DNA from: Alpinimonas psychrophila
Lineage (GTDB): Bacteria; Actinomycetota; Actinomycetes; Actinomycetales; Microbacteriaceae
Direction: 5' to 3'
DNA: 64,000 nucleotides
Assembly (NCBI RefSeq): GCF_014137865.1
Contig: NZ_JACGWU010000003.1
Location: 124,001-188,000 of the forward strand
The notes below the pieces were generated by a model that was given only the letters and a program-made list of their open reading frames with translations, did no database searches and was not told where the DNA came from. This document shows positions 1 through 64,000 of this stretch, piece by piece. A program made the position numbers and the translations under genes. Each line of letters opens with the position of its first letter. Position 1 is the stretch's first letter.

Positions 1-1
1 G

Positions 2-148
2 GGCGTTTTCGTGGGAACCCTCGACCGGGTGGGCGTCGATCACTGTGACCTCGCGGAGCATGCGCGGGGCGAGGCGCGGCGTGCGACCCAGGTTCGCGGC
101 TACCGCGTGGTGACGCTGGCGAGCATCACGCTCATCCGCATTCTTTAG
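2..148 (+). CDS. C-terminal end of a conserved hypothetical protein (partial)
   Basis: An open frame enters from the left edge and stops at TAG 146-148, giving the last 48 residues of a protein whose start lies outside the window. The tail (VGVDHCDLAEHARGE, then a Val/Ile/Leu-rich strand) resembles the end of an actinobacterial conserved protein that I recall lying next to the HTH/SAF/CpaE-like genes, but I cannot name a function. It converges on the HTH gene and the two stop codons overlap. Family assignment is from memory, so confidence is moderate. Confidence 0.5.
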   Translation, partial: GVFVGTLDRVGVDHCDLAEHARGEARRATQVRGYRVVTLASITLIRIL

Positions 149-396
149 ATTGCGCCGCTGTCGGCGAACTCCGACTGGTGCCAGAGGGCACGGCGGCGCG
201 CCATTTCATACTGATCGTCAATGAAGGACTGCACCACGCTGACGTCGACGCGCCAGGGTCCTCGCTTGCCAACCCGCATAGCCGCTAGTTCACCGCGATG
301 AACAAGGTTATAAACCTGTGTCACCGAGACAGTGAGTAGTTCAGCGGTTTCGCTAATCGACAGGAATCGCCCGGGGGTGAAATCGTTCATGGGCAC
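145..396 (-). CDS. Small excisionase/BldC-type helix-turn-helix DNA-binding protein
   Basis: This 83-residue protein has a MerR/excisionase-type HTH over about residues 11-65: FLSISETAELLTVSVTQVYNLVHRGELAAMRVG, followed by a basic wing (KRGPWRVD) and a helix. Such proteins (excisionase family, BldC-like) bind short direct repeats and act as small transcription factors in actinobacteria. It is read away from the SAF/CpaE-like pair with about 130 bp between the starts, and the same trio recurs in related genomes, so it may regulate its divergent neighbours. That regulation is inference; the target is unknown. Confidence 0.8.
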   Translation of the reverse strand: MPMNDFTPGRFLSISETAELLTVSVTQVYNLVHRGELAAMRVGKRGPWRVDVSVVQSFIDDQYEMARRRALWHQSEFADSGAI

Positions 397-524
397 AGCA
401 TATTTTGAGAGGCGATGTCGTGACCAAGAATGTGGGGCATGTGGATAACTCAGTCACCATCCCGCCGTGCGCCGCCACGATGGGGTCTTGCCCCGCAGTC
501 TGCTGGGCGAGATGGGGGATTTTC

Positions 525-1178
525 ATGGTGAACCGTGACGCTCGAATCTTTGGTTCTCGGCACATTGGCATTCGACACATTGACATTCGGCTTGTGATTG
601 GTCTTGTGCTGGTCGTTGCCTCAATTGCGGGAGTCTACGGCCTCGTTGCCGCCGCTGATCGAACGACCGCGGTCTACATCGCGAGCAGGCCCTTGGCCGC
701 CGGATACCAGATTCAGGCCCGCGATCTTGACGTGGTGCATGTGCGGTTGGCAGGAGCCTCCGCATCTTATGTGGCCGAAGACGGGTTGCGCCGGGGTGCC
801 GTCCTGTTACGTCCCCTGGATGCTGGCGAGCTCATTCCGATAGCAGCAATCGGATCCGCGAAGGACGTTACATCCAGCACCCTGGTTCTTGCCCTCACGT
901 CACCGTTACCGATTGATACCCAACCCGGTTCGATCGTGGACCTGTGGACGGCCCGGCAGCTGGGGCAAAATAGTTTCGGGCCCCCCACAATTTTGGTTCC
1001 CCAAGCGCAAATTCTCCGTGTCATTGAGAGCAGCGGTATTGGGTCGGCATCCCGCGTCGTCAATGTTGAAATCACCATTCCGAGAGACAAGGTCGCGCTG
1101 GTTCTGCAGGCCCAAGCCAACGGCGACGTGACCTCGCTCGTCCCCACGGCCGGCGCGCTCTCGGGGGCAGGGTCGTGA
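525..1178 (+). CDS. SAF-domain membrane-anchored protein (CpaB/RcpC-like)
   Basis: A 217-residue protein. I chose ATG 525 because GGGGGAT lies just upstream and because residues encoded before it look non-coding. A single membrane helix (about residues 20-42) is followed by a SAF fold beginning at TAVYIASRPLAAGYQIQARDL, the domain found in CpaB/RcpC pilus-assembly proteins, FlgA and antifreeze-like proteins. Its TGA overlaps the GTG of the next gene by 4 bases, so the two are translationally coupled. Pairing with a CpaE-like P-loop protein recalls Tad pilus loci, but no tadA/tadB/tadC follow, so a pilus role is not supported here. Confidence 0.8.
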   Translation: MVNRDARIFGSRHIGIRHIDIRLVIGLVLVVASIAGVYGLVAAADRTTAVYIASRPLAAGYQIQARDLDVVHVRLAGASASYVAEDGLRRGAVLLRPLDAGELIPIAAIGSAKDVTSSTLVLALTSPLPIDTQPGSIVDLWTARQLGQNSFGPPTILVPQAQILRVIESSGIGSASRVVNVEITIPRDKVALVLQAQANGDVTSLVPTAGALSGAGS

Positions 1179-2569
1179 GTCGGGTCGCGTTATGGGTGGG
1201 CGGTTCCGTGGGGGAGCGTCTTGCTGCCGAGGTCGTCGGATCAGAGGATGAGTTGGTGGCCCAGGCAACGACCGCACGTGAAATAATGGCGCTCATTTCC
1301 GCCTCCGGCGTTGATATCGTTGCCGTGAATGCAGATCCAACGCACCTGACACTCGAGCTCATTGACGCGTGCGACATTGCGGGAGTTCGCTTGATCGTCA
1401 TGATTCACGTGGACTCCGACCGACGGCATGCGCTGACCTTGGATTTTCGCGAAACCTGTCGCTCGGATGCGTCGTGGGAATCCATGATTGAACTCTTGCG
1501 CGCACCCTCGTTCGGTGGGGGAAATATTCCCGATCTGGCATTCTTCGACATTACCTCTGATGCGGTTCCCCTGCTTTCCGGCACGGCGACCTCACGGGTT
1601 GCGTCGACTTCGTCAGAAGACTCAGCCGCGGTGGTCTTTGCGTCGGGGGAAACCGGGGTTGCGCCGTTGGTTGCGCCAGTTGTCGCGCCGGTGATCGCGG
1701 TGTGGGGTCCAACGGGTGCACCGGGGCGAACATCCGTTGCCATCAATGTTGCAGCTGAACTTTCGCAAGAAGGGCTCGCCGTTCTGCTCATGGATGCTGA
1801 TCCTTATGGAGGCACAATTGCCCCCAAGCTCGGCTTGCTCGATGAAACCCCCGGCTTTGCGGCGGTCTGTCGATTGGCAGATCAGGAACTGCTGACCCGT
1901 CACGAACTCCAACGCTTGGCGCAACTCGTTGATGTTGGTGGCGTGCGCGATACTCCATTGTGGGTTCTCACGGGCATCCTCCGGACCGATCGATGGCCGG
2001 AGCTTTCGGCGGCCCGCGTTGCCCGCGTTCTGGAATTCTGCCGCGGTGAATTCGACGTCATCATCGTCGATGTTGGCTTTAACGTGGAACGAGATGAGGA
2101 GATCTCCAGTGACCTTTTTGCCCCGCGCCGAAACGCTGCGACCCTGACCGTGCTCGGCGAGGCTGACACGATTGTGGCCGTCACGGACAGCGACGTCGTG
2201 GGACTAGCAAGGTTCTTGCGAACGTCCTCAGACGTGCGAGAACTCTTCGTCGGCACGCCCATTATTGCCGTGGCCAACCGTGTTCGCTCCGCTGTGGCGG
2301 GCCTTGCACCGCGTACTCATGTTCGGCAAACGCTCGAGCGCTTCGGGGGTCTCACCGACATCATGGTTATTCCTTTTGACGATCGAGCATTTGATGCCTG
2401 CACGCTTCGGTCCGAGCCGCTCTGCACCGTTACACCGCAGTCGGCCGCGCGAATTGCCCTCCGCCAACTAGCACTTCGTCTTGCCCCGGGCTACGCTTCC
2501 GCTAGCCAATCTCCTTCGCGAGAAACGCGAGTGTCTCTGTCAACGCTGTTTGCGCGGCGTCGAGGTTGA
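1175..2569 (+). CDS. CpaE/MinD/ParA-like P-loop protein with non-canonical Walker A
   Basis: A 464-residue protein starting at GTG 1175 within the GTGA overlap. Residues 1-110 look like a receiver-like N-terminal domain of the CpaE type; residues about 172-440 form a MinD/ParA-type domain with strand, P-loop, then VLLMDADPYGG (Walker A' Asp). The P-loop reads GPTGAPGRTS (178-187): both lysines of the usual KGGxGKTT are replaced (Thr180, Arg185), so ATP binding or hydrolysis may be altered. It is probably co-transcribed with the SAF protein. Related genes are often labelled chromosome partitioning protein, but a localisation or surface-assembly role is equally likely. Confidence 0.75.
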   Translation: MSRVALWVGGSVGERLAAEVVGSEDELVAQATTAREIMALISASGVDIVAVNADPTHLTLELIDACDIAGVRLIVMIHVDSDRRHALTLDFRETCRSDASWESMIELLRAPSFGGGNIPDLAFFDITSDAVPLLSGTATSRVASTSSEDSAAVVFASGETGVAPLVAPVVAPVIAVWGPTGAPGRTSVAINVAAELSQEGLAVLLMDADPYGGTIAPKLGLLDETPGFAAVCRLADQELLTRHELQRLAQLVDVGGVRDTPLWVLTGILRTDRWPELSAARVARVLEFCRGEFDVIIVDVGFNVERDEEISSDLFAPRRNAATLTVLGEADTIVAVTDSDVVGLARFLRTSSDVRELFVGTPIIAVANRVRSAVAGLAPRTHVRQTLERFGGLTDIMVIPFDDRAFDACTLRSEPLCTVTPQSAARIALRQLALRLAPGYASASQSPSRETRVSLSTLFARRRG

Positions 2570-3524
2570 GTCGAAACTGATACTCGTGGGGGAGGGGAGG
2601 CGTGTAATCCGTGGGCCAGAACAGGGTCGTCACATCGACGCCGAGGCTCGTGAGCGTTGCGGCCATGGGCACGGACTCCATTTCGGTGAGGGGATCCGCG
2701 TTGCCCCCCGAAATATAGGTCGGCGGGAAGTCGGCGGTCACATACCGAATCGATGACATCTGGGCCAATGCGGGCGAGTTCGCGAGATCTCGATCTCCGG
2801 TGTAGGCCCACATCGAAATATCATCGCCCCAGCCCAGGAGCCCCTTCGAGCCGATTAGCGACGTCATCTCGTAGATGCCGCAGTTGAGCACTACTCCCTT
2901 GAGCTCCGAGGGTTTCAGAGCGGGCGTGATGCCAACCTCGGTGGCATACGCCGGATTGGTGATGATGGCGGCCATCTGGCTGGACAGTTGCGCACCGGCC
3001 GAGTCGCCGGCGAGAACAATCCGTGTCGAGTCAACGTGGTATTCCGCCGCATGATCGAGGATGAACTGGTGTGCCGTGTTTAGCTGAAAGACTGCCGTGG
3101 GGTAGACCGCTTCGGGGCCGTAGGTGTAGTTCAGCCCCACCACGGTGTACCCGTGAGACGCTAGGAGTTGAAAGTACGTGCGATCGGTCAATTTATTGCC
3201 CGAAATCCAGGCGCCGCCGTGCGTCCAAATTACGGTGCCCTGCGCGGTGGTTGTGCCGTTGGGGTAGAAGACGTCCATCGTGGTGAAGCTGTCGCCGGTG
3301 CCGTATTGGACATCCAAAATGCTGGTCACGTTATCGGGAGCAAATGGCTCCATGATGCCCGCAACCTTTTCGGCTCCGTTCGTGAACACCTTGCGAATGA
3401 TGAGGGCGCCTGGCCACGGACTCACGGTGAACGCAACAACCGTCACAATGAGCAATCCGGCGATGATACTCACGGGCCACACGAAGCCCGGACGACGCAA
3501 AAGAGGGCGGCGAATTTTGCTCAT
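2502..3524 (-). CDS. Membrane-anchored alpha/beta-hydrolase (esterase/lipase, HSL/BD-FAE-like)
   Basis: A 340-residue protein with an N-terminal basic stretch and one membrane helix (about 15-35), so the catalytic domain probably faces outside. The fold is supported by the oxyanion motif HGGAW (102-106), the nucleophile elbow GDSAG (Ser175), Asp277 in GGNADPLTE and His313 in LPHEYQF, a complete Ser-Asp-His triad. Substrate is unknown; small acyl esters are typical of the family. Its last 68 bases overlap the 3' end of the CpaE-like gene on the other strand, and it is divergent from pdtaS with only 17 bp between starts. Confidence 0.85.
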   Translation of the reverse strand: MSKIRRPLLRRPGFVWPVSIIAGLLIVTVVAFTVSPWPGALIIRKVFTNGAEKVAGIMEPFAPDNVTSILDVQYGTGDSFTTMDVFYPNGTTTAQGTVIWTHGGAWISGNKLTDRTYFQLLASHGYTVVGLNYTYGPEAVYPTAVFQLNTAHQFILDHAAEYHVDSTRIVLAGDSAGAQLSSQMAAIITNPAYATEVGITPALKPSELKGVVLNCGIYEMTSLIGSKGLLGWGDDISMWAYTGDRDLANSPALAQMSSIRYVTADFPPTYISGGNADPLTEMESVPMAATLTSLGVDVTTLFWPTDYTPPLPHEYQFRLNLDAAQTALTETLAFLAKEIG

Positions 3525-3541
3525 GACCCTAGGCTAGAGGA

Positions 3542-5035
3542 ATGTCGACTCTCAGTAACATCATGGAATCCCAGGGCATCGGCACCGCGGCGGACATCGA
3601 GTGGTTGCACATGCTCATTGGTGACTGGCAGCTCATCGCTGACCTCGCTTTCGCGGACATCGTGCTGTGGACGCCGACCGATGATGGCGGGTTCGTCGCT
3701 GTTTCCCATGCCCGGCCTTCCAGTTCCGCGACGCTGTTTTATCGTGACTTCGTGGGCCAGAAAATCAAGGCAGAATGGCGTGCTCAAGTCAACGAGTCGT
3801 TCTCCTCTGCGCGCATTATCGAATCCTCAGCACCGGCTTGGTATGAAGAAACGCCCACGCGGGTGCGAGCCGTCCCCGTCATTCGCCGGGCACGACCGAA
3901 CTCGCAGGAAGTGCAGTCCGGCCCGATTGCCGTCATTACGCTGCACACGAATCTTTCGGAGAACCGAACCCCGAGTCGTCAAGAGCTCACCTTCAATGCG
4001 TGCGCGAGCGACCTGTTCGACATGATTGCCTCGGGTGATTTTCCTGATCTGGATGCCGCACCGGCACCTCGCCGCGGCGCTCCGCGCGCCAATGATGGTT
4101 TGATCCGGCTGGATGCTGATGGGCTGACACTTTTCGCGAGCCCCAACGCTCTCTCGGCTTTCAATCGCATCGGTTTTTCTGACGAGCTCGAGGGGGAGTA
4201 CCTTGCTGAGGTCACGACCCGGGTGCTCACCGGCAAGCTTGTGATCGATGAGTCGTTGCCCGTGGTGGTTTCCGGGCGCGCGCCGTGGCGTGCGGACATT
4301 GAATCGCGTGGGGTCACGATTTCCCTCCGAACCATCCCCATCCGGCATCTTGGCGAGCGCACCGGCGCCATCGTGCTGTGCCGCGACGTCACCGAGTTGC
4401 GTCACCAGGAGATGGAACTCATCACTAAGGACGCGACCATTCGTGAGATCCACCACCGTGTGAAGAACAACCTGCAGACCGTAGCCTCCCTTTTGCGCAT
4501 CCAGGCCCGACGCACGCAATCGGACGAGGCACGGGAAGCACTAACGCAGGCCATGCGCCGGGTCGCGAGTATTGCTGTCGTGCACGACACTCTCTCCGAA
4601 GGGTTGAGTCAAAACGTCGACTTCGACACCGTTTTTCAGCGGGTGCTGATGCTGAGCGCGGAGGTCGCCTCGATTCATGGAACCACGGTGCACCCGAAGC
4701 TGAACGGCTCCTTCGGCGTGCTTCCGAGTGAGTATGCGACTCCGCTGGCTCTTGCCCTCACGGAATTGGTCACGAATGCCGTCGAGCACGGTCTCGCGGG
4801 CCGCGAGGGGACCGTCGAGATTGAGGCGGTTCGCACGGAAGAAGCGCTGACCGTGCACATTCGCGATAACGGAGCGGGAATGCTCAACGGTCAGGTGGGC
4901 GACGGCCTCGGCACTCAGATCGTAAAAACGCTCATCCAAGGCGAGCTCAGCGGTTCGATTAGGTGGGATTCTCGCGACTTGGGGGGAACTGATGTCTCGA
5001 TCGAAATTCCCCTGCGGTACCTCGACCTCGCCTAA
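3542..5035 (+). CDS. pdtaS: PdtaS-type two-component sensor histidine kinase
   Basis: A 497-residue soluble kinase collinear with mycobacterial PdtaS: an N-terminal GAF-like domain (about 13-165), a PAS domain (about 180-300) and an HWE/HisKA_2-type catalytic module. The phospho-acceptor helix reads EIHHRVKNNLQT with His304-His305; the ATPase domain shows ELVTNAVEHG (about 405) and DNGAGML (about 442). There is no membrane segment, so it senses a cytosolic signal. In mycobacteria the partner is the antiterminator-type regulator PdtaR, which is not in this window. The start matches the MSTL opening of known homologues. It faces whiB1 across a shared hairpin. Confidence 0.9.
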   Translation: MSTLSNIMESQGIGTAADIEWLHMLIGDWQLIADLAFADIVLWTPTDDGGFVAVSHARPSSSATLFYRDFVGQKIKAEWRAQVNESFSSARIIESSAPAWYEETPTRVRAVPVIRRARPNSQEVQSGPIAVITLHTNLSENRTPSRQELTFNACASDLFDMIASGDFPDLDAAPAPRRGAPRANDGLIRLDADGLTLFASPNALSAFNRIGFSDELEGEYLAEVTTRVLTGKLVIDESLPVVVSGRAPWRADIESRGVTISLRTIPIRHLGERTGAIVLCRDVTELRHQEMELITKDATIREIHHRVKNNLQTVASLLRIQARRTQSDEAREALTQAMRRVASIAVVHDTLSEGLSQNVDFDTVFQRVLMLSAEVASIHGTTVHPKLNGSFGVLPSEYATPLALALTELVTNAVEHGLAGREGTVEIEAVRTEEALTVHIRDNGAGMLNGQVGDGLGTQIVKTLIQGELSGSIRWDSRDLGGTDVSIEIPLRYLDLA

Positions 5036-5062
5036 GGAAGGCTCACCGTCGCTTAACGAAAG

Positions 5063-5093
5063 ATGGCCTCGAACCCAATAGGTCCGAGGCCAT
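5063..5093. terminator. Hairpin between convergent pdtaS and whiB1
   Basis: ATGGCCTCG (5063-5071) and CGAGGCCAT (5085-5093) form a perfect 9-bp stem; inside it ACC and GGT can add three more pairs after one mismatch. It lies in the 72-bp gap between the two convergent stop codons. There is no strong T run on either side, so it may act as a bidirectional terminator or transcript-end stabiliser. Confidence 0.6.
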
Positions 5094-5107
5094 TCGCGTG
5101 CAGATTA

Positions 5108-5356
5108 TTAGCTGGCGCGACGGGCACGTGCAGCGCGACGCTTCAGGGCGCGACGCTCGTCTTCGCTGAGACCACCCCAGACGCCGGAGTCTTGACCGGT
5201 CTCAAGAGCGTACTGCAGGCACATTTCGGTGACGGTGCAGCGTGAGCACACGGCCTTCGCCTTGTCGATCTGGTCGACGGCGGGTCCGGTGTTGCCGACC
5301 GGGAAGAAAAGTTCTGGGTCAACGGTGAGGCAGGATGCGTTATTGCGCCAGTCCAT
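5108..5356 (-). CDS. whiB1: WhiB1-type iron-sulfur transcription factor
   Basis: An 82-residue Wbl protein closest to WhiB1: it opens MDWRNNASC and carries PELFFPVGNTGPA as mycobacterial WhiB1 does. The four [4Fe-4S] ligands are Cys9, Cys37, Cys40 and Cys46 (C-x2-C-x5-C after the first Cys). The GVWGG turn (58-62) precedes a basic DNA-binding tail (KRRAARARR). WhiB1 is an NO-sensitive, essential regulator in mycobacteria that binds the sigma factor region 4. A strong AAAGGAG sits 8 bases before the ATG. Transcribed toward pdtaS. Confidence 0.95.
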   Translation of the reverse strand: MDWRNNASCLTVDPELFFPVGNTGPAVDQIDKAKAVCSRCTVTEMCLQYALETGQDSGVWGGLSEDERRALKRRAARARRAS

Positions 5357-5398
5357 GGTGGAGCTCCTTTATATCGCTTGGGGGCATGGGTAAAAAAC

Positions 5399-5433
5399 CT
5401 ATAGATGCATTCGGACTTTCGGAATGCTGTCAA
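5399..5433 (-). promoter_or_regulatory. Candidate whiB1 promoter with imperfect palindrome
   Basis: On the minus strand a perfect TTGACA (-35) occupies 5433-5428. Immediately downstream is a 21-bp imperfect palindrome (5427-5407) with arms GCATTC and GAATGC, sitting where the -35/-10 spacer would be. The -10 is not clear: ATGCAT or TGCATC at the usual distance is weak, and TATAGG (5404-5399) is too far. The placement suggests a repressor or activator site, but this is inference. Confidence 0.4.
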
Positions 5434-5560
5434 ATGCCAGTCCCACGTAAGCTCCAGAGCGGAATACTACGTGCCCACGTCAATGTAGGGGGCAACTCGA
5501 CCTTCATAATGGTGACATACCCTCGTCAGAAGAGCAAGGGTTTTTTGAAAAGGATTCCAA

Positions 5561-5959
5561 TTGAGTAACGAAAATATTCGCAAACCGCCGTTACTGATTG
5601 TTTTGGTGGGGATTTTGTTTCTGGAAGCGGCTGCTTTAGCGGCCACAGCGCTGTGGTTTCTCAGCAGAATCTTCTTTGAAAAGGCGGAGTCTTTGGGGGG
5701 CGCCGTTGTCATCCTGATTATTGTGGCGCTGGTGGCCGTGTGGGTTACGGTGACAGCGATTTACACGTTGCGTGCCCGCCCGTGGGTTCGCGGCGCCATC
5801 TTTACGTGGCAAGTTTTGCAGATTGCCGTCGCTGCGGGCGCGTTCCAAGGTTTCTACGCCCAACCAGCCGTTGGCTATGCGCTCCTGGTTCCCGCTGTTC
5901 TTGCCGTGCTCCTGCTGTTCTCGCCCTCGGTGTTGAAGGCCACCACTCGCCCCGAGTAG
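5561..5959 (+). CDS. Small four-helix membrane protein, function unknown
   Basis: A 132-residue protein starting at TTG 5561, chosen because AAAGGA lies about 9 bases upstream. Four hydrophobic segments (about 11-35, 46-68, 77-97 and 104-122) alternate with short loops; a basic patch (LRARPWVRG) lies between helices 2 and 3. It resembles small conserved integral membrane proteins of actinobacteria with no assigned role. It is divergent from whiB1 and convergent with bcp. I do not recognise a catalytic or transport motif. Confidence 0.7.
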   Translation: MSNENIRKPPLLIVLVGILFLEAAALAATALWFLSRIFFEKAESLGGAVVILIIVALVAVWVTVTAIYTLRARPWVRGAIFTWQVLQIAVAAGAFQGFYAQPAVGYALLVPAVLAVLLLFSPSVLKATTRPE

Positions 5960-5989
5960 ATGGCCTGCCGGCATCACGCAGGTCGCGCG

Positions 5990-6457
5990 CTACAAGCCCA
6001 GCTTCGTGCGGAGCATTGCCACGTGTCCCGTGGCCTTCACGTTGTAGAGTGCCAGCTCGATCTTCCCCGTCTCGTCGATGACGAAGGTGGAACGAATGAC
6101 ACCCATGACGGTCTTGCCGTACATCGACTTCTCGCCGTACGTGGCGTAGGAGTTATGAACGGTGAGTTCGGGGTCGCTCAGCAGCGGAAACGTGAGGGCC
6201 TCGGTAGCCTCGAATTTCTTCAGTTTGGCCAGTGTGTCTTTGGAGATCCCCAACACGACATAGCCGGCGGCCGCCAGAGACGCGAGACTGTCGCGAAAAT
6301 CGCAGGCCTGCTTTGTGCACCCGGGCGTCGATGCCGCGGGGTAGAAGTAGAGGATCACTTTTTTGCCGACAAAATCGCCGAGGCACACATCCTGCCCATC
6401 CTGGTTAGGCAGGGTAAAAGCCGGGGCAGTTTGGCCAATGTCGAGTCGCGATGTCAT
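5990..6457 (-). CDS. bcp: Thioredoxin-dependent thiol peroxidase (peroxiredoxin Q/BCP)
   Basis: A 155-residue protein from ATG 6457 (GGGGAT just upstream; a longer frame to 6526 adds residues without family similarity). It reduces peroxides using thioredoxin. The peroxidatic site reads TPGCTKQACDF with Cys47 and a resolving Cys52 five residues later, typical of atypical 2-Cys BCP enzymes. The FYPAASTPGC loop, the FPLLSD segment and R in VIRSTFVID are all present. Length matches the family. It is a stand-alone gene, divergent from rfbB with 83 bp between starts. Confidence 0.92.
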   Translation of the reverse strand: MTSRLDIGQTAPAFTLPNQDGQDVCLGDFVGKKVILYFYPAASTPGCTKQACDFRDSLASLAAAGYVVLGISKDTLAKLKKFEATEALTFPLLSDPELTVHNSYATYGEKSMYGKTVMGVIRSTFVIDETGKIELALYNVKATGHVAMLRTKLGL

Positions 6458-6522
6458 ATCCCCAGCGTATCCGGGGCTACGGATAAACTGGACAGCGTTC
6501 GTGATCGTTCCGTAAAAATTAA

Positions 6523-7539
<1,017 letters not shown>

Positions 7540-7541
7540 TG

Positions 7542-8384
7542 ATGTTGGTTCTCGGAGCAAACGGACAGCTCGGGCTTGCGCTTCGGGAACACTTTCCCGA
7601 TGCCCGTTTTGTGAGCCGCCAAGAATTTGATGTGGCGGATGCTTCTGCGTGCGAGGCTTTTCCCTTAGCGGATTTCTCTACCGTCATCAATGCGTCCGCC
7701 TACACAGCGGTTGATCTCGCGGAGACCGAGCAGGGCCGCCGTGATGCGTGGGCAACAAACGTCACCGGTCTAGGTTTTCTCGCGCGAGCCTGTACCACTC
7801 GCGATATAACGCTCGTGCATGTTTCCAGCGACTACGTCTTTGACGGCACAGCAACGAGCCCCTACCTCGAAACAGATCCGCTTTGCCCGCTCGGTGTCTA
7901 CGGTCAAACGAAAGCCGCGGGTGACGTTGTCGTAGCGACCGTGCCGAAGCACTTCATCGTGCGCACAAGTTGGGTCATCGGGGAGGGTAACAATTTTGTT
8001 CGCACCATGGCCTCGCTTGCAGATCGTGGCATTGCCCCGTCGGTCGTTAACGATCAAATTGGACGGTTGACGTTCACTGATGATCTCGCCCGAGGCATCA
8101 AGCACCTGTTGACATCGGGCGCGGCGTTCGGCACCTATAACCTCACCAACGCCGGCGAGCCCGCGAGCTGGGCAGATATCGCTGCCCAAGTTTTTGAGCT
8201 CACCGGGCACGACCCTGCCAGTGTCACGGGCGTTTCGACGGCCGAGTATTACGCGGGCAAGGATGGCATCGCGCCGCGGCCGGCCTACAGCGTGCTCGAC
8301 ACCTCGCGCATCGAGGCCACAGGTTTCGCGGCATCCCCTTGGCAAGAAAAACTTGCCGGGTACGTCTCCGCACTCAAGCTCTAG
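7542..8384 (+). CDS. rfbD: dTDP-4-dehydrorhamnose reductase
   Basis: A 280-residue reductase performing the last step to dTDP-L-rhamnose. The NADPH site reads LGANGQLG at the N-terminus, SSDYVFDG precedes the YGQTKAAGD (YxxxK) motif, and RTSWVIGEG and the C-terminal PRPAYSVLDTSR are characteristic of RmlD. ATG 7542 directly follows the rfbB stop; a GTG at 7539 overlapping that stop is an equally possible start. It forms a two-gene operon with rfbB and converges on rsgA with an 8-bp gap. Confidence 0.94.
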   Translation: MLVLGANGQLGLALREHFPDARFVSRQEFDVADASACEAFPLADFSTVINASAYTAVDLAETEQGRRDAWATNVTGLGFLARACTTRDITLVHVSSDYVFDGTATSPYLETDPLCPLGVYGQTKAAGDVVVATVPKHFIVRTSWVIGEGNNFVRTMASLADRGIAPSVVNDQIGRLTFTDDLARGIKHLLTSGAAFGTYNLTNAGEPASWADIAAQVFELTGHDPASVTGVSTAEYYAGKDGIAPRPAYSVLDTSRIEATGFAASPWQEKLAGYVSALKL

Positions 8385-8392
8385 AGCGTCGG

Positions 8393-9514
8393 CTAAACGG
8401 TAGCCTGATCGGTGGGGCGCTGGTCGGGATCTGAGCGGGAGACCGTGTGGGAGCCCTTGTCCGCAAACGTCGTCAGCAGGCGCTGTAGTGAGTCCAGGCG
8501 GCCCGCGCCAGCGGCACCGAGGGCTCCAGCCTCGACGGCCTCAATCATCGCGCAATCGGGCGAATCGGGCAGGTGCGTGCAACCACGCGGGCATTTTTCT
8601 GCCAGCACCGCGAGGTCGCTGAAAGATCCGAGAATGTTCTCGGGATTAACGTGCCCGAGGCCGAACGAGCGAACGCCGGGCGTATCGATGACCCAACCTG
8701 AGCCGTACGGGGATTCCAGCTTCAGGGTCACGGTGGAGCTGGAAGTGTGGCGTCCGCGCCCGGTGACCAGGTTGACGTGACCAATCGCACGATGGGCGCC
8801 CGGCACGAGAACGTTGACAAGAGTGGATTTACCCACGCCAGAGTGGCCGACGGCCACGGTGGAGTGCCCGGCGAGGGCGCGCTGCAGGGCATCCAGAGGC
8901 ACGTTATCGGTGGCACTCAAAAACACGGGCACATCGAGGCCTGCAAAGTTGGAGAGGAACTCGGTAGGGTCGGCCACGTCGGTCTTGGTGATGCACAGGA
9001 TGGGCTTAATGCCGGCATCGAAGGCGGCAACAAGGTAGCGGTCCACGAGACGCAGACGGGGCTCGGGGTTAGCGGCGGCGACCACGATGAGGAGCTGGTC
9101 GGCGTTGGCCACGATGACGCGCTCCACGGCGTCGGTGTCATCGGCGCTGCGGCGAAGAATGGTGCTGCGCTCCTGCACCCGAACGATACGCGCAAGGGTT
9201 CCAGGTTCGCCGGTCACATCGCCCACCAGGTCGACGCGGTCACCGTTAACGACGGCCTTCTTGCCGAGTTCGCGGGCTCGGGATGCCGTGACGATTGTCG
9301 TTCCGACATCGGGATCGGTATCGTGCCTGGGAGCGGGAACCAGCACCGTGAAGCGACCGCGGTCGACCGCGATGATCATGCCGGTCACAGCATCCGCATG
9401 TTCGGGACGGTTCTTGGTGCGGGGGCGGGAACCGTGACGATTGGGGCGTTCCCGAATCTCGGAATCGTCGTAATCGAACGGATCACTTTCGGTGTCGTCA
9501 GACCACCACGACAT
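8393..9514 (-). CDS. rsgA: Ribosome small-subunit-dependent GTPase A
   Basis: A 373-residue circularly permuted GTPase that helps late 30S maturation. In order: an OB-fold, the permuted G4 motif (CITKTDVAD), G1 (GHSGVGKSTLVN), G3 (DTPG in VIDTPGVRSFG) and a C-terminal zinc site CPRGCTHLPDSPDC with three Cys and one His. I chose ATG 9514 because it overlaps the aroA stop as TGATG, giving translational coupling; the in-frame extension upstream is aroA coding sequence. The 60-residue acidic/basic N-terminal extension before the OB-fold is common in actinobacteria. Confidence 0.94.
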   Translation of the reverse strand: MSWWSDDTESDPFDYDDSEIRERPNRHGSRPRTKNRPEHADAVTGMIIAVDRGRFTVLVPAPRHDTDPDVGTTIVTASRARELGKKAVVNGDRVDLVGDVTGEPGTLARIVRVQERSTILRRSADDTDAVERVIVANADQLLIVVAAANPEPRLRLVDRYLVAAFDAGIKPILCITKTDVADPTEFLSNFAGLDVPVFLSATDNVPLDALQRALAGHSTVAVGHSGVGKSTLVNVLVPGAHRAIGHVNLVTGRGRHTSSSTVTLKLESPYGSGWVIDTPGVRSFGLGHVNPENILGSFSDLAVLAEKCPRGCTHLPDSPDCAMIEAVEAGALGAAGAGRLDSLQRLLTTFADKGSHTVSRSDPDQRPTDQATV

Positions 9515-10929
9515 CAGGCGGTGAGCCCATCCGTTTGCTCGGCCATGTGCCCACCCACGTGTCCATCGACCAGGGCTGCCCACAGGTCAACAAACTCAGG
9601 CAGCGTCTTCGCCGTAGTGCCGATGTTCTCGACTTCGACCCCGGCAACGGCAAGGCCAATAATGGCGCCGGCTGTGGCCATGCGGTGATCCTCATAGCTG
9701 AGCCACACGCCACCGTGCAGGGGTGCGGGTTCAATCATCAGCCCATCGGCGAGCTCGGTCACGTTGCCGCCGAGCTTGTTGATCTCCGTCGCGAGTGCCG
9801 CAAGACGATCCGTTTCATGGTGACGGATGTGGCCGATCCCCGTGATCGTGCTGGGGGTGCTGGCGAGGGCGGCGAGGGCAACGATTGCCGGAGCAAGTTC
9901 GCCGCCTGTGCTCAAATCTAGGGCGATCCCGAAGATCGCGGGGGCGCCGTTCTCATCCAGAGCGCCGGTCACCGTGACGTCGCTGCCAACGCGGGTGACC
10001 GTGGCCCCGAACAGGGGGAGGAGAGCAATGAGGTCGTTCCCGACTTGGGTCGTTGACGCGGGCCATCCGGTGATTGTGACCGAACCACCCGTGACCAAGG
10101 CCGCCGCCAAAAACGGTGCCGCGTTCGAAAGATCGGGTTCGATGTCAACGTCGCGGGCAGCGATAGAGGAGGGGCGAACGAGCCAGCGGCCCACTTTGGG
10201 GGACTCCACGGTGACTCCGCGATTTTTCAGGACCTCGATGGTCATCTCGATGTGAGGGAGGCTCGGAAGGCGCTCGCCGGAGTGTGTGAGGTCCATCCCG
10301 TTATCAAAACGAGCGGCGGCGAGCAGGAGGCCGGAGACGAACTGACTGGAACTGGAGGCATCGATGGTGAGCGTGCCGCCGGCAATGTGACCGGTGCCAT
10401 GAACTGTGAAGGGGAGAGCTCCCCGACCCTCGTCGGCAACGTCGGCGCCGAGAGCCTTCAGCGAAGAGATGGTGGTAGCCATGGGGCGACGTCGCGCTCC
10501 GGCATCCCCATCAAACGTTGTTGGGCCGAGAGCCAGGGCGGCGACGGGGGGAAGAAAACGCATGACAGTTCCGGCAAGGCCGCAGTCAATCGTGGTGCTG
10601 CCAAAAAGCTCGCCGGGCGTGATCTTCCAGTCCGGGCCAAAGCTGCCAGTACCCGCAATCTCTTCGATGGTGGTGCCGAGCGAGCGCAGGGCTTCGACCA
10701 TGAGTTTGCTATCACGGGAGTGCAGGGGAGCGCGCAAAATAGAGACGCCATCGGCCAGTGCAGCGAGCACTAATTCGCGGTTAGTCAGGGATTTAGATCC
10801 CGGAAGGGACAGTGTTGCGTGCAGAGGCGAGGTGGGGGTGGGGGCTCGCCAGTTGCCCGCGTCGGCATCCGGTACATCGTTCACGTTGTAGGGATCAAAC
10901 TCGGGGCGGGAATAAGGAGAGGTCAGCAT
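9514..10929 (-). CDS. aroA: 3-phosphoshikimate 1-carboxyvinyltransferase (EPSP synthase)
   Basis: A 471-residue enzyme joining shikimate-3-phosphate and PEP in aromatic amino-acid synthesis. The substrate-binding motifs LPGSKSLTNRELVLAALADG near the N-terminus, GLAGTVMRFLPP and RRRPMATTI (phosphate and PEP binding) and the late DHRMATAGAIIGLA are all present. ATG 10929 is chosen because it gives the usual short N-terminal extension and lies outside the divergent sigma-factor gene; the frame stays open to 11130 but those residues are not AroA-like. It is translationally coupled to rsgA through TGATG. Confidence 0.95.
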   Translation of the reverse strand: MLTSPYSRPEFDPYNVNDVPDADAGNWRAPTPTSPLHATLSLPGSKSLTNRELVLAALADGVSILRAPLHSRDSKLMVEALRSLGTTIEEIAGTGSFGPDWKITPGELFGSTTIDCGLAGTVMRFLPPVAALALGPTTFDGDAGARRRPMATTISSLKALGADVADEGRGALPFTVHGTGHIAGGTLTIDASSSSQFVSGLLLAAARFDNGMDLTHSGERLPSLPHIEMTIEVLKNRGVTVESPKVGRWLVRPSSIAARDVDIEPDLSNAAPFLAAALVTGGSVTITGWPASTTQVGNDLIALLPLFGATVTRVGSDVTVTGALDENGAPAIFGIALDLSTGGELAPAIVALAALASTPSTITGIGHIRHHETDRLAALATEINKLGGNVTELADGLMIEPAPLHGGVWLSYEDHRMATAGAIIGLAVAGVEVENIGTTAKTLPEFVDLWAALVDGHVGGHMAEQTDGLTA

Positions 10930-11026
10930 CCGTTCTAGGTTATCGAGGTTTGATGCACGGGAAGGATATTGGCACATGCAATCAGCTGTACTCACGCGTG
11001 AGCGCCCTCGCGTAAACTTAGGGCCG

Positions 11027-11629
11027 ATGTCCACTTCACCTAATCCGTCGGCCAAGAGTGTGCTCTTTGAAGAGCAGGCCATGCAGTACATCGATAAGTT
11101 GTACGCGCACGCTATGCGCAAAACGTCCAACCGGGTAGATGCTAACGACCTCGTTCAAGAGACGTATATGAAGGCTTTTGCCGCCTTTGATCAGTATGAG
11201 CAGGGCACCAACCTCAAGGCATGGTTACACCGCATTCTTGAAAACACCTACATCAACCAATACCGCAAGCAACAGAAGCAGCCCTTCTATGCGCCGCTTG
11301 ATGATTTGGAAGACTGGCAACTCGGTGATGCGGAGAGTCGTACCGCCATGGCGAGTCGATCCGCTGAGGCTGAGGCGATTGACCATCTGCCGGCCAGCGC
11401 CGTCAAGGACGCCCTGCACGCGCTTCCCGAAGACTTTCGTATTGCCGTTTACCTTGTTGATGTCGAGGGCTACTCGTATCAAGAGGTTGCCGACATTATG
11501 GAGACCCCCACCGGCACCGTCATGAGTCGCCTGCACCGAGGCCGCCGACTCTTGCGGGAACAACTTGCCGACTACGCACATGAGCAGGGTATTGGCCTGC
11601 CAAAAAAGACAGGAGCAGACAATGACTGA
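11027..11629 (+). CDS. sigR: ECF sigma factor, SigR/SigH type (redox stress)
   Basis: A 200-residue group-4 sigma factor. Region 2 (LYAHAMRKTSNRVDANDLVQETYMKAFAAFDQYEQGTNLKAWLHRILENTYINQYRK) and region 4 (ALPEDFRIAVYLVDVEGYSYQEVADIMETPTGTVMSRLHRGRRLLREQL) are both complete. It matches the SigR/SigH group that controls thioredoxin and thiol-stress genes. Confirmation comes from the following gene, a ZAS-type anti-sigma factor overlapping by 8 bases. The start ATG 11027 is preferred over 10976 because the extra residues are not conserved. Divergent from aroA with a gap under 100 bp. Confidence 0.92.
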   Translation: MSTSPNPSAKSVLFEEQAMQYIDKLYAHAMRKTSNRVDANDLVQETYMKAFAAFDQYEQGTNLKAWLHRILENTYINQYRKQQKQPFYAPLDDLEDWQLGDAESRTAMASRSAEAEAIDHLPASAVKDALHALPEDFRIAVYLVDVEGYSYQEVADIMETPTGTVMSRLHRGRRLLREQLADYAHEQGIGLPKKTGADND

Positions 11630-11861
11630 CTGCGGATGCGAGAAAGCCAAGAAGGCCCTCGAGGAATACCTTCACAACGAACTCTGTAGCACGGAGGCGG
11701 CGGATATCCGCGAACACATGGCCAACTGTGTCGACTGCTCCGACGAGCTCCGCGTGGGGCAAGTGCTCACCGAGGCAGTGCAGCGGGCGTGCGACGAGAC
11801 TGCTCCCGAAGATTTGCGGGCCGAAGTTCTCATGAAGCTGCGGAGCATGCAGGCGCACTAG
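11622..11861 (+). CDS. rsrA: Zinc-binding redox-sensing anti-sigma factor (RsrA-type)
   Basis: A 79-residue ZAS-family anti-sigma factor. The motif H-x3-C-x2-C is His32, Cys36, Cys39 (HMANCVDC). Additional cysteines are Cys4 and Cys6 near the N-terminus and Cys22. In RsrA of Streptomyces, oxidation of zinc-ligand cysteines releases SigR. Here it should hold the upstream sigma factor in check. RBS AGGAG lies 7 bases before ATG 11622, inside the end of sigR, so the two are co-translated. Confidence 0.92.
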   Translation: MTDCGCEKAKKALEEYLHNELCSTEAADIREHMANCVDCSDELRVGQVLTEAVQRACDETAPEDLRAEVLMKLRSMQAH

Positions 11862-11882
11862 AAGTTTCGCGACATCTTTTTG

Positions 11883-11930
11883 ATCTAACTCAATCTATTT
11901 GCATCAAAGACCATCTATTTAGTTTTAGAT
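11883..11930 (+). promoter_or_regulatory. AT-rich leader with phased ATCTA repeats before the orphan ATPase
   Basis: The 91-bp gap before the ATPase gene is clearly AT-richer than its surroundings. ATCTA occurs at 11883, 11893 and 11913 (spacings of 10 and 20 bp, one helical turn apart); the last two are extended as ATCTATTT. An inverted copy, TAGAT, is at 11926-11930. The spacing suggests a transcription-factor site array or operator. No confident -35/-10 pair was found. Confidence 0.4.
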
Positions 11931-11952
11931 AAAATGCGCTTAGACTTGAAAG

Positions 11953-13170
11953 ATGAGAGCTGTCGACAACCCTTATACGCCAAATGCCGGTCGCGAACCC
12001 GTGTTGCTCGTGGGCAGGGATGACCAAATTGAATCCTTTGACCTGTTACTCCAGCGTCTTGAAAAAGGAAGATCCGAGCAGTCTCTGATTGTTACAGGAT
12101 TGCGAGGAGTAGGCAAAACAGTGCTTCTCAATGTTTTTGGGCAAAAAGCTGAAGAGCGGGGATGGGCCGTCGTCGAGTACGAAGTCGCCAAGAATGACGA
12201 GACGCAATTCCGCAGGGAAATCGGTGGGTTGTTTCGCAGGGCGCTATTTCAACTGAGCAAAAAGGAACAGTGGAAAGAACTTGGACGAACGGCAGCGGGG
12301 GTTCTTCGCTCATTTACGTTTTCCATAGATCCACATGGTGCACTGACCGCTGGCTTAGACGCCGACGTGGTCGAAGGCCAAGCGGACTCAGGGCTCCTTT
12401 CCGCTGACATTGTTGACGTGATGGTCGCCATGGGCGAAGCCGCCCGCGAGCAGAACAAAGGCATCCTGCTTCTCATCGACGAGATCCAGTTTCTCAAGAA
12501 AGAGCAACTCGAAGCTCTTGTCATGGGTCTCCACAAGGCTGTGCAGAAGAAGCTACCGATCACGCTCGTTGGTGCGGGACTGCCTCAGATTGCGGAACTT
12601 GCAGGGGAGGCCAAATCCTACTCTGAGCGACTATTCAAGTTTCCTATGTTGGGGCCCCTCTCTCGAGAAGACGCGGATGAAGCACTCGTCGGCCCCGCAC
12701 GAGCAGAAGGCGCAGAATTCGACGGGGAGGCCCTTTTGCGGGCTTTCGAATTCACGGGCGGCTACCCTTATTTCATCCAGGAATTGGGTTATGCAGTGTG
12801 GTCAATTGCTGAAGATGACAATGTTCACCTGCGCGATATCGACGTAGCCATGCGCGTCGTAGAGGACAAGTTAGATTCGAGTTTCTTTAAAGTTCGCATG
12901 GACCGCACAACGGAACTTGAGTCGGCATACCTGCGCGCGATGGCACAGTTGGGTCCTGAACCGCAGCAGGCTTCCGAGGTCGCAAAGCTTCTTGGGCGAA
13001 CGTCAGAACAGTGTGGGCCAACTCGTTCGAATCTCGTGGCAAAAGGTCTTCTTTACACGCCTTCACACGGGCTGGCGAGTTTCACTGTTCCTCACTTTGA
13101 CCAATTCATGCTCCGGTTTATTCCCAAACTCATCGTGCCTCCGCTTCGCCCGCGTAAGGGACAGAGTTAG
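11953..13170 (+). CDS. Orphan AAA/STAND-type ATPase with C-terminal winged-helix region
   Basis: A 405-residue protein. Walker A is GLRGVGKT (about 49-56) and Walker B ILLLIDEIQFL (about 171-181). The N-terminus (NPYTPNAGREPVLLVGRDDQI) and the following ATPase core match the stand-alone archaeal-ATPase/AAA_16-like proteins. The C-terminal 100 residues contain a helix-turn-helix-like stretch (PQQASEVAKLLGRTSEQCGPTRSNLVAKGLLY). No obvious partner gene is adjacent. It sits alone between rsrA and kgd, and its stop overlaps the kgd stop. Its AT-rich leader hints at acquisition. Function unknown; a regulatory or defence-type NTPase is possible. Confidence 0.75.
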   Translation: MRAVDNPYTPNAGREPVLLVGRDDQIESFDLLLQRLEKGRSEQSLIVTGLRGVGKTVLLNVFGQKAEERGWAVVEYEVAKNDETQFRREIGGLFRRALFQLSKKEQWKELGRTAAGVLRSFTFSIDPHGALTAGLDADVVEGQADSGLLSADIVDVMVAMGEAAREQNKGILLLIDEIQFLKKEQLEALVMGLHKAVQKKLPITLVGAGLPQIAELAGEAKSYSERLFKFPMLGPLSREDADEALVGPARAEGAEFDGEALLRAFEFTGGYPYFIQELGYAVWSIAEDDNVHLRDIDVAMRVVEDKLDSSFFKVRMDRTTELESAYLRAMAQLGPEPQQASEVAKLLGRTSEQCGPTRSNLVAKGLLYTPSHGLASFTVPHFDQFMLRFIPKLIVPPLRPRKGQS

Positions 13171-16100
13171 TTGATCGTGAGTGCCCGAGACAGAATATCG
13201 GCGGCTTCGATAGCGTGGCGCTTGGCTGATCCGGCAGCCGGTGATGCTGCCGAGGGACGCGACACGTTGCGAATGGTGCGGCCAGGCAACAATGGTGAAA
13301 CCTCGAGGAGGATGAACGGCCAGGCGCCTTGGTTCGCAGGTTCGTCCTGGTACCAGACGAGTTCGGCGTTCGGATACGTTGCGAGAACGCCATTGAGCTG
13401 ATCCATGGGTGCCGGGTAGAACTGTTCGAGGCGCACAACCGCAATGCGGTCGTTCGGGGTTTTTTCCAGCTCGGCAATGAGGTCGTGGTATGGCTTGCCG
13501 GCCGTGATGATTACGCGGGCAACCCCAGCACGGTCAATCTGGCGGGGGTCATCCAAGACGGGCTCGAATTTGCCAGTGGTGAAGTCTTCAACGGGGCTGG
13601 AGGCACCACGCAATCGCAACATTGCCTTCGGGGTGAAGACGATGAGGGGCTTGCGGGGCTTGGCGTAGGCCTGGCGACGCAGAAGGTGGAAGTACGAGGC
13701 CGGCGTCGACGGGCGAGATACCACCATGTTGTTTTCCGCGCACATCTGCAGGAAACGTTCGATGCGAGCGGAGGAATGGTCGGGGCCTTGGCCTTCGTAG
13801 CCGTGTGGCAAGAGCATGACGACAGAGGAACTCTGCCCCCACTTTTGCTCGGCAGAAGAGACAAATTCATCGATGATGGTTTGCGCTCCATTGGCAAAAT
13901 CACCGAACTGGGCCTCCCACAGTACGAGAGCCTTCTCACTCTGCACGGAATACCCGTATTCGTAGCCGAGGACCGCGTACTCGCTCAGCAGCGAGTCGTA
14001 GATCCAGAGGCGACCCTGCTGGTCGCTCAGATTCATGAGCGGCAGCCATTCCTGGCCGTTCTCGCGGTCATGGAATACGGCGTGACGCTGCACGAACGTG
14101 CCACGGCGAACATCTTGCCCCGTGAGACGCACGGGCGTGCCCTCAAGCAGCAAAGAGCCGAAGGCCAGCAACTCTCCGAAGCCCCAGTCAATCGAGCCTT
14201 CTCGGCTCATCTCGAGGCGCTTAGCCAAGAGTTGTTGAAGCTTTTGGTGCACGGTGAAGCCATCGGGAACGTTGTTGAAGGCATCGCCGACGGCGTGAAT
14301 AACCGAAACGTCCACGCCGGTTGTTGCCGGCACAAAAATTTCGTTCGCCTGAGCGGCTTTGGAGGCAACCTGCTCGGAGTTCGAAATTGCGGACATCGAG
14401 CCGGTCTGGGCGGCATGGGTCTCAGAAAAAGCGGTCTCGAGTTGTCCTTGGAAGTCAGCTTGGGCGGCATCAAACTCTTCTTGAGTGATGTCGCCACGGC
14501 CAACGAGAGACTCTGTGTATAGGCGACGCACGGAGCGTTTCGCCTCGATCAAGTTGTACATCAGCGGCTGAGTCATTGAGGGGTCGTCACCCTCGTTGTG
14601 GCCGCGACGACGGTAACAGATGAGGTCGATGACGACATCTTTTTTGAACTTTTGGCGGAACGCAAAGGCTTGACGGGCCACACGGACGACCGCCTCGGGG
14701 TCGTCACCGTTGACGTGCCAGATGGGGGCCTGAATAGTCTTGGCCACATCCGTAGAGTAAACGGAAGTTCGTGAATCCTGCGGGGGAGTCGTGAAGCCAA
14801 CCTGGTTGTTGATGACCAGGTGCATGGTGCCACCGATGCGGTACCCGCGAAGCTGAGACATCTGAAGTCCCTCGAGAACAACACCTTGACCGGCCATGGC
14901 AGCATCACCGTGGATGAGAACGGGAAGCGTCGTGAACGTTCCGATGGGCTTCAAGTCTTGTTTGGCACGCACAATGCCCTGGAGCACCGTATTGGACGCT
15001 TCCAGGTGCGAAGGGTTGGCAGCTAGAGATACGGGGAGTTGCTTGCCGTTGGGTGCAGTGAACGTGCCCTCGGTTCCGAGGTGGTACTTGACGTCGCCCG
15101 AGCCCTGAACGGTGCGAGGGTCTTGGGTTCCCTCGAACTCGCGGAAAATTTGGCCATAGGTCTTGCCCGCAATGTTGGTGAGCACATTCAGGCGACCGCG
15201 GTGGGCCATGCCGATTCCAACACCGTCGAGGTCCGCATTGGCCGACTCTTGAAGCACGGCATCTAGCAAAGCAATCGTCGACTCGCCGCCCTCGAGGCTG
15301 AAGCGCTTCTGTCCCACGTATTTTGTCTGCAAAAAAGTTTCGAATGCTTCTGACTCGTTTAGCTTGGAGAGGATGCGCATCTGATCATCGTGACCGGGCT
15401 TTTCGTAGGTTCCCTCGATGTGCTCCTGAATCCACCTGCGTTGAATGGGGTCTTGAATATGCATGTACTCGAGGCCAATGGTGCGACAGTAGGAATCGCG
15501 CAAAATACCAAGAATCTTGCGCAGCGGCAAGGTCTTGGTCCCGGCGAGTCCACCGGTGACGAATTCGCGATCCAAATCCCAGAAGGTGAGGCCGTGCGTT
15601 TCAATTTCGAGGTCGGGATGCGACCGCTGGAGGTATTCCAGCGGGTCGATATCGGCCATGAGGTGACCACGAACCCGATACGAGTTGATGAGCTCCTGAA
15701 CGCGAGCGGACTTGTCGACGGCCGAGCTCTTGTCGATATTAATGTCGTTTGCCCACTTGACGGGAACATACGGGATGCGCAGGGCGGCAAAGATTTCTTC
15801 GTAGAAATTCCGTTGACCGATAAGACATTCGTGCACGATTTTGAGGAACTCGCCGGAGCCGGCGCCCTGAATGACGCGGTGATCGTATGTGCTGGTCAAC
15901 GTGATGATCTTGCCGATACCCAGCTTGGAAAGTGTGTGCTCGCTCGCCCCCTGGAATTCGGCCGGGTACTCGAGAGCTCCGGCGCCGATGATGCAGCCTT
16001 GGCCGCGCATGAGGCGTGGAACGGAGTGCACCGTTCCGATGCCGCCCGGGTTGGTGAGGGACATCGTGATGCCCTGAAAATCATCCGCGGCAAGTTTGTT

Positions 16101-16892
16101 GTTACGAGCCTTGGCAACGAGGTCTTCGTAGGCAGCAAGAAACTCGCCGAAGGTCATCGTGTCGGCGCGTTTGATGCCAGGCACCATGAGGGCACGGGTG
16201 CCGTCCGGCTTGGGCACATCTATAGCCAGACCGAGGGTGACGTGGGCCGGGGAGACGACGGCCGGCTTGCCCTCAACTTCGTCATAGAAAACGTTTTGAC
16301 TGGGGAACTCTTTGAGCGCCTTGACCAGTGCCCACCCAAGAATGTGGGTAAAGGAGACCTTGCCACCGCGGCTGCGCTTGAGGTGGTTGTTGATCACGAT
16401 GCGGTTATCGATGAGCAACTTGGCAGGAATGCTGCGAACGCTGGTCGCCGTGGGGATGGAGAGGGATGCGTCCATGTTGGTGGCGAGGGCTTTAGCCATG
16501 CCTTTAAGAACGGTTGTGACGTCTTGCGCTTCCGACACGGCGGCACTGAAGTCAGGCGCAACGACGGGTGCCTCCGCAGGGATGGGGGCGGCCTGAGCGG
16601 GGCGCGATGTGGTCGTCGCGATGGGTTGCGTGGGAGGGGCAGCCGAGGTGATGGATGTCGTCACGGGTATTGTGACCGGTGACGGGCTTGATGCCCTCAC
16701 GGGAGAACCGGCGGGGCTAGCGAGAGCTGGAGCCGTGAATCCTGAGCGGGCGGAGTACTTCTCGAGCGTGGGCCACCAGCTGGCATCGACCGAGTTCTTG
16801 TCTACGACGAAGCGCTCGTAGAGCTCCTCGACGAGCCACTCGTTTGCACCGAACTCATCAGCCGATTGGCCTATATCCGTCTGGTTCGACAC
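13167..16892 (-). CDS. kgd: Multifunctional 2-oxoglutarate decarboxylase/dehydrogenase E1-E2 (Kgd)
   Basis: A 1241-residue enzyme collinear with mycobacterial Kgd/corynebacterial OdhA. Order: a short helix (GANEWLVEELYERF), a Pro/Ala/Thr-rich linker (about 50-125), an E2-type succinyltransferase domain without lipoyl domain (about 145-370, with STYDHRVIQGAGSG), then the ThDP-dependent E1 domain (ETFLQTKYVGQKRFSLEG, HGDAAMAGQG, GDDPE, RRGHNEGDDPS). It feeds 2-oxoglutarate carbon through the TCA cycle. I chose GTG 16892, matching the family N-terminus; another GTG at 16934 adds 14 residues. Regulation by a GarA/OdhI-type FHA protein is known for the family but that gene is not here. Confidence 0.95.
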   Translation of the reverse strand: MSNQTDIGQSADEFGANEWLVEELYERFVVDKNSVDASWWPTLEKYSARSGFTAPALASPAGSPVRASSPSPVTIPVTTSITSAAPPTQPIATTTSRPAQAAPIPAEAPVVAPDFSAAVSEAQDVTTVLKGMAKALATNMDASLSIPTATSVRSIPAKLLIDNRIVINNHLKRSRGGKVSFTHILGWALVKALKEFPSQNVFYDEVEGKPAVVSPAHVTLGLAIDVPKPDGTRALMVPGIKRADTMTFGEFLAAYEDLVAKARNNKLAADDFQGITMSLTNPGGIGTVHSVPRLMRGQGCIIGAGALEYPAEFQGASEHTLSKLGIGKIITLTSTYDHRVIQGAGSGEFLKIVHECLIGQRNFYEEIFAALRIPYVPVKWANDINIDKSSAVDKSARVQELINSYRVRGHLMADIDPLEYLQRSHPDLEIETHGLTFWDLDREFVTGGLAGTKTLPLRKILGILRDSYCRTIGLEYMHIQDPIQRRWIQEHIEGTYEKPGHDDQMRILSKLNESEAFETFLQTKYVGQKRFSLEGGESTIALLDAVLQESANADLDGVGIGMAHRGRLNVLTNIAGKTYGQIFREFEGTQDPRTVQGSGDVKYHLGTEGTFTAPNGKQLPVSLAANPSHLEASNTVLQGIVRAKQDLKPIGTFTTLPVLIHGDAAMAGQGVVLEGLQMSQLRGYRIGGTMHLVINNQVGFTTPPQDSRTSVYSTDVAKTIQAPIWHVNGDDPEAVVRVARQAFAFRQKFKKDVVIDLICYRRRGHNEGDDPSMTQPLMYNLIEAKRSVRRLYTESLVGRGDITQEEFDAAQADFQGQLETAFSETHAAQTGSMSAISNSEQVASKAAQANEIFVPATTGVDVSVIHAVGDAFNNVPDGFTVHQKLQQLLAKRLEMSREGSIDWGFGELLAFGSLLLEGTPVRLTGQDVRRGTFVQRHAVFHDRENGQEWLPLMNLSDQQGRLWIYDSLLSEYAVLGYEYGYSVQSEKALVLWEAQFGDFANGAQTIIDEFVSSAEQKWGQSSSVVMLLPHGYEGQGPDHSSARIERFLQMCAENNMVVSRPSTPASYFHLLRRQAYAKPRKPLIVFTPKAMLRLRGASSPVEDFTTGKFEPVLDDPRQIDRAGVARVIITAGKPYHDLIAELEKTPNDRIAVVRLEQFYPAPMDQLNGVLATYPNAELVWYQDEPANQGAWPFILLEVSPLLPGRTIRNVSRPSAASPAAGSAKRHAIEAADILSRALTIN

Positions 16893-17074
16893 AGCGCTGC
16901 CGCCCACTCTCCGTTGATTAATCAATTCGCACACGGGCGGTTACATCGCCCAGAATGTCCGTCTTCCAGCCTAAACCTAAATTGATATGCTGAAGTATCT
17001 AATGGACGACTCTTCACCTGCTCATAAACCCGTGACCACTGGGCCAGCCACCTCGACACGAGGGGGATGCGTTT

Positions 17075-18397
17075 ATGTGGTCTGAGTGGATTTTCTTTGG
17101 TCTCGGTGTGGTACTTACCGTCGGTACAGGGTTCTTTGTCGCGGCTGAGTTTGCGCTGGTCAATCTTGATCGCCCCGAGCTTGAGGCGCGGCGGGAGCGC
17201 GGTGAACGCGGCCTCGGTTTAACGATCTCGGCGCTAAAGATAACGTCGACGCATCTCTCGAGCGCGCAGCTTGGGATTACTCTGACGACGCTACTGACAG
17301 GCTTCACCATGGAGCCCGCACTGAGCTCACTGCTGAGAGGACCCTTGACCTCGGTTGGCCTCCCCGACAGCGTCATCGTCGTGGTCGCGGCGACTCTCGC
17401 GATCGTTTTGGCGACGACCCTGTCGATGATTGTGGGCGAGCTTATCCCCAAGAATTTTGCTTTGGCTATTCCTGAGCGCACGGCCAAAGTGGTCATGCCC
17501 TTTCAAGTGCTTTTCACCACGGTTTTTCATCCGGCGATTCGAGTTTTGAACCACTCGGCGAACACAGTCCTCCGAGCCTCCGGAATTGAACCCAAAGAGG
17601 AGCTTTCGGGCGCCCGCTCTCCCGAAGAGTTGGCCTCTCTCGTTCGCCGCTCAGCCTTGGCCGGACTCTTAGAAAAAGACACGGCAACGCTGCTGAGCCG
17701 CACTTTGGCTTTCAGCGAGCGCACGGCATCTGACGTCATGACACCCCGCTTGCGGCTCGCTACCCTGGAGCCGGGAGATTCCGCGCGCGCTGTTCTTGAT
17801 CTTGCGCGCACCACCGGTTATTCGCGTTTCCCTGTCGTTGGTGATGAAGGCCTTGATGACGTGCGAGGTGTCGTTCATGTGAAAAATGCCATGGCCGTGC
17901 CACGCGAGCGTCGGGCCGAAGTACCAGTCTCGGCCCTGATGAGCGAGCCCTTGCGGGTGCCCGAAACGATGCCACTGGATGCGCTGCTCACGGAACTTCG
18001 CGGCCGCGGCTTTCAGCTTGCCATTGTGGTCGATGAGTATGGTGGCACGGCGGGAATCGCAACACTGGAAGACCTCGTTGAAGAGCTCATCGGCGAAGTG
18101 AGCGACGAGCATGACCGCACTCGGGCGGGGGTCGTCGCCGGCCGTGACTTCTTGACATTCCCAGGGAGTCTTCGCCCCGATGAACTCTACGAGCGTGCCC
18201 ACATCCAGGTGCCGGAGGACGGCCCCTACGAGACTGTGGCCGGTTTTGTCATGAGCGAATTGGGCCGTCTGCCCCGGAACGACGACGAGGTCGCCGTCGA
18301 AGGTGGCGTCTTGAAGGTTGTGCGGATGGATGGCCGACGGATTGATCGCATCCGTTTCACACCAATCACCGTGGAGCTGGAGGGGCGCGATGTCTGA
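17075..18397 (+). CDS. CNNM/CorC-family transporter with CBS pair (hemolysin-like)
   Basis: A 440-residue membrane protein: DUF21/CNNM transmembrane domain (about 1-180, with GFFVAAEFALV and the conserved GELIPKNFA), a CBS pair (about 205-330, ending VVDEYGGTAGIATLEDLVEELIGE) and a C-terminal CorC_HlyC domain (about 345-430). The family exports or exchanges Mg2+ and related cations; old annotations call it hemolysin. RBS GAGGGGGAT precedes ATG 17075. The next gene is a shorter paralogue overlapping by 8 bases, a common tandem arrangement. Divergent from kgd. Confidence 0.9.
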   Translation: MWSEWIFFGLGVVLTVGTGFFVAAEFALVNLDRPELEARRERGERGLGLTISALKITSTHLSSAQLGITLTTLLTGFTMEPALSSLLRGPLTSVGLPDSVIVVVAATLAIVLATTLSMIVGELIPKNFALAIPERTAKVVMPFQVLFTTVFHPAIRVLNHSANTVLRASGIEPKEELSGARSPEELASLVRRSALAGLLEKDTATLLSRTLAFSERTASDVMTPRLRLATLEPGDSARAVLDLARTTGYSRFPVVGDEGLDDVRGVVHVKNAMAVPRERRAEVPVSALMSEPLRVPETMPLDALLTELRGRGFQLAIVVDEYGGTAGIATLEDLVEELIGEVSDEHDRTRAGVVAGRDFLTFPGSLRPDELYERAHIQVPEDGPYETVAGFVMSELGRLPRNDDEVAVEGGVLKVVRMDGRRIDRIRFTPITVELEGRDV

Positions 18398-19448
18398 TTA
18401 TTCGGGACTCGCTTGGCTCGTTGTGTTGCTCGCTATGAATGCATTTTTTGTGGGTGCGGAGTTCGCTGTAATCTCTGCCCGTCGCTCCCAGATTGAGCCG
18501 CTGGCGCTTAAAGGCAAGCGCAGTGCCAAGACGGCGTTGTGGGCGATGGAGCACGTCAGTCTCATGTTGGCGACAAGCCAACTGGGCATTACGGTTTCGT
18601 CTCTGCTGATCCTGAATGTCTCGGAGCCCGCTATTCATCACCTTCTCGAGGTGTGGCTCGCCCCAACTGGCTGGTCTGACTCGCTGATCGGTGGAATCAG
18701 CTTCGGTGTTGCCCTGGTTATCGTGACGTTCTTGCATGTTGTCTTTGGCGAACTCATTCCCAAGAATGCGTCTTTCTCCGTTCCGGATAAGGCAGTCCTC
18801 CTTTTGGCGCCACCGTTGGTGATTGTCGGACGCATTGTGCGCCCCATCATTGTGGTGATGAATGCCGTGGCCAACATGGTCTTGCGTCTGTTCAAGGTGG
18901 AGCCCAAGGATGAAGCCACCAGCGCGTTCACCCTTGAAGAGGTGGCCACAATCGTGTCGCACTCCACGCGCGAAGGCATGATTGAAGATTCAACGGGCGC
19001 GCTCAGTGCTGCCTTCGAATTCACAACCAAAAAGGCGGCGGACATTCAGGTGCCGTTGAGCCAACTGGTCAGTCTGCCAGAAGACGCGACCGTCGCAGAC
19101 CTGGAACAGGCTGTGGCCAAACATGGCTTCTCTCGTTACGTCATCCGGGCAGACGACGGTGATCCCATTGGGTACTTACATCTCAAAGACGTGCTCACCT
19201 TCGATGATGAGATTTCCGAATTCGGAACTCACTCCGGCCCGATCAAGACCAAGCGAATCAGGCAGCTTGCCACGATGACCCAAACCACGGATCTTGAGGA
19301 CGCGCTGGCCGAGTTGCAACGCTCGGGGATTCACCTCGCCCGCGTTGTTGACCAGGTCGGCAAGACCACGGGCGTGTTGTTCCTTGAAGACATCATTGAG
19401 GAGCTCGTGGGCGAAGTCCATGACGCCACAAGGCGCCGCGAGTACTAG
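18390..19448 (+). CDS. Second CNNM/CorC-family transporter, lacking the CorC_HlyC domain
   Basis: A 352-residue paralogue of the preceding protein. It has the DUF21 domain (about 1-175; AFFVGAEFAVISARRS, FGELIPKNASF) and a CBS pair (about 200-345; RVVDQVGKTTGVLFLEDIIEELVGE), but ends there, without the C-terminal CorC_HlyC module. Overlapping starts and stops (ATG 18390 inside the end of the first gene) suggest the two are made together and may form a heteromeric transporter. The second CBS loop reads VVDQVGKTTGV instead of VVDEYGGTAGI, so nucleotide binding may differ. Confidence 0.9.
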   Translation: MSDYSGLAWLVVLLAMNAFFVGAEFAVISARRSQIEPLALKGKRSAKTALWAMEHVSLMLATSQLGITVSSLLILNVSEPAIHHLLEVWLAPTGWSDSLIGGISFGVALVIVTFLHVVFGELIPKNASFSVPDKAVLLLAPPLVIVGRIVRPIIVVMNAVANMVLRLFKVEPKDEATSAFTLEEVATIVSHSTREGMIEDSTGALSAAFEFTTKKAADIQVPLSQLVSLPEDATVADLEQAVAKHGFSRYVIRADDGDPIGYLHLKDVLTFDDEISEFGTHSGPIKTKRIRQLATMTQTTDLEDALAELQRSGIHLARVVDQVGKTTGVLFLEDIIEELVGEVHDATRRREY

Positions 19449-19509
19449 CGCACGCTAACGAACTTGGCATGCGCAGCCCAATCTGGGACGATAGCCCGTC
19501 GAAATATTG

Positions 19510-19553
19510 TTGTCATTAACTTCCGACCGGAGTAATGTTTACGTGTAAACATT
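19510..19553 (+). promoter_or_regulatory. Promoter and palindromic operator of the toxin-antitoxin module
   Basis: A sigma-70-type promoter reads TTGTCA (19510-19515), 17 bases, TAATGT (19533-19538). Overlapping the -10 is a palindrome with 9-bp perfect arms AATGTTTAC (19534-19542) and GTAAACATT (19545-19553) around GT. It lies 20 bp before the antitoxin ATG. This is the expected layout for autorepression by a ribbon-helix-helix antitoxin with its toxin as co-repressor. Confidence 0.75.
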
Positions 19554-19573
19554 TTTTAGGGGAGGGACCCACG

Positions 19574-19807
19574 ATGGCAATCACAAAACCAGTATCGGTC
19601 AGGCTCTCACCCGATGTTGAGAAACGCTTGCATGCTTTGGCCGAAGCAACCGGACGAACGGCCACCTTCTATGTCAAAGAAGCAATCGAGGTTCACCTCG
19701 AGGAGCTCGAAGAACGCTATTGGGCCGACAAAGTAGTCGCACGATGGGAAAATTCGGATCAGAAAACACGTCCTGCTTCTGAGCTGTGGGCCGAACTTAA
19801 TCTATGA
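19574..19807 (+). CDS. relB: Ribbon-helix-helix antitoxin (RelB/DinJ-like)
   Basis: A 77-residue protein starting at ATG 19574 with a strong GGAGGG RBS. The N-terminal ribbon-helix-helix (KPVSVRLSPDVEKRLHALAEATGRTATFYVKEAIEVHLEELEERY) would dimerise and bind the palindrome just upstream. The acidic, flexible C-terminus (about 50-77) should wrap the toxin. Its stop overlaps the toxin start as ATGA, the usual coupling in RelBE modules. Confidence 0.9.
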   Translation: MAITKPVSVRLSPDVEKRLHALAEATGRTATFYVKEAIEVHLEELEERYWADKVVARWENSDQKTRPASELWAELNL

Positions 19808-20076
19808 GCCGTTGGTCGCTTGAAACCAGTCCAGAGTTTGATAAGAGCATGCGCAAACTTGACCGCCCGATCGCCTCGCGGGTCAAGGAATATTTGGAAC
19901 AGGTGTGTGAACTCGACGATCCTCATTCGAGGGGGAAAGCCCTCACAGGTAATTTGGTCGGTTATTGGCGTTACCGAATCGGCAGTTACCGCGTCTTAGT
20001 AATCATTCGGGAAGAATCTCTCATCTTGATTGCCATTGACGTAGCTCACCGGGCAGATGTTTATGACATTACCTAG
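19804..20076 (+). CDS. relE: RelE/ParE-superfamily toxin
   Basis: A 90-residue protein beginning SRWSLETSPEFDKSMRKLDRPIASRVKEYL and ending VLVIIREESLILIAIDVAHRADVYD, the standard RelE fold order (strand, two helices, four strands). The basic/aromatic segment GNLVGYWRYRIGSYRVL corresponds to the mRNA-contacting sheet, and Arg residues in YWRYRIG and HRADVY fit the ribosome-dependent mRNase family. Its antitoxin partner is directly upstream. A ParE-like gyrase inhibitor is less likely because the YWRYRIGxYRVL pattern is RelE-typical. Confidence 0.9.
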   Translation: MSRWSLETSPEFDKSMRKLDRPIASRVKEYLEQVCELDDPHSRGKALTGNLVGYWRYRIGSYRVLVIIREESLILIAIDVAHRADVYDIT

Positions 20077-20095
20077 CGGAATCATTGGGCCGACA

Positions 20096-21193
20096 CTAGG
20101 CGCTGGGCTTCGGCTTTGCCCGCAGGTACTGTGACGGCCAGTAGTCGATCTCGGCACCCAGTTCGATGGCGGCACGGAGCGCGAAGTGCGGGTCGCGAAG
20201 CATTTCGCGACCGATGAAGACGGCATCCGAACGCCCATTTTCGACAATGGAATTGGCGAGTTCTGGAGTGGTGACGAGGCCCACGGCCGCCGTTGAAATG
20301 TGCGAATGTTGCTTCACGAAGTGAGCGAGGGGAACTTGGTAACCAGGGCCGACTGGAATTTTCACTCCGGTGACGTTTCCTCCGCTGGAAATATCAAAGA
20401 GGTCTGCGCCCGAGGCTCGTGCCCAGTCGGCAATCTTGGCGGTTTCGGCTTCGTTCCAACCACCATCAACCCAGTCGGTGGCCGAAACTCGAACGAAGAG
20501 CGCCACATCGTCACCAATGACGCCGCGAACGTGTTCGATAATTCGCAGCAACAATCGCGCGCGGTTCTCCAGCGGCCCACCGTATGCATCCGTCCGCTCG
20601 TTGCTCAGCGGCGAGAGAAACTGGTGAAGCAGATAACCGTGAGCGGCGTGCAATTCGATGACACGAAAGCCAGCCTCAACGGAGCGGCGAGCAGCGTGAC
20701 CCCAGGTCTCGACGAGGGCGTCGATTTGGGCAATGGTAAGCGCATCCGCTGGAAGGTATCCATCAAAGGCTGTATGGGAGGCAGAGACCGTCTGCCAGCC
20801 GCCTTCCTGATCGGGCATTGTGCCTTGGGCTCCTGGGTAGTCCCAGTCAGGGTAGATCGATGCTTTGCGCCCGGCGTGCCCCAGCTGAATGCCCGCAACC
20901 GCACCGTGCGCTGTGATGAAGTCAACGATGGGCTTCCACGCATCGCGCTGTTCATCGTTCCAGATACCGGTGTCGCGGTTCGAGATTCGCCCGATGGCTT
21001 CGACCGCCGTTGACTCGGTCATAACCAAGCCCGCCCCGCCGACAGCCATGGCGCCGAGGTGCACACTGTGCCATGCGGTGGGAGCCCCATCGAGCTTCAC
21101 GACCGAGTATTGACACATGGGCGAAACCCACAGCCGGTTACGAAACGTAACATTACGAATGGCAAGAGGCGTAAACAATGCGGGTTGACTCAT
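20096..21193 (-). CDS. namA: NADH:flavin oxidoreductase, YqjM-type old yellow enzyme
   Basis: A 365-residue FMN-dependent ene-reductase. Diagnostic features are Cys27 in SPMCQYS (the redox-tuning Cys of YqjM-type enzymes), the His182/His185 pair in ELHAAHGYLLHQFLSP, and SNERTDAYGG. These enzymes reduce alpha,beta-unsaturated carbonyls and nitro compounds. The gene is divergent from nnrD with 23 bp between starts. A single-gene transcript is likely; no partner pathway is visible. Confidence 0.92.
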   Translation of the reverse strand: MSQPALFTPLAIRNVTFRNRLWVSPMCQYSVVKLDGAPTAWHSVHLGAMAVGGAGLVMTESTAVEAIGRISNRDTGIWNDEQRDAWKPIVDFITAHGAVAGIQLGHAGRKASIYPDWDYPGAQGTMPDQEGGWQTVSASHTAFDGYLPADALTIAQIDALVETWGHAARRSVEAGFRVIELHAAHGYLLHQFLSPLSNERTDAYGGPLENRARLLLRIIEHVRGVIGDDVALFVRVSATDWVDGGWNEAETAKIADWARASGADLFDISSGGNVTGVKIPVGPGYQVPLAHFVKQHSHISTAAVGLVTTPELANSIVENGRSDAVFIGREMLRDPHFALRAAIELGAEIDYWPSQYLRAKPKPSA

Positions 21194-21216
21194 GTATCCA
21201 AACTATCGTTGATGCC

Positions 21217-22110
21217 ATGGATACATCACACGCTTCCGTGCTCTGGGATGCCAAAAGTTCCGCACCTTTCCTCGCGGTGCCGACGAAAACGGACACGAAG
21301 TATTCTCGCGGGGTTCTCGGTGTTGTCACTGGCTCGAAACTGTATCCCGGTGCTGCTGTCCTCAACGTAGAGGCGGCCTACCGCACGGGCCTCGGCATGG
21401 TGCGCTTCCTCGGCGCACGGCGAGGAGGTGATCTTGTTCTTGCCCGCCGCCCCGAGACGGTGTGTGTTCCAGGCCGCGTTCAAGCCTGGCTCGTGGGATC
21501 AGGAATGGATGCGGTCACGCGTTCTCACACCGCATCCGTTCGCCTTCAAGCGGCTCTACAGAGTGGAATGCCTGTGGTTGTGGATGCGGGCGCTCTTGAT
21601 CTGGCTCGTTCCTCTCGCGGCCCGGTCGTCATCACCCCTCATGCTCGCGAACTCGCGATGCTTATATATTCTCTGAAGTTGGCGCACGTCGAGGCGTTCG
21701 CTGACGTCGACCAGCTGGCAGCCTCGATTTCGCAAGATCCCGAGCGCTGGGTCGAAGTTGCCGCCGACGAATTCAACGTCACGGTCCTTCTGAAGGGTCA
21801 TGTCACCCATGTCGCAACGCCAGCGGATGATCGGGGGGCACGCTTCCATGCCCGAATCCAATCCCCGACAACGTGGCTAGCCACCGCCGGAACCGGCGAT
21901 GTTCTGGCGGGAGTCCTCGGAGCCCTCGTCGCCACGCATGCCGAGCAGGTTCTGAAGGACCCCGAAATCTTGGGACCCTTGGCAGCAACCGCCGCGTTCC
22001 TGCATGGAGTGGCCGCTGGGCGCGCGGCCAACGGCGGCCCGATTGTGGCCCTGGATGTGGCTGAGGCTTTGCCGACGACCATCGCCGCGACCCTAGTGGC
22101 CATCCTGTAA
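21217..22110 (+). CDS. nnrD: ADP-dependent NAD(P)H-hydrate dehydratase
   Basis: A 297-residue ribokinase-like enzyme that repairs hydrated NAD(P)H. It shows the N-terminal YSRGVLGVVTGSKLYPGAAVL, the ITPHARELAML strand-loop and the nucleotide-binding TAGTGDVLAGVLGAL near the C-terminus. The epimerase domain (NnrE) that is fused in many bacteria is absent. I chose ATG 21217 rather than 21178, which would run into the namA start. The PP segment before the GTGD motif is intact, so it should be active. Confidence 0.88.
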   Translation: MDTSHASVLWDAKSSAPFLAVPTKTDTKYSRGVLGVVTGSKLYPGAAVLNVEAAYRTGLGMVRFLGARRGGDLVLARRPETVCVPGRVQAWLVGSGMDAVTRSHTASVRLQAALQSGMPVVVDAGALDLARSSRGPVVITPHARELAMLIYSLKLAHVEAFADVDQLAASISQDPERWVEVAADEFNVTVLLKGHVTHVATPADDRGARFHARIQSPTTWLATAGTGDVLAGVLGALVATHAEQVLKDPEILGPLAATAAFLHGVAAGRAANGGPIVALDVAEALPTTIAATLVAIL

Positions 22111-22140
22111 TCTCAAAGGACCATGGGGAAGAGAGGTTCG

Positions 22141-23400
22141 ATGTCGCGAGCGCGCTCTCCTTTGTTCTTCTGGATTGCCTTTGCGCTCGTTCATGGATGG
22201 CTGGGGTGGCAGGGCTTCATTGCCGAGTCGGTACCGTACGGCGATGTCTCCTTTGTTTACTCATTTTGGGCTCATCAAGCTGTTTCTGGCGGACCTGTGG
22301 TGGGCATTGACACCCAGTGGGTCTACCCGATTCTGGCCTTCATTCCCATGGTCATCCCCACGCTGGGGGGCCTCGTGCCTGCGGCGGGTTATCCCTTTGC
22401 GTGGATTGTGCTCGTTATTCTTATCGATGCCGTGGCGTTCAGTTTTCTGATTGGCTCGTGGACACGCGGGACGGTTCGAACGGTGGCGGCCTGGTGGTGG
22501 CTCGCCTTCTTACTGTGCCTTGGCCCCATTTCGGTGGCTCGGATCGACTCGATCGCAACGGCGATTGCGCTGGTCGGTCTCCTGTTCGCAATTTCCCGGC
22601 CAATCGCCGCAACGGCACTTCTTACCATTGCCGCGTGGATTAAAGTCTGGCCAGCAGCGATTGTCGGCACACTGTGGGTTGCCGGGCGAGGACGCACGCG
22701 CATTGTGGTTGCCGCCGCCGTGACCTCGGCCGTCGTCCTCAGCATCGCCCTCGTGCTCGGTGCCGGGGGTAACGTCTTGAGCTTCCTCACACAGCAAACT
22801 GGGCGTGGCCTGCAAATAGAGTCACCGGCATCCAACTTCTTCGTCTGGATGTCGGCCGCACGGGTCCCTGGATTTGCGGTCTACTACGACCAGGCGCTCC
22901 TCACCTTCCAAGTTCGCGGCCCAGGTACCGAGGTCGTTGCCCAGCTTTCGACGCTCGTTCTTGTGGCCGTTGCCGTTCTCGTTCTGGCCCTTGGGATGGA
23001 TGCCAAAAAACACGGGGCCGTTCCCTTACGCATTTTGGGACCGTTGGCTCTGGCAATGACAACAGCCCTGGTTGCGTTCAACAAAGTTGGGTCGCCGCAA
23101 TACATTGGCTGGCTGGCTGTTCCCATTGTGTTTGGCTTGGTTATCGATCGTCAGCGCTTTCAGGTGCCTGCCCTGATCACGCTTGTGATTGCACTCCTGA
23201 CGCAAGCGTTCTATCCCTACCTCTACCTTGAGCTGCTTCGTCTGAACCCGTGGTTGATTGCGATCATGAGCGTGCGCAACGTGCTCGAGTTTGTGTTGCT
23301 GGGCTACGCCATCGTGATGGTGGCGCGGCTCCGCCTAGAGGCGCGGGCTCGCGAAGTTCGCCACACCGCTCGGGCTCGACGCCGAATGTCTATTCGCTGA
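22141..23400 (+). CDS. Multi-pass membrane protein, GT-C/GT87-like
   Basis: A 419-residue protein with about ten hydrophobic helices. The first extracytoplasmic loop holds acidic and aromatic residues (VPYGDVSFVYSFW, then GIDTQWVYP), the position of the catalytic Asp in GT-C polyprenyl-phosphate-sugar mannosyltransferases. I therefore suggest a GT87/DUF2029-like glycosyltransferase using a lipid-linked sugar outside the membrane. ATG 22141 is preferred for its AGAGG RBS; ATG 22123 is also possible. It converges on metX with an 11-bp overlap. Substrate unknown. Confidence 0.7.
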   Translation: MSRARSPLFFWIAFALVHGWLGWQGFIAESVPYGDVSFVYSFWAHQAVSGGPVVGIDTQWVYPILAFIPMVIPTLGGLVPAAGYPFAWIVLVILIDAVAFSFLIGSWTRGTVRTVAAWWWLAFLLCLGPISVARIDSIATAIALVGLLFAISRPIAATALLTIAAWIKVWPAAIVGTLWVAGRGRTRIVVAAAVTSAVVLSIALVLGAGGNVLSFLTQQTGRGLQIESPASNFFVWMSAARVPGFAVYYDQALLTFQVRGPGTEVVAQLSTLVLVAVAVLVLALGMDAKKHGAVPLRILGPLALAMTTALVAFNKVGSPQYIGWLAVPIVFGLVIDRQRFQVPALITLVIALLTQAFYPYLYLELLRLNPWLIAIMSVRNVLEFVLLGYAIVMVARLRLEARAREVRHTARARRRMSIR

Positions 23401-24595
23401 AAAGCCGTCTCAGCTGGGCGCCGATAAAGTCGGATTCGATAAGAAAAGCATCGTGCCCAAAATCAGATTGCAGGATTGCCGGTACGGTGCCGTCGATGTT
23501 GTGGGGAAGGTGGCGCGCGATGCGCTGCTGCCCGGGGAGTGGGAAAAATCGGTCTGAATCGATTCCCACGATGAGGGTGCGTGCCGTGATGGATTCCAGA
23601 GCTTCTTCCACCGAGCCGCGACCGCGACCAAGATCGTGTGAGTTCATCGCCTCCACCAACGTCACATAGCTGTTCGCGTCAAAACGCCGGGTGAATTTGT
23701 TGCCGTGAAAGTCGAGGTAACTCGCGACGGCAAAGCGCCCGCCGCGCCCCAGCGGGCTGATGTCACTTTGAGAACTTCTGTCAAAACGCTCGTTGAGCTC
23801 ATGGGGCGTGCGAAAGTTTTGGAACGAAATTCGGCGGGCGAGGGCGAGACCGCGGTGAGGGCCGTCGCCGTCGACAGCCTCGTAGTAGTGGCCGGCCCGA
23901 AACCCTGGGTCGAGAAGAATAGCTTCAATTTGCACGGTGTTCAGGGCGATTTCATCGGCACTCGTGGAGGCGGGGGCCGCCAAGATCGCAAGGCGTTCGA
24001 CGCGATCTTGAAACATTGCCCCCCACTCGAGGGCGTGCATGCCCCCCATGGAACCGCCCACGATGGCAAACCATTTCTCAATACCGATGAGGTCGGAGAG
24101 CTGAGCTTGAGCACGCGTTTGATCCCGGATGGTGGTGTACGGAAACCGAGAACCCCACTCGTAGCCGTCGGGTGCCAGCGATGCGGGCCCCGTGCTTCCT
24201 TGGCAGCCGCCCAAAACATTCGGAGCGACAACGAAGTAGGTATCGGTGTCGATAGCGAGACCCGGACCAACAATCTCATTCCACCAGCCACCCGTGGTGT
24301 GGCCTTTGCCGGAATCACCCGAGACGTGGCTATCACCGGTGAGAGCGTGCAAAACGAGGATGGCATTGTCTTTGTTGGGGGAGAGCGTGCCCCACGTCTC
24401 ATAGGCGATACGAACGTGAGGGAGGCTTCCGCCGCCCTCAAAATCAAAGGGGCCAAGGTTTGCGAATTCACGCTGGCCGACGGGGTCGCCATCTCTCCAC
24501 GCCCCCGTCGCCGACGGCTTACCCGCGATGGAGCGCACCTGTTCGTCGGTGATGAAACTCGACGGAACGGTGTCCTCAGAATTTTGCCAGTCCAT
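23390..24595 (-). CDS. metX: Homoserine O-acetyltransferase
   Basis: A 401-residue alpha/beta-hydrolase-type acetyltransferase of the direct sulfhydrylation route to methionine. VLHALTGDSHV forms the oxyanion region, GGSMGGMHALEW carries the nucleophile Ser182, and the late FLPLPGQ-like DRFFPLPGQQ (Asp) and GHDAFL (His) complete the triad. It acts just before MetY, encoded two genes upstream on the same strand; a crotonase gene lies between them with short gaps (37 and 24 bp), so all three may share a transcript. Confidence 0.94.
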   Translation of the reverse strand: MDWQNSEDTVPSSFITDEQVRSIAGKPSATGAWRDGDPVGQREFANLGPFDFEGGGSLPHVRIAYETWGTLSPNKDNAILVLHALTGDSHVSGDSGKGHTTGGWWNEIVGPGLAIDTDTYFVVAPNVLGGCQGSTGPASLAPDGYEWGSRFPYTTIRDQTRAQAQLSDLIGIEKWFAIVGGSMGGMHALEWGAMFQDRVERLAILAAPASTSADEIALNTVQIEAILLDPGFRAGHYYEAVDGDGPHRGLALARRISFQNFRTPHELNERFDRSSQSDISPLGRGGRFAVASYLDFHGNKFTRRFDANSYVTLVEAMNSHDLGRGRGSVEEALESITARTLIVGIDSDRFFPLPGQQRIARHLPHNIDGTVPAILQSDFGHDAFLIESDFIGAQLRRLFSE

Positions 24596-24633
24596 TGTTC
24601 CTTAAGCCTATGGCAGGGGTCGCCCCGCGAACG

Positions 24634-25431
24634 TTAGTGGCCCTCAAACGTGGGGGTCGAACGCGTAGCGAAGGCTGTCATTCCCGCGGCAAAATCCTTG
24701 GTCTGGGCTAGGCCGGCAAGGGTCTCGTTGAGGAGAGCCAAGGATTGGGCTTCGGCGGCGCGGGCGGCGAGGCGCGCATTGGCGAGAGTGGCCTGCACCG
24801 CGAGGGGCGCTTGCGCCGCAATGGAGCGGGCAATCTTGAGGGCGCGCTCGACATGCTCCCCGGCGGGGACGAGTTCTTGAACGAGGCCGATGCGGTGGGC
24901 CTCGACGGCATCAAAGGTGTCTCCGGTGAGAAGCCACCTCATGGCATTCCCCCAACCCACGCGGGCGGGAAAACGTGTTGTCGCACCGCCAAAGGGCAAG
25001 ATTCCCCGAGATACCTCTATTTGCCCAAAGGTTGTTGTGGTGTCGGCGACGGCAATATCGGCCGCCAGGATGAGTTCCACACCGAGCGTGAAGCAGATTC
25101 CACTCACGGCCACGACAATCGGCTTGCCGACAGCTGCCGTCTGGACCCCCCAGGGGTCGGTTGAACCATCGGGGATGATTTTCAGGCCATCGTTTATCTC
25201 ACCAGCGCCTTCGTTGCCAAAGATATCCCCCAAGTCCAACCCGGCCGTGAAATGTGGGCCGACGGCTGAGACGACGGCAACCCTAACTTCTGGATTGGCG
25301 TCAATCTCGCCGAAAGCATCACTGAGTTCAGCGAGCAACTGTCGGTTCGCCGCATTGAGCTTGTGAGGGCGGTTCAGCGTGATGTGCAGAACGTGCTCGG
25401 TGAGCTCGGCGGTGACGAGTTTCTCAGACAT
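24634..25431 (-). CDS. Enoyl-CoA hydratase/isomerase family protein
   Basis: A 265-residue crotonase-fold protein. It has the N-terminal HITLNRPHKLNAANRQLL, the oxyanion-hole region FTAGLDLGDIF and GICFTLGVELILAADI, and FGQIEVSRGILPFGGATTR; both Glu positions used by enoyl-CoA hydratases (in VELILAADI and IEVSRG) are occupied. The Pro of the usual PEV is replaced by Ile. It lies between metY and metX, which has no obvious metabolic logic. The acyl-CoA substrate is unknown. Confidence 0.85.
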   Translation of the reverse strand: MSEKLVTAELTEHVLHITLNRPHKLNAANRQLLAELSDAFGEIDANPEVRVAVVSAVGPHFTAGLDLGDIFGNEGAGEINDGLKIIPDGSTDPWGVQTAAVGKPIVVAVSGICFTLGVELILAADIAVADTTTTFGQIEVSRGILPFGGATTRFPARVGWGNAMRWLLTGDTFDAVEAHRIGLVQELVPAGEHVERALKIARSIAAQAPLAVQATLANARLAARAAEAQSLALLNETLAGLAQTKDFAAGMTAFATRSTPTFEGH

Positions 25432-25455
25432 GGGGCCCCTGACGTTGTGGTGCTT

Positions 25456-26766
25456 TTAGGCTACCTTTCCTGCGGCAGCCAAACCTGTCTCGAGATCGGC
25501 CGTAATGTCCGCGATGTTCTCTAGACCTACGGAGAGGCGAACGAGCCCAGGTGTAACACCGGCGGTGAGCTGCTGCTCAGGGGTGAGCTGCGAGTGCGTG
25601 GTCGAAGCCGGGTGAATCACGAGGCTCCGAACATCACCGATGTTGGCGAGGTGACTGAATAGCGTCAGGCTGTCCACAAAGGCCTTGCCAGCTTCAACGC
25701 CACCCTTGAGCTCGAAAGAGAGCACTGCGCCGACGCCCTTGGGGGCGTAGCGGTTTGCGGCCGTGTGCCAGGGGCTGGAAGGCAACGAAGCGTAGTAGAC
25801 GGACTCTACCTGAGGATGAGCCTCAAGCCACGTAGCGACAGCCGAAGCGTTCTCCACGTGACGCTCCATCCGAAGACTCAGGGTTTCGATGCCCTGAATA
25901 ATCTGCCAGGCGCTTGCCGGAGCAATAGCGGCACCCAAGTCACGCAGCAGCTGCACGCGGGCCTTGATGATGTACGCAATCGCGTCACCCAAAACAGTGG
26001 TGTAGCTGGCCCCGTGGTACGAGGGGTCGGGCTCGGTGAGACCGGGGAACTTCTCGACGTTCTTCGACCAGGCAAACTTTCCACCGTCGACGATCACACC
26101 ACCCATGACCGTTCCGTGACCGCCTAAGAACTTGGTGGCGGAGTGAACGACGATGTCGGCGCCGAAGTCGAAGGGACGAATCAGGTACGGGGTCGCAATC
26201 GTGTTGTCGACGATGAGGGGAACGCCGGCTTCGTGTGCAACATCGGAGACCAGCTTGATGTCCAGAATGTTGATGCGGGGGTTACCGATGGTCTCCGCAA
26301 AGAACAACTTTGTGTTGGGGCGAACAGCGCGACGCCATTCATCCGCGTCATCTTGGTTCTCCACAAACGTTGTCTCGATACCGAGCTTGGTCAGTGTGTA
26401 CTTAAACAGGTTGTAGGTACCGCCATAGATGGAGCTGGAGGAGACGATGTGGTCGCCGGCCTGCGCGATATTGAGGATGGCCATGGTTTCGGCCGCCATT
26501 CCGGACGAAACGAAGAGGGCAGCGGTGCCACCTTCGAGCGCTGCAACGCGCTGCTCAACGACATCTTGGGTGGGGTTCTGGATGCGTGTGTAGATGTTCC
26601 CAAACTCGGCGAGAGCGAACAGGTTCTTCGCGTGCTCAGAGCTATTAAAAACGTACGCGGTGGTCTGGTAAATCGGTGTCGCCCGCGCGTTGGTCACGGG
26701 GTCAGGCTTGGCACCTGAGTGAATCTGCTTTGTTTCAAATTTCCAGTCGGCTGGTTCGGTGCTCAT
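25456..26766 (-). CDS. metY: O-acetylhomoserine aminocarboxypropyltransferase (sulfhydrylase)
   Basis: A 436-residue PLP enzyme converting O-acetylhomoserine and sulfide to homocysteine. Long Cys/Met-metabolism fold with the PLP Lys212 in HSATKFLGGHG, the YTRIQNPT motif, SSGMAAE and the LVIHPASTTHSQL active-site segment (Arg/substrate binding). Length matches MetY rather than the shorter MetB/MetZ. It has a clear AAGGAG RBS. It heads the metY-crotonase-metX run, is divergent from the K+ channel, and has a palindromic leader. Confidence 0.94.
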   Translation of the reverse strand: MSTEPADWKFETKQIHSGAKPDPVTNARATPIYQTTAYVFNSSEHAKNLFALAEFGNIYTRIQNPTQDVVEQRVAALEGGTAALFVSSGMAAETMAILNIAQAGDHIVSSSSIYGGTYNLFKYTLTKLGIETTFVENQDDADEWRRAVRPNTKLFFAETIGNPRINILDIKLVSDVAHEAGVPLIVDNTIATPYLIRPFDFGADIVVHSATKFLGGHGTVMGGVIVDGGKFAWSKNVEKFPGLTEPDPSYHGASYTTVLGDAIAYIIKARVQLLRDLGAAIAPASAWQIIQGIETLSLRMERHVENASAVATWLEAHPQVESVYYASLPSSPWHTAANRYAPKGVGAVLSFELKGGVEAGKAFVDSLTLFSHLANIGDVRSLVIHPASTTHSQLTPEQQLTAGVTPGLVRLSVGLENIADITADLETGLAAAGKVA

Positions 26767-26787
26767 GAGGTGCTCCTTGTGAGATGG

Positions 26788-26801
26788 CGCCGAATTCGGC
26801 G
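26788..26801 (-). promoter_or_regulatory. Perfect 14-bp palindrome in the metY leader
   Basis: CGCCGAATTCGGCG is a perfect palindrome about 22 bases upstream of the metY ATG, just before the RBS. In RNA it would form a small hairpin; in DNA it could be an operator. I compared the leader with SAM-I and SAM-IV riboswitch consensus elements by eye and did not see them. Confidence 0.35.
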
Positions 26802-26915
26802 GGTGGCTTGGATGAGACGCTACGCGGCCGAAGCGATGACTTCAAGACCGCGTGTCATAGGCGGTAACACTCGTTCTATTGCCGTGGGGTATGGCTTTTT
26901 CACTACCCTAGAACT

Positions 26916-27683
26916 ATGAGTATTCCAGCGAAGCCGACCATGCGCGACGCTGACGGCGATATCGTGCAAGATTCTCGGAGTCCTAAAGAGGCGGCGTGGG
27001 AGAAGGTTTCCACGATACCGCTCATACTCTTCTCCTTTGTTTTCTTGGTCGGCTTCTCAATTCTCATCTTGGATGATGAGGTTTTTACGACCGGCATCGA
27101 TAAATACATCCTCACGACCCTGGCTGTCATTTGGATCGCCTTTATTGTCGACTACGTCGCGCGTTTCACTCTGGCGAACAACAAAGCGGTTTTCTTCCGG
27201 CGCAATCTCATCGATTTGCTGTCGGTCGCCGTCCCCTTCTTCCGGCCGTTTCTGCTCCTCATGTACTTGAGCCGCCTGCGGTACTTCCGTGGACGAAAGG
27301 GCAGTTCGGTTCGTGCCCGACTAATCGCCTACGCCGCATCATTTGCCGTGATGTACATCTATGTTTTGTCCTTGGCCGTGTACGCCGCCGAGAGACAGGC
27401 TCCAAAGGCCTCGATTACGTCTTACGGGGATGCGCTCTGGTGGGCCATGGAGACAATCTCCACGGTTGGTTATGGGGACTTGATTCCTATTACTATTCCC
27501 GGTCGAATTTATGCGTCGATGCTCATGCTCGGGGGAATGGTCATTGTTGGGCTCACGACGGCCACCGTTGTTTCGTTCCTGGGGGAGCGCGTTCAAACTG
27601 CTCATCGCGCGGCCTTGGAGCAGGCGGAGCGTTCCAAGAAGCACCAAAGCACGGATCAACACCGCGATGACGTCGAATCTTGA
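26916..27683 (+). CDS. Voltage-gated-type potassium channel
   Basis: A 255-residue six-helix channel subunit. Helices lie at about 33-52, 65-84, 97-118, 135-157 and 196-222, with a pore loop carrying the K+ filter TVGYGD (183-188) in WWAMETISTVGYGDLIP. The S4-like segment RLRYFRGRKGSSVRAR is basic, as expected for a voltage sensor. A C-terminal charged tail (about 225-255) looks helical. It overlaps ung by 17 bases. No regulatory RCK domain is present. Confidence 0.9.
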   Translation: MSIPAKPTMRDADGDIVQDSRSPKEAAWEKVSTIPLILFSFVFLVGFSILILDDEVFTTGIDKYILTTLAVIWIAFIVDYVARFTLANNKAVFFRRNLIDLLSVAVPFFRPFLLLMYLSRLRYFRGRKGSSVRARLIAYAASFAVMYIYVLSLAVYAAERQAPKASITSYGDALWWAMETISTVGYGDLIPITIPGRIYASMLMLGGMVIVGLTTATVVSFLGERVQTAHRAALEQAERSKKHQSTDQHRDDVES

Positions 27684-28380
27684 CCTTGAACAGCTCCGCG
27701 ACGATGGGGTCATTGATGCGTCCTGGGCAACGGCTCTGGCGCCGGTTCAATCCACACTCGATGAGATTGCTGTTTTTCTCCAACAAGAATTAGCAAGCGG
27801 CGTCATTGTCCTTCCCGAGCCGCGCAACATCATGCGTGTCTTCAATATTCCAGTGAATTCGGTTCGGGTTCTCATTGTGGGGCAAGACCCCTATCCGACG
27901 CCCGGACACCCCATCGGGCTCGCCTTCGCTGTTGACGAGCACGTGCGAACGTTACCGCGAAGCCTGAACAATATTTTTACCGAACTCGAAACTGACACGG
28001 GTCATTTACGGCCGGCTACTGGTGGTCTAGGGGGATGGACGAACCAGGGCGTCATGCTGCTCAACCGAGTTCTCACCGTTCGCGCAGGGGAAGCTGGATC
28101 CCATCGTGGTAACGGCTGGGAAGCCGTTACGGAGCGAGCGATAAAAGTTCTAGCGACGCGTAATTCTTCGCACCCTGGCACCCCCCTCGTCGCAATTTTG
28201 TGGGGCAAACAGGCTGCGTCCCTTCGCCCGCTCCTGGGAGAAACTCCGATTGTCGAGTCTGCTCATCCGAGCCCACTCTCTGCGAGTCGAGGTTTCTTCG
28301 GGTCCAAGCCTTTCACGCGCACGAACGAGGCGCTCACGCTGCAAGGCCCATCTCCCATTGACTGGTCGGGCCTCGGCTAG
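27667..28380 (+). CDS. ung: Uracil-DNA glycosylase (family 1)
   Basis: A 237-residue family-1 enzyme. The water-activating motif GQDPYPTPGHPIGLAF (Asp75) and the minor-groove loop HPSPLSASRGFFGS are both complete, and LLNRVLTV and VAILWGKQA match the core. I chose ATG 27667 inside the end of the channel gene; the longer in-frame extension to 27511 is channel coding sequence. It removes uracil from DNA in base-excision repair. It is followed closely by a GNAT gene. Confidence 0.95.
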   Translation: MTSNLDLEQLRDDGVIDASWATALAPVQSTLDEIAVFLQQELASGVIVLPEPRNIMRVFNIPVNSVRVLIVGQDPYPTPGHPIGLAFAVDEHVRTLPRSLNNIFTELETDTGHLRPATGGLGGWTNQGVMLLNRVLTVRAGEAGSHRGNGWEAVTERAIKVLATRNSSHPGTPLVAILWGKQAASLRPLLGETPIVESAHPSPLSASRGFFGSKPFTRTNEALTLQGPSPIDWSGLG

Positions 28381-28390
28381 ACTTTTTAAC

Positions 28391-28969
28391 GTGCTACCCG
28401 ATGAGTATCAGCCACGCCGTGAACTGCCCCTTCACTTGCGCGCGCCGGTCGAGCCCGAACCGGCGTTCACGTTTGAAATACGTGAAACCGTGGCCGAAGA
28501 TTTGCCCGACATCCGCGAAATCTACAACTACTACGTTGCCAACAGCGTTGTTACCTTCGATGAAGATGCGATGACTCTTCGAGAATGGCGCTCAAAGTTC
28601 GCCTACCTGTCCAAACAGGCAATGCCCTTTATCGTGGCTGTTTCTCCATCGGGGCAGATACTGGGTTACGCACTGGTCTCACCGTGGAAGCAAAAACGTG
28701 CTTACCGGTTTACTGTTGAGAACTCGATCTACCTTCGGGCCGCTTCAACGGGCAAGGGCCTCGGACGAGCCCTGATGGCTGCCCTTATCGTACGCTCGCA
28801 ATCCGCTGGGCTTAAGGAAATCATTGCTGTTATTGCCGATGGTGGGGCTGAGGCGTCACTTAAGCTCCATGAGGACTTCGGTTTCAAAGAAATCGGACGG
28901 ATGGGTCGAGTCGGTTTCAAGTTCGACCGTTGGCTCGGCACGGTACTCCTTCAAAAGACCCTTAAGTAA
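28391..28969 (+). CDS. GNAT acetyltransferase, phosphinothricin/methionine-sulfoximine type
   Basis: A 192-residue protein from GTG 28391, 10 bp after ung. The GNAT core shows IRETVAEDLPDIREIYNYYVANSVVTFDEDAMT at the N-terminus, GYALVSPWKQKRAYRFTVENSIYLRA, the acetyl-CoA loop TGKGLGRALMAAL and DFGFKEIGRMGRVGFKFDRWLGTVLLQKTL. This pattern is that of the Pat/Bar/YncA group, which acetylates phosphinothricin, methionine sulfone/sulfoximine or related amino acids. The natural substrate here is unknown. A 238-bp gap with no recognised element follows. Confidence 0.85.
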   Translation: MLPDEYQPRRELPLHLRAPVEPEPAFTFEIRETVAEDLPDIREIYNYYVANSVVTFDEDAMTLREWRSKFAYLSKQAMPFIVAVSPSGQILGYALVSPWKQKRAYRFTVENSIYLRAASTGKGLGRALMAALIVRSQSAGLKEIIAVIADGGAEASLKLHEDFGFKEIGRMGRVGFKFDRWLGTVLLQKTLK

Positions 28970-29207
28970 CCATCAGGCAACCTACTCGTTCTGCTGATTT
29001 ACGTTTTGACCTCTGAATCTGGACTCTATGCAAGAGCCGAGACAAATAGCGCGAAGGACAGACTGATATTGTTAGCTAGTATTTTCTTCGGTATTCAGGG
29101 GCAGTTTTTCCCTCCAAGATTTGGTGATCAACATCGCCTCGACTTTGGCACTGGATTACTTAATGCAACACGTTCCGATAGTCGTTAGTTTCTTGAAGGA
29201 GAGCAGC

Positions 29208-30149
29208 ATGATCCAGCGAGACATTCGTAATCTCTCCCGCGAAGAACGTCGAGAAATGATTAATCAGCAGCCGCTTACTCGGGTTGGACAGCGACCGGAG
29301 TTCTTTCGAGGTACGTTGTTTTCCTATGTCGACATTTGGCGCCACCGTGAACTCTTGGGTCGCCTAGTCGGGCGTGAAGTTACGGCGCGTTACAAGGACA
29401 GCTCCTTAGGCATCGTGTGGAGCCTTTTTCGGCCCCTAGTTCTGTTGCTGATTTACTATTTTATTATTGGACAAGTCTTAGGTACCGCCCGCTCAGTTCC
29501 CGACTTTGCTGTCTTCGTCTTCATTGGCATAACGATGTGGACTCTTTATTCTGAGATATTGTCTCGCGGCACCGTGTCCATCATGGACAATGCCGGTCTC
29601 GTAAAGAAGGTCTACTTGCCGCGCGAGGTTTTCCCGCTCAGCGCTGTGGGCAGCGCCCTTGTGAACCTAGGAATCCAGTCGATTGTGCTCATCGGCGGGA
29701 TTGCGTTATTTAGTCATTTCACGTGGAGCCCAACGGTTCTCCTTGCACCATTGGCCATCCTCACAATTTTGGTTTTTGCCTCGGCTTTGGCGATGCTTCT
29801 TGCTGCCGTAAACGTCTACATGCGCGATACTCAGCATTTCGTTGAGATTTACGTTGCGGTTTTCTTCTGGGTCTCCCCCATCGTTTATCCCTTTACTTAC
29901 GTGAAGAAAGCTCTCGGCAATTCCTGGCTCGTGGAGGCCTACCTGGCAAATCCGGTGACGATTTCGATAATCGGAGCTCAGAAAGCACTGTGGTCAGCCG
30001 GGTCAGGGGCTACAGGTCAACTTGCCCAAATTTGGCCTCCAGACATGGAACTGCGATTACTCTTTTGGCTCATCGTGAGTGTTCTGTTTTTTTGGTTTGC
30101 GCAGAGGGTCTTCTCTCGGCTTCAAGGTAACTTTGCCCAGGAGATTTAA
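29208..30149 (+). CDS. wzm: ABC-2 type polysaccharide export permease (Wzm/TagG-like)
   Basis: A 313-residue permease starting at ATG 29208 behind a perfect AAGGAG; a longer frame from 29121 is rejected on that basis. Six hydrophobic segments follow the ABC-2 signature VGREVTARYKDSSLGIVWSLFRPL. The family pairs with a Wzt/TagH ATPase to export lipid-linked polysaccharide. The partner gene begins 3 bp downstream. It opens the polysaccharide locus and is the only plus-strand operon in it up to 42 kb. Confidence 0.9.
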   Translation: MIQRDIRNLSREERREMINQQPLTRVGQRPEFFRGTLFSYVDIWRHRELLGRLVGREVTARYKDSSLGIVWSLFRPLVLLLIYYFIIGQVLGTARSVPDFAVFVFIGITMWTLYSEILSRGTVSIMDNAGLVKKVYLPREVFPLSAVGSALVNLGIQSIVLIGGIALFSHFTWSPTVLLAPLAILTILVFASALAMLLAAVNVYMRDTQHFVEIYVAVFFWVSPIVYPFTYVKKALGNSWLVEAYLANPVTISIIGAQKALWSAGSGATGQLAQIWPPDMELRLLFWLIVSVLFFWFAQRVFSRLQGNFAQEI

Positions 30150-30152
30150 ACG

Positions 30153-31352
30153 TTGAGTACAACAATTGCAAGGCTCGAAGATGTTTCGAAACGATTCACC
30201 ATTCATCAACAGCGATCTCTCAAGGAGAAGATCGTCAACTTCGGACGCGGTCGAGAGTTTAGAAAAGACTTCTGGGCCCTCAACGATATCAACCTCGAAA
30301 TTGAGTTCGGCACCACTGTTGGTTTGGTCGGCCACAACGGTTCCGGTAAGAGTACGCTCCTCAAGATAATTGGCGGAATCCTGGCACCAACGACGGGGTC
30401 AGTCGCTCGGCGAGGTCGCATGGCGGCCCTCCTTGAACTGGGGGCGGGGTTCCACCATGACCTCACGGGGCGCGAAAACGTTTACCTCAACGCTTCCATC
30501 CTTGGCCTTTCAAAGAAAGAGATCGATCGGGTTTTCGATACCATCGTTGACTTCTCCGGAATTGAACAATTTATTGACACTCAAGTCAAGTTTTACAGTT
30601 CTGGAATGTATGTCCGTCTTGCATTCGCGGTCGCAGTGCATGTCGATCCGGACCTTCTCCTCGTCGATGAGGTATTGGCCGTCGGTGACGAGCCCTTTCA
30701 GCGCAAGTGCATCGACAAGATCGTGGAATTTCAGCGCGAAGGCCGCACGATTGTGGTCGTTTCTCATTCTGCTGCGCAGGTAAAGCAACTCTGCGACCGC
30801 GTTGTCGTTCTTGATCACGGACTCATGCTCTTTGATGGCGACACGGCCGAAGGGGTTCGTGTGCTCCAACGGGGATACGAAAGAGGAGAGACTTCGATGG
30901 CCAAGGTTGGCGCCGTCGTTGAACAGGAATTTGCAAATAAGACAGCGATAACCCGCATCGAAGTTAGCCAACCCGAGATCGAAACGGGCGATGTGTTCAT
31001 TTCGGGAGAGCCACTGAGCATCACGTATCGCTACCGGGTAGCCCAAAACGAGGGACCTCTCGTTGCGTCGATCATGATCGAGAACGCGGACCGAGACTGT
31101 CTGTATCTTCTCGACACCAGAATGTTGGGACAGTCCGTTAACGGCAACCTAGGCGAGCACGAGCTGACGTTCAATTTTGCCGTTGCTTTGATTGGCTCAG
31201 GGGAGTACTTCGTTCGTGCGCAACTTTGGCTGCCAGATGGCCGTCTCATGGATGAGTTAGATCCCCTTCCAAGATTCACCATGTCTAACCTCCATCCCGG
31301 CGCTGGTGTCATCTCTATGGATGTTTCCATGAGCTCACGGACCTTGGCCTAA
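30153..31352 (+). CDS. wzt: ABC polysaccharide export ATPase with Wzt-type C-terminal domain
   Basis: A 399-residue protein starting at TTG 30153. Residues 1-245 are the ATPase: Walker A GHNGSGKST (60-68), a Q-loop region with LELGAGFHHDLTGRENVYLN, signature YSSGMYVRLAFAVA and Walker B LLLVDEVLAVGD. Residues about 260-395 form a beta-rich Wzt_C-like domain, which in E. coli O8/O9a binds the modified non-reducing end of the glycan before export. This suggests the exported polymer carries a terminal recognition tag. Converges on a GT2 gene. Confidence 0.9.
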   Translation: MSTTIARLEDVSKRFTIHQQRSLKEKIVNFGRGREFRKDFWALNDINLEIEFGTTVGLVGHNGSGKSTLLKIIGGILAPTTGSVARRGRMAALLELGAGFHHDLTGRENVYLNASILGLSKKEIDRVFDTIVDFSGIEQFIDTQVKFYSSGMYVRLAFAVAVHVDPDLLLVDEVLAVGDEPFQRKCIDKIVEFQREGRTIVVVSHSAAQVKQLCDRVVVLDHGLMLFDGDTAEGVRVLQRGYERGETSMAKVGAVVEQEFANKTAITRIEVSQPEIETGDVFISGEPLSITYRYRVAQNEGPLVASIMIENADRDCLYLLDTRMLGQSVNGNLGEHELTFNFAVALIGSGEYFVRAQLWLPDGRLMDELDPLPRFTMSNLHPGAGVISMDVSMSSRTLA

Positions 31353-31374
31353 GGCGACTCCTCAAACGTTTACC

Positions 31375-32352
31375 CTAATATCGGCGCTGACCTTCAAGCG
31401 ACTGTGTCGGGTCGCTTGACGCGACAGCCAAGTCAATTCGGGCGGCGTGGTTATAAGATCGCCACTTCCTTAGAATAAATACTGGATTGACCCACAGCCA
31501 AAAGAATTTTTCACGAGACGACATTTGATGGTCTTTCACGATGCGGCTCGCGTCACCCAACGTCTTGCGCACGACCATCCGAATAGTGTGTGAAAACGAC
31601 AGGGGCGCAATCACAATTCCCATGTTGCGCAATCCGATTGTCTCATCGAAAATTCTCGGTGCAATCTCTTTGGTCGTTAGGTCGTTGGAGTGGATTACTG
31701 ACGCGTCTGGGGAATAAGCCTTGAGATAACCCGCCGCAAGAAAGTCCTCTGCGAACATTTGGTCCTCGGCATAGGGGACGTCACGGTAGGGAATAATATC
31801 TTTCAAGAAATCAACCCTCGTCGCCGAGTTGACGTCTGAATAGAAACCAACTGCCTGTTGATCAAAAGAAGAATGACCATCGAAGCTGTGACGTGACGAG
31901 ATCGTCGCTCCAAAATTTGCCCCCTGGCGCGCGAACGTCATGAGGATTTCGTACTTGATCATCGGGACACAACCCGGTCGCGGTTCCTGACGCCCCAAGA
32001 CGCCGACGATGAGCGGGCTCAGCGAGAACGGTGCAACAAGGTTGGCGAGCCAGTGAGAATTTGCGGGAATCGCATCATGGGTAAGAAACGCAATTAATTG
32101 CCCCCGGGCGATTTTCGCAGCAAGATTGCGGGTGCGCCCGTGCCCGAACTCGCTATTGGGAATGTGGCGGACACGTGTTCGTGGAAAGTCTTGCAGAATT
32201 TTCAAAGTTCTGTCAGTCGAACCAGAGTCGATGACTAGTACTTCGAATTCGAAATCACAGTCTTGGGCCTCGACGGCCTCGAGAATCTCTTTGATGTATT
32301 TCTCGCCGTTGAATGTCAATATTGCGACGGTGACGAGCGGTTCATTTACCAA
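31375..32352 (-). CDS. GT2 glycosyltransferase, rhamnosyltransferase-like (copy A)
   Basis: A 325-residue GT-A enzyme starting at TTG 32352, overlapping the epimerase end. It opens PLVTVAILTFNGEKYIKEILEAVEAQ, with VIDSGSTDRTLKIL and the DxD-like NSEFGHGRTRNL / FLTHDAIPA segments typical of rhamnosyltransferases. It is a close relative of the GT2 at 34540-35601: both share NSEFGHG-TRNL, HDAIPA, FYSDVNSATR and HSNDLT. It is the last gene of the long minus-strand operon and probably adds rhamnose to the exported glycan. Confidence 0.85.
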   Translation of the reverse strand: MVNEPLVTVAILTFNGEKYIKEILEAVEAQDCDFEFEVLVIDSGSTDRTLKILQDFPRTRVRHIPNSEFGHGRTRNLAAKIARGQLIAFLTHDAIPANSHWLANLVAPFSLSPLIVGVLGRQEPRPGCVPMIKYEILMTFARQGANFGATISSRHSFDGHSSFDQQAVGFYSDVNSATRVDFLKDIIPYRDVPYAEDQMFAEDFLAAGYLKAYSPDASVIHSNDLTTKEIAPRIFDETIGLRNMGIVIAPLSFSHTIRMVVRKTLGDASRIVKDHQMSSREKFFWLWVNPVFILRKWRSYNHAARIDLAVASSDPTQSLEGQRRY

Positions 32353-33271
32353 TGTTTTCTCCGGAACCTTCTAGCGTTCGCAGAATCCCTTCATCGAGTG
32401 TGCTGAAAGAAACGGCGCCAAACTCCTCAATATACCGAGAAATATCGAGAACCACTTTTCGAACGAACGTCGCAGGCGCGGGTTGGATATCTAGTTCCAC
32501 CGGCCTGTTCGTCGCCCTCCCAACAGCGGCAATTACCTCGGCCACGCTCGCAGCTCTCCCGCTTCCCAAGTTGTAAATTGGCCAATTTGGTGTGTGTGCT
32601 GCAATTTTGAGAATCATCGCAATGAGGTCATCGATGTAGATAAAGTCGCGTACCATCGACCCATCTCCCATTTGAACGACGGGTTGAGCGTTGAGAATGC
32701 GCCTGATGGCAATAGGAATCAGGCCCTGCTTCTTATGGAGAGCTTGCCCAGAGCCATAGGGATTTGAAATTCGAAGTGCGACCGACGAAAGGTCGTGGGT
32801 GGCGTGAAAGTATCGAAGATAGTTTTCCACAGTGAGCTTGCCAATTGCATAGGGCGAAACGGGTAGCGGCATGTCTAACTCTGAGTAGCTTTCCAAGCCC
32901 TGATTGCCATAGATGGCGCCTCCTGTCGATGCGTAAAAAAAACGCTGGACGCCCGCGTCAACACAGGCTTCGAGGAGCTGCACCGTTGGCTCGACATTAG
33001 TTCGGATGTCAAGAGAGGGGTCACTCTGCGCGGTAGCCGGCGTGGTCGTCGAGAGGAAGTGAAAAACAAAATCCTGCCCCTTGACGGCCTTTTCAATGTC
33101 GCCACGATTGAGAAAGTCACCGATGAATTCGGTCACGGAGGTTGCAGCGAACGTTCGTTTGCCGTTACTAAAGCGATCAAAGGCAGTCACGTCATAGCCG
33201 GCATCGCACATGGCGTCCACGAGGTGGGAGCCGATGAATCCATTGGCGCCAATAACCAGTGCCCTAACCAC
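32342..33271 (-). CDS. NAD-dependent sugar epimerase/dehydratase (GalE-like)
   Basis: A 309-residue extended short-chain dehydrogenase. NAD-binding VIGANGFIGSHLVDAM opens the protein, STGGAIYGNQ and SPYAIGKLTVENYLRYF (YxxxK) form the active site, and RISNPYGSGQ and VRDFIYIDDLI are typical of UDP-glucose 4-epimerase relatives. GTG 33271 is chosen because it overlaps the stop of the upstream WsaF-like gene. It probably supplies a nucleotide-linked hexose for this glycan; the exact substrate is not readable from sequence. Confidence 0.8.
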   Translation of the reverse strand: MVRALVIGANGFIGSHLVDAMCDAGYDVTAFDRFSNGKRTFAATSVTEFIGDFLNRGDIEKAVKGQDFVFHFLSTTTPATAQSDPSLDIRTNVEPTVQLLEACVDAGVQRFFYASTGGAIYGNQGLESYSELDMPLPVSPYAIGKLTVENYLRYFHATHDLSSVALRISNPYGSGQALHKKQGLIPIAIRRILNAQPVVQMGDGSMVRDFIYIDDLIAMILKIAAHTPNWPIYNLGSGRAASVAEVIAAVGRATNRPVELDIQPAPATFVRKVVLDISRYIEEFGAVSFSTLDEGILRTLEGSGENIGK

Positions 33272-34490
33272 GCATCGTCCGTTCAAATTCAACCACGAAT
33301 TGGGCTCCCGAACTTTCCCACGTCGTCTGTGACAATGAAAGACTCATTTCCCGAGACTTATCCACGGCCGACGGGTCTTCGACTACCCGAACCAGGGCCC
33401 GCGCCAGGTCTCCCGGGGTAGGAGCCACGTATTGAATGAATGGACTATCGGCCACCATTCGGTTATTTGGCGCATCGTTGACCACTGGCGCTGCTCCAGC
33501 GGCCATCAACTCAAGGGGCAGTAGTGACATGTTGGTCATTGAGATAACGAGTCCCGCAGCACAGCGGTTGTAAATCTCGTTGAGATGCGAAATATCCACA
33601 CCACCCAAATTATTGAAGGCAAATGGGAGGTCTCGAGACGAAACGTCCCACCCAGCCATATTTATCTCAATGTCGGGTCGCAATTTCGAAAATTCCTCAA
33701 GGGCCATGACGCCGAGCTCAAATCCTCGCCTTGCCGTCACGGGACGAGCATAAAAGAAGATTTCTTTGCGGTCGTTGTTGTTCGTTCGAAAGTAACGGTT
33801 GTGTTCCACTCCAAAATCAAAGTGGCTAGCTTTCATTCCGTATTCCGTCGACAATTTGTGGGCCAGCCACCCGCCCGCGGTAATTGCCTCGAAGCCAAAT
33901 TTGTAGGTATTTTCTGCGAGAACCGACTCACTTCCGACGGGATAAAAATACGGCTCGAAATCCTGCACGAAGTAGAGACGACGGGCAAGCGATTTATCCA
34001 GGAACGCCGGGTATGCAGTTTCCCAACCCGTCGCGAAAATAGCTTGCACACTGCTCGAGACTCCATCGTCGCGGCTGTATTCAAACATTTCTGCTTGGAG
34101 GTGGGGAAACGCGTTGGATTTTGCCATCATCTTTCGAATCTCAGCAATGTCAATCTTGGTTACGTGGTTTGAATAGAAGTAAATTGTGCACGTGTGGCCG
34201 GCTTTTTCGGCAAAATCGATGAAACGGAACAAATTGTGGTGGCCGCCACTTGTTTCGCCTGGGGGCGACATTATCCACGCGATGTGCACCGGACCCTCAT
34301 TCACGGTTACCGGCATTGCGAGATGCGCCGGAGGAGAGTTAAAGACGACGTCGAGCGCGTCGACCGTCTTCACATGGCTGACGCTGTGAAAGTCGCCTAG
34401 TAGTCGTTCAAGAATGAGGATGAATAAAGGCTTCCAGCCTTCGCGCGAAAGAACTCTATACGCAATTTTCACGGTCTTCACAGCACTCAC
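33264..34490 (-). CDS. WsaF-like rhamnosyltransferase (GT4-type, copy A)
   Basis: A 408-residue protein from GTG 34490 with GGAG seven bases upstream. It matches the WsaF group (rhamnosyltransferase of S-layer glycan assembly): IAWIMSPPGETSGGHHNLFRFIDFAEKAGH, LYFVQDFEPYFYPVGSESVLAENTYKFGFEAITAGGWLA, FYARPVTARRGFELGVMALE and MTNMSLLPLELMAAGAAPVVND. It is a clear paralogue of the protein at 35598-36830. It likely transfers rhamnose in the cytoplasm during chain growth. Confidence 0.85.
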   Translation of the reverse strand: MSAVKTVKIAYRVLSREGWKPLFILILERLLGDFHSVSHVKTVDALDVVFNSPPAHLAMPVTVNEGPVHIAWIMSPPGETSGGHHNLFRFIDFAEKAGHTCTIYFYSNHVTKIDIAEIRKMMAKSNAFPHLQAEMFEYSRDDGVSSSVQAIFATGWETAYPAFLDKSLARRLYFVQDFEPYFYPVGSESVLAENTYKFGFEAITAGGWLAHKLSTEYGMKASHFDFGVEHNRYFRTNNNDRKEIFFYARPVTARRGFELGVMALEEFSKLRPDIEINMAGWDVSSRDLPFAFNNLGGVDISHLNEIYNRCAAGLVISMTNMSLLPLELMAAGAAPVVNDAPNNRMVADSPFIQYVAPTPGDLARALVRVVEDPSAVDKSREMSLSLSQTTWESSGAQFVVEFERTMRG

Positions 34491-34539
34491 CAATTACTCC
34501 AAATCACACCCAAAGCACCAAAAACCGCACGGTCTCAGT

Positions 34540-35601
34540 CTACCGGTGGCTCTGAGACAGCCCCGGGGCAACTTCTGCCGCGGCCAATCTGGCGCTCTCC
34601 AGCGAACCTTTGTCGACCAGAACTTTGTCATTGAGGTCGACATGTGTGCTTCGATAGAAGGAGCGCCATTTGGCCCAGTGGAAAAAGGGATTCACGACCA
34701 GCCACCTAAATTTTGAACCAAGGGACATTTCTTTATCAGCGACAATTCGAAGTGAATCAATGCCGGCTCCGTAGAGGGGGTAGATAAATTGTCTGCTCCA
34801 CCGCAAGGGCGGAAGGTCCTTTCCGATTCTGCGCAAACCCGTAATCTCATCGAAAAGACGCATCCGATATTCCCGAAGGGTCAGATCGTTGGAGTGTTCC
34901 ACGACGGCTTGCGGTGCATACGCCTTGATGAAACCGCCTTCGATCACGTCAAGCCCAAAGGCCATGTCCTCCGAATACAGCACATCCTGGTAGGGAATGA
35001 CGTCTAGAACGAAACTGCGGCGGGTAGCAGAGTTGACGTCCGAATAAAACGCCATGGCATTGACATCGTCTCGCGACCGGGCAAAATCATCAACATAGAA
35101 AAGCGTGGTTCCATAGTTTGGTCCGAAGCGCTGGAAAACCTCGCGAATCTCATACTTGAGGAGGGGGAAACAACCTGGTCTGGCCACCTGTTTTCCAAGA
35201 ACTGCTGCCGCGTTGAGCCCCTGCGGATCAAGCGGCTTCGTGATTTCATGGAGCCAAAAGGGGCTTGCGGGAATCGCGTCGTGCGACAGGTAGGCGACGT
35301 ATTCTCCGCGGGCAAGCGTTGCACCGAGGTTACGAGTCTTGCCGTGACCAAACTCACTATTAGGGATTTGATGCAATCGAACGAGTGGGTGCTCTTGGAC
35401 ACGTTCAACAGTGCGATCCGACGAGCCCGAGTCGATGACGAGAACTTCAAAGTCCCACTGGGTCTCCTGCACAGCAAGGGACTCTAGAATCTGGGAAATG
35501 TATTTTTCCCCGTTAAAAGTTGGAATAATGACGGTGGCTTGAGGTGTCCCACGAAGGCCTACAAAAGTCCCTGAAGGGACGTTTGATCGCGGGGCCGTCA
35601 A
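34540..35601 (-). CDS. GT2 glycosyltransferase, rhamnosyltransferase-like (copy B)
   Basis: A 353-residue GT-A enzyme starting at TTG 35601 in a TTGA overlap with the preceding WsaF-like gene. The core reads ATVIIPTFNGEKYISQILESLAVQ, VIDSGSSDRTVERV, NSEFGHGKTRNLGATLARGEYVAYLSHDAIPAS and FYSDVNSATRRSFV. It is paralogous to the GT2 at 31375 but has a longer C-terminus. Together with the WsaF-like gene it forms one of two GT2/WsaF modules. Confidence 0.86.
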   Translation of the reverse strand: MTAPRSNVPSGTFVGLRGTPQATVIIPTFNGEKYISQILESLAVQETQWDFEVLVIDSGSSDRTVERVQEHPLVRLHQIPNSEFGHGKTRNLGATLARGEYVAYLSHDAIPASPFWLHEITKPLDPQGLNAAAVLGKQVARPGCFPLLKYEIREVFQRFGPNYGTTLFYVDDFARSRDDVNAMAFYSDVNSATRRSFVLDVIPYQDVLYSEDMAFGLDVIEGGFIKAYAPQAVVEHSNDLTLREYRMRLFDEITGLRRIGKDLPPLRWSRQFIYPLYGAGIDSLRIVADKEMSLGSKFRWLVVNPFFHWAKWRSFYRSTHVDLNDKVLVDKGSLESARLAAAEVAPGLSQSHR

Positions 35602-36830
35602 CGTCGAGCCGTCATAACGCTCAAGAACTCGTCGATGAATGACTCAGCAGGATCAGACCAATGTGTCGCCGCGACACTTTCAGCGATGGTCTTCGAGTAC
35701 GCAATGGCATCGGGGTTGTTAACAACGCTGATAATGCGCTCGGCAATTGCGCGGGGAGACAAAGGGACATACTCAATATGCGGGCTATCAAAGACGTCAC
35801 GAGTGTTATCCGCGTCATTAATCATCGGCACAGCCCCAGACGCCATGACTTCCATGGGCAGAAGGGAAAGATTGGTCAATGAAAGGACGAGCGCAACGCT
35901 GCAACGGTTGTAGAGGCTGTTCAGCTGCGAAATGTCGAGGGCGGTATTGTTGACATAGGGGAACGGCACGTCGAAGGAACTCATGTCCCAGCCCACTAGG
36001 TTAATCACGATGTCGGGTCTAATGCGGTTCAACTCGCTGAGCGCGATGAGTCCAAATTCCGTGGCACGGCGAGGAGTGGGGGGCCGGGCATAAAAGACAA
36101 CTTCGGTACGTTTTTCAGTATTTTGAAAATTGTATTTTTCTGAATCCACGCCGTAGTCGTAAGAGCCGCCGGGCATGTTGAACTCGTTCGTCAGCTTTCT
36201 CGCGAGCCACCGACCAGCAGAGATTCCGTGAAAACCAAAACGGTATGTGTTCTCTGCTAACACATAGTCTGAGCCTCGTGAGAAAAACCACGGTTCAAAG
36301 TCCTGGGTAAAGTAGAAACGTTTCGCGGGCTTCGCGTACCTGAACGAGGCATACGCCGTCCCCCAGTCAGAAGCAAAAATTGCATCATAATTTCCGAGAA
36401 TTCCGGATGAAGGCTCGTAGACAAGAATTTCGGCCTTTAAATCGGGATATGCCGTCGTGACCGACATCATGTTGCGAACACTTTCCACGCTGACAATCGG
36501 TAATTTCGCAGGAGAGTAAAGGAATATCGTGACCCGATGACCAGCGTCTTCTAAGACCTTCATGAATCGGAAAGCGTTTTGGTGCCCGCCAGAGGTTCTT
36601 CCGGGTGGAGAGATAACCCACGCGACATCAAAGCCTTGAGGTTTCAATTCGAGTTTAAAATCGTTGAAACGTTGCGGGACTGTCCAATCCACGGCGGCGG
36701 CATCCTCGGCGTAGACAAAAGCCAAAGGCCCCTGCCGAAACGGATTGTATTTTGTGGCAAGCTCTCGGAGCGAAGAAAATGCCATGGACTTCAGCCCTTC
36801 GTTTTTCACCCGGTCGACAATGTGACTCAT
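35598..36830 (-). CDS. WsaF-like rhamnosyltransferase (GT4-type, copy B)
   Basis: A 410-residue protein; ATG 36830 has GGGGACG nearby (a TTG one codon earlier is possible). Shared blocks with copy A: VAWVISPPGRTSGGHQNAFRFMKVLEDAGHRVTIF, RFYFTQDFEPWFFSRGSDYVLAENTYRFGFHGISAGRWLA, VVFYARPPTPRRATEFGLIALSELN and LTNLSLLPMEVMASGAVPMINDADN. It probably acts on the same rhamnan-type backbone as copy A but at a different linkage or position. Confidence 0.86.
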   Translation of the reverse strand: MSHIVDRVKNEGLKSMAFSSLRELATKYNPFRQGPLAFVYAEDAAAVDWTVPQRFNDFKLELKPQGFDVAWVISPPGRTSGGHQNAFRFMKVLEDAGHRVTIFLYSPAKLPIVSVESVRNMMSVTTAYPDLKAEILVYEPSSGILGNYDAIFASDWGTAYASFRYAKPAKRFYFTQDFEPWFFSRGSDYVLAENTYRFGFHGISAGRWLARKLTNEFNMPGGSYDYGVDSEKYNFQNTEKRTEVVFYARPPTPRRATEFGLIALSELNRIRPDIVINLVGWDMSSFDVPFPYVNNTALDISQLNSLYNRCSVALVLSLTNLSLLPMEVMASGAVPMINDADNTRDVFDSPHIEYVPLSPRAIAERIISVVNNPDAIAYSKTIAESVAATHWSDPAESFIDEFLSVMTARR

Positions 36831-36870
36831 CAATACGTCCCCTCAGTCACCGTGGAAATCTGTGAGCGTT

Positions 36871-37740
36871 TCATTTACCGAGCGCCAGTAACCGCTGAAG
36901 ATACGTGCCATAGCCGCTCTTAGCAAGAGGGGCAGCGATAGTTTCTAGCTCACCATCGTTTATCCACCCTGCCCGCCAGGCGATTTCTTCGATGCACCCG
37001 ATCTTGAATCCTTGTCGGTCCTCAATGACACGAACATATTCGGACGCCTGCATCATTGATTCAAATGTTCCCGTGTCGAGCCACGCAGTACCTCGGTCCA
37101 AAACATCGACTCGAAGGGTGCCCTGCATCAAGTAATGTTCGTTGACGGAACTGATCTCAAGCTCTCCGCGGGCGCTTGGCTTCACGTTGTGTGCCACTTC
37201 GATGACGGTATTGTCATAGAAATAAAGGCCCGGAACGGCATAACTGCTCTTGGGCTGACGCGGTTTCTCTTCGATTGAGACAGCGCGCATCTGGGAGTCG
37301 AATTCCACAACCCCGTAGGCCTCAGGATTGCTGACTTGATATGCAAAGATGAGCCCGCCGACAACGTCAGAATGTGCCTGCAATGACGTTCCCAAGCCGG
37401 CCCCGTGAAATATATTGTCGCCGAGAACGAGCCCTACGCTCTGATCTCCGATGAAGTCCTCACCAATAATGAATGCTTGAGCCAACCCATCGGGGGAGGG
37501 CTGTGAGGCGTACTCAATCTGCATCCCCAGTTGGGAACCATCGCCAAAAAGCGAACGAAACTGTTGGTTGTATTCCGGGGTAGTGACGATCAGGACTTCA
37601 CGAATCCCCGCCAACATCAGCGTTGACAAAGGATAGTAAACCATTGGTTTGTCATAAATCGGCATGAGTTGCTTTGAGATGCCTTTGGTGATGGGCCAAA
37701 GCCGCGTTCCGGAGCCACCGGCCAAGATAATTCCGCGCAT
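36871..37740 (-). CDS. rfbA: Glucose-1-phosphate thymidylyltransferase
   Basis: A 289-residue nucleotidyltransferase making dTDP-glucose, the first step to dTDP-rhamnose. The N-terminal [45 protein letters not shown] is diagnostic, with [13 protein letters not shown] (Asp ligand) and [20 protein letters not shown] following. Full family length. It starts one base after the rfbC stop, so the two are co-translated; rfbB and rfbD are at the other end of the window. Confidence 0.96.
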
Positions 37741-37741
37741 G

Positions 37742-38350
37742 TTACTTTTGCCCCTTCAACGTTGAATAGTAGTTCTGAGCTACTTCGAATTGCGGCAGCA
37801 ACCCCGAGGAAAGCGCCTCCTGAAGCGAGGGTGCCGCTGTGTCTTTTGGAGAAATCCTCAGTTGACTCTGCGGAAGAGGAAAAATCAACGCTAGGTCCGA
37901 GTCAAGCGGATTGATCGCGTGCTCACGTTCGGGGTGAAAAACATCGCTCACGAGATAGGTCACGACGGTCCCCTCTTCCAAGCTTAGGAATGCATGGCCG
38001 AGGCCTTCGGGCAGATAAACGGCCTTGCCTTCACTGCCGTCGAGAAGGAGCGACTCCCACTTTCCAAACGTTTCTGAGCCCACACGAAGGTCCACAACGT
38101 AATCGATGATGGATCCGTGGGGAACTGTCACGTATTTTGCTTGACCGCGCGGGATATCAGCGAAGTGGACACCCCTTAGAACGCCTTTACGCGAGACAGA
38201 TAGGTTTGCCTGACGTAGGTCAAGGGAATGGCCGACGTTCTCCTCAAGGAGGTCATATCGATACGTTTCGCAGAACATGCCACGATCATCCTTGAACTGT
38301 CGCGGAATCACTTCGAAGGCACCAGAGATTCCCATTTCACGAATTTTCAC
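37742..38350 (-). CDS. rfbC: dTDP-4-dehydrorhamnose 3,5-epimerase
   Basis: A 202-residue cupin-fold epimerase. It shows [13 protein letters not shown], the catalytic RGVHF (His) with [25 protein letters not shown] and [44 protein letters not shown], including the conserved Asp and Tyr positions. It supplies dTDP-4-keto-L-rhamnose for RfbD. Located upstream of rfbA on the same strand, within the rhamnan locus where the product is used. Confidence 0.94.
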
Positions 38351-38384
38351 AGTTCTAGACTACCAATCCGTTGTCGGCGAATAT

Positions 38385-39188
38385 TTACCTTTGACGGGCC
38401 GACGTAAGGAAGCGGTCTGGTCCGCGAAGTTCGGGTCCCCATCGTTTCTGGAGGAAGGACAACTCGAAATCATGTACAAACGTCTTGCGGCTGACCGATT
38501 CAAAGTGAAAAAGTTCGGCGGATGGCTGGATGACGATTCGATGGCCGAGTTTTCGAACCTTGAGGCAAAAATCGACGTCATTGAAGTTGCCAGGGAGGAA
38601 AGCCGTGAAGCCACCAACGTCAAAGTAAACAGAACGACGAACCAGCGAGCAAGCGGCAGTGACGCCACTGACGTCACGCTCTCCGTTGGCGGCGGTCGCG
38701 GGCAAGCGAATGTCGTCAAGGGACAAAACGTGGTCTGGCGCACCATTTTCATAAGAGTGCCCCGCGTGTTGCACGCTCCCATCTTGAAAATAAAGCAGAG
38801 CGCCCACAAGCGCGATCTGAGGCTGCTGGAGAGAGCCCACCATGTCTGTTAGCCACGTCGCGGAAATAATTTCAATGTCATCATTCAGAATTAGAAAATA
38901 GTCACCGCGAGCGTGACATGCGCCTAGATTGATTTTTTCTGAGAAATTGAAGGGTTTGTCGAACCAAACGATGCGTAAGCGAGTCCGCTCTGCCAACTGC
39001 TCCAATCCCTGGATCACCTCCAGTGAGGCACCGAGGTCAAGCACGATGACAAATTCATAGTCTAAGAATGTGGAACGTTCGATGACAGACTGCACGGCAT
39101 GAAGTAGATCGCTGGCCTTGGTTTCGTCCCTCTCGCGCAACAGCCCACGACTCGGAATGATGATGGAGACAAGAGGATTACTTTCCAC
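38385..39188 (-). CDS. GT2 glycosyltransferase (possibly the C-terminal part of a split gene)
   Basis: A 267-residue GT-A enzyme: PLVSIIIPSRGLLRERDETKASDLLHAVQSVIERS, FDKPFNFSEKINLGACHARGDYFLILNDDIEI (DxD), DVSGVTAACSLVRRSVYFDVGGF and FNDVDFCLKVRKLGHR. GTG 39188 is taken as start because it overlaps the stop of the 87-residue upstream frame by 11 bases. The open frame continues upstream to 39311, but those residues are the out-of-frame reading of the coiled-coil gene. In related proteins the coiled coil and GT2 domain are one polypeptide. Confidence 0.75.
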   Translation of the reverse strand: MESNPLVSIIIPSRGLLRERDETKASDLLHAVQSVIERSTFLDYEFVIVLDLGASLEVIQGLEQLAERTRLRIVWFDKPFNFSEKINLGACHARGDYFLILNDDIEIISATWLTDMVGSLQQPQIALVGALLYFQDGSVQHAGHSYENGAPDHVLSLDDIRLPATAANGERDVSGVTAACSLVRRSVYFDVGGFTAFLPGNFNDVDFCLKVRKLGHRIVIQPSAELFHFESVSRKTFVHDFELSFLQKRWGPELRGPDRFLTSARQR

Positions 39189-39441
39189 GGGCTCGCCCGC
39201 GGATCGAATGAGGAATTCTCCGAGTCCAGAGAATTGGGGCCAAGACAAGCGAACCGATCCGCCACGTCGTGGTGGATCGCAGTGACGCGAGAAGCTCCTC
39301 AGTATTGGCATTGCTCTTTAGTGCTGCGATCTCGGATTCAAGCCCAATTATGCGATCCACCAGCGCGAGTTGGCGCAACTGAAGCTCAACGTTAGTGGAG
39401 CCCTCGGATCTTTCGACTTCCTTATTCATCTCGGCTGCCAT
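39178..39441 (-). CDS. Coiled-coil N-terminal fragment preceding the GT2 domain
   Basis: An 87-residue frame from ATG 39441 with an ideal GGAGGA RBS five bases upstream. It consists of a predicted coiled coil (LQLRQLALVDRIIGLESEIAALKSNANTEELLASL) and the motif RSTTTWRIGSLVLAPI, which in many glycosyltransferases links an N-terminal coil to the catalytic domain. It ends TAA 39180-39178, within the start region of the next GT2 gene. A +1/-1 shift near 39180-39200 would fuse the two, so this may be a frameshifted gene, a sequencing error, or a genuine split. Confidence 0.6.
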   Translation of the reverse strand: MAAEMNKEVERSEGSTNVELQLRQLALVDRIIGLESEIAALKSNANTEELLASLRSTTTWRIGSLVLAPILWTRRIPHSIRGRARGK

Positions 39442-39553
39442 TCTTTCCTCCAACATAGGTCGTTTTTTCTACATTTTGGGTTGTGGGTAAAGTTTCCCAG
39501 GGATTCAGGAGGGTGACTCTTGTTGCTCCTCCTGCCCGGCCGTCTTCAGCCCC

Positions 39554-40585
39554 TTACCGACGCTCAAAAAGATCGAGCATGACGGCGCGCCAGCCTCGCG
39601 AAAAGGCGAAGTAGCGCCCTCTGATCAACTGCCGAGTGATCGGGATGACCCGCCTGAGCCTGCTGGGCGAATAGTTCGCCCGAGCGAGCTCGAAAAGGTA
39701 TTTCATTTCGACGAGCTCACTTTTGCTATCGGGCAGGGCCCACTCGGAGGAGCGTTGATGAAGATCTCGAGCCCGGGCAAAGTTTTTTTGACTTCGCGTC
39801 GGTTGACTTCCCTCGATGAGCTGAAGTGCATCCTTGAGCGAACGTCTTCGCGCACCGACCTGGTTCGCAGAATGTTGGCGGTAGGAGAACAGTGGATCTT
39901 GGATCACATTGAGTTCCGAACGAAGGGCAGCGACGATGCCGAGCCACTCATCGTGCAGCCATGTCGTTGGAAACGGTGCAGCCAGAGCCAATAGGTCTTT
40001 TCGAATCATTGTGCCGGCGCCTGTGATGGTGTTTCTTCGGAGGAGTGCCCGATAGGCCATTCCCGCACGTTCGTCTCGGAGCTCGGACTGTCTAATGCGT
40101 AACACGTCGAAGAGAGTCGCCGATTCAGGGGTGCCAATCTCATCCACCAGCAAAGCATTTGAGTGAAGAAGACGGAGATGCGGGTTCTGCGCCATGTGCC
40201 GACTCATGACGTCAAGCTTGTTCGGTAGCCAGATGTCGTCTTGATCGCAGAGGGCAATCAACGGCATCGAACAATGAGCCAATGCCCGATTGAAATTTTG
40301 GACGACACCGATGTTATCTTTCCCTGCGATGATGTGGACGGAAATATTGGACATATTCCCGGCTTTCTTTTCAAAATCGCCCAATGTCTTTTCGATAACG
40401 TCGAGGGTGCCGTCAGTCGAGGCGTCGTCAGATACGACGATTTCTCTCGGAAGAATTGACTGGCTCAGAATGCTCTCGAGCTGTTCCCCAATAAATCTTT
40501 TGCCGTTGTAAGTGGCTAAGGCCACCGATATCCCCTCGAGAGAAGCGGCCGTCATTCCTGAAATCGGAGCGGAAGCGGTCGTCAC
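39554..40585 (-). CDS. GT2 glycosyltransferase (alpha-L-Rha alpha-1,3-L-rhamnosyltransferase-like)
   Basis: A 343-residue GT-A enzyme: ISVALATYNGKRFIGEQLESILSQSILPREIVVSDDASTDGTLDVIE, NIGVVQNFNRALAHCSMPLIALCDQDDIWLPNKLD and HDEWLGIVAALRS are typical of RfbN/WbbL-type rhamnosyltransferases. The start is uncertain: GTG 40585 follows the upstream stop by 13 bases, and ATG 40555 is an alternative. It lies in the minus-strand polysaccharide operon, 112 bp upstream of the coiled-coil fragment. Confidence 0.82.
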   Translation of the reverse strand: MTTASAPISGMTAASLEGISVALATYNGKRFIGEQLESILSQSILPREIVVSDDASTDGTLDVIEKTLGDFEKKAGNMSNISVHIIAGKDNIGVVQNFNRALAHCSMPLIALCDQDDIWLPNKLDVMSRHMAQNPHLRLLHSNALLVDEIGTPESATLFDVLRIRQSELRDERAGMAYRALLRRNTITGAGTMIRKDLLALAAPFPTTWLHDEWLGIVAALRSELNVIQDPLFSYRQHSANQVGARRRSLKDALQLIEGSQPTRSQKNFARARDLHQRSSEWALPDSKSELVEMKYLFELARANYSPSRLRRVIPITRQLIRGRYFAFSRGWRAVMLDLFERR

Positions 40586-40598
40586 GGGGTGCCGACCA

Positions 40599-42149
40599 TC
40601 ATTTTGTCGCGGTGAAGGCAGCATGCGTCTTGACATGCTTCTCTCCGGAGAGGTGAAGATTGTTAAAGATCAAAAGGAGGAGTAAGAACCACGAGATACT
40701 CCCAATAATCCACACAGTTTGGGGTCCAACGGACGTGCTCCACCACCACTCGATGTTCTGATTGAGATTCATCGACAGTACGTCGGTGCCGGTAATGTAG
40801 CGTCTCATATTAACGTGCAGTGCTAATGACTGAGCTACACCGAGCATGCCTACCCAGACAACAATCTGGCCGCGGGACACAAAAAAGTCATGTCCCGACT
40901 TAACATACAGAGCCACGGCCATGATGACGACGATAAGGGGCAGAAGGTATCGCGGTTGAAGGTCTGAACCAACACGGGACAGGGAAACCTGGAGGACGTA
41001 GAGAGGAAGCGCGATGAGCGCGGCAGCGACCCCGCACAAAGCCAACGTTTTCCTCATATCAAGATGCCTCAACCCAGTGAAGAAAGCTGTCATCGCGACA
41101 AATAGCGCGGGAACCCAGACGAGCATGGGCATTTGAGTATCGAGCCAACCCAAATTGCCCAGCGTGACAGGTACGGAGCCAAGCCCGCTTTCCCCAAAGA
41201 CGCCAATCCAAAGTGCCGGCAACTGCATCACGTTGCTCACGAGTACACCGAGATTCTCGGCCAAGGATTTCGAACCGGCGGTCGCGCCACCGAGCCCCGT
41301 CGAGGCAACTCCGGCCTGCTGTGACATGAAGTAGAAAATCAAGGAGATTCCCAACCCGGCGAGCGGGAGGAGCGCCTTCCAAGCGAAAGCACGTGACTTT
41401 GTGAATGAAAGTGTCATTGCCGCGAGCGAGGCTATGACCGCGTAGATTGCCGCGTCACCGCGTGCGCCGGCCGCCATCACCGTGGAAATGAGGAACAGCC
41501 CACCGAGAGCAACGAGAGGGCCTCTTTTTGTCACTGCGAAAAACGAGAGTAATGATGTAAAGGCAAATGCCACGCCCATGATGGCCCAAGAGCTGGGGTT
41601 ATTGGAGGTCACGAGAAAGAGGCCAAGGGGCAGAAGGGTGACTGGCCACATAATCGCCGACATTCGTCGAATTCGTGGAGGGCTTAAAAACCATAAGGTC
41701 GTCGTAAAGGCAACGAAAATCAATGAATTCACGAGTCTCATCACCAGCACTGATCCCTCAATCGATGAGCCGACAAATAACCTCATAAACGAGTAGAAAA
41801 CAGGAGGATAGTTGTTTTGAAAATTTCCCCTGTCCGTCGTAGCCATGACACCGCTTTCGATCGTGGCCGGGCCGCCTTGGCATGCTGCTGATTTTGATGG
41901 AATGAAGGAGTAACAGGGTGCATGAGGGAGGAAGCGCGGGACAATGCGTTCGGTCGTCGTCGGTCCTGCTTCGCAGACTCCCGTTTGGAAGCTACCCCCG
42001 CACCAAATGCTGTCGAGGTGAAAATCGTCGTCCGGCGCGGAACCGACCGGTGAAGCCAGCGACCAGCTGGCGAGAACTAAAAGTAAAAGTATGGGCGCAA
42101 TAGAAATCGGCTTAAATCGCGATCGCAAACCTTGGAAAAATATTCTCAC
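40599..42149 (-). CDS. DUF2142 polytopic membrane protein
   Basis: A 516-residue protein with about twelve hydrophobic segments. It resembles DUF2142 proteins of actinobacterial cell-wall polysaccharide loci: SWSLASPVGSAPDDDFHLDSIWC near the N-terminus (acidic first loop, as in GT-C enzymes), NYPPVFYSFMRLFVG, and a late DLQPRYLLPLIVVIM. I infer a polyprenol-phosphate-sugar glycosyltransferase or polymer-modifying role on the outer face. Its start marks the promoter-proximal end of the minus-strand operon. Confidence 0.82.
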   Translation of the reverse strand: MRIFFQGLRSRFKPISIAPILLLLVLASWSLASPVGSAPDDDFHLDSIWCGGSFQTGVCEAGPTTTERIVPRFLPHAPCYSFIPSKSAACQGGPATIESGVMATTDRGNFQNNYPPVFYSFMRLFVGSSIEGSVLVMRLVNSLIFVAFTTTLWFLSPPRIRRMSAIMWPVTLLPLGLFLVTSNNPSSWAIMGVAFAFTSLLSFFAVTKRGPLVALGGLFLISTVMAAGARGDAAIYAVIASLAAMTLSFTKSRAFAWKALLPLAGLGISLIFYFMSQQAGVASTGLGGATAGSKSLAENLGVLVSNVMQLPALWIGVFGESGLGSVPVTLGNLGWLDTQMPMLVWVPALFVAMTAFFTGLRHLDMRKTLALCGVAAALIALPLYVLQVSLSRVGSDLQPRYLLPLIVVIMAVALYVKSGHDFFVSRGQIVVWVGMLGVAQSLALHVNMRRYITGTDVLSMNLNQNIEWWWSTSVGPQTVWIIGSISWFLLLLLIFNNLHLSGEKHVKTHAAFTATK

Positions 42150-42236
42150 GTCTCGGCCTTCCAGATGGTGTTGAAGCGACGCCCAAGACGGAACTTATGC
42201 GGGATTGAATGACGTACGTAATAATATCGTCTCGGT

Positions 42237-42260
42237 TTCGAATGTTCGAATGTTCGAATC
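42237..42260. repeat. Tandem TTCGAATG octamer repeat
   Basis: TTCGAATG occurs twice in a row and is followed by TTCGAATC, covering 42237-42260, in the 199-bp region between the divergent DUF2142 and lipoprotein genes. Each unit contains the palindrome TTCGAA. The array resembles half-sites of an SOS box but lacks the CGAAC-N4-GTTCG spacing. It may be a regulator-binding array or a slippage-prone repeat. Confidence 0.6.
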
Positions 42261-42348
42261 TCGCGTTGCGGTTATACCTACTCAAACGTTGACGAGACTT
42301 CGGTGGGCATACGGCCGCAAGTCTCAATCCCGTGTTATCTTCGACCAT

Positions 42349-42777
42349 ATGAAACGAAGTTCGCGCATTGTTGCCTGCCTGGCGGGGCTCGTACTGTTAT
42401 CCAGCTGTGCAACAGTGCCAGAACCGACGGCTGGACAGAGTAGTTCAGGGAGCCAAGCCAGTGAAACGATTTCTCCTGCAAAGCAGAGAATTCTCACTCA
42501 GTCGCCAGCGCCGTCGGCTGCACCCACATCAGTAGAAACGTCAAAACCACGTCCTGGGCAACCTCAGGCTCGAACAGATGTTGTGTGGGCTGATTATGAC
42601 GCCGGCATAAAGTCTGATATCGATCGGGCAACTGATGCCCGAGATTGTCAGGGTATTGAGAGCTTCTACGGCATGGCGACAGCCACGGAAGACTCCGTAA
42701 TGGCCCGTTCAGGCCATGGAAATCAAGCCCTGGTCACCTACCTCGACGAAGCCGTGATATTGGCTAATTGTCCTTGA
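42349..42777 (+). CDS. Small secreted lipoprotein, function unknown
   Basis: A 142-residue protein from ATG 42349. MKRSSRIVACLAGLVLLSSC is a lipoprotein signal with lipobox LSSC and Cys20 as the lipidated residue. A Ser/Pro/Thr-rich linker (about 22-72) leads to a small domain (VVWADYDAGIKSDIDRATDARDCQGIESFYGMATATEDSVMARSGHGNQALVTYLDEAVILANC) with two cysteines that could pair. I do not recognise the domain. It is the only plus-strand gene between 31 and 48 kb. Confidence 0.75.
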   Translation: MKRSSRIVACLAGLVLLSSCATVPEPTAGQSSSGSQASETISPAKQRILTQSPAPSAAPTSVETSKPRPGQPQARTDVVWADYDAGIKSDIDRATDARDCQGIESFYGMATATEDSVMARSGHGNQALVTYLDEAVILANCP

Positions 42778-42839
42778 CGCTACCCGAGGATCCTTAGGTT
42801 AAAGCTTGACTGGCTTAAATTGGATTGCGCCAGAGGAGG

Positions 42840-45800
42840 CTATGGCACGGTGACGTAGGTGCAGCCCCAGTCGTAGTCGGTGCCCGTTGATGTTTGGGGG
42901 TAGCCGCAGATGCGGTGGGTTCCGGCGCTGGCGCTGATGCTGGTGGTGAAGCCGTGGTTGCTACCAGCGGAGGGGTAGTTGGTTAGTGATGCGGTGTTGG
43001 CACTGTTGGCGGTGACGGGGCTTTGGCGTATTCCATCTACGGTGAAGATGACGGTGGTGGTCGCGGATTGGTTGGCGGGGGACAGCAACCAGCCGGAAGT
43101 GTTGATTTGGCCGGGGCTTCCGGTGAGGGTTGCCCACGCACCGGCGATTAACGGGGTGACGGGTACGGTGACGTAGGTGCAGCCCCAGTCGTAGTCGGTG
43201 CCCGTTGATGTTTGGGGGTAGCCGCAGATGCGGTGGGTTCCGGCGCTGGCGCTGATGCTGGTGGTGAAGCCGTGGTTGCTACCAGCGGAGGGGTAGTTGG
43301 TTAGTGATGCGGTGTTGGCACTGTTGGCGGTGACGGGGCTTTGGCGTATTCCATCTACGGTGAAGATGACGGTGGTGGTCGCGGATTGGTTGGCGGGGGA
43401 CAGCAACCAGCCGGAAGTGTTGATTTGGCCGGGGCTTCCGGTGAGGGTTGCCCACGCACCGGCGATTAACGGGGTGACGGGTACGGTGACGTAGGTGCAG
43501 CCCCAGTCGTAGTCGGTGCCCGTTGATGTTTGGGGGTAGCCGCAGATGCGGTGGGTTCCGGCGCTGGCGCTGATGCTGGTGGTGAAGCCGTGGTTGCTAC
43601 CAGCGGAGGGGTAGTTGGTTAGTGATGCGGTGTTGGCACTGTTGGCGGTGACGGGGCTTTGGCGTATTCCATCTACGGTGAAGATGACGGTGGTGGTCGC
43701 GGATTGGTTGGCGGGGGACAGCAACCAGCCGGAAGTGTTGATTTGGCCGGGGCTTCCGGTGAGGGTTGCCCACGCACCCGCAATCGTTGGTGGCGCTGGA
43801 GGCACGGTGACGTAGGTGCAGCCCCAGTCGTAGTCGGTGCCCGTTGATGTTTGGGGGTAGCCGCAGATGCGGTGGGTTCCGGCGCTGGCGCTGATGCTGG
43901 TGGTGAAGCCGTGGTTGCTACCAGCGGAGGGGTAGTTGGTTAGTGATGCGGTGTTGGCACTGTTGGCGGTGACGGGGCTTTGGCGTATTCCATCTACGGT
44001 GAAGATGACGGTGGTGGTCGCGGATTGGTTGGCGGGGGACAGCAACCAGCCGGAAGTGTTGATTTGGCCGGGGCTTCCGGTGAGGGTTGCCCACGCACCG
44101 GCGATTAACGGGGTGACGGGTACGGTGACGTAGGTGCAGCCCCAGTCGTAGTCGGTGCCCGTTGATGTTTGGGGGTAGCCGCAGATGCGGTGGGTTCCGG
44201 CGCTGGCGCTGATGCTGGTGGTGAAGCCGTGGTTGCTACCAGCGGAGGGGTAGTTGGTTAGTGATGCGGTGTTGGCACTGTTGGCGGTGACGGGGCTTTG
44301 CAGTACCCCGTCGACACTGAAGATGACGGTGGTGGCGGCGGATTGGTTGGCGGGGGTGAGGAGCCATCCTGATGTAGCAATTTGTCCAGGGATGCCGGTC
44401 AGCGTTTCCCAGGAACCACTGACTAAGGGGGCAGTGGGCACGGTGACGTAGGTGCAACCCCAGTCGTAGAGGGCGCCGGTTTGGGTTTGGGGGTAGCCGC
44501 AGATGCGGTGGGTTCCGGCGCCAGCACTGAAGGTGGTGGTGAAACCGTGGTTGCTGCCAGCGGAAGGGAACTGTGCCAACGACGCCGAGTTCGCCGTATC
44601 CGCAGTCAGGACCGCTTGGCGGATTCCGTCGATGGTGAAGACGACGGACGTAATTGCGGTCTGGCTCGCGGGATCTAGTAGCCATCCCGACGTACCAATT
44701 TGTCCAGGGATGCCGGTCAGGGTTGCCCAGGAACCACTGACTAAGGGGGCAGTGGGCACGGTGACGTAGGTGCAACCCCAGTCGTAGAGGGCGCCGGTTT
44801 GGGTTTGGGGGTAGCCGCAGATGCGGTGGGTTCCGGCGCCAGCACTGAAGGTGGTGGTGAAACCGTGGTTGCTGCCAGCGGAAGGGAACTGTGCCAACGA
44901 CGCCGAGTTCGCCGTATCCGCAGTCAGGACCGCTTGGCGGATTCCGTCGATGGTGAAGATGACGGACGTAATTGCGGTCTGGCTCGCGGGATCTAGTAGC
45001 CATCCAGATGTGGTGATGCCGCCGGGGGTTCCCGCGAGAATATCCCACCCGCCAACAAGCGGCGGCGTCGAACTTTGAGTTGAGCCGAACCAGTCAACAT
45101 AGTTCTGGAAAAAATTGCGGTTTCCATACGCCGAGCAAGCATCTCCCCTGGCGTAACCAGCCGCGAGGGAGGCAGCGTTAGGAGTGTAAGGAGTGTAGTA
45201 ATAAAGGGCGGCTGTAGCGCGGTTCTGGATGAGCACGGGTTTGCTTCCACATTCAGGCATGTTCGCTTGATAAAGAACGGGGGTGACTTGACCCACGGGA
45301 TACCACGTGTAAGGCGAATTGCCATAACGCTGAAATTGACTCGCCGCAGCCCACACCTGATAGAAGAATCCTGCATAGTCTTGAACGCACGGTTGACCGT
45401 TGTCGTAGCAGGCGAATCCCGTTGCTTGATTTAATTGGCGAACGGTGGGCCAAGAATCTGAAACTAGGGATTGTTCTTTTTCAAGTAAAACCAGGAGAAC
45501 TTTCTGGCTGATGTTGCACGCTATACCAACTTTGGCAATGATGTCGGATGCTCTTTCCGAAGGCCCTCCTGCATAAGCATTGCAAAGCCTTGGTTGGGCA
45601 GACATATTCGGTGTCGATTGATAAAAGTCCTTGAGGCAGACGTCAGAAATCGTTGTTGATCCAAACGGTGCTCCCGCTGCGTGTGATGGTTGCCCGTTGT
45701 TGATGGTGCACGACGGAACTTGCTTGTTCAGAAAGTCCTGAACTACCACGGCCGACATGGCACTGCCGTTAAAAAACACATCGTCACTAATGATGTTACC

Positions 45801-45944
45801 GGCGTTGAACTGACTCAAATCTGCCGCTGTGGCCGAGGACTGCGTTGCTAGGGGGTTAATGCCTCCAAATCCTGAAATGACCAATGTGCATGCCAGAAAG
45901 ATTCCTCCAGTGGCTAGCCAAATCGCTCGGCGTAAAGAACTCAT
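42840..45944 (-). CDS. Large secreted lysozyme-like (hemagglutinin-type) protein with seven C-terminal repeats
   Basis: A 1034-residue exported protein from ATG 45944. A signal peptide (about 1-42, ending ATAA) precedes a domain (about 45-290) found in actinobacterial hemagglutinin-labelled proteins: FNGSAMSAVVVQDFLN, VLLVLLEKEQSLVSDSWPTVRQLNQATGFAC (Glu may be catalytic), YAGFFYQVWAAASQFQRY, TAALYYYTPYTPNAASLAAGY and FFQNYVDWFGS. Seven repeats of 106 residues follow, each with SGWLL, SAGSNHGFTT and a Cys pair in HRICGYPQT...YDWGCTYVTVP. The protein ends exactly at a repeat boundary and has no LPXTG or membrane anchor. Role: probably cell-wall binding or adhesion. Confidence 0.85.
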   Translation of the reverse strand: MSSLRRAIWLATGGIFLACTLVISGFGGINPLATQSSATAADLSQFNAGNIISDDVFFNGSAMSAVVVQDFLNKQVPSCTINNGQPSHAAGAPFGSTTISDVCLKDFYQSTPNMSAQPRLCNAYAGGPSERASDIIAKVGIACNISQKVLLVLLEKEQSLVSDSWPTVRQLNQATGFACYDNGQPCVQDYAGFFYQVWAAASQFQRYGNSPYTWYPVGQVTPVLYQANMPECGSKPVLIQNRATAALYYYTPYTPNAASLAAGYARGDACSAYGNRNFFQNYVDWFGSTQSSTPPLVGGWDILAGTPGGITTSGWLLDPASQTAITSVIFTIDGIRQAVLTADTANSASLAQFPSAGSNHGFTTTFSAGAGTHRICGYPQTQTGALYDWGCTYVTVPTAPLVSGSWATLTGIPGQIGTSGWLLDPASQTAITSVVFTIDGIRQAVLTADTANSASLAQFPSAGSNHGFTTTFSAGAGTHRICGYPQTQTGALYDWGCTYVTVPTAPLVSGSWETLTGIPGQIATSGWLLTPANQSAATTVIFSVDGVLQSPVTANSANTASLTNYPSAGSNHGFTTSISASAGTHRICGYPQTSTGTDYDWGCTYVTVPVTPLIAGAWATLTGSPGQINTSGWLLSPANQSATTTVIFTVDGIRQSPVTANSANTASLTNYPSAGSNHGFTTSISASAGTHRICGYPQTSTGTDYDWGCTYVTVPPAPPTIAGAWATLTGSPGQINTSGWLLSPANQSATTTVIFTVDGIRQSPVTANSANTASLTNYPSAGSNHGFTTSISASAGTHRICGYPQTSTGTDYDWGCTYVTVPVTPLIAGAWATLTGSPGQINTSGWLLSPANQSATTTVIFTVDGIRQSPVTANSANTASLTNYPSAGSNHGFTTSISASAGTHRICGYPQTSTGTDYDWGCTYVTVPVTPLIAGAWATLTGSPGQINTSGWLLSPANQSATTTVIFTVDGIRQSPVTANSANTASLTNYPSAGSNHGFTTSISASAGTHRICGYPQTSTGTDYDWGCTYVTVP
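42847..45075 (-). repeat. Seven tandem 318-bp coding repeats
   Basis: Repeat boundaries (the string ACGGTGACGTAGGTGCA) occur at 42847, 43165, 43483, 43804, 44122, 44440 and 44758; one unit is 321 bp. The units at 42847, 43165 and 43804 look base-for-base identical over nearly their whole length, and 43483 differs only in its last ~20 bases. The unit at 44122 is a hybrid: identical to the distal group at one end and to the proximal pair (44440, 44758) at the other. This indicates recent expansion and gene conversion. Confidence 0.95.
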
Positions 45945-45958
45945 ATCTTCAAATTGTA
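45945..45958 (-). promoter_or_regulatory. Candidate -10 element for leaderless transcription of the repeat-protein gene
   Basis: On the minus strand TACAAT (45958-45953) ends 8 bases before ATG 45944. In actinobacteria this distance often places the transcription start on the start codon, giving a leaderless mRNA; no RBS is visible before this ATG, in agreement. No good -35 is seen. Confidence 0.3.
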
Positions 45959-46091
45959 AACGCAAAAATCAATATTTGCTTTGAAGTTGCGCGTGTGGTG
46001 ACCTTTTTTAGGTTGCCGTCTTGCGGGAGAAGTTTCAGGTCGCTCTCGCGCGGAGTTTGGGCGATTACTACTCTTACGGGCTCTGATTGAA

Positions 46092-46496
46092 TCAGTCTTC
46101 ATCCGCAACGGGCAACGAGGCAGAATCATCCGAGGTATTTCCGAGACACTTTTCTTGAAGGTTTTCGACTCGGAGCTCAACGACGATCAGACGTTCGACA
46201 ATCGCACGGTTGTGCGATTCAAGCTGCGTGAGTTCGGAGCTGTGCTGGAGAGCGACTAGGAATAGTGTGAACAAGCTCACAAAAAATACGAGGTTTACAG
46301 GAACTTCGAAGCCCAGCGCCCGAGAAAGTATTTGAAGGGTTGAGGGAAAGACACTGATGACAATCGCAAATATTCCGGCGATGAGCCACCACCCTGCGTG
46401 CCGTTCTCTGAGGTGTCGGCGCCGAAGCATCTCGATGACGATTCCAAACGTCGCCAGAGCCGCAACGATGCCGAGGGTGTATTGAACGGGGCTCAA
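46092..46496 (-). CDS. DUF2304 membrane protein
   Basis: A 134-residue protein with three hydrophobic helices and a C-terminal coiled coil. The core LRERHAGWWLIAGIFAIVISVFPSTLQILSRALGFEVPVNLVFFVSLFTLFLVALQHSSELTQLE is the DUF2304 signature. I chose TTG 46496 (SPVQYTLG opening), which overlaps the previous stop as TTGA; GTG 46517 is an alternative. DUF2304 genes are typically paired with a DPM1-like polyprenol-phosphate glycosyltransferase, as here, and may anchor it at the membrane. Confidence 0.85.
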   Translation of the reverse strand: MSPVQYTLGIVAALATFGIVIEMLRRRHLRERHAGWWLIAGIFAIVISVFPSTLQILSRALGFEVPVNLVFFVSLFTLFLVALQHSSELTQLESHNRAIVERLIVVELRVENLQEKCLGNTSDDSASLPVADED

Positions 46497-47227
46497 GAAA
46501 ATTGTCCATTTCGTGACGTCACGGGAGGTCGCAGGAATGCGAAAAGTATGGCCACGCCGACTCGTACGAGAAAGACGGACGCTTTCAGTGAGCCGTGGGA
46601 CGGCGTTCCCCCTGCGCGAGTGCGCATTGCTACAGGAACCTGCGTGATTCTGAAACCGACGCGAGCGGCAATAACCAATGACTCGACGGTGTCTCCAAGG
46701 TACTCGGCGGGATAATTCTCCGCGAAAAGCCGAACCGCTCGTGGTCCGGAAGCCCGGAACCCGGAGGTGGTGTCCGTAAGTTTCGAGTGTGCTGAGCGGC
46801 TCAAAATTTTGGCCAAGATAACGATGGCCCATTTGCGGGGTCCTCGGGCTTCGTACTCTCCCGATCCAGCAAATCGCGCACCCAATACAAGGTCAGCATT
46901 TCGCAGTTCAGCTACCAGCCGCGAAACATCATCTGGGTTGTGTTGTCCATCAGCATCAACTTGCACCACGTTTTCGAAGTCATTTGCCAAGGCATAGTTG
47001 AAGCCGACGCGCATGGCCCCCCCCACGCCCAAGTTGTATGGCAAGGTCGCCACGATGGCCCCGGCGGACCGTGATATTTGGCTCGTTCTGTCGCGCGAGC
47101 CGTCATCGACCACGAGGCACTTGATGCCCGGGTTTGTCTTGAAGACTTCTGCTAGGACGCCACCGATGGCGGCTTCTTCGTTGAACGCAGGCATCACGAT
47201 GAGCGTTTTCCTGAGATCTACCACCAT
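46493..47227 (-). CDS. GT2 polyprenol-phosphate glycosyltransferase (DPM1-like)
   Basis: A 244-residue GT-A enzyme: KTLIVMPAFNEEAAIGGVLAEVF, LVVDDGSRDRTSQIS, YNLGVGGAMRVGFNYALAND, VQVDADGQHNPDD (DxD) and DTTSGFRASGPRAVRLF match dolichol/polyprenol-phosphate mannose or glucose synthases without a membrane tail. It would load a sugar onto polyprenyl phosphate at the membrane, supplying GT-C enzymes such as the DUF2142-type protein. ATG 47227 is preferred; the longer frame to 47281 overlaps fcl. Confidence 0.88.
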   Translation of the reverse strand: MVVDLRKTLIVMPAFNEEAAIGGVLAEVFKTNPGIKCLVVDDGSRDRTSQISRSAGAIVATLPYNLGVGGAMRVGFNYALANDFENVVQVDADGQHNPDDVSRLVAELRNADLVLGARFAGSGEYEARGPRKWAIVILAKILSRSAHSKLTDTTSGFRASGPRAVRLFAENYPAEYLGDTVESLVIAARVGFRITQVPVAMRTRAGGTPSHGSLKASVFLVRVGVAILFAFLRPPVTSRNGQFS

Positions 47228-47255
47228 GTTCAGAATCTTAGCAATCGGGGGCTCA

Positions 47256-48233
47256 TTATTTAGATCTGAGGTTGTGCTCATGTTCCAGGAACCATCGATA
47301 GGTGATTTCGAGGCCGTCTTCCAAGGAAACGTGGGGCCTCCAGCCCAATGCTTTCAATCGAGAAACGTCCAGGAGTTTTCGTGGAGTTCCATCGGGCTTG
47401 CTCCTGTCTTGCGAAATCGTCCCTGAGTAACCGACGACTCCCGCGACGAGTTCGCTAAGGTCGCGAATCGAAATATCGTCTCCGAACCCCACATTTATGA
47501 TTTCCGGGGAATCATAGTTTTCTAGTAAGAAAAAGCATGCGCGTGCCAAGTCGTCGACATAAAGGAATTCACGACGAGGGGTTCCTGTTCCCCACACAGA
47601 AACATCGTTGATTCCCGAGAGTTTTGCTTCATGGAAACGACGAATGATGCCGGGGAGCACGTGAGAATTCTGGGGGTGAAAATTATCACCGGGGCCGTAG
47701 AGATTAGTGGGCATAGCACTAATCCAACGACGTCCATATTGACGGCGCGAAGCTTGGACGTGCATAATTCCGGCGATTTTTGCAATCGCATACGAGTCGT
47801 TTGTGGATTCAAGTGCCCCCGTGAGAAGTGACTCTTCTCTAATTGGCTGGGTTGCAAACTTGGGATAAATACAGGAAGAACCGAGAAAGAGGAGACGGTC
47901 AACGTCAACCGAATTTGCGGCATCCATCATGTTGACTTGAATTTGCAAGTTGTCGCTCAAGAACTCGGCAGGGTAAGAGTTGTTTGCAAGGATGCCACCG
48001 ACTCTCGCGGCAGCATCGATTACGACGGTCGGTCGTTGTGTGGCGAAGAACGTAAAAACTGCGTCGCGGTTCCTCAAATCCAGTTCCGCAGATGTTGCAC
48101 CGATCAGGTTTGTAAAACCTTTTCTATGAAGTTCACGCCAAATCGCCCCGCCCACAAGACCACGGTGGCCGGCCACATAAACAAGGCTGTTTCTTTCTAG
48201 CGGGAAAGCGGGGGAATGTGGCTCAGTCATCAT
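47256..48233 (-). CDS. fcl: GDP-L-fucose synthase
   Basis: A 325-residue NADPH-dependent epimerase-reductase converting GDP-4-keto-6-deoxymannose to GDP-L-fucose. It shows VYVAGHRGLVGGAIWREL, DAAARVGGILANNSYPAEFL, LFLGSSCIYPKFA, NDSYAIAKIAGI (YxxxK) and MPTNLYGPGDNFHPQNSHVLPGIIRRFHEAK, all diagnostic. Two adjacent ATGs (48233, 48230) are possible starts. Its substrate comes from Gmd, encoded about 1 kb away on the opposite strand, with a GT2 gene between. Confidence 0.94.
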   Translation of the reverse strand: MMTEPHSPAFPLERNSLVYVAGHRGLVGGAIWRELHRKGFTNLIGATSAELDLRNRDAVFTFFATQRPTVVIDAAARVGGILANNSYPAEFLSDNLQIQVNMMDAANSVDVDRLLFLGSSCIYPKFATQPIREESLLTGALESTNDSYAIAKIAGIMHVQASRRQYGRRWISAMPTNLYGPGDNFHPQNSHVLPGIIRRFHEAKLSGINDVSVWGTGTPRREFLYVDDLARACFFLLENYDSPEIINVGFGDDISIRDLSELVAGVVGYSGTISQDRSKPDGTPRKLLDVSRLKALGWRPHVSLEDGLEITYRWFLEHEHNLRSK

Positions 48234-48327
48234 TCTCAGTTCTCTTGTGCAGCGACGAAAGTGCCGACGGGGAAAGGGGCTGTCCAATAGAGTCTATGAC
48301 GAGACCAGTGATAGAAAGACGGTATAC

Positions 48328-49104
48328 GTGAGCACACGCAATCCCAGAATATTGGTCGTTCTGCCGACCCTTGGGGATCGAATTGAGTCCCTTCGCGAGA
48401 CGTTGGCGACAATTGAGGCGCAGAAGCTTGACGTCAGCCTGCGTCTCGTTCTCGTCGCCCCCGTGGGGGCAACAGAGGCGCGGGGACTTGCCAGAGAATT
48501 CGGTGGGACGGTGATTGATGATCCCAAAACTGGTATTTCCGCGGCTATCAACTGCGGCATCATGGCACGACAGGATGAGGAATTTTACGCGTGGATGGGA
48601 GACGACGATCTCTTTAGAGCTGGAGGCTTGAAACGTCTCCAAGATCTTCTCGATGCATCACCCAAAGCAATAGTTTCTTACGGTGGCTGTGACTACATTG
48701 ATCCCAAGGGCAAGATTCTAGCCCGAAGCCGAGCGGGCAAACTCGCGCAATTCCTCCTTCCCTGGGGCCCCGATTTGATTCCCCACCCGGGGGCGATGAT
48801 TCGTCTCGATGACCTTGAAGTGATTGGAATGTTCGACACGTCACTCAAATACGCCATGGATCTCGATGCTTTCTTGAAGCTTCAAAAACGTGGAAAATTT
48901 GTGTCAACCAGATTTCCCGTATCGGCATTTCGGTGGCATCCGAATTCCCTCACTGTGGCAAATCGCCTCGACTCCAGTTTGGAGTCTGAAGCGGTTAAAA
49001 CGCGACACCTTCCTGCCGCCGTTCGACCGTTCAGATTTATCTGGCAATATCCGATTCGCTGGGCATCGGCTTTCGCTGCAACGCGAGTGAGCGGGAGAGC
49101 ATAG
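48328..49104 (+). CDS. GT2 glycosyltransferase
   Basis: A 258-residue GT-A enzyme from GTG 48328. PRILVVLPTLGDRIESLRETLATIEAQ opens the fold; GISAAINCGIMARQDEEFYAWMGDDDLF carries the metal-binding DDD. The rest, LIPHPGAMIRLDDLEVIGMFDTSLKYAMDLDAFLKL, resembles galactosyl/fucosyltransferases of capsule loci. Divergent from fcl and followed by gmd on the same strand, so a fucosyltransferase role is plausible but unproven. Confidence 0.78.
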   Translation: MSTRNPRILVVLPTLGDRIESLRETLATIEAQKLDVSLRLVLVAPVGATEARGLAREFGGTVIDDPKTGISAAINCGIMARQDEEFYAWMGDDDLFRAGGLKRLQDLLDASPKAIVSYGGCDYIDPKGKILARSRAGKLAQFLLPWGPDLIPHPGAMIRLDDLEVIGMFDTSLKYAMDLDAFLKLQKRGKFVSTRFPVSAFRWHPNSLTVANRLDSSLESEAVKTRHLPAAVRPFRFIWQYPIRWASAFAATRVSGRA

Positions 49105-49197
49105 AGTTCTCTGCGGTATCGTTGAGAAGCCGCATTCAGCCCCGGCAAAATGTTTGCCAGCTCTTTCTAGGACTTGGCGTGACAAGGAAGAGCAGAT

Positions 49198-50229
49198 ATG
49201 CCTGAGAACACGACAAAGCGAGCGTTAATTACCGGGATTACCGGCCAAGACGGCAGTTATCTTGCCGAATTGCTGCTGTCGAAAGGTTATGAAGTTCACG
49301 GGGTCATTCGCCGAGCGTCTACTTTTAATACCTCGCGAATTGACCACCTTTACAGTGACCCTCACTTGGCTGGAACGAAGCTATTTTTGCATTACGGCGA
49401 CTTGAGTGATGGCACGCGACTCGTTACGCTCCTCGATGCTGTAAAGCCTCATGAGGTCTACAATCTTGCCGCTCAGTCCCACGTTCGGGTTAGTTTTGAT
49501 GAGCCTGAGTTCACTGGAAATACAACGGGTCTCGGCTCAATTCGGCTTCTTGAGGCAATTAGGATGGCGGGCTTCAACTCAAAATTTTATCAGGCATCTA
49601 GCTCCGAGATGTTCGGCGCAACAGCGCCGCCTCAGAACGAAGAAACTGCTTTTTACCCTCGCTCCCCTTATGGTGCCGCCAAATTGTATTCATACTGGAT
49701 TACCCGCAATTATCGCGAGGGTTATGGGATGTTTGCCGTTAACGGCATTTTGTTCAACCATGAGTCTCCTCGACGCGGTGAAACTTTTGTCACACGCAAG
49801 ATTACGCGGGCTGTCGCGCGGATAAAGGCGGGGGTGCAGGATTCCCTTTTCATGGGGAATCTAGATGCGGTGCGTGACTGGGGGTACGCGCCCGAATACG
49901 TTGAAGCAATGTGGCTGATGTTGCAAGTCGATCAGCCGGATGATTACGTCGTGGCGACAGGCACGGACTATACCGTGAAGGATTTTCTGAGATTCTCCTT
50001 CGAGCACGCGGGGCTGGATTGGGAAAAGTATGTCAAATTTGACGAGCGCTATCTCCGGCCAACGGAGGTTGACGCTCTTGTCGGTGACGCGACGCGTGCC
50101 CGAACCAAGCTCGGGTGGACCCCCAAGATTATGACGCCTGAACTCGCGCGAATCATGGTCGATGCTGATGTCGAGGAACTTGCAGTCACGGGGAAACCTT
50201 GGATCGACAAGGTCGTCAAACACTCGTGA
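49198..50229 (+). CDS. gmd: GDP-mannose 4,6-dehydratase
   Basis: A 343-residue enzyme: [84 protein letters not shown] and [13 protein letters not shown] (YxxxK) are diagnostic of Gmd. It makes GDP-4-keto-6-deoxy-D-mannose for Fcl. RBS AAGGAAGAG precedes ATG 49198. GDP-mannose synthesis genes (manB, manC) are not in the window. An ABC exporter gene follows 23 bp downstream. Confidence 0.95.
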
Positions 50230-50252
50230 CAATTATTCGAAGGGTCCTCTAG

Positions 50253-52100
50253 ATGTTTGCGGCAATCGGCAGATCCTTGAGCTTCATGTCGAAGCGAGAA
50301 CGGATTGTGTTCTTCGTCCTTGTGGGGATTCGTGCATTGTCAGGCTTGCTTGACGTCTTGGGAATTGCGTTGATTGCACTACTCGCCGGGCTCGCTGCCA
50401 GCAATCTAGATTCTGCTCACCCTTTAGTGATTTTCGGTTACTCGCTTCCTGCCGTTTCGCAAGGAACTCTAGTAATTTTGGTTGTCTGCGTCTTGGCAGT
50501 TTTCGCCGTCAAAGCAGTTGTCGCCGTTTCTTTGGGACGAGCTATATCGACTTTCTTGGCGCGCATAGAAAGTGAGAAAGCTGTCGAAATTGCGCGTTAT
50601 TTGTTCACCGGAAACTTGGCAAAGCTTCAACGGCTAAACAAGGGGGAGATTGTTTGGTCGGTCATGGGGTCGACGTCTTTTGCATTCTCGGGATTGCTGT
50701 CGAGCCTTTCGACATTTTTTTCTGAAGGCATTTTGCTGATTTTGGTTGCCGGTACATTTTTTGCCGTCGATCCGATTGCCACAATTTATGTTTTTCTTTA
50801 CTTTGGCCTGATTATTGCAGCGATTCAACTTGTCGTTGGTCGCGCACTAAAGAAGGCGGGAAATGACTCGGCGAAGGGAAACATGCAAAGCATGGTCGTC
50901 ATTGACGATGTCCTCGGTGCATTTCGCGAAGTTACAATTTTCAACAAACAGGATTTTTTCGTAGAAAAATTTGGGGTCGCTCGTTCTCGGCTTGCCTCAA
51001 GTACGGGGACGCTTAACTTTCTCGCAGGGATGCCGCGCTACGTTGTTGAAACTGCATTGATGCTCGGCGTTGTCATCTTTGTGGGCTTTCAATTCGTGTC
51101 GGGGCAACTCGGCTCGGGGCTTGTTACTGTCGGGGTATTCCTGACCGGGGGAGTTCGCATTATGGCATCCTTGCTTCCGCTTCAGAACGCGGTCGCAATG
51201 GTGACAAACCAAATTGACCAGTCGCGAATGGCGCAAGATTTGCTCATGGAGGCGAGAGCCGAAGTCCGCACACCTTCACAATCGTCGGAAGCGCACGAAA
51301 CCTCCGAGGTGACTCAAGCGCAACCTAACTCAGCCAGTCCTCAAGTTGTTGGAGGGCTCGAGATTGTAATGGATGGGGTGACATTTAGCTATGCAGAGGC
51401 GAGTTCACCGGCGCTAAATGGTGTTTCTTTGCACATCACCAGTGGGCAACATGTAGCCGTTATCGGCCCGTCGGGTGCAGGTAAGACCACAATCGTTGAT
51501 GTCATTCTCGGGTTGATTGAGCCAACAACCGGGAGAGTTTCGATCGTCGGACATTCTGTTGGGTCAGGTTCACTTATCGAACAGGGTCTTGTCGCTTACG
51601 TTCCACAGAGCCCAGGAATCGTCTCAGGTTCGATAGCGGAAAATGTTGCACTGGGGACGAAGGTCGAAAATATTGATGAGCAGGCTGTCCTGCGCGCACT
51701 TGACGCGGCGAATTTATCAGAATTTGTCAACGGCCTTCCGGAGGGAATGTACACATCGGTCGGAAACCAGGCCGATTCCCTAAGTGGTGGCCAAATTCAG
51801 CGGCTGGGACTCGCGCGAGCATTGTATGGAAAACCGAGACTCATCGTATTGGACGAGGCAACGAGCGCCCTCGACGCGGGATCAGAGGCGTTCATTTCTT
51901 CGAGTTTGAAGAACCTTGGAAACGAAGTCACGGTAATCGTCATTGCCCATAGGCTTTCGACGGTTCAGCACTCCGATGTGGTCTACGTTGTTGAAAATGG
52001 CCGCATAACTTCCTCAGGGTCCTTTATGCATTTGAGGAACACGGTACCCATGGTTGCGGAATATGTGAAGTTGATGTCGTTCGAGGAAACGTCGGATTAG
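50253..52100 (+). CDS. ABC transporter, fused permease-ATPase (PglK/MsbA-like flippase)
   Basis: A 615-residue half-transporter. Residues about 15-320 contain six membrane helices; residues about 365-610 are the nucleotide-binding domain with Walker A IGPSGAGKTT, signature LSGGQIQRLGLARAL, Walker B LIVLDEATSALDAGS and the H-loop IAHRLSTVQ. The closest type is the lipid-linked oligosaccharide flippase PglK. With a separate Wzm/Wzt pair at 29-31 kb, the window encodes two glycan export routes. A Ser/Glu/Gln-rich linker (about 325-360) joins the domains. Stop overlaps the next, convergent gene. Confidence 0.9.
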   Translation: MFAAIGRSLSFMSKRERIVFFVLVGIRALSGLLDVLGIALIALLAGLAASNLDSAHPLVIFGYSLPAVSQGTLVILVVCVLAVFAVKAVVAVSLGRAISTFLARIESEKAVEIARYLFTGNLAKLQRLNKGEIVWSVMGSTSFAFSGLLSSLSTFFSEGILLILVAGTFFAVDPIATIYVFLYFGLIIAAIQLVVGRALKKAGNDSAKGNMQSMVVIDDVLGAFREVTIFNKQDFFVEKFGVARSRLASSTGTLNFLAGMPRYVVETALMLGVVIFVGFQFVSGQLGSGLVTVGVFLTGGVRIMASLLPLQNAVAMVTNQIDQSRMAQDLLMEARAEVRTPSQSSEAHETSEVTQAQPNSASPQVVGGLEIVMDGVTFSYAEASSPALNGVSLHITSGQHVAVIGPSGAGKTTIVDVILGLIEPTTGRVSIVGHSVGSGSLIEQGLVAYVPQSPGIVSGSIAENVALGTKVENIDEQAVLRALDAANLSEFVNGLPEGMYTSVGNQADSLSGGQIQRLGLARALYGKPRLIVLDEATSALDAGSEAFISSSLKNLGNEVTVIVIAHRLSTVQHSDVVYVVENGRITSSGSFMHLRNTVPMVAEYVKLMSFEETSD

Positions 52101-53101
52101 GCGTTGGGGCGGAGAGCATTTCGGGAAGCAACCGCTATCAAAATGAGCGAGCTGATCCATAGTCTGCTGACGAAACCAATGAGGCCGTTGCCGCGTTTCT
52201 TCGCTCGTTTTTGAAGTGAGACATCGTTTTGGAGTAGGCCATCCATTCTTGCTAACGCGTTGACGTAGGGCTGGTACACCCCGTTTCGAAGCACGGAGTT
52301 CATGGGTGAGCCATAGGTGAGCTGACTAGATGTAAACCACGGTCCGACTTTGCGGAGACCATGAAAATGGAAAAAGATCAACATCTGCCCATCTGCGAAC
52401 ACTGACCCGCCGAGTTGGGTTGTCCTATGCCGGCGCGTGTTCCACGGTGCGAGATTGAACCCGGCAGACTCGAGTATTTTAACACCGGGAAAATTTGGGA
52501 ACGAATTGAGGTAGCCTTGATCAGCGTACTTGTCGGCTTCGGGCTTATCTGAGCACCATTCCAATGTGCGATCTGAATACCAGTCGAGCACGGCTCTGCC
52601 CGCGTCGTCATCGCGAAAACCAACCCAGCCAACATTAAATCGACCATATTTTGCCAAGTTGGCTGCGACGTTGTCGGGATAACGATGTTCAATGATTCCG
52701 ACAGACTCGCTGCCTAGGTCATTAATGACAAGGTTGGGGGAAGAGAAAAAGTACAAGTCTGCGTCGAGGTAGATCGCAATGGAACCAGGCGTTTCCAGCT
52801 TTTCCATGACGAATTTGATGAGCAGGGGAGTGCATGTGAAGTAGTACTCCATGTGGGAGCGTTGCGACCGCAGAGGTGCAAGACGCGGCTCGCTCTCTTC
52901 GATTTCGGTGATGCTGATGATAAATACGTTTTCAGGTGCGTGTGCCTTTAGGTACTCGCTTGTAGTTTCGTCAAGAGCGAGGACATAAATGGGTGAATTG
53001 TCTCCATGTTCCCGGAGCGATTCAATAAGTACTAGTCCACGTGAGAGGTAGCCACTATCAAAATAGGTGCAGTACACCCTTTCATTTGCCGATTCCGTCA
53101 T
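52097..53101 (-). CDS. GT-A fold glycosyltransferase (GT8-like)
   Basis: A 334-residue protein from ATG 53101, 4 bases after the previous stop. RVYCTYFDSGYLSRGLVLIESLREHGDNSPIYVLALDETT and IAIYLDADLYFFSSP (DxD) place it in the nucleotide-diphospho-sugar transferase group related to GT8; RFNVGWVGFRDDDAGRAVLDWYSDRTLEWC, DQGYLNSFPNFPGVKIL and FFHFHGL (metal-binding His) agree. A C-terminal hydrophobic stretch (about 305-325) may tether it to the membrane. Sugar unknown. Operonic with the dehydrogenase upstream. Confidence 0.8.
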   Translation of the reverse strand: MTESANERVYCTYFDSGYLSRGLVLIESLREHGDNSPIYVLALDETTSEYLKAHAPENVFIISITEIEESEPRLAPLRSQRSHMEYYFTCTPLLIKFVMEKLETPGSIAIYLDADLYFFSSPNLVINDLGSESVGIIEHRYPDNVAANLAKYGRFNVGWVGFRDDDAGRAVLDWYSDRTLEWCSDKPEADKYADQGYLNSFPNFPGVKILESAGFNLAPWNTRRHRTTQLGGSVFADGQMLIFFHFHGLRKVGPWFTSSQLTYGSPMNSVLRNGVYQPYVNALARMDGLLQNDVSLQKRAKKRGNGLIGFVSRLWISSLILIAVASRNALRPNA

Positions 53102-53105
53102 AGCG

Positions 53106-54365
53106 CTACAGGCGTTCGATGTTAGAGCCGACGAACTTGCCCGTTGTGTCAAGGACCGCCGTGGCGCAGGCGCCGATTTCTGAAGCAGCGTCGATGAATT
53201 CCTTGTGAGCTTGAACCACGATGGCGATGTCGGAGCCGGACAGTGCGGCTGTCAGGTTTGGCTCTCGGGGAACGGTGAGGCCGTTGACTACCCAGGACGG
53301 AACGTGCGGATCAAAATACGAAAGTGTCGCTCCCATGTCAAGCAGACGTTGCGCTAAAGGGACAGCTGGTGATTCACGCTTGTCGGAAATGTTTGACTTG
53401 TAGGTAACACCCAAGAGGAGAACTTTCGACCCCTTTACGGCCTTTCCCTGGTTGTTGAGGAGGTCTTGAGCGCGACGGGCGACATAAGGAGGCATGCCGT
53501 GGTTTATTTCTTCGGCAAGTTCCACAAATCGGAAGGGCCTTTCAAGCTCGGCCCGAACCTTATACGCCAAGTAGTTGGGGTCAATTGGAATGCAATGGCC
53601 ACCGACCCCAGCGCTAGGGGAGAACGATTGAAAACCAAACGGCTTTGTCTTGGCCAATTCGACGACATTCCAGATGTCGATGCCCATTGCGTGACAGAAC
53701 TGAGCCATTTCGTTCACTAACGCAATATTGATGTGTCGGTACGTATTCTCCAGCAGTTTTGCGGTCTCGGCTTCGCGCGTGCCCTTGGCGCGAACCACCT
53801 CGTTGATAAATTTCTCGTAGAACTCAACGGCCTTATCACCGCACACCTCAGTCACCCCGCCGACAATTTTGGGGGTGTTCCGAATTCCATAGATTGAGTT
53901 GCCGGGATCAATGCGTTCGGGTGAGAATGCCAAGAAGATATTTTGCCCGATAACCCGACCGGTCGTCTCAAGCAGGGGCTTTAGAATCTCATCTGTTGTT
54001 CCCGGGTACGTTGTCGATTCAAGGACAACAAGGAGATCGTTGTGAGCGTTCGCGGCGATGTCCCGTGACGCCCCGATGACAGCCCCTAGGTCAGGTTGAC
54101 CCGAAGCATCCAAAGGAGTGGGAACGCAGATAACAACGACATCGGTTGAGAAAATGCAGGAAGGGTCTGTGGTCGCAGAAAAACCCAAGCCAAGGAGTCG
54201 TGAAATATCTTGTGAATCTAGATCATCGATGTGGCTCACGCCGGAGTTGAGATTCTCGACAATCGTTGCGTTGCGGTCGAGCCCGGTGACAGTGAGGCCG
54301 GCTTCTGAAGCTGCCACAGCGAGGGGAAGCCCAACGTAGCCAAGCCCGACAATGACAACTTTCAA
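53106..54365 (-). CDS. Nucleotide-sugar 6-dehydrogenase (WecC/UDP-ManNAcA type)
   Basis: A 419-residue dehydrogenase that oxidises a UDP-sugar C6 to a uronic acid. It has VIVGLGYVGLPLAVAASEAGLTVTGLDRN, VVICVPTPLDASGQPDL, STTYPGTT, FSPERIDPGNSIYGIRNTPKIVGG, the catalytic GVGGHCIPIDPNYLAYK (Cys) and KVLLLGVTYKSNISDKRESPA. The IPIDPNYL pattern points to N-acetylated sugars (ManNAc or GlcNAc) rather than UDP-glucose, but the substrate cannot be fixed from sequence. It introduces a negative charge into the glycan. Confidence 0.88.
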   Translation of the reverse strand: MKVVIVGLGYVGLPLAVAASEAGLTVTGLDRNATIVENLNSGVSHIDDLDSQDISRLLGLGFSATTDPSCIFSTDVVVICVPTPLDASGQPDLGAVIGASRDIAANAHNDLLVVLESTTYPGTTDEILKPLLETTGRVIGQNIFLAFSPERIDPGNSIYGIRNTPKIVGGVTEVCGDKAVEFYEKFINEVVRAKGTREAETAKLLENTYRHINIALVNEMAQFCHAMGIDIWNVVELAKTKPFGFQSFSPSAGVGGHCIPIDPNYLAYKVRAELERPFRFVELAEEINHGMPPYVARRAQDLLNNQGKAVKGSKVLLLGVTYKSNISDKRESPAVPLAQRLLDMGATLSYFDPHVPSWVVNGLTVPREPNLTAALSGSDIAIVVQAHKEFIDAASEIGACATAVLDTTGKFVGSNIERL

Positions 54366-54456
54366 TCCATTATCCTTAGGTTAGCCGGGTGCTCAAGAAG
54401 TAGGTTGTCTTTGAGAGCTAGCCGAGATTCAAGTCTATACAGATGGAGTTCGTTCA

Positions 54457-55413
54457 TTGACCGAGACACCCGTGGTCGTCATCGCCTACAACCGACCGGA
54501 TAAGGTTCGTCGGTTGATTACTCGGTTGAGCACATTGAAGCCTCCCACGATAATTTTTGCGGTCGACGGACCTAAGCCAGGTCGGCAAGAGGACGAACTC
54601 AAAGTTCAAGAAGTTCGTTCTCTCGTAGAGCTCATCAATTGGACCGACCGGGTGGAAACGCGTTTTCAACCAACAAATCTTGGGCTCCGGACCGCCGTCA
54701 CAGATGTCGTCAGCCATGCTGTTTCATTGCACGGACAGGCAATCATCATGGAGGAGGACACACTTCCGGGCGCAAATTGGTTTCCTTACGCTCGAGAAAT
54801 GCTTGAACGTCATCGTGATAACAGTCGAATCGAACATATCTCTGGATACAACCTTGTGCCGCAAAGATTTCTCAGCAATGGTTTGGAGGGTAGTCGCCTA
54901 ACGCGTTACCCCGAGTCAATTGCATGGGCGACGTGGGACCGCGCCTGGGATAAGTTTGATGGTTCACTCGACTGGGCGCTCAACGCCAGTGTTGCTGAAC
55001 TCGCGAGGATTGTGGGTTCTCGAGCTGGTGCCCTGCGCTGGAAGCAAAATTTTGCTGACGCAGAAGCAAATCGAATTTCAACATGGGCGTATCGATGGAT
55101 TGCCAGTTTGTGGTCGCGTGACTCCTTTGTGCTTTCTCCGAACCAGAATCTTGTGACATACGCTGGGTACGATGCAGGAACCCACACACTCATGAAGGCG
55201 CCGTGGAGTGAACTTAGCCTTTATGAGGGCGACCTCAGGCAAAGCCTTAGTGGCACAGCTGACCTCGACCCACGGGCCGACGAGTGGGTTGGAAAGCGTG
55301 TTTTTGCCGAGAATCCATTTGGTGTCGCGCGAGGTGTGGCAATTACGGCAGCCCTGGCGGCGCGAAAGATGAATCGAAATCGTCGTGTTCTTGCACAGCG
55401 CGGTCTCTCCTAG
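54457..55413 (+). CDS. GT-A glycosyltransferase, GNT-I/HlpA-like
   Basis: A 318-residue protein starting at TTG 54457. PVVVIAYNRPDKVRRLITRLSTLKPPTIIFAVDGPKPGRQED opens a GT-A fold; NLGLRTAVTDVVSHAVSLHGQAIIMEEDTLPGANWFPYAREML contains the acidic EED metal site, and ISGYNLV, SIAWATWDRAWDKFDG match the group of glycosyltransferases related to GNT-I. It is the only plus-strand gene between 52.1 and 59.6 kb and its stop overlaps its convergent neighbour at CTAG. Confidence 0.75.
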   Translation: MTETPVVVIAYNRPDKVRRLITRLSTLKPPTIIFAVDGPKPGRQEDELKVQEVRSLVELINWTDRVETRFQPTNLGLRTAVTDVVSHAVSLHGQAIIMEEDTLPGANWFPYAREMLERHRDNSRIEHISGYNLVPQRFLSNGLEGSRLTRYPESIAWATWDRAWDKFDGSLDWALNASVAELARIVGSRAGALRWKQNFADAEANRISTWAYRWIASLWSRDSFVLSPNQNLVTYAGYDAGTHTLMKAPWSELSLYEGDLRQSLSGTADLDPRADEWVGKRVFAENPFGVARGVAITAALAARKMNRNRRVLAQRGLS

Positions 55414-57221
55414 TTCGAGCTCGTAATCCCCAGTGCGATGCGAATACGTCCGGCCAGAGAATTGGGCTCCACGATTTCTTTCCACATACCTTCGCAGAGG
55501 CCAGTGAGGTGCTCCTGGAGCAGAGTCGACTCCTCTTGTTCGGAGCCGGTGAGTTTCGGCCAGACCGTCGATTCTGCCAGGCTGTTTCTCTTGTGAGACA
55601 TGACATCGAAGAAGACGTCCTTGCTTAGTCGAGACGTTTCGCGGTTCCTGAGGGCAAGTCGTTCCCTGACGAGTGGTCCGTAAGAAATGATTACAAACAC
55701 CATTTTTCGCCAAAGCCACAGCCGGAATCCAGGTATTTTGGGGCGAATAGCAATGGGTTTTGCGTTCACAGCACCAGAAAAATCGCTCGCAATCCTGGTA
55801 AACAAGAAGGCATACCAGCGGAAAGCCTTGCGGACATTCTCGAGCGACCATCCTTCCTCAAGAGCAGCATCCAGCTTGATTACGAACTCTTCTGACGTGA
55901 AAGCTGTTCGGTTTATTTCTTGAGGGTATGTGAAGAAGTCGCGATTCGCGGGGGCGACGACGGGTATTCCAAAGGCGGCCAGCTCAGCACCTACAGACGA
56001 ACGATACCCAAGAACGACATCAAGAATCTGCATGAGATCGTAGAGGCTGATGTTATCTGTGGGTAGATTTACGATGACGTTGGGAGGGGCGGTTTCGATG
56101 AGCTCCATGACACGTTCTACAACAGGGGCCACAACGCTCTCTCGTTTATTGGGAAACATTCTCGGGTGGAGGCGGAGTACGAACTTGACTTCCGGTCGAG
56201 TTCTCGCATATTGAAAAACAAATTCAATCCATTCAAATTGATTTTCAAAAAGATTTGGACGGTGGGTAGTATCAGGTAGCACGTTTGCAAGTTGTGCGGC
56301 GTTTAGCTCGTCCTCGCTGGACATGGGAATGAGGACGACCTTGGCTTCTGCAGGTATGCCGAACCGTTCTCGGAGATGCGACGGTTTACTCGCTTGAAAC
56401 GCACTTGAATAAGCGAATGCACTACTTGCTTCCAGGAGGCCTTCGAAGTGTGACGCCACGAGGGAAATTTCCGAAGATCCAACGGGGGTTTCCCTATATT
56501 CCTGCCAGCTGTGGGATCCGAAAACCTGGAATTGAGTCTGACTTTCCAAGAACATCGACATCGTTTCACCACGGAGTGTGATGTGGCTGCCTCCTTGGAG
56601 GGTGTACGTCGGGATACCTCTCAATTCTGCTACGGCAAGAAAAGCATGGTTGACCCCATAAAGCCTGTTATAGGTGACAACGTAGTCGGGGCGTTCGAGG
56701 TCAAGAATGCGTTCGGCCGCCATTAAGGTCGCAGCACTGTTGCGCAATTGCTCGCGATAGATTGGGAAGAGCTCCTCGGGAATGTTGGTCCCCATAATTT
56801 TGTAGTTGAGCAGAAACTCGTAGGCCGCGTAGCGACCGATCGGCACGTTGCGCAGAACGAGAGTGGGCCAATTCTCTAGAGTCGAAGATTGAACAAGGAT
56901 ATCAAGTTCTTCGACGTCGCCAGGAAGCAGGAAATCGTCGGTAATGAGACTCCGGAAATTGAATTTGCTATCGACAAGTTCTCTTCGTCGAAAGCAGGCG
57001 CTGCACACTTGTCGGCGCTTGTGAAAGGTGTCCGCCGCCGTCAGCCCTGCGGCCGACATGGCCACACAAAAGCTATCGTAGAGTCCGCCACACCGAACGG
57101 TGACAATGTCAATACCTCGTTCGTGGAGACCCGCGGCAACCAAGGCTTCGGGGAAAGAATGCTCCCAGATGTTTGAAAAAGGGGAAAAGAAAAGTGCTTT
57201 CACGAGTGGTAAAGCTATCAC
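55410..57221 (-). CDS. Large GT-B-like capsule-type protein, function unknown
   Basis: A 603-residue soluble protein starting at GTG 57221 (GTG 57203 is an alternative). VKALFFSPFSNIWEHSFPEALVAAGLHERGIDIVTVRCGG resembles the first Rossmann half of GT-B enzymes; three clustered Cys (CSACFRRRE and RCGG) follow. The second half has VVLIPMSSEDELNA, FVLRLHPRMFPNKRE and GYRSSVGAELAAFGIPVVAPANRDFF, similar to capsule polysaccharide synthesis (KpsS/LipB-like) proteins. A glycosyltransferase or glycan-priming role is inferred. I do not recognise a specific family. Confidence 0.72.
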   Translation of the reverse strand: MIALPLVKALFFSPFSNIWEHSFPEALVAAGLHERGIDIVTVRCGGLYDSFCVAMSAAGLTAADTFHKRRQVCSACFRRRELVDSKFNFRSLITDDFLLPGDVEELDILVQSSTLENWPTLVLRNVPIGRYAAYEFLLNYKIMGTNIPEELFPIYREQLRNSAATLMAAERILDLERPDYVVTYNRLYGVNHAFLAVAELRGIPTYTLQGGSHITLRGETMSMFLESQTQFQVFGSHSWQEYRETPVGSSEISLVASHFEGLLEASSAFAYSSAFQASKPSHLRERFGIPAEAKVVLIPMSSEDELNAAQLANVLPDTTHRPNLFENQFEWIEFVFQYARTRPEVKFVLRLHPRMFPNKRESVVAPVVERVMELIETAPPNVIVNLPTDNISLYDLMQILDVVLGYRSSVGAELAAFGIPVVAPANRDFFTYPQEINRTAFTSEEFVIKLDAALEEGWSLENVRKAFRWYAFLFTRIASDFSGAVNAKPIAIRPKIPGFRLWLWRKMVFVIISYGPLVRERLALRNRETSRLSKDVFFDVMSHKRNSLAESTVWPKLTGSEQEESTLLQEHLTGLCEGMWKEIVEPNSLAGRIRIALGITSSN

Positions 57222-57368
57222 AGGAGCCTCGGGCTATTTATCGACGGCTGAAATGGGCGTTTTGAAAAATCAAAGTTGCTAGTGTCTCTCCTTACCTTGC
57301 ACCGGCCAGCTTCCGAGGAGATTTGCGTCACGTGCAATAAGGCAATGGCAATAAAACTTTATGAACTT

Positions 57369-58655
57369 TCATTGTTCGAAGCGTTCAACGAGCGCGTGGT
57401 TTTCCAACGTGACAAAAACTGAACGAACGACTTTTGATGAAACTCCACTCAAGTCAGAAATTGCGATGACATCATGATTTCCGTCCGCAAAGGTGAGGAC
57501 ATTTTTCAAATCTTTCACGATGCCTGCACTCTTCTTTGTGCTGATAGTCGGGTACAGGCCCCTTTTACCCAGTTGTGGTTCCCCCAGTGTGGTGCTCGCC
57601 CAGCGCCAATTTCCCTCGGCGAGTTCGATGGCATCCATCATCATGGAGAGCCCACCCTCTAAGCCCTCAGGAGTGACTACGGTGAGGTCATCTAACGACG
57701 TATGGTACTCGGGGTACTCGGCATATTTGGAACGCATAAGGGACGCAATGGGCAGGTCGACTCCGGGCCAGCACCACTGCCGCTCGTCCGAACCTCTGTC
57801 CAAGAAGGAGTACTCAATGTAGTCGAGCTGGCGGTCTTGGAGTATCTTCTTTGAAATTCGATCGGAGAGTGTATTGCCTAAGCGAGATGGTACGAAGGAA
57901 TATGTGCGATTGTCGCCAATGCAGGTGAGAACCCAGCCGGCCTTTACGTTTTTTTTCAAGTTCTCGAGATTTTGCGAAATATAGATGATCGACCCAATAG
58001 TTTCTGGGATCAAGAGAATTCGATACGTGAAGTGACGAGATTCCAACGATTCGAGCCACCGAGAAAGCGCAATGGAAACCGCAGGGCCAGATAATTCATT
58101 GTTTGCCATTGAAGGATGGCAAACATAGGTGCTGATGAGAATTTCCTCGGATGAAAAACCAGGAATCACGAGTTCCCCGTATGTGAGGTTGCCATCGAAG
58201 AGTTCGGAATCAATTACAACGTGAAATGGCCCACTTCCAAGGTCGTCTCTCTGAATTTGGCTCAGGCAGAAGCCCCAGTTCTCAGCGTAGTAAGACGTCA
58301 CGTATGGAATAGCCGAAGGTTGGTCTGGGAGTGTGTGCAAGTGAGATTCGAGTTCTGCAAGCGTCATAGTCATGTTCACTGGTGTCGAGTAGCCAACTAC
58401 GTGGAGGTTCGACTCGGCGAAATCGATGACGCGCAAACCCTCTATTGTTTCGACGTAGGCCTCTCGAATACGCCACTCCTTGGGCACGATCCAGTCGGCT
58501 ACTGTGGTCCCCGTCGGGACCTCCTTTATTTCGAGTGATGGCTGCAAGGCGCCGAAATACTTCAGTGTTTCTCGAACACCGTCTCCCGAAAGGCTCCGAC
58601 AAATTGGCATCAAATCAGCGACCCATCCGTGCATCGTTAGCCCCGAATCAATCAT
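57369..58655 (-). CDS. DUF4910 aminopeptidase-like protein with C-terminal winged helix
   Basis: A 428-residue protein. It opens with DLMPICRSLSGDGVRETLKYF, typical of DUF4910 proteins, and the M28-like core shows possible zinc ligands His180/Glu187 in YVCHPSMANNELSG, Glu218 in LIPETIGS, Asp290/Glu291 in GSDERQWCWPG and His318 in EYHTSLDD. Residues about 365-428 form a winged-helix-like tail (ISDLSGVSSKVVRSVFVTLENHALVERF). DUF4910 genes recur in glycan loci; the substrate may be an N-acylated sugar or glycopeptide, but that is inference. ATG overlaps the preceding stop by 4 bases. Confidence 0.82.
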   Translation of the reverse strand: MIDSGLTMHGWVADLMPICRSLSGDGVRETLKYFGALQPSLEIKEVPTGTTVADWIVPKEWRIREAYVETIEGLRVIDFAESNLHVVGYSTPVNMTMTLAELESHLHTLPDQPSAIPYVTSYYAENWGFCLSQIQRDDLGSGPFHVVIDSELFDGNLTYGELVIPGFSSEEILISTYVCHPSMANNELSGPAVSIALSRWLESLESRHFTYRILLIPETIGSIIYISQNLENLKKNVKAGWVLTCIGDNRTYSFVPSRLGNTLSDRISKKILQDRQLDYIEYSFLDRGSDERQWCWPGVDLPIASLMRSKYAEYPEYHTSLDDLTVVTPEGLEGGLSMMMDAIELAEGNWRWASTTLGEPQLGKRGLYPTISTKKSAGIVKDLKNVLTFADGNHDVIAISDLSGVSSKVVRSVFVTLENHALVERFEQ

Positions 58656-59497
58656 GCGCTTTCCTGTTCTATTGTCGGTTCAAAATCTGAAAGGAAGAAT
58701 GGCCTGCCAAGCCTCTGAAGGTGCTGCTCCGCCCAAACCCGAGACTTTTCGGTCAACATGTAAAAGGGGTCCTTGCGAAGATTCTCTGTCCATGATTCCA
58801 CGAGAGCCCGGGCGGGCGCCCAAAAGACATTTTGGCCTGCTTCAATGCGTCTGATTATCCCCGCCTGCACGGCGTCCTGCTCGAGTCTTGCCATGTCGTA
58901 CAAAATGACTCCACCGAGGGGTCGCACATGGTACCTAATGTGCATTTCTTGAGCGTCTAAGGAGGGGTCATTCTCCGCTAGCCCGCGAAATGATTTCGTA
59001 TAACGGTATGCGGGTCCGCCCGATAAGGTCTCCGCTAGGTGATGAATGGTGGCAGACCCGTAATCAGCACCGTACCAAAGAACCGTGCCATCTCCCTCGA
59101 CAAGTTGGCCAAAATCAGAATGCGGCCCGAAGGGGTCGGAGAAATCCGATCCTGCGAGGCGGAACTCAGGCCTGATACCGATACCGGCGAAGTTGAATGC
59201 CGGGCTGAGAGTCCGCCACTCAGAATGTCTTGTCCGGAAGTGTTCGTTAAGCGCTCCCACTTGAACAATAGAAGAACGAGCGCTGTACGTCTTTCCGGAG
59301 AGAAAATCGTAGTTAAACGCTGCGAACCAAATGTCACGGTTATCAGAAATCGTGTTGACGACATTGACGTGTTCTTCGAGGAGGTTCTCTCGGCCTCGAA
59401 TACCTTTAACAAGCGCGTGCGTCCGGGACACATCTGAGTGAACCATCACGGGACCATCCGGTGCATCATTGGGTAACATGAGAGCGTGAAATGCCAT
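58652..59497 (-). CDS. AAC(3)-family N-acetyltransferase
   Basis: A 281-residue protein of the antibiotic_NAT (AAC(3)) family: VMVHSDVSRTHALVKG near the N-terminus, VGALNEHFRTRHSEWRTLSPAFNFAGIG, GPHSDFGQLVEGDGTVLWYGADYGSATIHHLAE (His and Asp/Glu of the active site region). Members of this family in surface-glycan loci acetylate amino sugars rather than drugs. It is co-translated with the DUF4910 gene and lies next to the GNAT and pseudaminic-acid genes, so an amino-sugar N-acylation role is likely. Confidence 0.82.
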   Translation of the reverse strand: MAFHALMLPNDAPDGPVMVHSDVSRTHALVKGIRGRENLLEEHVNVVNTISDNRDIWFAAFNYDFLSGKTYSARSSIVQVGALNEHFRTRHSEWRTLSPAFNFAGIGIRPEFRLAGSDFSDPFGPHSDFGQLVEGDGTVLWYGADYGSATIHHLAETLSGGPAYRYTKSFRGLAENDPSLDAQEMHIRYHVRPLGGVILYDMARLEQDAVQAGIIRRIEAGQNVFWAPARALVESWTENLRKDPFYMLTEKSRVWAEQHLQRLGRPFFLSDFEPTIEQESA

Positions 59498-59634
59498 AGT
59501 TAGCGATGCATCCTTCGAGAGTAGGACAAGCTATCCTTCACAGCTCCCCTAATGCAAAGGATATCACTGGTCGACTCGGTGAAGATTTGGCGCCCACCCG
59601 GGAACTATTTCACCACACTTTGAGAGGTGCCTCG

Positions 59635-60150
59635 ATGGCGGACGGAAAGGCGCAATTAGCGAATCGAATGACGGTCCGGGAGGCAAATTGGGCGGACTGT
59701 GAAACTTTGTTCATGTGGCGGAATGATCCTTCGACTCGTTCAGCGTCTTTAGAGACGGGGGAAGTTTCCTGGGAATCTCACGGCTCATGGTTTCGTGCCG
59801 CGTTGAGCTCGTCAACCCGCCACATCTTTATTGTTGAGGCTACTTTTGCAGAGTCCATTTCTTCAGTAGGAATGTGTCGCTTTGACGTCGAAAATGAAAC
59901 GGCAGAGGTGAGCATTAATTTGAACCCCTCCTTGCGGGGAAAGGGGCTATCGCTTGAGGTTCTCAGCGCTGCACTTGATTATTTTCGAAACGGGAGTCGA
60001 TCCGAGACAACAATCATTGCACGCGTCCGCGTCGATAATCCCGCGAGCCTTCGGCTCTTTGAAAGAGCCGGATTTGAGAGAACTCACGAAGACGCCAGTG
60101 TTGCAATGTTTGAGCTAGCAAAGTCCAAAAATCCTGACGGTCCCTCGTAA
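59635..60150 (+). CDS. GNAT acetyltransferase, PseH-like
   Basis: A 171-residue GNAT protein from ATG 59635 (GAGAGG upstream; the longer frame to 59506 is not conserved). REANWADCETLFMWRNDPSTRSASLETGEVSWESHGSWF is the pattern of PseH-type enzymes that acetylate the 4-amino group of UDP-4-amino-4,6-dideoxy sugars; the acetyl-CoA loop is NPSLRGKGLSLEVL, and NPASLRLFERAGFERT is the typical C-terminal helix. In the pseudaminic-acid pathway it would follow PseC. It is oppositely oriented to the pse genes. Confidence 0.8.
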   Translation: MADGKAQLANRMTVREANWADCETLFMWRNDPSTRSASLETGEVSWESHGSWFRAALSSSTRHIFIVEATFAESISSVGMCRFDVENETAEVSINLNPSLRGKGLSLEVLSAALDYFRNGSRSETTIIARVRVDNPASLRLFERAGFERTHEDASVAMFELAKSKNPDGPS

Positions 60151-60198
60151 GATTCAGTGACGAAAAGGTCTAACCGAATACTCACGTACAAATTGGAA

Positions 60199-60252
60199 AG
60201 GGAAATTACCTCGTTGGCCGAGGCACAAGGTACAGTGTCGGTGATTTTCCCT
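60199..60252. terminator. Nested hairpin between convergent GNAT and KAS III genes
   Basis: An outer pair AGGGAAA (60199-60205) / TTTCCCT (60246-60252) encloses a perfect inner stem CCTCG (60209-60213) / CGAGG (60219-60223). It lies in the 109-bp gap between two convergent genes and could terminate transcription from both sides. No long T run is present. Confidence 0.4.
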
Positions 60253-60259
60253 ACAGCGG

Positions 60260-61264
60260 CTAGCCCCTTGACTGTCGGATGGTTAGACCCGCAAGCGTGA
60301 GCCCCACACCAAAAGCCAGAAGAAAAAGGTACCGACCTTCTGAGCCAAACAGTTCCGTCTCCGTCATTCCTGCAGTTTCAGCGAGAATCTGGAAAGGAAT
60401 CGCGCTACCCACAACGTTTCCATACTCTCGCGAAACGAACTGAGCATCTTGGTCAAGTGACAGTGACTTGCTCACGGCGTCGACGACGGCGCGCGAACCC
60501 TGGTGAATATACCAACTGTCTATTTCATCATGCCCAAGTCCCGCTCTAGTAACCGCGCCGGCAACTGCAGATTTCACGTGTTTAACAACAAAATTGAAAA
60601 CACCGGCACCATTCATCTCGAGCTCACCGAAGGGAAAATGTTCGTTTCCCCGAGTGACTGTCAGATCATCGGCATGATTGCCTTCAGAAATAACTGTCGA
60701 TGACAAGATTTCCCATTTGCGGGATGGGTGACGAATGCCGGGAATGGTGAGAGCATCGGCGGTCAAAATGATTGCGCTTGCTCCGTCGGAGAAAAGAGGG
60801 GAAACTCTGAGATTTGAATCCTCATAAAGCTTTGAGTAAGTATCCGAGATCACAATCAGAATTGCCTTGGACGTTCCGGAGGCTATGAGAGAGTTGCCGA
60901 GAATAACGGATCGAACGAATCCTGTGCAGGCATCATTGATATCGAAGACGAGCGTATGGGGAGCCAACATGAGTTCGCCGTGCAAGAGGTGCCCGTTGCC
61001 GGGGGCTGCACGATCGCCTGTTGACGTGATGTAAATTACCGTGTCCACGTTTGCTCTGAGCCAATCAGTATCTACGTTGGCCAGCGCGGCTCGCGCCAGA
61101 TCCAATCCAGTTTGTTCTTTCGTAACGTGAAAAACGGTCTCAAAACCAGTTCTGGTGAGAAATCCTTCGCGAACTTCCCCGTTTTCTGCTACTAGCAGGG
61201 CTACATCTCGTTTAGTGCTTCCAAGGGCACTGCCGACCGGATGAATCCAGAAGCTACTTGACAA
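60260..61264 (-). CDS. KAS III (FabH-like) beta-ketoacyl-ACP synthase or acyltransferase
   Basis: A 334-residue thiolase-fold enzyme starting at TTG 61264, overlapping the ACP gene by 11 bases. The catalytic triad is intact: Cys113 (NDACTGFV), His254 (YIHQGSR) and Asn283 (YGNVVGSAIP). FabH enzymes condense acetyl-CoA with malonyl-ACP to acetoacetyl-ACP; other members (CerJ-type) transfer acyl groups onto sugars. Its fusion-like pairing with an ACP inside a pseudaminic-acid locus, away from fatty-acid genes, suggests a dedicated acyl supply for glycan decoration. Confidence 0.85.
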   Translation of the reverse strand: MSSSFWIHPVGSALGSTKRDVALLVAENGEVREGFLTRTGFETVFHVTKEQTGLDLARAALANVDTDWLRANVDTVIYITSTGDRAAPGNGHLLHGELMLAPHTLVFDINDACTGFVRSVILGNSLIASGTSKAILIVISDTYSKLYEDSNLRVSPLFSDGASAIILTADALTIPGIRHPSRKWEILSSTVISEGNHADDLTVTRGNEHFPFGELEMNGAGVFNFVVKHVKSAVAGAVTRAGLGHDEIDSWYIHQGSRAVVDAVSKSLSLDQDAQFVSREYGNVVGSAIPFQILAETAGMTETELFGSEGRYLFLLAFGVGLTLAGLTIRQSRG

Positions 61265-61475
61265 GGTTGTTCTTTTTCATGATTTCGAGCAGGGTTTCAA
61301 AGTCCGAAAAATTATCCAATTCGTCGAGGGAGGCAACTTTGTCACCGAATTCGTCATGGAGCGCCGAGATAATTTCCAGCTTGTCCAGAGAGTCCCATTG
61401 TGGATTCTCCGGTTCAGTCTCTGGGTCCTTCTGAAGTGCGAGGACCGCCAGCAATCGAAGTTCCGATTCATTCAT
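61254..61475 (-). CDS. Acyl carrier protein
   Basis: A 73-residue ACP: three-helix arrangement with the phosphopantetheine Ser in WDSLDKLEIISAL (DSL motif) at the start of helix II and an acidic surface (DEFGDKVASLDELDNFSDFETLLEIMKKNN). Shorter than the fatty-acid AcpP and without its usual hydrophobic N-terminus. It overlaps the KAS III gene and follows pseI by about 30 bp, so all belong to one transcript. Confidence 0.88.
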   Translation of the reverse strand: MNESELRLLAVLALQKDPETEPENPQWDSLDKLEIISALHDEFGDKVASLDELDNFSDFETLLEIMKKNNLVK

Positions 61476-61505
61476 AGGTTTCTCCTTTTTGTTTGACTTC
61501 GTAAT

Positions 61506-62540
61506 TTAAAACAGGTCCCAGGTGATTGGTGTTCCTGCCGGTGCGTCGGTGTTGAAAATGCGCCCCATAGTCCGATCGATCTCTTTGGGAGGTAGACCTC
61601 CACCCGGACGGACGGAGCGTACGTTCAACGGCGATGCAACGTCTCCAGCGCGAACATCGGCGGAAACATATAGTGAAGGGCGAAGGCGCAGAGATTCGTT
61701 TTCTGCTGAGGTTGCCCATGCATCTGCGGAGCCCAAGGCCCGAACGGCCATGTCGCACGCCTCAACTAGTTGTGCGAGTTCTGCTGGTTCGAGGGAGAAG
61801 GCACTATCGACACCGCCATCCGAGCGGCGAAGAGTCACGTGCTTCTCTATAACGGATGCGCCAAGGGCCGCTGCCGCCACGGATACTCCGAGACCCATCG
61901 TGTGATCAGAGAGTCCAACTTTTGTGCCAAAAATCTGAGCCATTGCCGGCATTCGAAGAAGATTTGCATCATCCGGTTGCGCGGGATATGAACTGGTGCA
62001 CGCCAGCAAGGTAATGTCAGTGCATCCGCCAGCCTTCGCCGCAGCGACGGCTTCTGCAGCTTCGGCTATTGAAGCGGTTCCCACGGAGATAATCATGGGC
62101 TTGCCCGTCTGGGCAACCTGAGTGATCAGCGGTAAATCAACAATCTCGAGTGAGGCAATCTTGTAGACGGGAACGTCGAGAGTTTCTAGGAAGTCGACAG
62201 CAGTGTCGTCAAAAGGCGTGCTGAAGGCAATCATTCCCAGGTCGCGAGCAAGGTTAAAAATGGGCTCATGCCAAGCCCACGGAGTGTGGGCCTCTTCGTA
62301 GAGGTCATAGAGCTTGCGAGATGCCCAGAGTTCATGCCCGTCACTGACTCGAAATGCAGGAGAATCGACGTTCAGCGTGATGGTGTCCGCAGTGTACGTC
62401 TGGATTTTCACCGCATGCGCGCCCGTGTCAGCTATGGCCCGCACTATCTCCAGTGCGCGAGGGAGTGATCCATTGTGATTGCCGGAAATCTCAGCAACAA
62501 TCAGAGGGCCCTTTTCGGGGCCGAGGGGGAGGCTACTCAT
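61506..62540 (-). CDS. pseI: Pseudaminic acid synthase
   Basis: A 344-residue NeuB-family enzyme condensing a 2,4-diacetamido-hexose with PEP. N-terminal PLIVAEISGNHNGSLPRALEIVRAIADTGAHAVKIQTYTADT; MIAFSTPFDDTAVDFLE; ACTSSYPAQPDDANL; GLSDHTMGLGVSVAAAALGASVIEKHVTLRRSDGGVDSAFSLEP; and a C-terminal SAF-like domain (SLYVSADVRAGD...NVRSVRPGGGLPP). The VDSAFSLEP ending favours PseI over sialic-acid NeuB (GPDH pattern). ATG 62540 has AGGAGA upstream. PseF and PseG, the two other pathway enzymes, are not visible in the window. Confidence 0.9.
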   Translation of the reverse strand: MSSLPLGPEKGPLIVAEISGNHNGSLPRALEIVRAIADTGAHAVKIQTYTADTITLNVDSPAFRVSDGHELWASRKLYDLYEEAHTPWAWHEPIFNLARDLGMIAFSTPFDDTAVDFLETLDVPVYKIASLEIVDLPLITQVAQTGKPMIISVGTASIAEAAEAVAAAKAGGCTDITLLACTSSYPAQPDDANLLRMPAMAQIFGTKVGLSDHTMGLGVSVAAAALGASVIEKHVTLRRSDGGVDSAFSLEPAELAQLVEACDMAVRALGSADAWATSAENESLRLRPSLYVSADVRAGDVASPLNVRSVRPGGGLPPKEIDRTMGRIFNTDAPAGTPITWDLF

Positions 62541-62571
62541 TGCGGTTCTCCTATCGTGGCGGACAAAAAAG

Positions 62572-63699
62572 TTATGCCAAGGCCTTGCGTAAGACGTCGA
62601 TAACAATCGATTGCTGATCGTGACTCAAATCCGCGTACATGGGTAACGAAATTTCTTGTTCATAATATGCTTCGGCGACGGGGCACATGCCGCGCTTGTA
62701 CCCGAGGTCCTCAAAAACGGGATGCCAATAGGCCGGCAGGTAGTTCACCTGCACCAGTACCCCCGCGTTGCGCATGAAATCAAAAACTTCACGCCGCCGC
62801 CCTTCTGGAATGCGAACGGGGTAGAGGTGCCACATTGGATCGACATAGTCCCGTTTGGTCGGCAAAATAAGGCCGGCCACGTCAGAGAGTTCTTCCTTAT
62901 AACGTTCAAAGATCGAGGTTCGACGAGCTTTAAACTCCGCAATTCGCTTGACTTGGTTCAGTCCAAGGGCGCTTAGAACATCAGGAAGGCGGTAGTTCAG
63001 GCCAATCTCGTGAACTTCTTGATGCCACGGCCCTTCATCGGGGTAACGCTGTTCTTCTTTATTACGAACAAGGCCATGGGAACGAAAACGGCGGGCACGT
63101 TCGACCAACGCGGCATCGGGGGAGACGACCGCCCCGCCCTCGGCCGTTGTCATGTTCTTCGTTGGAAAAAAAGAAAATGCCGTGATGTCGGCCAAAGATC
63201 CCACAGGGCGATTTTTGTACGTCGACGCGATTGAATGTGCCGCATCCTCAAGAAAATATGCACCGGTCGAATGAGCTAAAGAGGCCAGTTCGTCTGCATC
63301 AACCGGGTGGCCCGCGTAGTCGACGCCAGCGATGACCTTGGTGCGGGGTGTAATCAGCGCTGCAACAGAGCCGGGATCGATGTTCCCTGTGTCGGCAGCA
63401 ACATCTGCGAAGTGAACCTTTACCCCCAGGGCCATTGCCGTGGCCGCAGTCGCTACAAAGGTCAGCGGGGACGTGATTACTTCGTCACCGTTCGACACAT
63501 TGAGAGCCGCGTAGGCGCAGTGCAGTGCAGCGGTTCCGGAGGAAACGACAGTCGAGTCAGGCGTCCCCGACAAAGTAGCGATTGCGTCTTCGAAGGCAGT
63601 AACGACTGGTCCCATAGTGAGCCAGTCGGTCGTCATGACGGAGACCACGGCGTCAATATCTCCTTGAGAAATCGACTGCCGACCATAGGGGATAGTCAT
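62572..63699 (-). CDS. pseC: UDP-4-amino-4,6-dideoxy-N-acetyl-beta-L-altrosamine transaminase
   Basis: A 375-residue PLP aminotransferase of the DegT/DnrJ/EryC1 family. IPYGRQSISQGDIDAVVSVMTTDWLTMGP opens it; VVSSGTAALHCAY, SPLTFVATATA-like region, DYAGHPVD, EDAAHSIAST and FSFFPTKNMTTAEGGAVV (PLP Lys181) follow, then RSHGLVR. This matches PseC, which aminates the PseB product. It starts one base after the pseB stop, so pseB-pseC are co-translated and lead into pseI. Confidence 0.92.
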   Translation of the reverse strand: MTIPYGRQSISQGDIDAVVSVMTTDWLTMGPVVTAFEDAIATLSGTPDSTVVSSGTAALHCAYAALNVSNGDEVITSPLTFVATAATAMALGVKVHFADVAADTGNIDPGSVAALITPRTKVIAGVDYAGHPVDADELASLAHSTGAYFLEDAAHSIASTYKNRPVGSLADITAFSFFPTKNMTTAEGGAVVSPDAALVERARRFRSHGLVRNKEEQRYPDEGPWHQEVHEIGLNYRLPDVLSALGLNQVKRIAEFKARRTSIFERYKEELSDVAGLILPTKRDYVDPMWHLYPVRIPEGRRREVFDFMRNAGVLVQVNYLPAYWHPVFEDLGYKRGMCPVAEAYYEQEISLPMYADLSHDQQSIVIDVLRKALA

Positions 63700-64000
63700 C
63701 TATGCAAATTTTTCGATGAGGTCGCGGAGCGCCTCGACATCGAGCCACTGGTCGTTGGTGTCTGAACGGTAGGCAAAGCCGTCTGGAACTGACTGACCAA
63801 CGGGGGCGACAAATCCCCACTCGGCAATCGTGGGAAGGATGACGTAGCGATCTCCCAAGAGCAAAGTACGGCGACTGTCATCCTGAGAAATCATTTCTTC
63901 GTGAAGCTTTTCTCCGGGGCGAATCTCCACCGAGTGAGTTTTTGAACCGGGGGCGACAGCTTCGACGAGGTCGAGGATGCGCATGCTAGGGATGCGAGGA
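63700..64000 (-). CDS. pseB: UDP-N-acetylglucosamine 4,6-dehydratase (inverting), C-terminal part
   Basis: The frame stays open to the right edge of the window (upstream residues read PRIPS before MRILDLVEA), so this is the last 100 or so residues of a longer gene. RPGEKLHEEMISQDDSRRTLLLGDRYVIL and the ending GFAYRSDTNDQWL are the characteristic C-terminus of PseB, the inverting 4,6-dehydratase that starts pseudaminic-acid synthesis. It overlaps nothing downstream; pseC follows directly. Confidence 0.9.
   Translation of the reverse strand, partial: PRIPSMRILDLVEAVAPGSKTHSVEIRPGEKLHEEMISQDDSRRTLLLGDRYVILPTIAEWGFVAPVGQSVPDGFAYRSDTNDQWLDVEALRDLIEKFA

Follow-up and report, generated by a model that had tools for sequence, protein, structure and literature searches.

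The 64,000-nucleotide stretch of the Alpinimonas psychrophila genome analysed here (the window; contig NZ_JACGWU010000003.1, positions 124,001–188,000 of the forward strand) carries at its end a tight minus-strand run of pseB, pseC, pseI and the genes for an acyl carrier protein (ACP) and a KAS III, adjoined by genes for an AAC(3)-fold transferase and a GNAT resembling PseH. Every reading frame reported for these genes by the first-pass annotation was found at its coordinates. The features considered are the following.

29121..31352, plus strand: Wzm/Wzt-like ABC exporter pair, the proposed export route of a polymer (PF01061; PF00005; Wzt_C, 29.4 bits, just under the cut-off of 30.4)
57369..58655, minus strand: DUF4910/DUF2172/HTH_47 metallo-aminopeptidase-like protein (PF16254, 322.8 bits; PF09940; PF16221)
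58652..59497, minus strand: AAC(3)-fold (Antibiotic_NAT) N-acyltransferase (PF02522, 72.7 bits; cut-off, 25)
59506..60150, plus strand: PseH-like GNAT, proposed N-acetyltransferase for the later N7 (TIGR03585, 45.9 bits, below the cut-off of 93.1)
60260..61264, minus strand: KAS III, proposed maker of a β-ketoacyl-ACP (PF08545, 57.1 bits; cut-off, 24)
61254..61475, minus strand: dedicated ACP of 73 residues with a WDSL site (ACP profile, E = 4e-7)
61506..62606, minus strand: pseI, pseudaminic acid synthase (TIGR03586, 443.5 bits; cut-off, 340.25)
62572..63699, minus strand: pseC, aminotransferase (TIGR03588, 411 bits, just below the cut-off of 423.5)
63700..63999, minus strand: pseB, last 99 codons inside the window (full gene, L002:3700-4686)

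PseB, PseC, a PseH-type GNAT, PseG and PseI together produce Pse5Ac7Ac, the diacetylated form of pseudaminic acid (Pse), and an SpsF-type enzyme serves CMP activation. The pseB gene is cut by the window end, and the whole 328-residue product encoded on the contig scores 491.8 bits against a TIGR03589 cut-off of 407.75; the likely start of pseI is at 62540, with a good ribosome site. Of pseF and pseG, both suggested to be sought beyond the 64 kb, only pseG turned up, just past the window end (156.2 bits, above the cut-off of 153.55). The cytidylyltransferase encoded there reaches 27.9 of the 205.7 bits required by the PseF-type CMP-Pse synthetase model and, with 90.8 bits for PF02348, is read as an SpsF-type enzyme in place of PseF. 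A second GNAT, an aldo/keto reductase and a class III aminotransferase are also encoded past the window. PseH is the top NCBIfam model for the GNAT inside the window, whose start may be further inside the frame.

The ACP gene starts 30 bases after pseI, and the ACP and KAS III frames share 11 bases, an arrangement that is therefore operon-like. The ACP frame is the sole frame of the window matched by an ACP profile built without that protein (the E value given above), Pfam gave no match for it, and a genome search with it as query returned no second match at E 0.001. As the first-pass annotation had stated, the active sites are intact: Cys113, His254 and Asn283 of the KAS III align with the FabH triad, and the carrier serine lies within WDSL of the ACP. 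The KAS III shares its family and triad with housekeeping FabH, but lies outside the fab operon, carries an HQGS motif instead of the HQAN of FabH, and scores far under the fabH cut-off (116.7 vs 292.1 bits), with 22–23% identity to the genome's own FabH. Nor is it the only genomic copy, which would have spoken against a special role: a separate KAS III (91.7 bits) occurs on contig C1 in frames read as fabD-fabH-acpP-fabF. Since the housekeeping copies are separate, the window pair is dedicated and is most simply interpreted as an acyl supply for the nonulosonate. No ketoreductase gene was found beside the KAS III. The phylogenetic position of the enzyme, a long branch in our trees, is loosely defined: placement in the HQGS group was not rejected (p = 0.508 and 0.556), nor was placement in the FabH group (p = 0.054 and 0.106); one tree joins it to FabH plus Streptomyces and Klebsiella forms (support, 74/45), and two further trees leave it outside a supported FabH-side group (97/94; 99/100). 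Its predicted structure was poor (pLDDT, 52).

The AlphaFold2 model of the AAC(3)-fold protein has a pLDDT of 91.4 and matches AAC(3) and FrbF structures in a Foldseek search, with E values as low as 1.9e-12. The family-conserved His153 and Glu156 are present, but at seven conserved columns (55, 59, 71, 72, 78, 102, and 161) the protein does not carry the majority residue. We propose that it is an acyl-ACP:amine transferase. The end of its gene overlaps by 4 bases the start of the DUF4910 gene, whose product matches PDB entry 3k9t (E = 2.6e-101) and shares 42% identity, across 421 aligned positions, with its DUF4910 counterpart in a Campylobacterales pse locus; we propose that it is a Cj1295-like amide hydrolase cleaving an N-acyl group. 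This protein, a key partner in the arrangement described below, was absent from the first-pass annotation.

Altogether, we assign a probability of about 0.6 to the reading that the locus is an acyl-swapping cassette added to the Pse pathway, of which the deacylation, the N5 position, the ACP donor, the acyl group and the polymer are predicted parts. In this scheme, PseB, PseC, the PseH-like GNAT, PseG and PseI would make Pse5Ac7Ac, and the SpsF-type enzyme would activate it with CMP. Because the N5 acetyl group is already present on the GlcNAc from which the pathway starts, a different acyl group at N5 requires its prior removal, which the DUF4910 protein would carry out. The KAS III may join a starter acyl unit (acetyl-CoA being the simplest choice) to a malonyl unit by condensation, leaving a β-ketoacyl group on the dedicated ACP, from which the AAC(3)-fold protein would transfer it to the freed amine; the acyl group would be acetoacetyl, or 3-hydroxybutyryl should it be reduced by a reductase. 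The reacylated sugar may then enter an exported surface polymer; no flagellin was detected in the genome, so that a wall or capsule polymer is a plausible destination. The cassette is supported by the gene order, the intact active-site residues, the extra KAS III and ACP copies, and the linkage of AAC(3)-type genes to ACPs and acyl-loading enzymes described in the following. Against it, none of the cassette genes was found in 25 other pseI loci of the same order (Actinomycetales; 25/25), and the cassette is therefore a sporadic addition.

The linkage was surveyed in the best 80 of 576 DUF4910 relatives, retrieved with five DUF4910 proteins (that of the window and four plasmid-borne ones), each having an AAC(3) gene adjacent or one gene away. 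An AAC(3)-type gene occurs in 57 of these 80 loci, a share biased upward because all query proteins had such a gene nearby. Within the same best 80, an ACP accompanies 43 of the 57 loci with AAC(3) and none of the 23 without it (Fisher test, 8.9e-11), and any acyl-loading enzyme (FkbH, adenylation domain, or KAS III) accompanies 46/57 and 1/23, respectively (1.3e-10). The loaders in the 57 loci are FkbH (17), adenylation domains (28), and KAS III (3); stand-alone KAS III enzymes comparable to that of the window occur in two of the 57 (L106 and L115), and that of L127 sits within a 1304-residue frame on the opposite strand. Some members of the AAC(3) family probably use acyl-CoA, since no ACP was detected in 14 of the 57 loci, and neither ACP nor loader in nine. 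A second sample, found by DUF4910 alone and consisting of ten of 29 Campylobacterales matches chosen by contig and score, has AAC(3) and ACP in 10/10, a loader in 9/10 and KAS III in 4/10; two of these loci (L195 and L199) read pseB-pseC-DUF4910-AAC(3)-ACP-FkbH-KAS III-ACP. In Thiofilum, the order is KAS III-ACP-AAC(3)-DUF4910-pseC-pseF-pseG-(weak GNAT)-pseI.

A precedent is found in the flagellin glycosylation locus of Campylobacter jejuni (Cj1293–Cj1304 region), where we take Cj1295, judging by its position behind pseB-pseC, to be the DUF4910 protein. As in the Campylobacterales genomes, pseB, pseC, DUF4910, AAC(3)-type, ACP and KAS III genes would share one Pse locus; L195 and L199 add FkbH, and C. 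jejuni decorates flagellin, for which no gene was detected in the window genome. The window has the Cj1295-type combination of DUF4910 with AAC(3), ACP and pse genes. Cj1295 is needed for an unusual N-acyl form, di-O-methylglyceroyl-pseudaminic acid; the 2,3-di-O-methylglyceroyl group was reported on N5, cleavage of the C5 acetamido group by Cj1295 was proposed, and Cj1296/7 is listed as an N-acetyltransferase (PMC3068675). In the same species, cj1302 is an fkbH-domain gene (PMC7099621); a search of the L002, L003 and L066 stretches of the window genome gave no match to FkbH, which would be expected for a glyceroyl group. The initial statement that this exact combination was undescribed thus does not hold, since it is present in four Campylobacterales loci and Thiofilum, and Cj1295 has been published (PMC3068675).

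Among the alternatives, the one that survives best, although unlikely, is that the KAS III/ACP acyl group goes to N7 through the PseH-like GNAT, while AAC(3) and DUF4910 serve another amino sugar of the cluster. Pse of Shigella boydii type 7 bears (R)-3-hydroxybutanoyl at N7, attributed by prediction to the pathway's own acyltransferase Psb5 acting before the synthase; it resembles our proposal in the amide and differs in its position, and KAS III and ACP are not named in the accessible part of that report (PMC3628348). The GNAT gene also lies between the KAS III and AAC(3) genes, DUF4910 occurs on plasmid stretches with no annotated pse gene, and in L215 a KAS III-ACP pair stands between pseG and pseI together with a left-handed-helix acyltransferase (read from sequence), AAC(3) and DUF4910 being undetected there. 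However, a like GNAT (43% identity over 153 aligned positions) adjoins pseI in L058, a locus with no match to KAS III, ACP, AAC(3) or DUF4910; ACPs go with AAC(3) across the loci of the best 80 of 576 relatives; and KAS III, ACP, AAC(3) and DUF4910 form a single run in Thiofilum.

It is improbable that the AAC(3)-fold protein uses acetyl-CoA for re-acetylation or antibiotic resistance: the protein shares its fold with aminoglycoside acetyltransferases, but it scores only 45.3 of the 270 bits of the AAC_3 equivalog cut-off, its gene overlaps DUF4910, and its type is linked to ACPs. Slightly less probable still, the KAS III/ACP pair could produce a small lipid or polyketide that has nothing to do with the sugar, with pseI a neighbour by chance, as such pairs exist in other kinds of cluster (e.g. 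Deinococcus and Streptomyces plasmids). Against this, pseI and the ACP start are only 30 bases apart, and KAS III/ACP pairs recur in amino-sugar loci (Thiofilum, L215, L214, B. glumae, and Campylobacterales). A related use is described in the accessible part of a report on a Pseudomonas syringae island (vioS/acp/vioR/vioB), in which KAS III, ACP, reductase and acyltransferase are dedicated to N-3-hydroxybutyryl viosamine; vioR and vioM were deleted there and vioB earlier, the product is a dTDP-sugar rather than a nonulosonate, the reductase vioR is an additional component, and AAC(3) and DUF4910 are not named (PMC3927599). Least probable of all is acylation of the sugar by the KAS III itself. 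In its favour, some KAS III-like enzymes are acyltransferases (CerJ/ChlB3, sharing the KAS III fold and, for ChlB3, an ACP partner; PMC9573744), and the window enzyme is distant from FabH. Against it, the triad of the window enzyme is Cys-His-Asn in FabH order and not the Cys-His-Asp of CerJ/ChlB3, and an AAC(3)-fold N-acyltransferase is encoded alongside. Of the original suggestion that the pair makes or transfers an unusual acyl group onto the nonulosonate, the dedicated supply is retained and direct transfer is not favoured.

Unusual N-acyl groups of nonulosonates are known chemically, and the genes installing them are often unassigned; for the glyceroyl group of Tannerella Pse, for example, one report states that the candidate gene "remains elusive" (PMC6120980). 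Related gene sets that employ other acyl-building enzymes are spread across diverse bacteria. There is, in our judgment, an even chance that the acyl-swapping cassette belongs to a pan-bacterial, ACP-dependent N-reacylation of nonulosonates, in which the amine exposed by DUF4910 receives a new acyl group from a dedicated ACP through an AAC(3)-fold enzyme, the identity of that group depending on an exchangeable loader (FkbH, adenylation enzyme, or KAS III); the KAS III form in the window would then have been acquired independently, within a glycan cluster of a genome with no detected flagellin. Our literature search found no description of such a wider module. If true, it would assign a role to the widespread, functionally uncharacterized DUF4910 domain and to proteins of AAC(3) type that are annotated after aminoglycoside acetyltransferases, and the loader gene beside DUF4910-AAC(3) would predict the acyl class. 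In the AAC(3) tree, the window protein groups with those of three adenylation-domain loci and one FkbH locus (SH-aLRT, 100), and those of Thiofilum/L106 and the Campylobacterales KAS III loci are placed elsewhere; loaders thus differ among close AAC(3) relatives, as expected for a common AAC(3)–ACP stage with an exchangeable supply.

The window (bases 124001-188000 of contig C3; genome of 2.24 Mb in 12 contigs) carries the minus-strand run pseB-pseC-pseI-ACP-KAS III, which was described in the first-pass annotation and which reading frames and profile matches confirm as real and closely packed, with pseB being whole within contig C3. One flank of the run is occupied by a plus-strand gene for a PseH-like GNAT, followed by the AAC(3)-like gene and by a DUF4910/DUF2172/HTH_47 gene that had gone unmentioned in that annotation; the 5' end of this last gene overlaps the 3' end of AAC(3). 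Divergent from the run are pseG, a second GNAT, an aldo/keto reductase, an SpsF-type cytidylyltransferase, and a class III aminotransferase; the suggested search for pseF and pseG beyond 64 kb has thus located pseG, but the cytidylyltransferase found there is SpsF-type. The reductase/cytidylyltransferase/aminotransferase trio (L002:6344-9268, on contig C3 past the window end) recurs in pse loci L093, L113, L121, L133, and L152, and might produce an 8-amino nonulosonate, such sugars having been reported from Flexibacter maritimus (PMC3210612).

The central proposal made from the sequence, that the KAS III/ACP pair supplies an acyl group to the nonulosonate, survives, the two genes being dedicated copies beside separate fab genes. 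PF08545 was matched at three places in the genome, namely the window KAS III, a fab-operon copy, and, below the cut-off, one further protein:

L006:1024-2163, minus strand, KAS-related protein of 379 residues with HAGG at the His motif, adjoining a probable polynucleotide phosphorylase frame

The window KAS III is accordingly not the only copy in the genome. Cys113, His254, and Asn283 of this protein align with the FabH triad, and the window ACP, with a WDSL site, is the sole window frame to match a carrier profile that did not include it. Direct transfer by a CerJ-type enzyme (Cys-His-Asp triad), offered as an option in the first-pass annotation, is not favoured as the leading reading, since both the Cys-His-Asn triad and the neighbouring AAC(3) gene speak against it. 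A role as the housekeeping FabH is rejected on the basis of the separate fab genes, whose frames read fabD-fabH-acpP-fabF, an order consistent with the actinobacterial origin assumed in the first-pass annotation, and of the fabH model score of 116.7 bits (cut-off, 292.1); the identity to the genome's own FabH is 22-23%.

At the His motif, 7 of the 25 compared KAS III rows, including that of the window, share HQGS, and FabH rows have HQAN. Each HQGS row adjoins an ACP and lies within or beside amino-sugar genes, except for L106, a 4.6-kb contig that shows the AAC(3)-KAS III-ACP-DUF4910 set only. YGN was dropped as a mark of the group because it is also present in other KAS III rows, including one housekeeping row. 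Phylogeny was assessed with three trees and clade tests, rows L006, L197_12007, and L127 (long) being omitted from two of the trees. The window KAS III lies on a long branch, and in the free trees fell on the FabH side in one case (74/45) and outside a supported FabH-side group in the other two; its grouping with FabH was not rejected (p 0.054, 0.106), and constraining the HQGS rows together gave a tree about equal to the free one (p 0.508, 0.556). The structure model, built from three sequences, had a pLDDT of 52 and was set aside. Scanning the genome contigs with KAS III alone gave 18 pattern matches with none confirmed, an order-wide search at 1e-50 found the own genome only (1/396), and a phylum-wide search at 1e-27 added one locus reading plsX-fabH (2/396).

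In pseudaminic acid (Pse), N5 goes back to the GlcNAc acetamido group, and N7 to the amine acylated by PseH. N5 can therefore receive a new group only if a hydrolase and an additional acyltransferase are present, roles that the DUF4910 protein and the AAC(3)-like protein, respectively, would fulfil. The KAS III would provide a β-ketoacyl group, as predicted from its Cys-His-Asn triad. The island of P. syringae is similar in uniting KAS III, ACP, reductase, and acyltransferase genes, and a 3-hydroxybutyryl amide occurs there on viosamine (PMC3927599); no reductase adjoins the window's KAS III. Because of this, and because the aldo/keto reductase is part of a trio present also in loci without KAS III (L121, L133), acetoacetyl is as likely as 3-hydroxybutyryl. 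Since the window encodes a Wzm/Wzt-like exporter pair as well as several glycosyltransferases, and no flagellin was found in the genome, a surface polymer is a likelier destination of the sugar than flagellin.

The combination had been regarded as unique, which proved wrong, since L195 and L199 (Campylobacterales) and Thiofilum carry KAS III and ACP in pse loci. DUF4910 occurs in 26 of 199 Campylobacterales genomes (29 matches); in the 10 matches read, picked by contig and score, AAC(3) and ACP lie beside it in all 10 and a loader (acyl-loading enzyme: FkbH, adenylation domain, or KAS III) in 9. The order in L195 and L199, pseB-pseC-DUF4910-AAC(3)-ACP-FkbH-KAS III-ACP, is presumably that of C. 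jejuni Cj1293-Cj1304, and we take Cj1295 to be the DUF4910 gene from its place after Cj1293-Cj1294. In PMC3068675, Cj1295 is called aminopeptidase-like, is placed right after Cj1293-Cj1294, and is tied to 2,3-di-O-methylglyceroyl on N5 of Pse, cleavage of the C5 acetamido group being suggested by the authors; cj1302 is described as an fkbH-domain gene in PMC7099621. The Campylobacterales pse loci L196 and L197 hold several KAS III-ACP pairs; each locus has two or three genes for KAS III and three of AAC(3) type. In a KAS III-like frame at L197:12007, HSSD replaces the usual HQ motif. Thiofilum, one of 4 of the 175 genomes of its class matched by its KAS III at 1e-45, has the order KAS III-ACP-AAC(3)-DUF4910-pseC-pseF-pseG-(weak GNAT, 17.5 bits)-pseI. 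Locus L215 reads PseF-PseG-unknown-KAS III-ACP-acyltransferase-PseI, and in L214 a KAS III-ACP pair accompanies a DegT-type aminotransferase; each of these two loci has a gene for a protein (188-200 residues) immediately preceding its HQGS-type KAS III (L215, 9024-9590; L214, 8803-9405).

DUF4910 relatives of >50% identity were found in four plasmid records. The Agrobacterium plasmid locus has a pse set with AAC(3) and DUF4910, AAC(3) adjoins DUF4910 on the S. chiapasense plasmid, and the Maritalea and Sinorhizobium RAC02 plasmids show an AAC(3) domain fusion, after which come a MaoC-ketoreductase protein and DUF4910, the fused part being annotated HAD-IIIC in Maritalea and giving a sub-threshold FkbH_N match in RAC02. 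An alignment (A1) of these four proteins with that of the window was used as the query for a survey of public genomes from many phyla. Among the best 80 of 576 relatives, profiles made for the survey placed AAC(3) in 57 loci, nonulosonate synthase in 41, ACP in 43, adenylation domain in 29, FkbH in 17, and KAS III in 3. In these 80, ACP was present in 43/57 loci with AAC(3) versus 0/23 without it (p 8.9e-11), and any loader in 46/57 versus 1/23 (p 1.3e-10), values that serve as a guide only, because the loci share descent and the query is biased to AAC(3) neighbours; nonulosonate synthase was no different in the two sets (28/57 and 13/23). Truncation may explain absences in 14 of the 80 loci, whose length is below 12 kb. 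The open-access literature searched, consulted in part, yielded no description of DUF4910, AAC(3), and ACP as one module, nor of a swappable acyl-carrier cassette for nonulosonates, which is the larger and testable point here. AAC(3)-FkbH-like fusions ahead of a MaoC-ketoreductase protein and DUF4910 occur in L012, L067, L087, L109, L122, L123, L148, and L154, a layout that suggests a processed acyl chain. The role of DUF4910 may be wider than Pse, since it is present in plasmid sugar clusters L069-L072 with a methyltransferase, an SDR or other oxidoreductase, and a dTDP-4-dehydrorhamnose 3,5-epimerase gene; three of these four clusters contain a PIG-L deacetylase.

Aminoglycoside resistance is rejected for the AAC(3)-like gene on a score far below the cut-off. 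Its confident model (pLDDT 91.4) has the AAC(3)/FrbF fold, and His153 and Glu156 are retained. The differences from the majority residue at columns 55, 59, 71, 72, 78, 102, and 161 count against conservation; the 42 sequences of alignment A2 came from 41 of the 57 loci plus the window. In a tree of 60 rows by a quick method, from which 5 of 58 AAC(3) frames (<180 residues) were omitted, loader labels were clustered yet required 18 changes (shuffled mean, 30.7). Three adenylation-domain loci and one FkbH locus form the group to which the window's protein belongs (SH-aLRT 100), apart from the Thiofilum/L106 and Campylobacterales KAS III loci; a relative of it, in L076, has 42% identity over 260 aligned positions. 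Six rows with neither ACP nor loader form one group (99), and are perhaps acyl-CoA users. Phylum-wide, AAC(3) at 1e-15 matched the own genome and L209 (2/396), a locus with adenylation domain, ACP, and DUF4910.

Within the order, pseI occurs in 26 of 396 genomes; around the other 25 loci, ~6-10 kb to either side was searched with single sequences at 1e-5, a search that distant forms could escape, and no KAS III, ACP, DUF4910, or AAC(3) was found. Since L058, which belongs to the same family, shares the pse layout, including a GNAT adjoining pseI, and lacks the cassette, the cassette looks like an insertion. A 1041-residue frame (window 42840-45965, minus strand) gave weak Pfam matches only. 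The G+C content is ~50-56% over the glycan cluster (window 46000-64000) versus 60.5% beyond it (L002:12513-19240), for which horizontal gain is a possible explanation.
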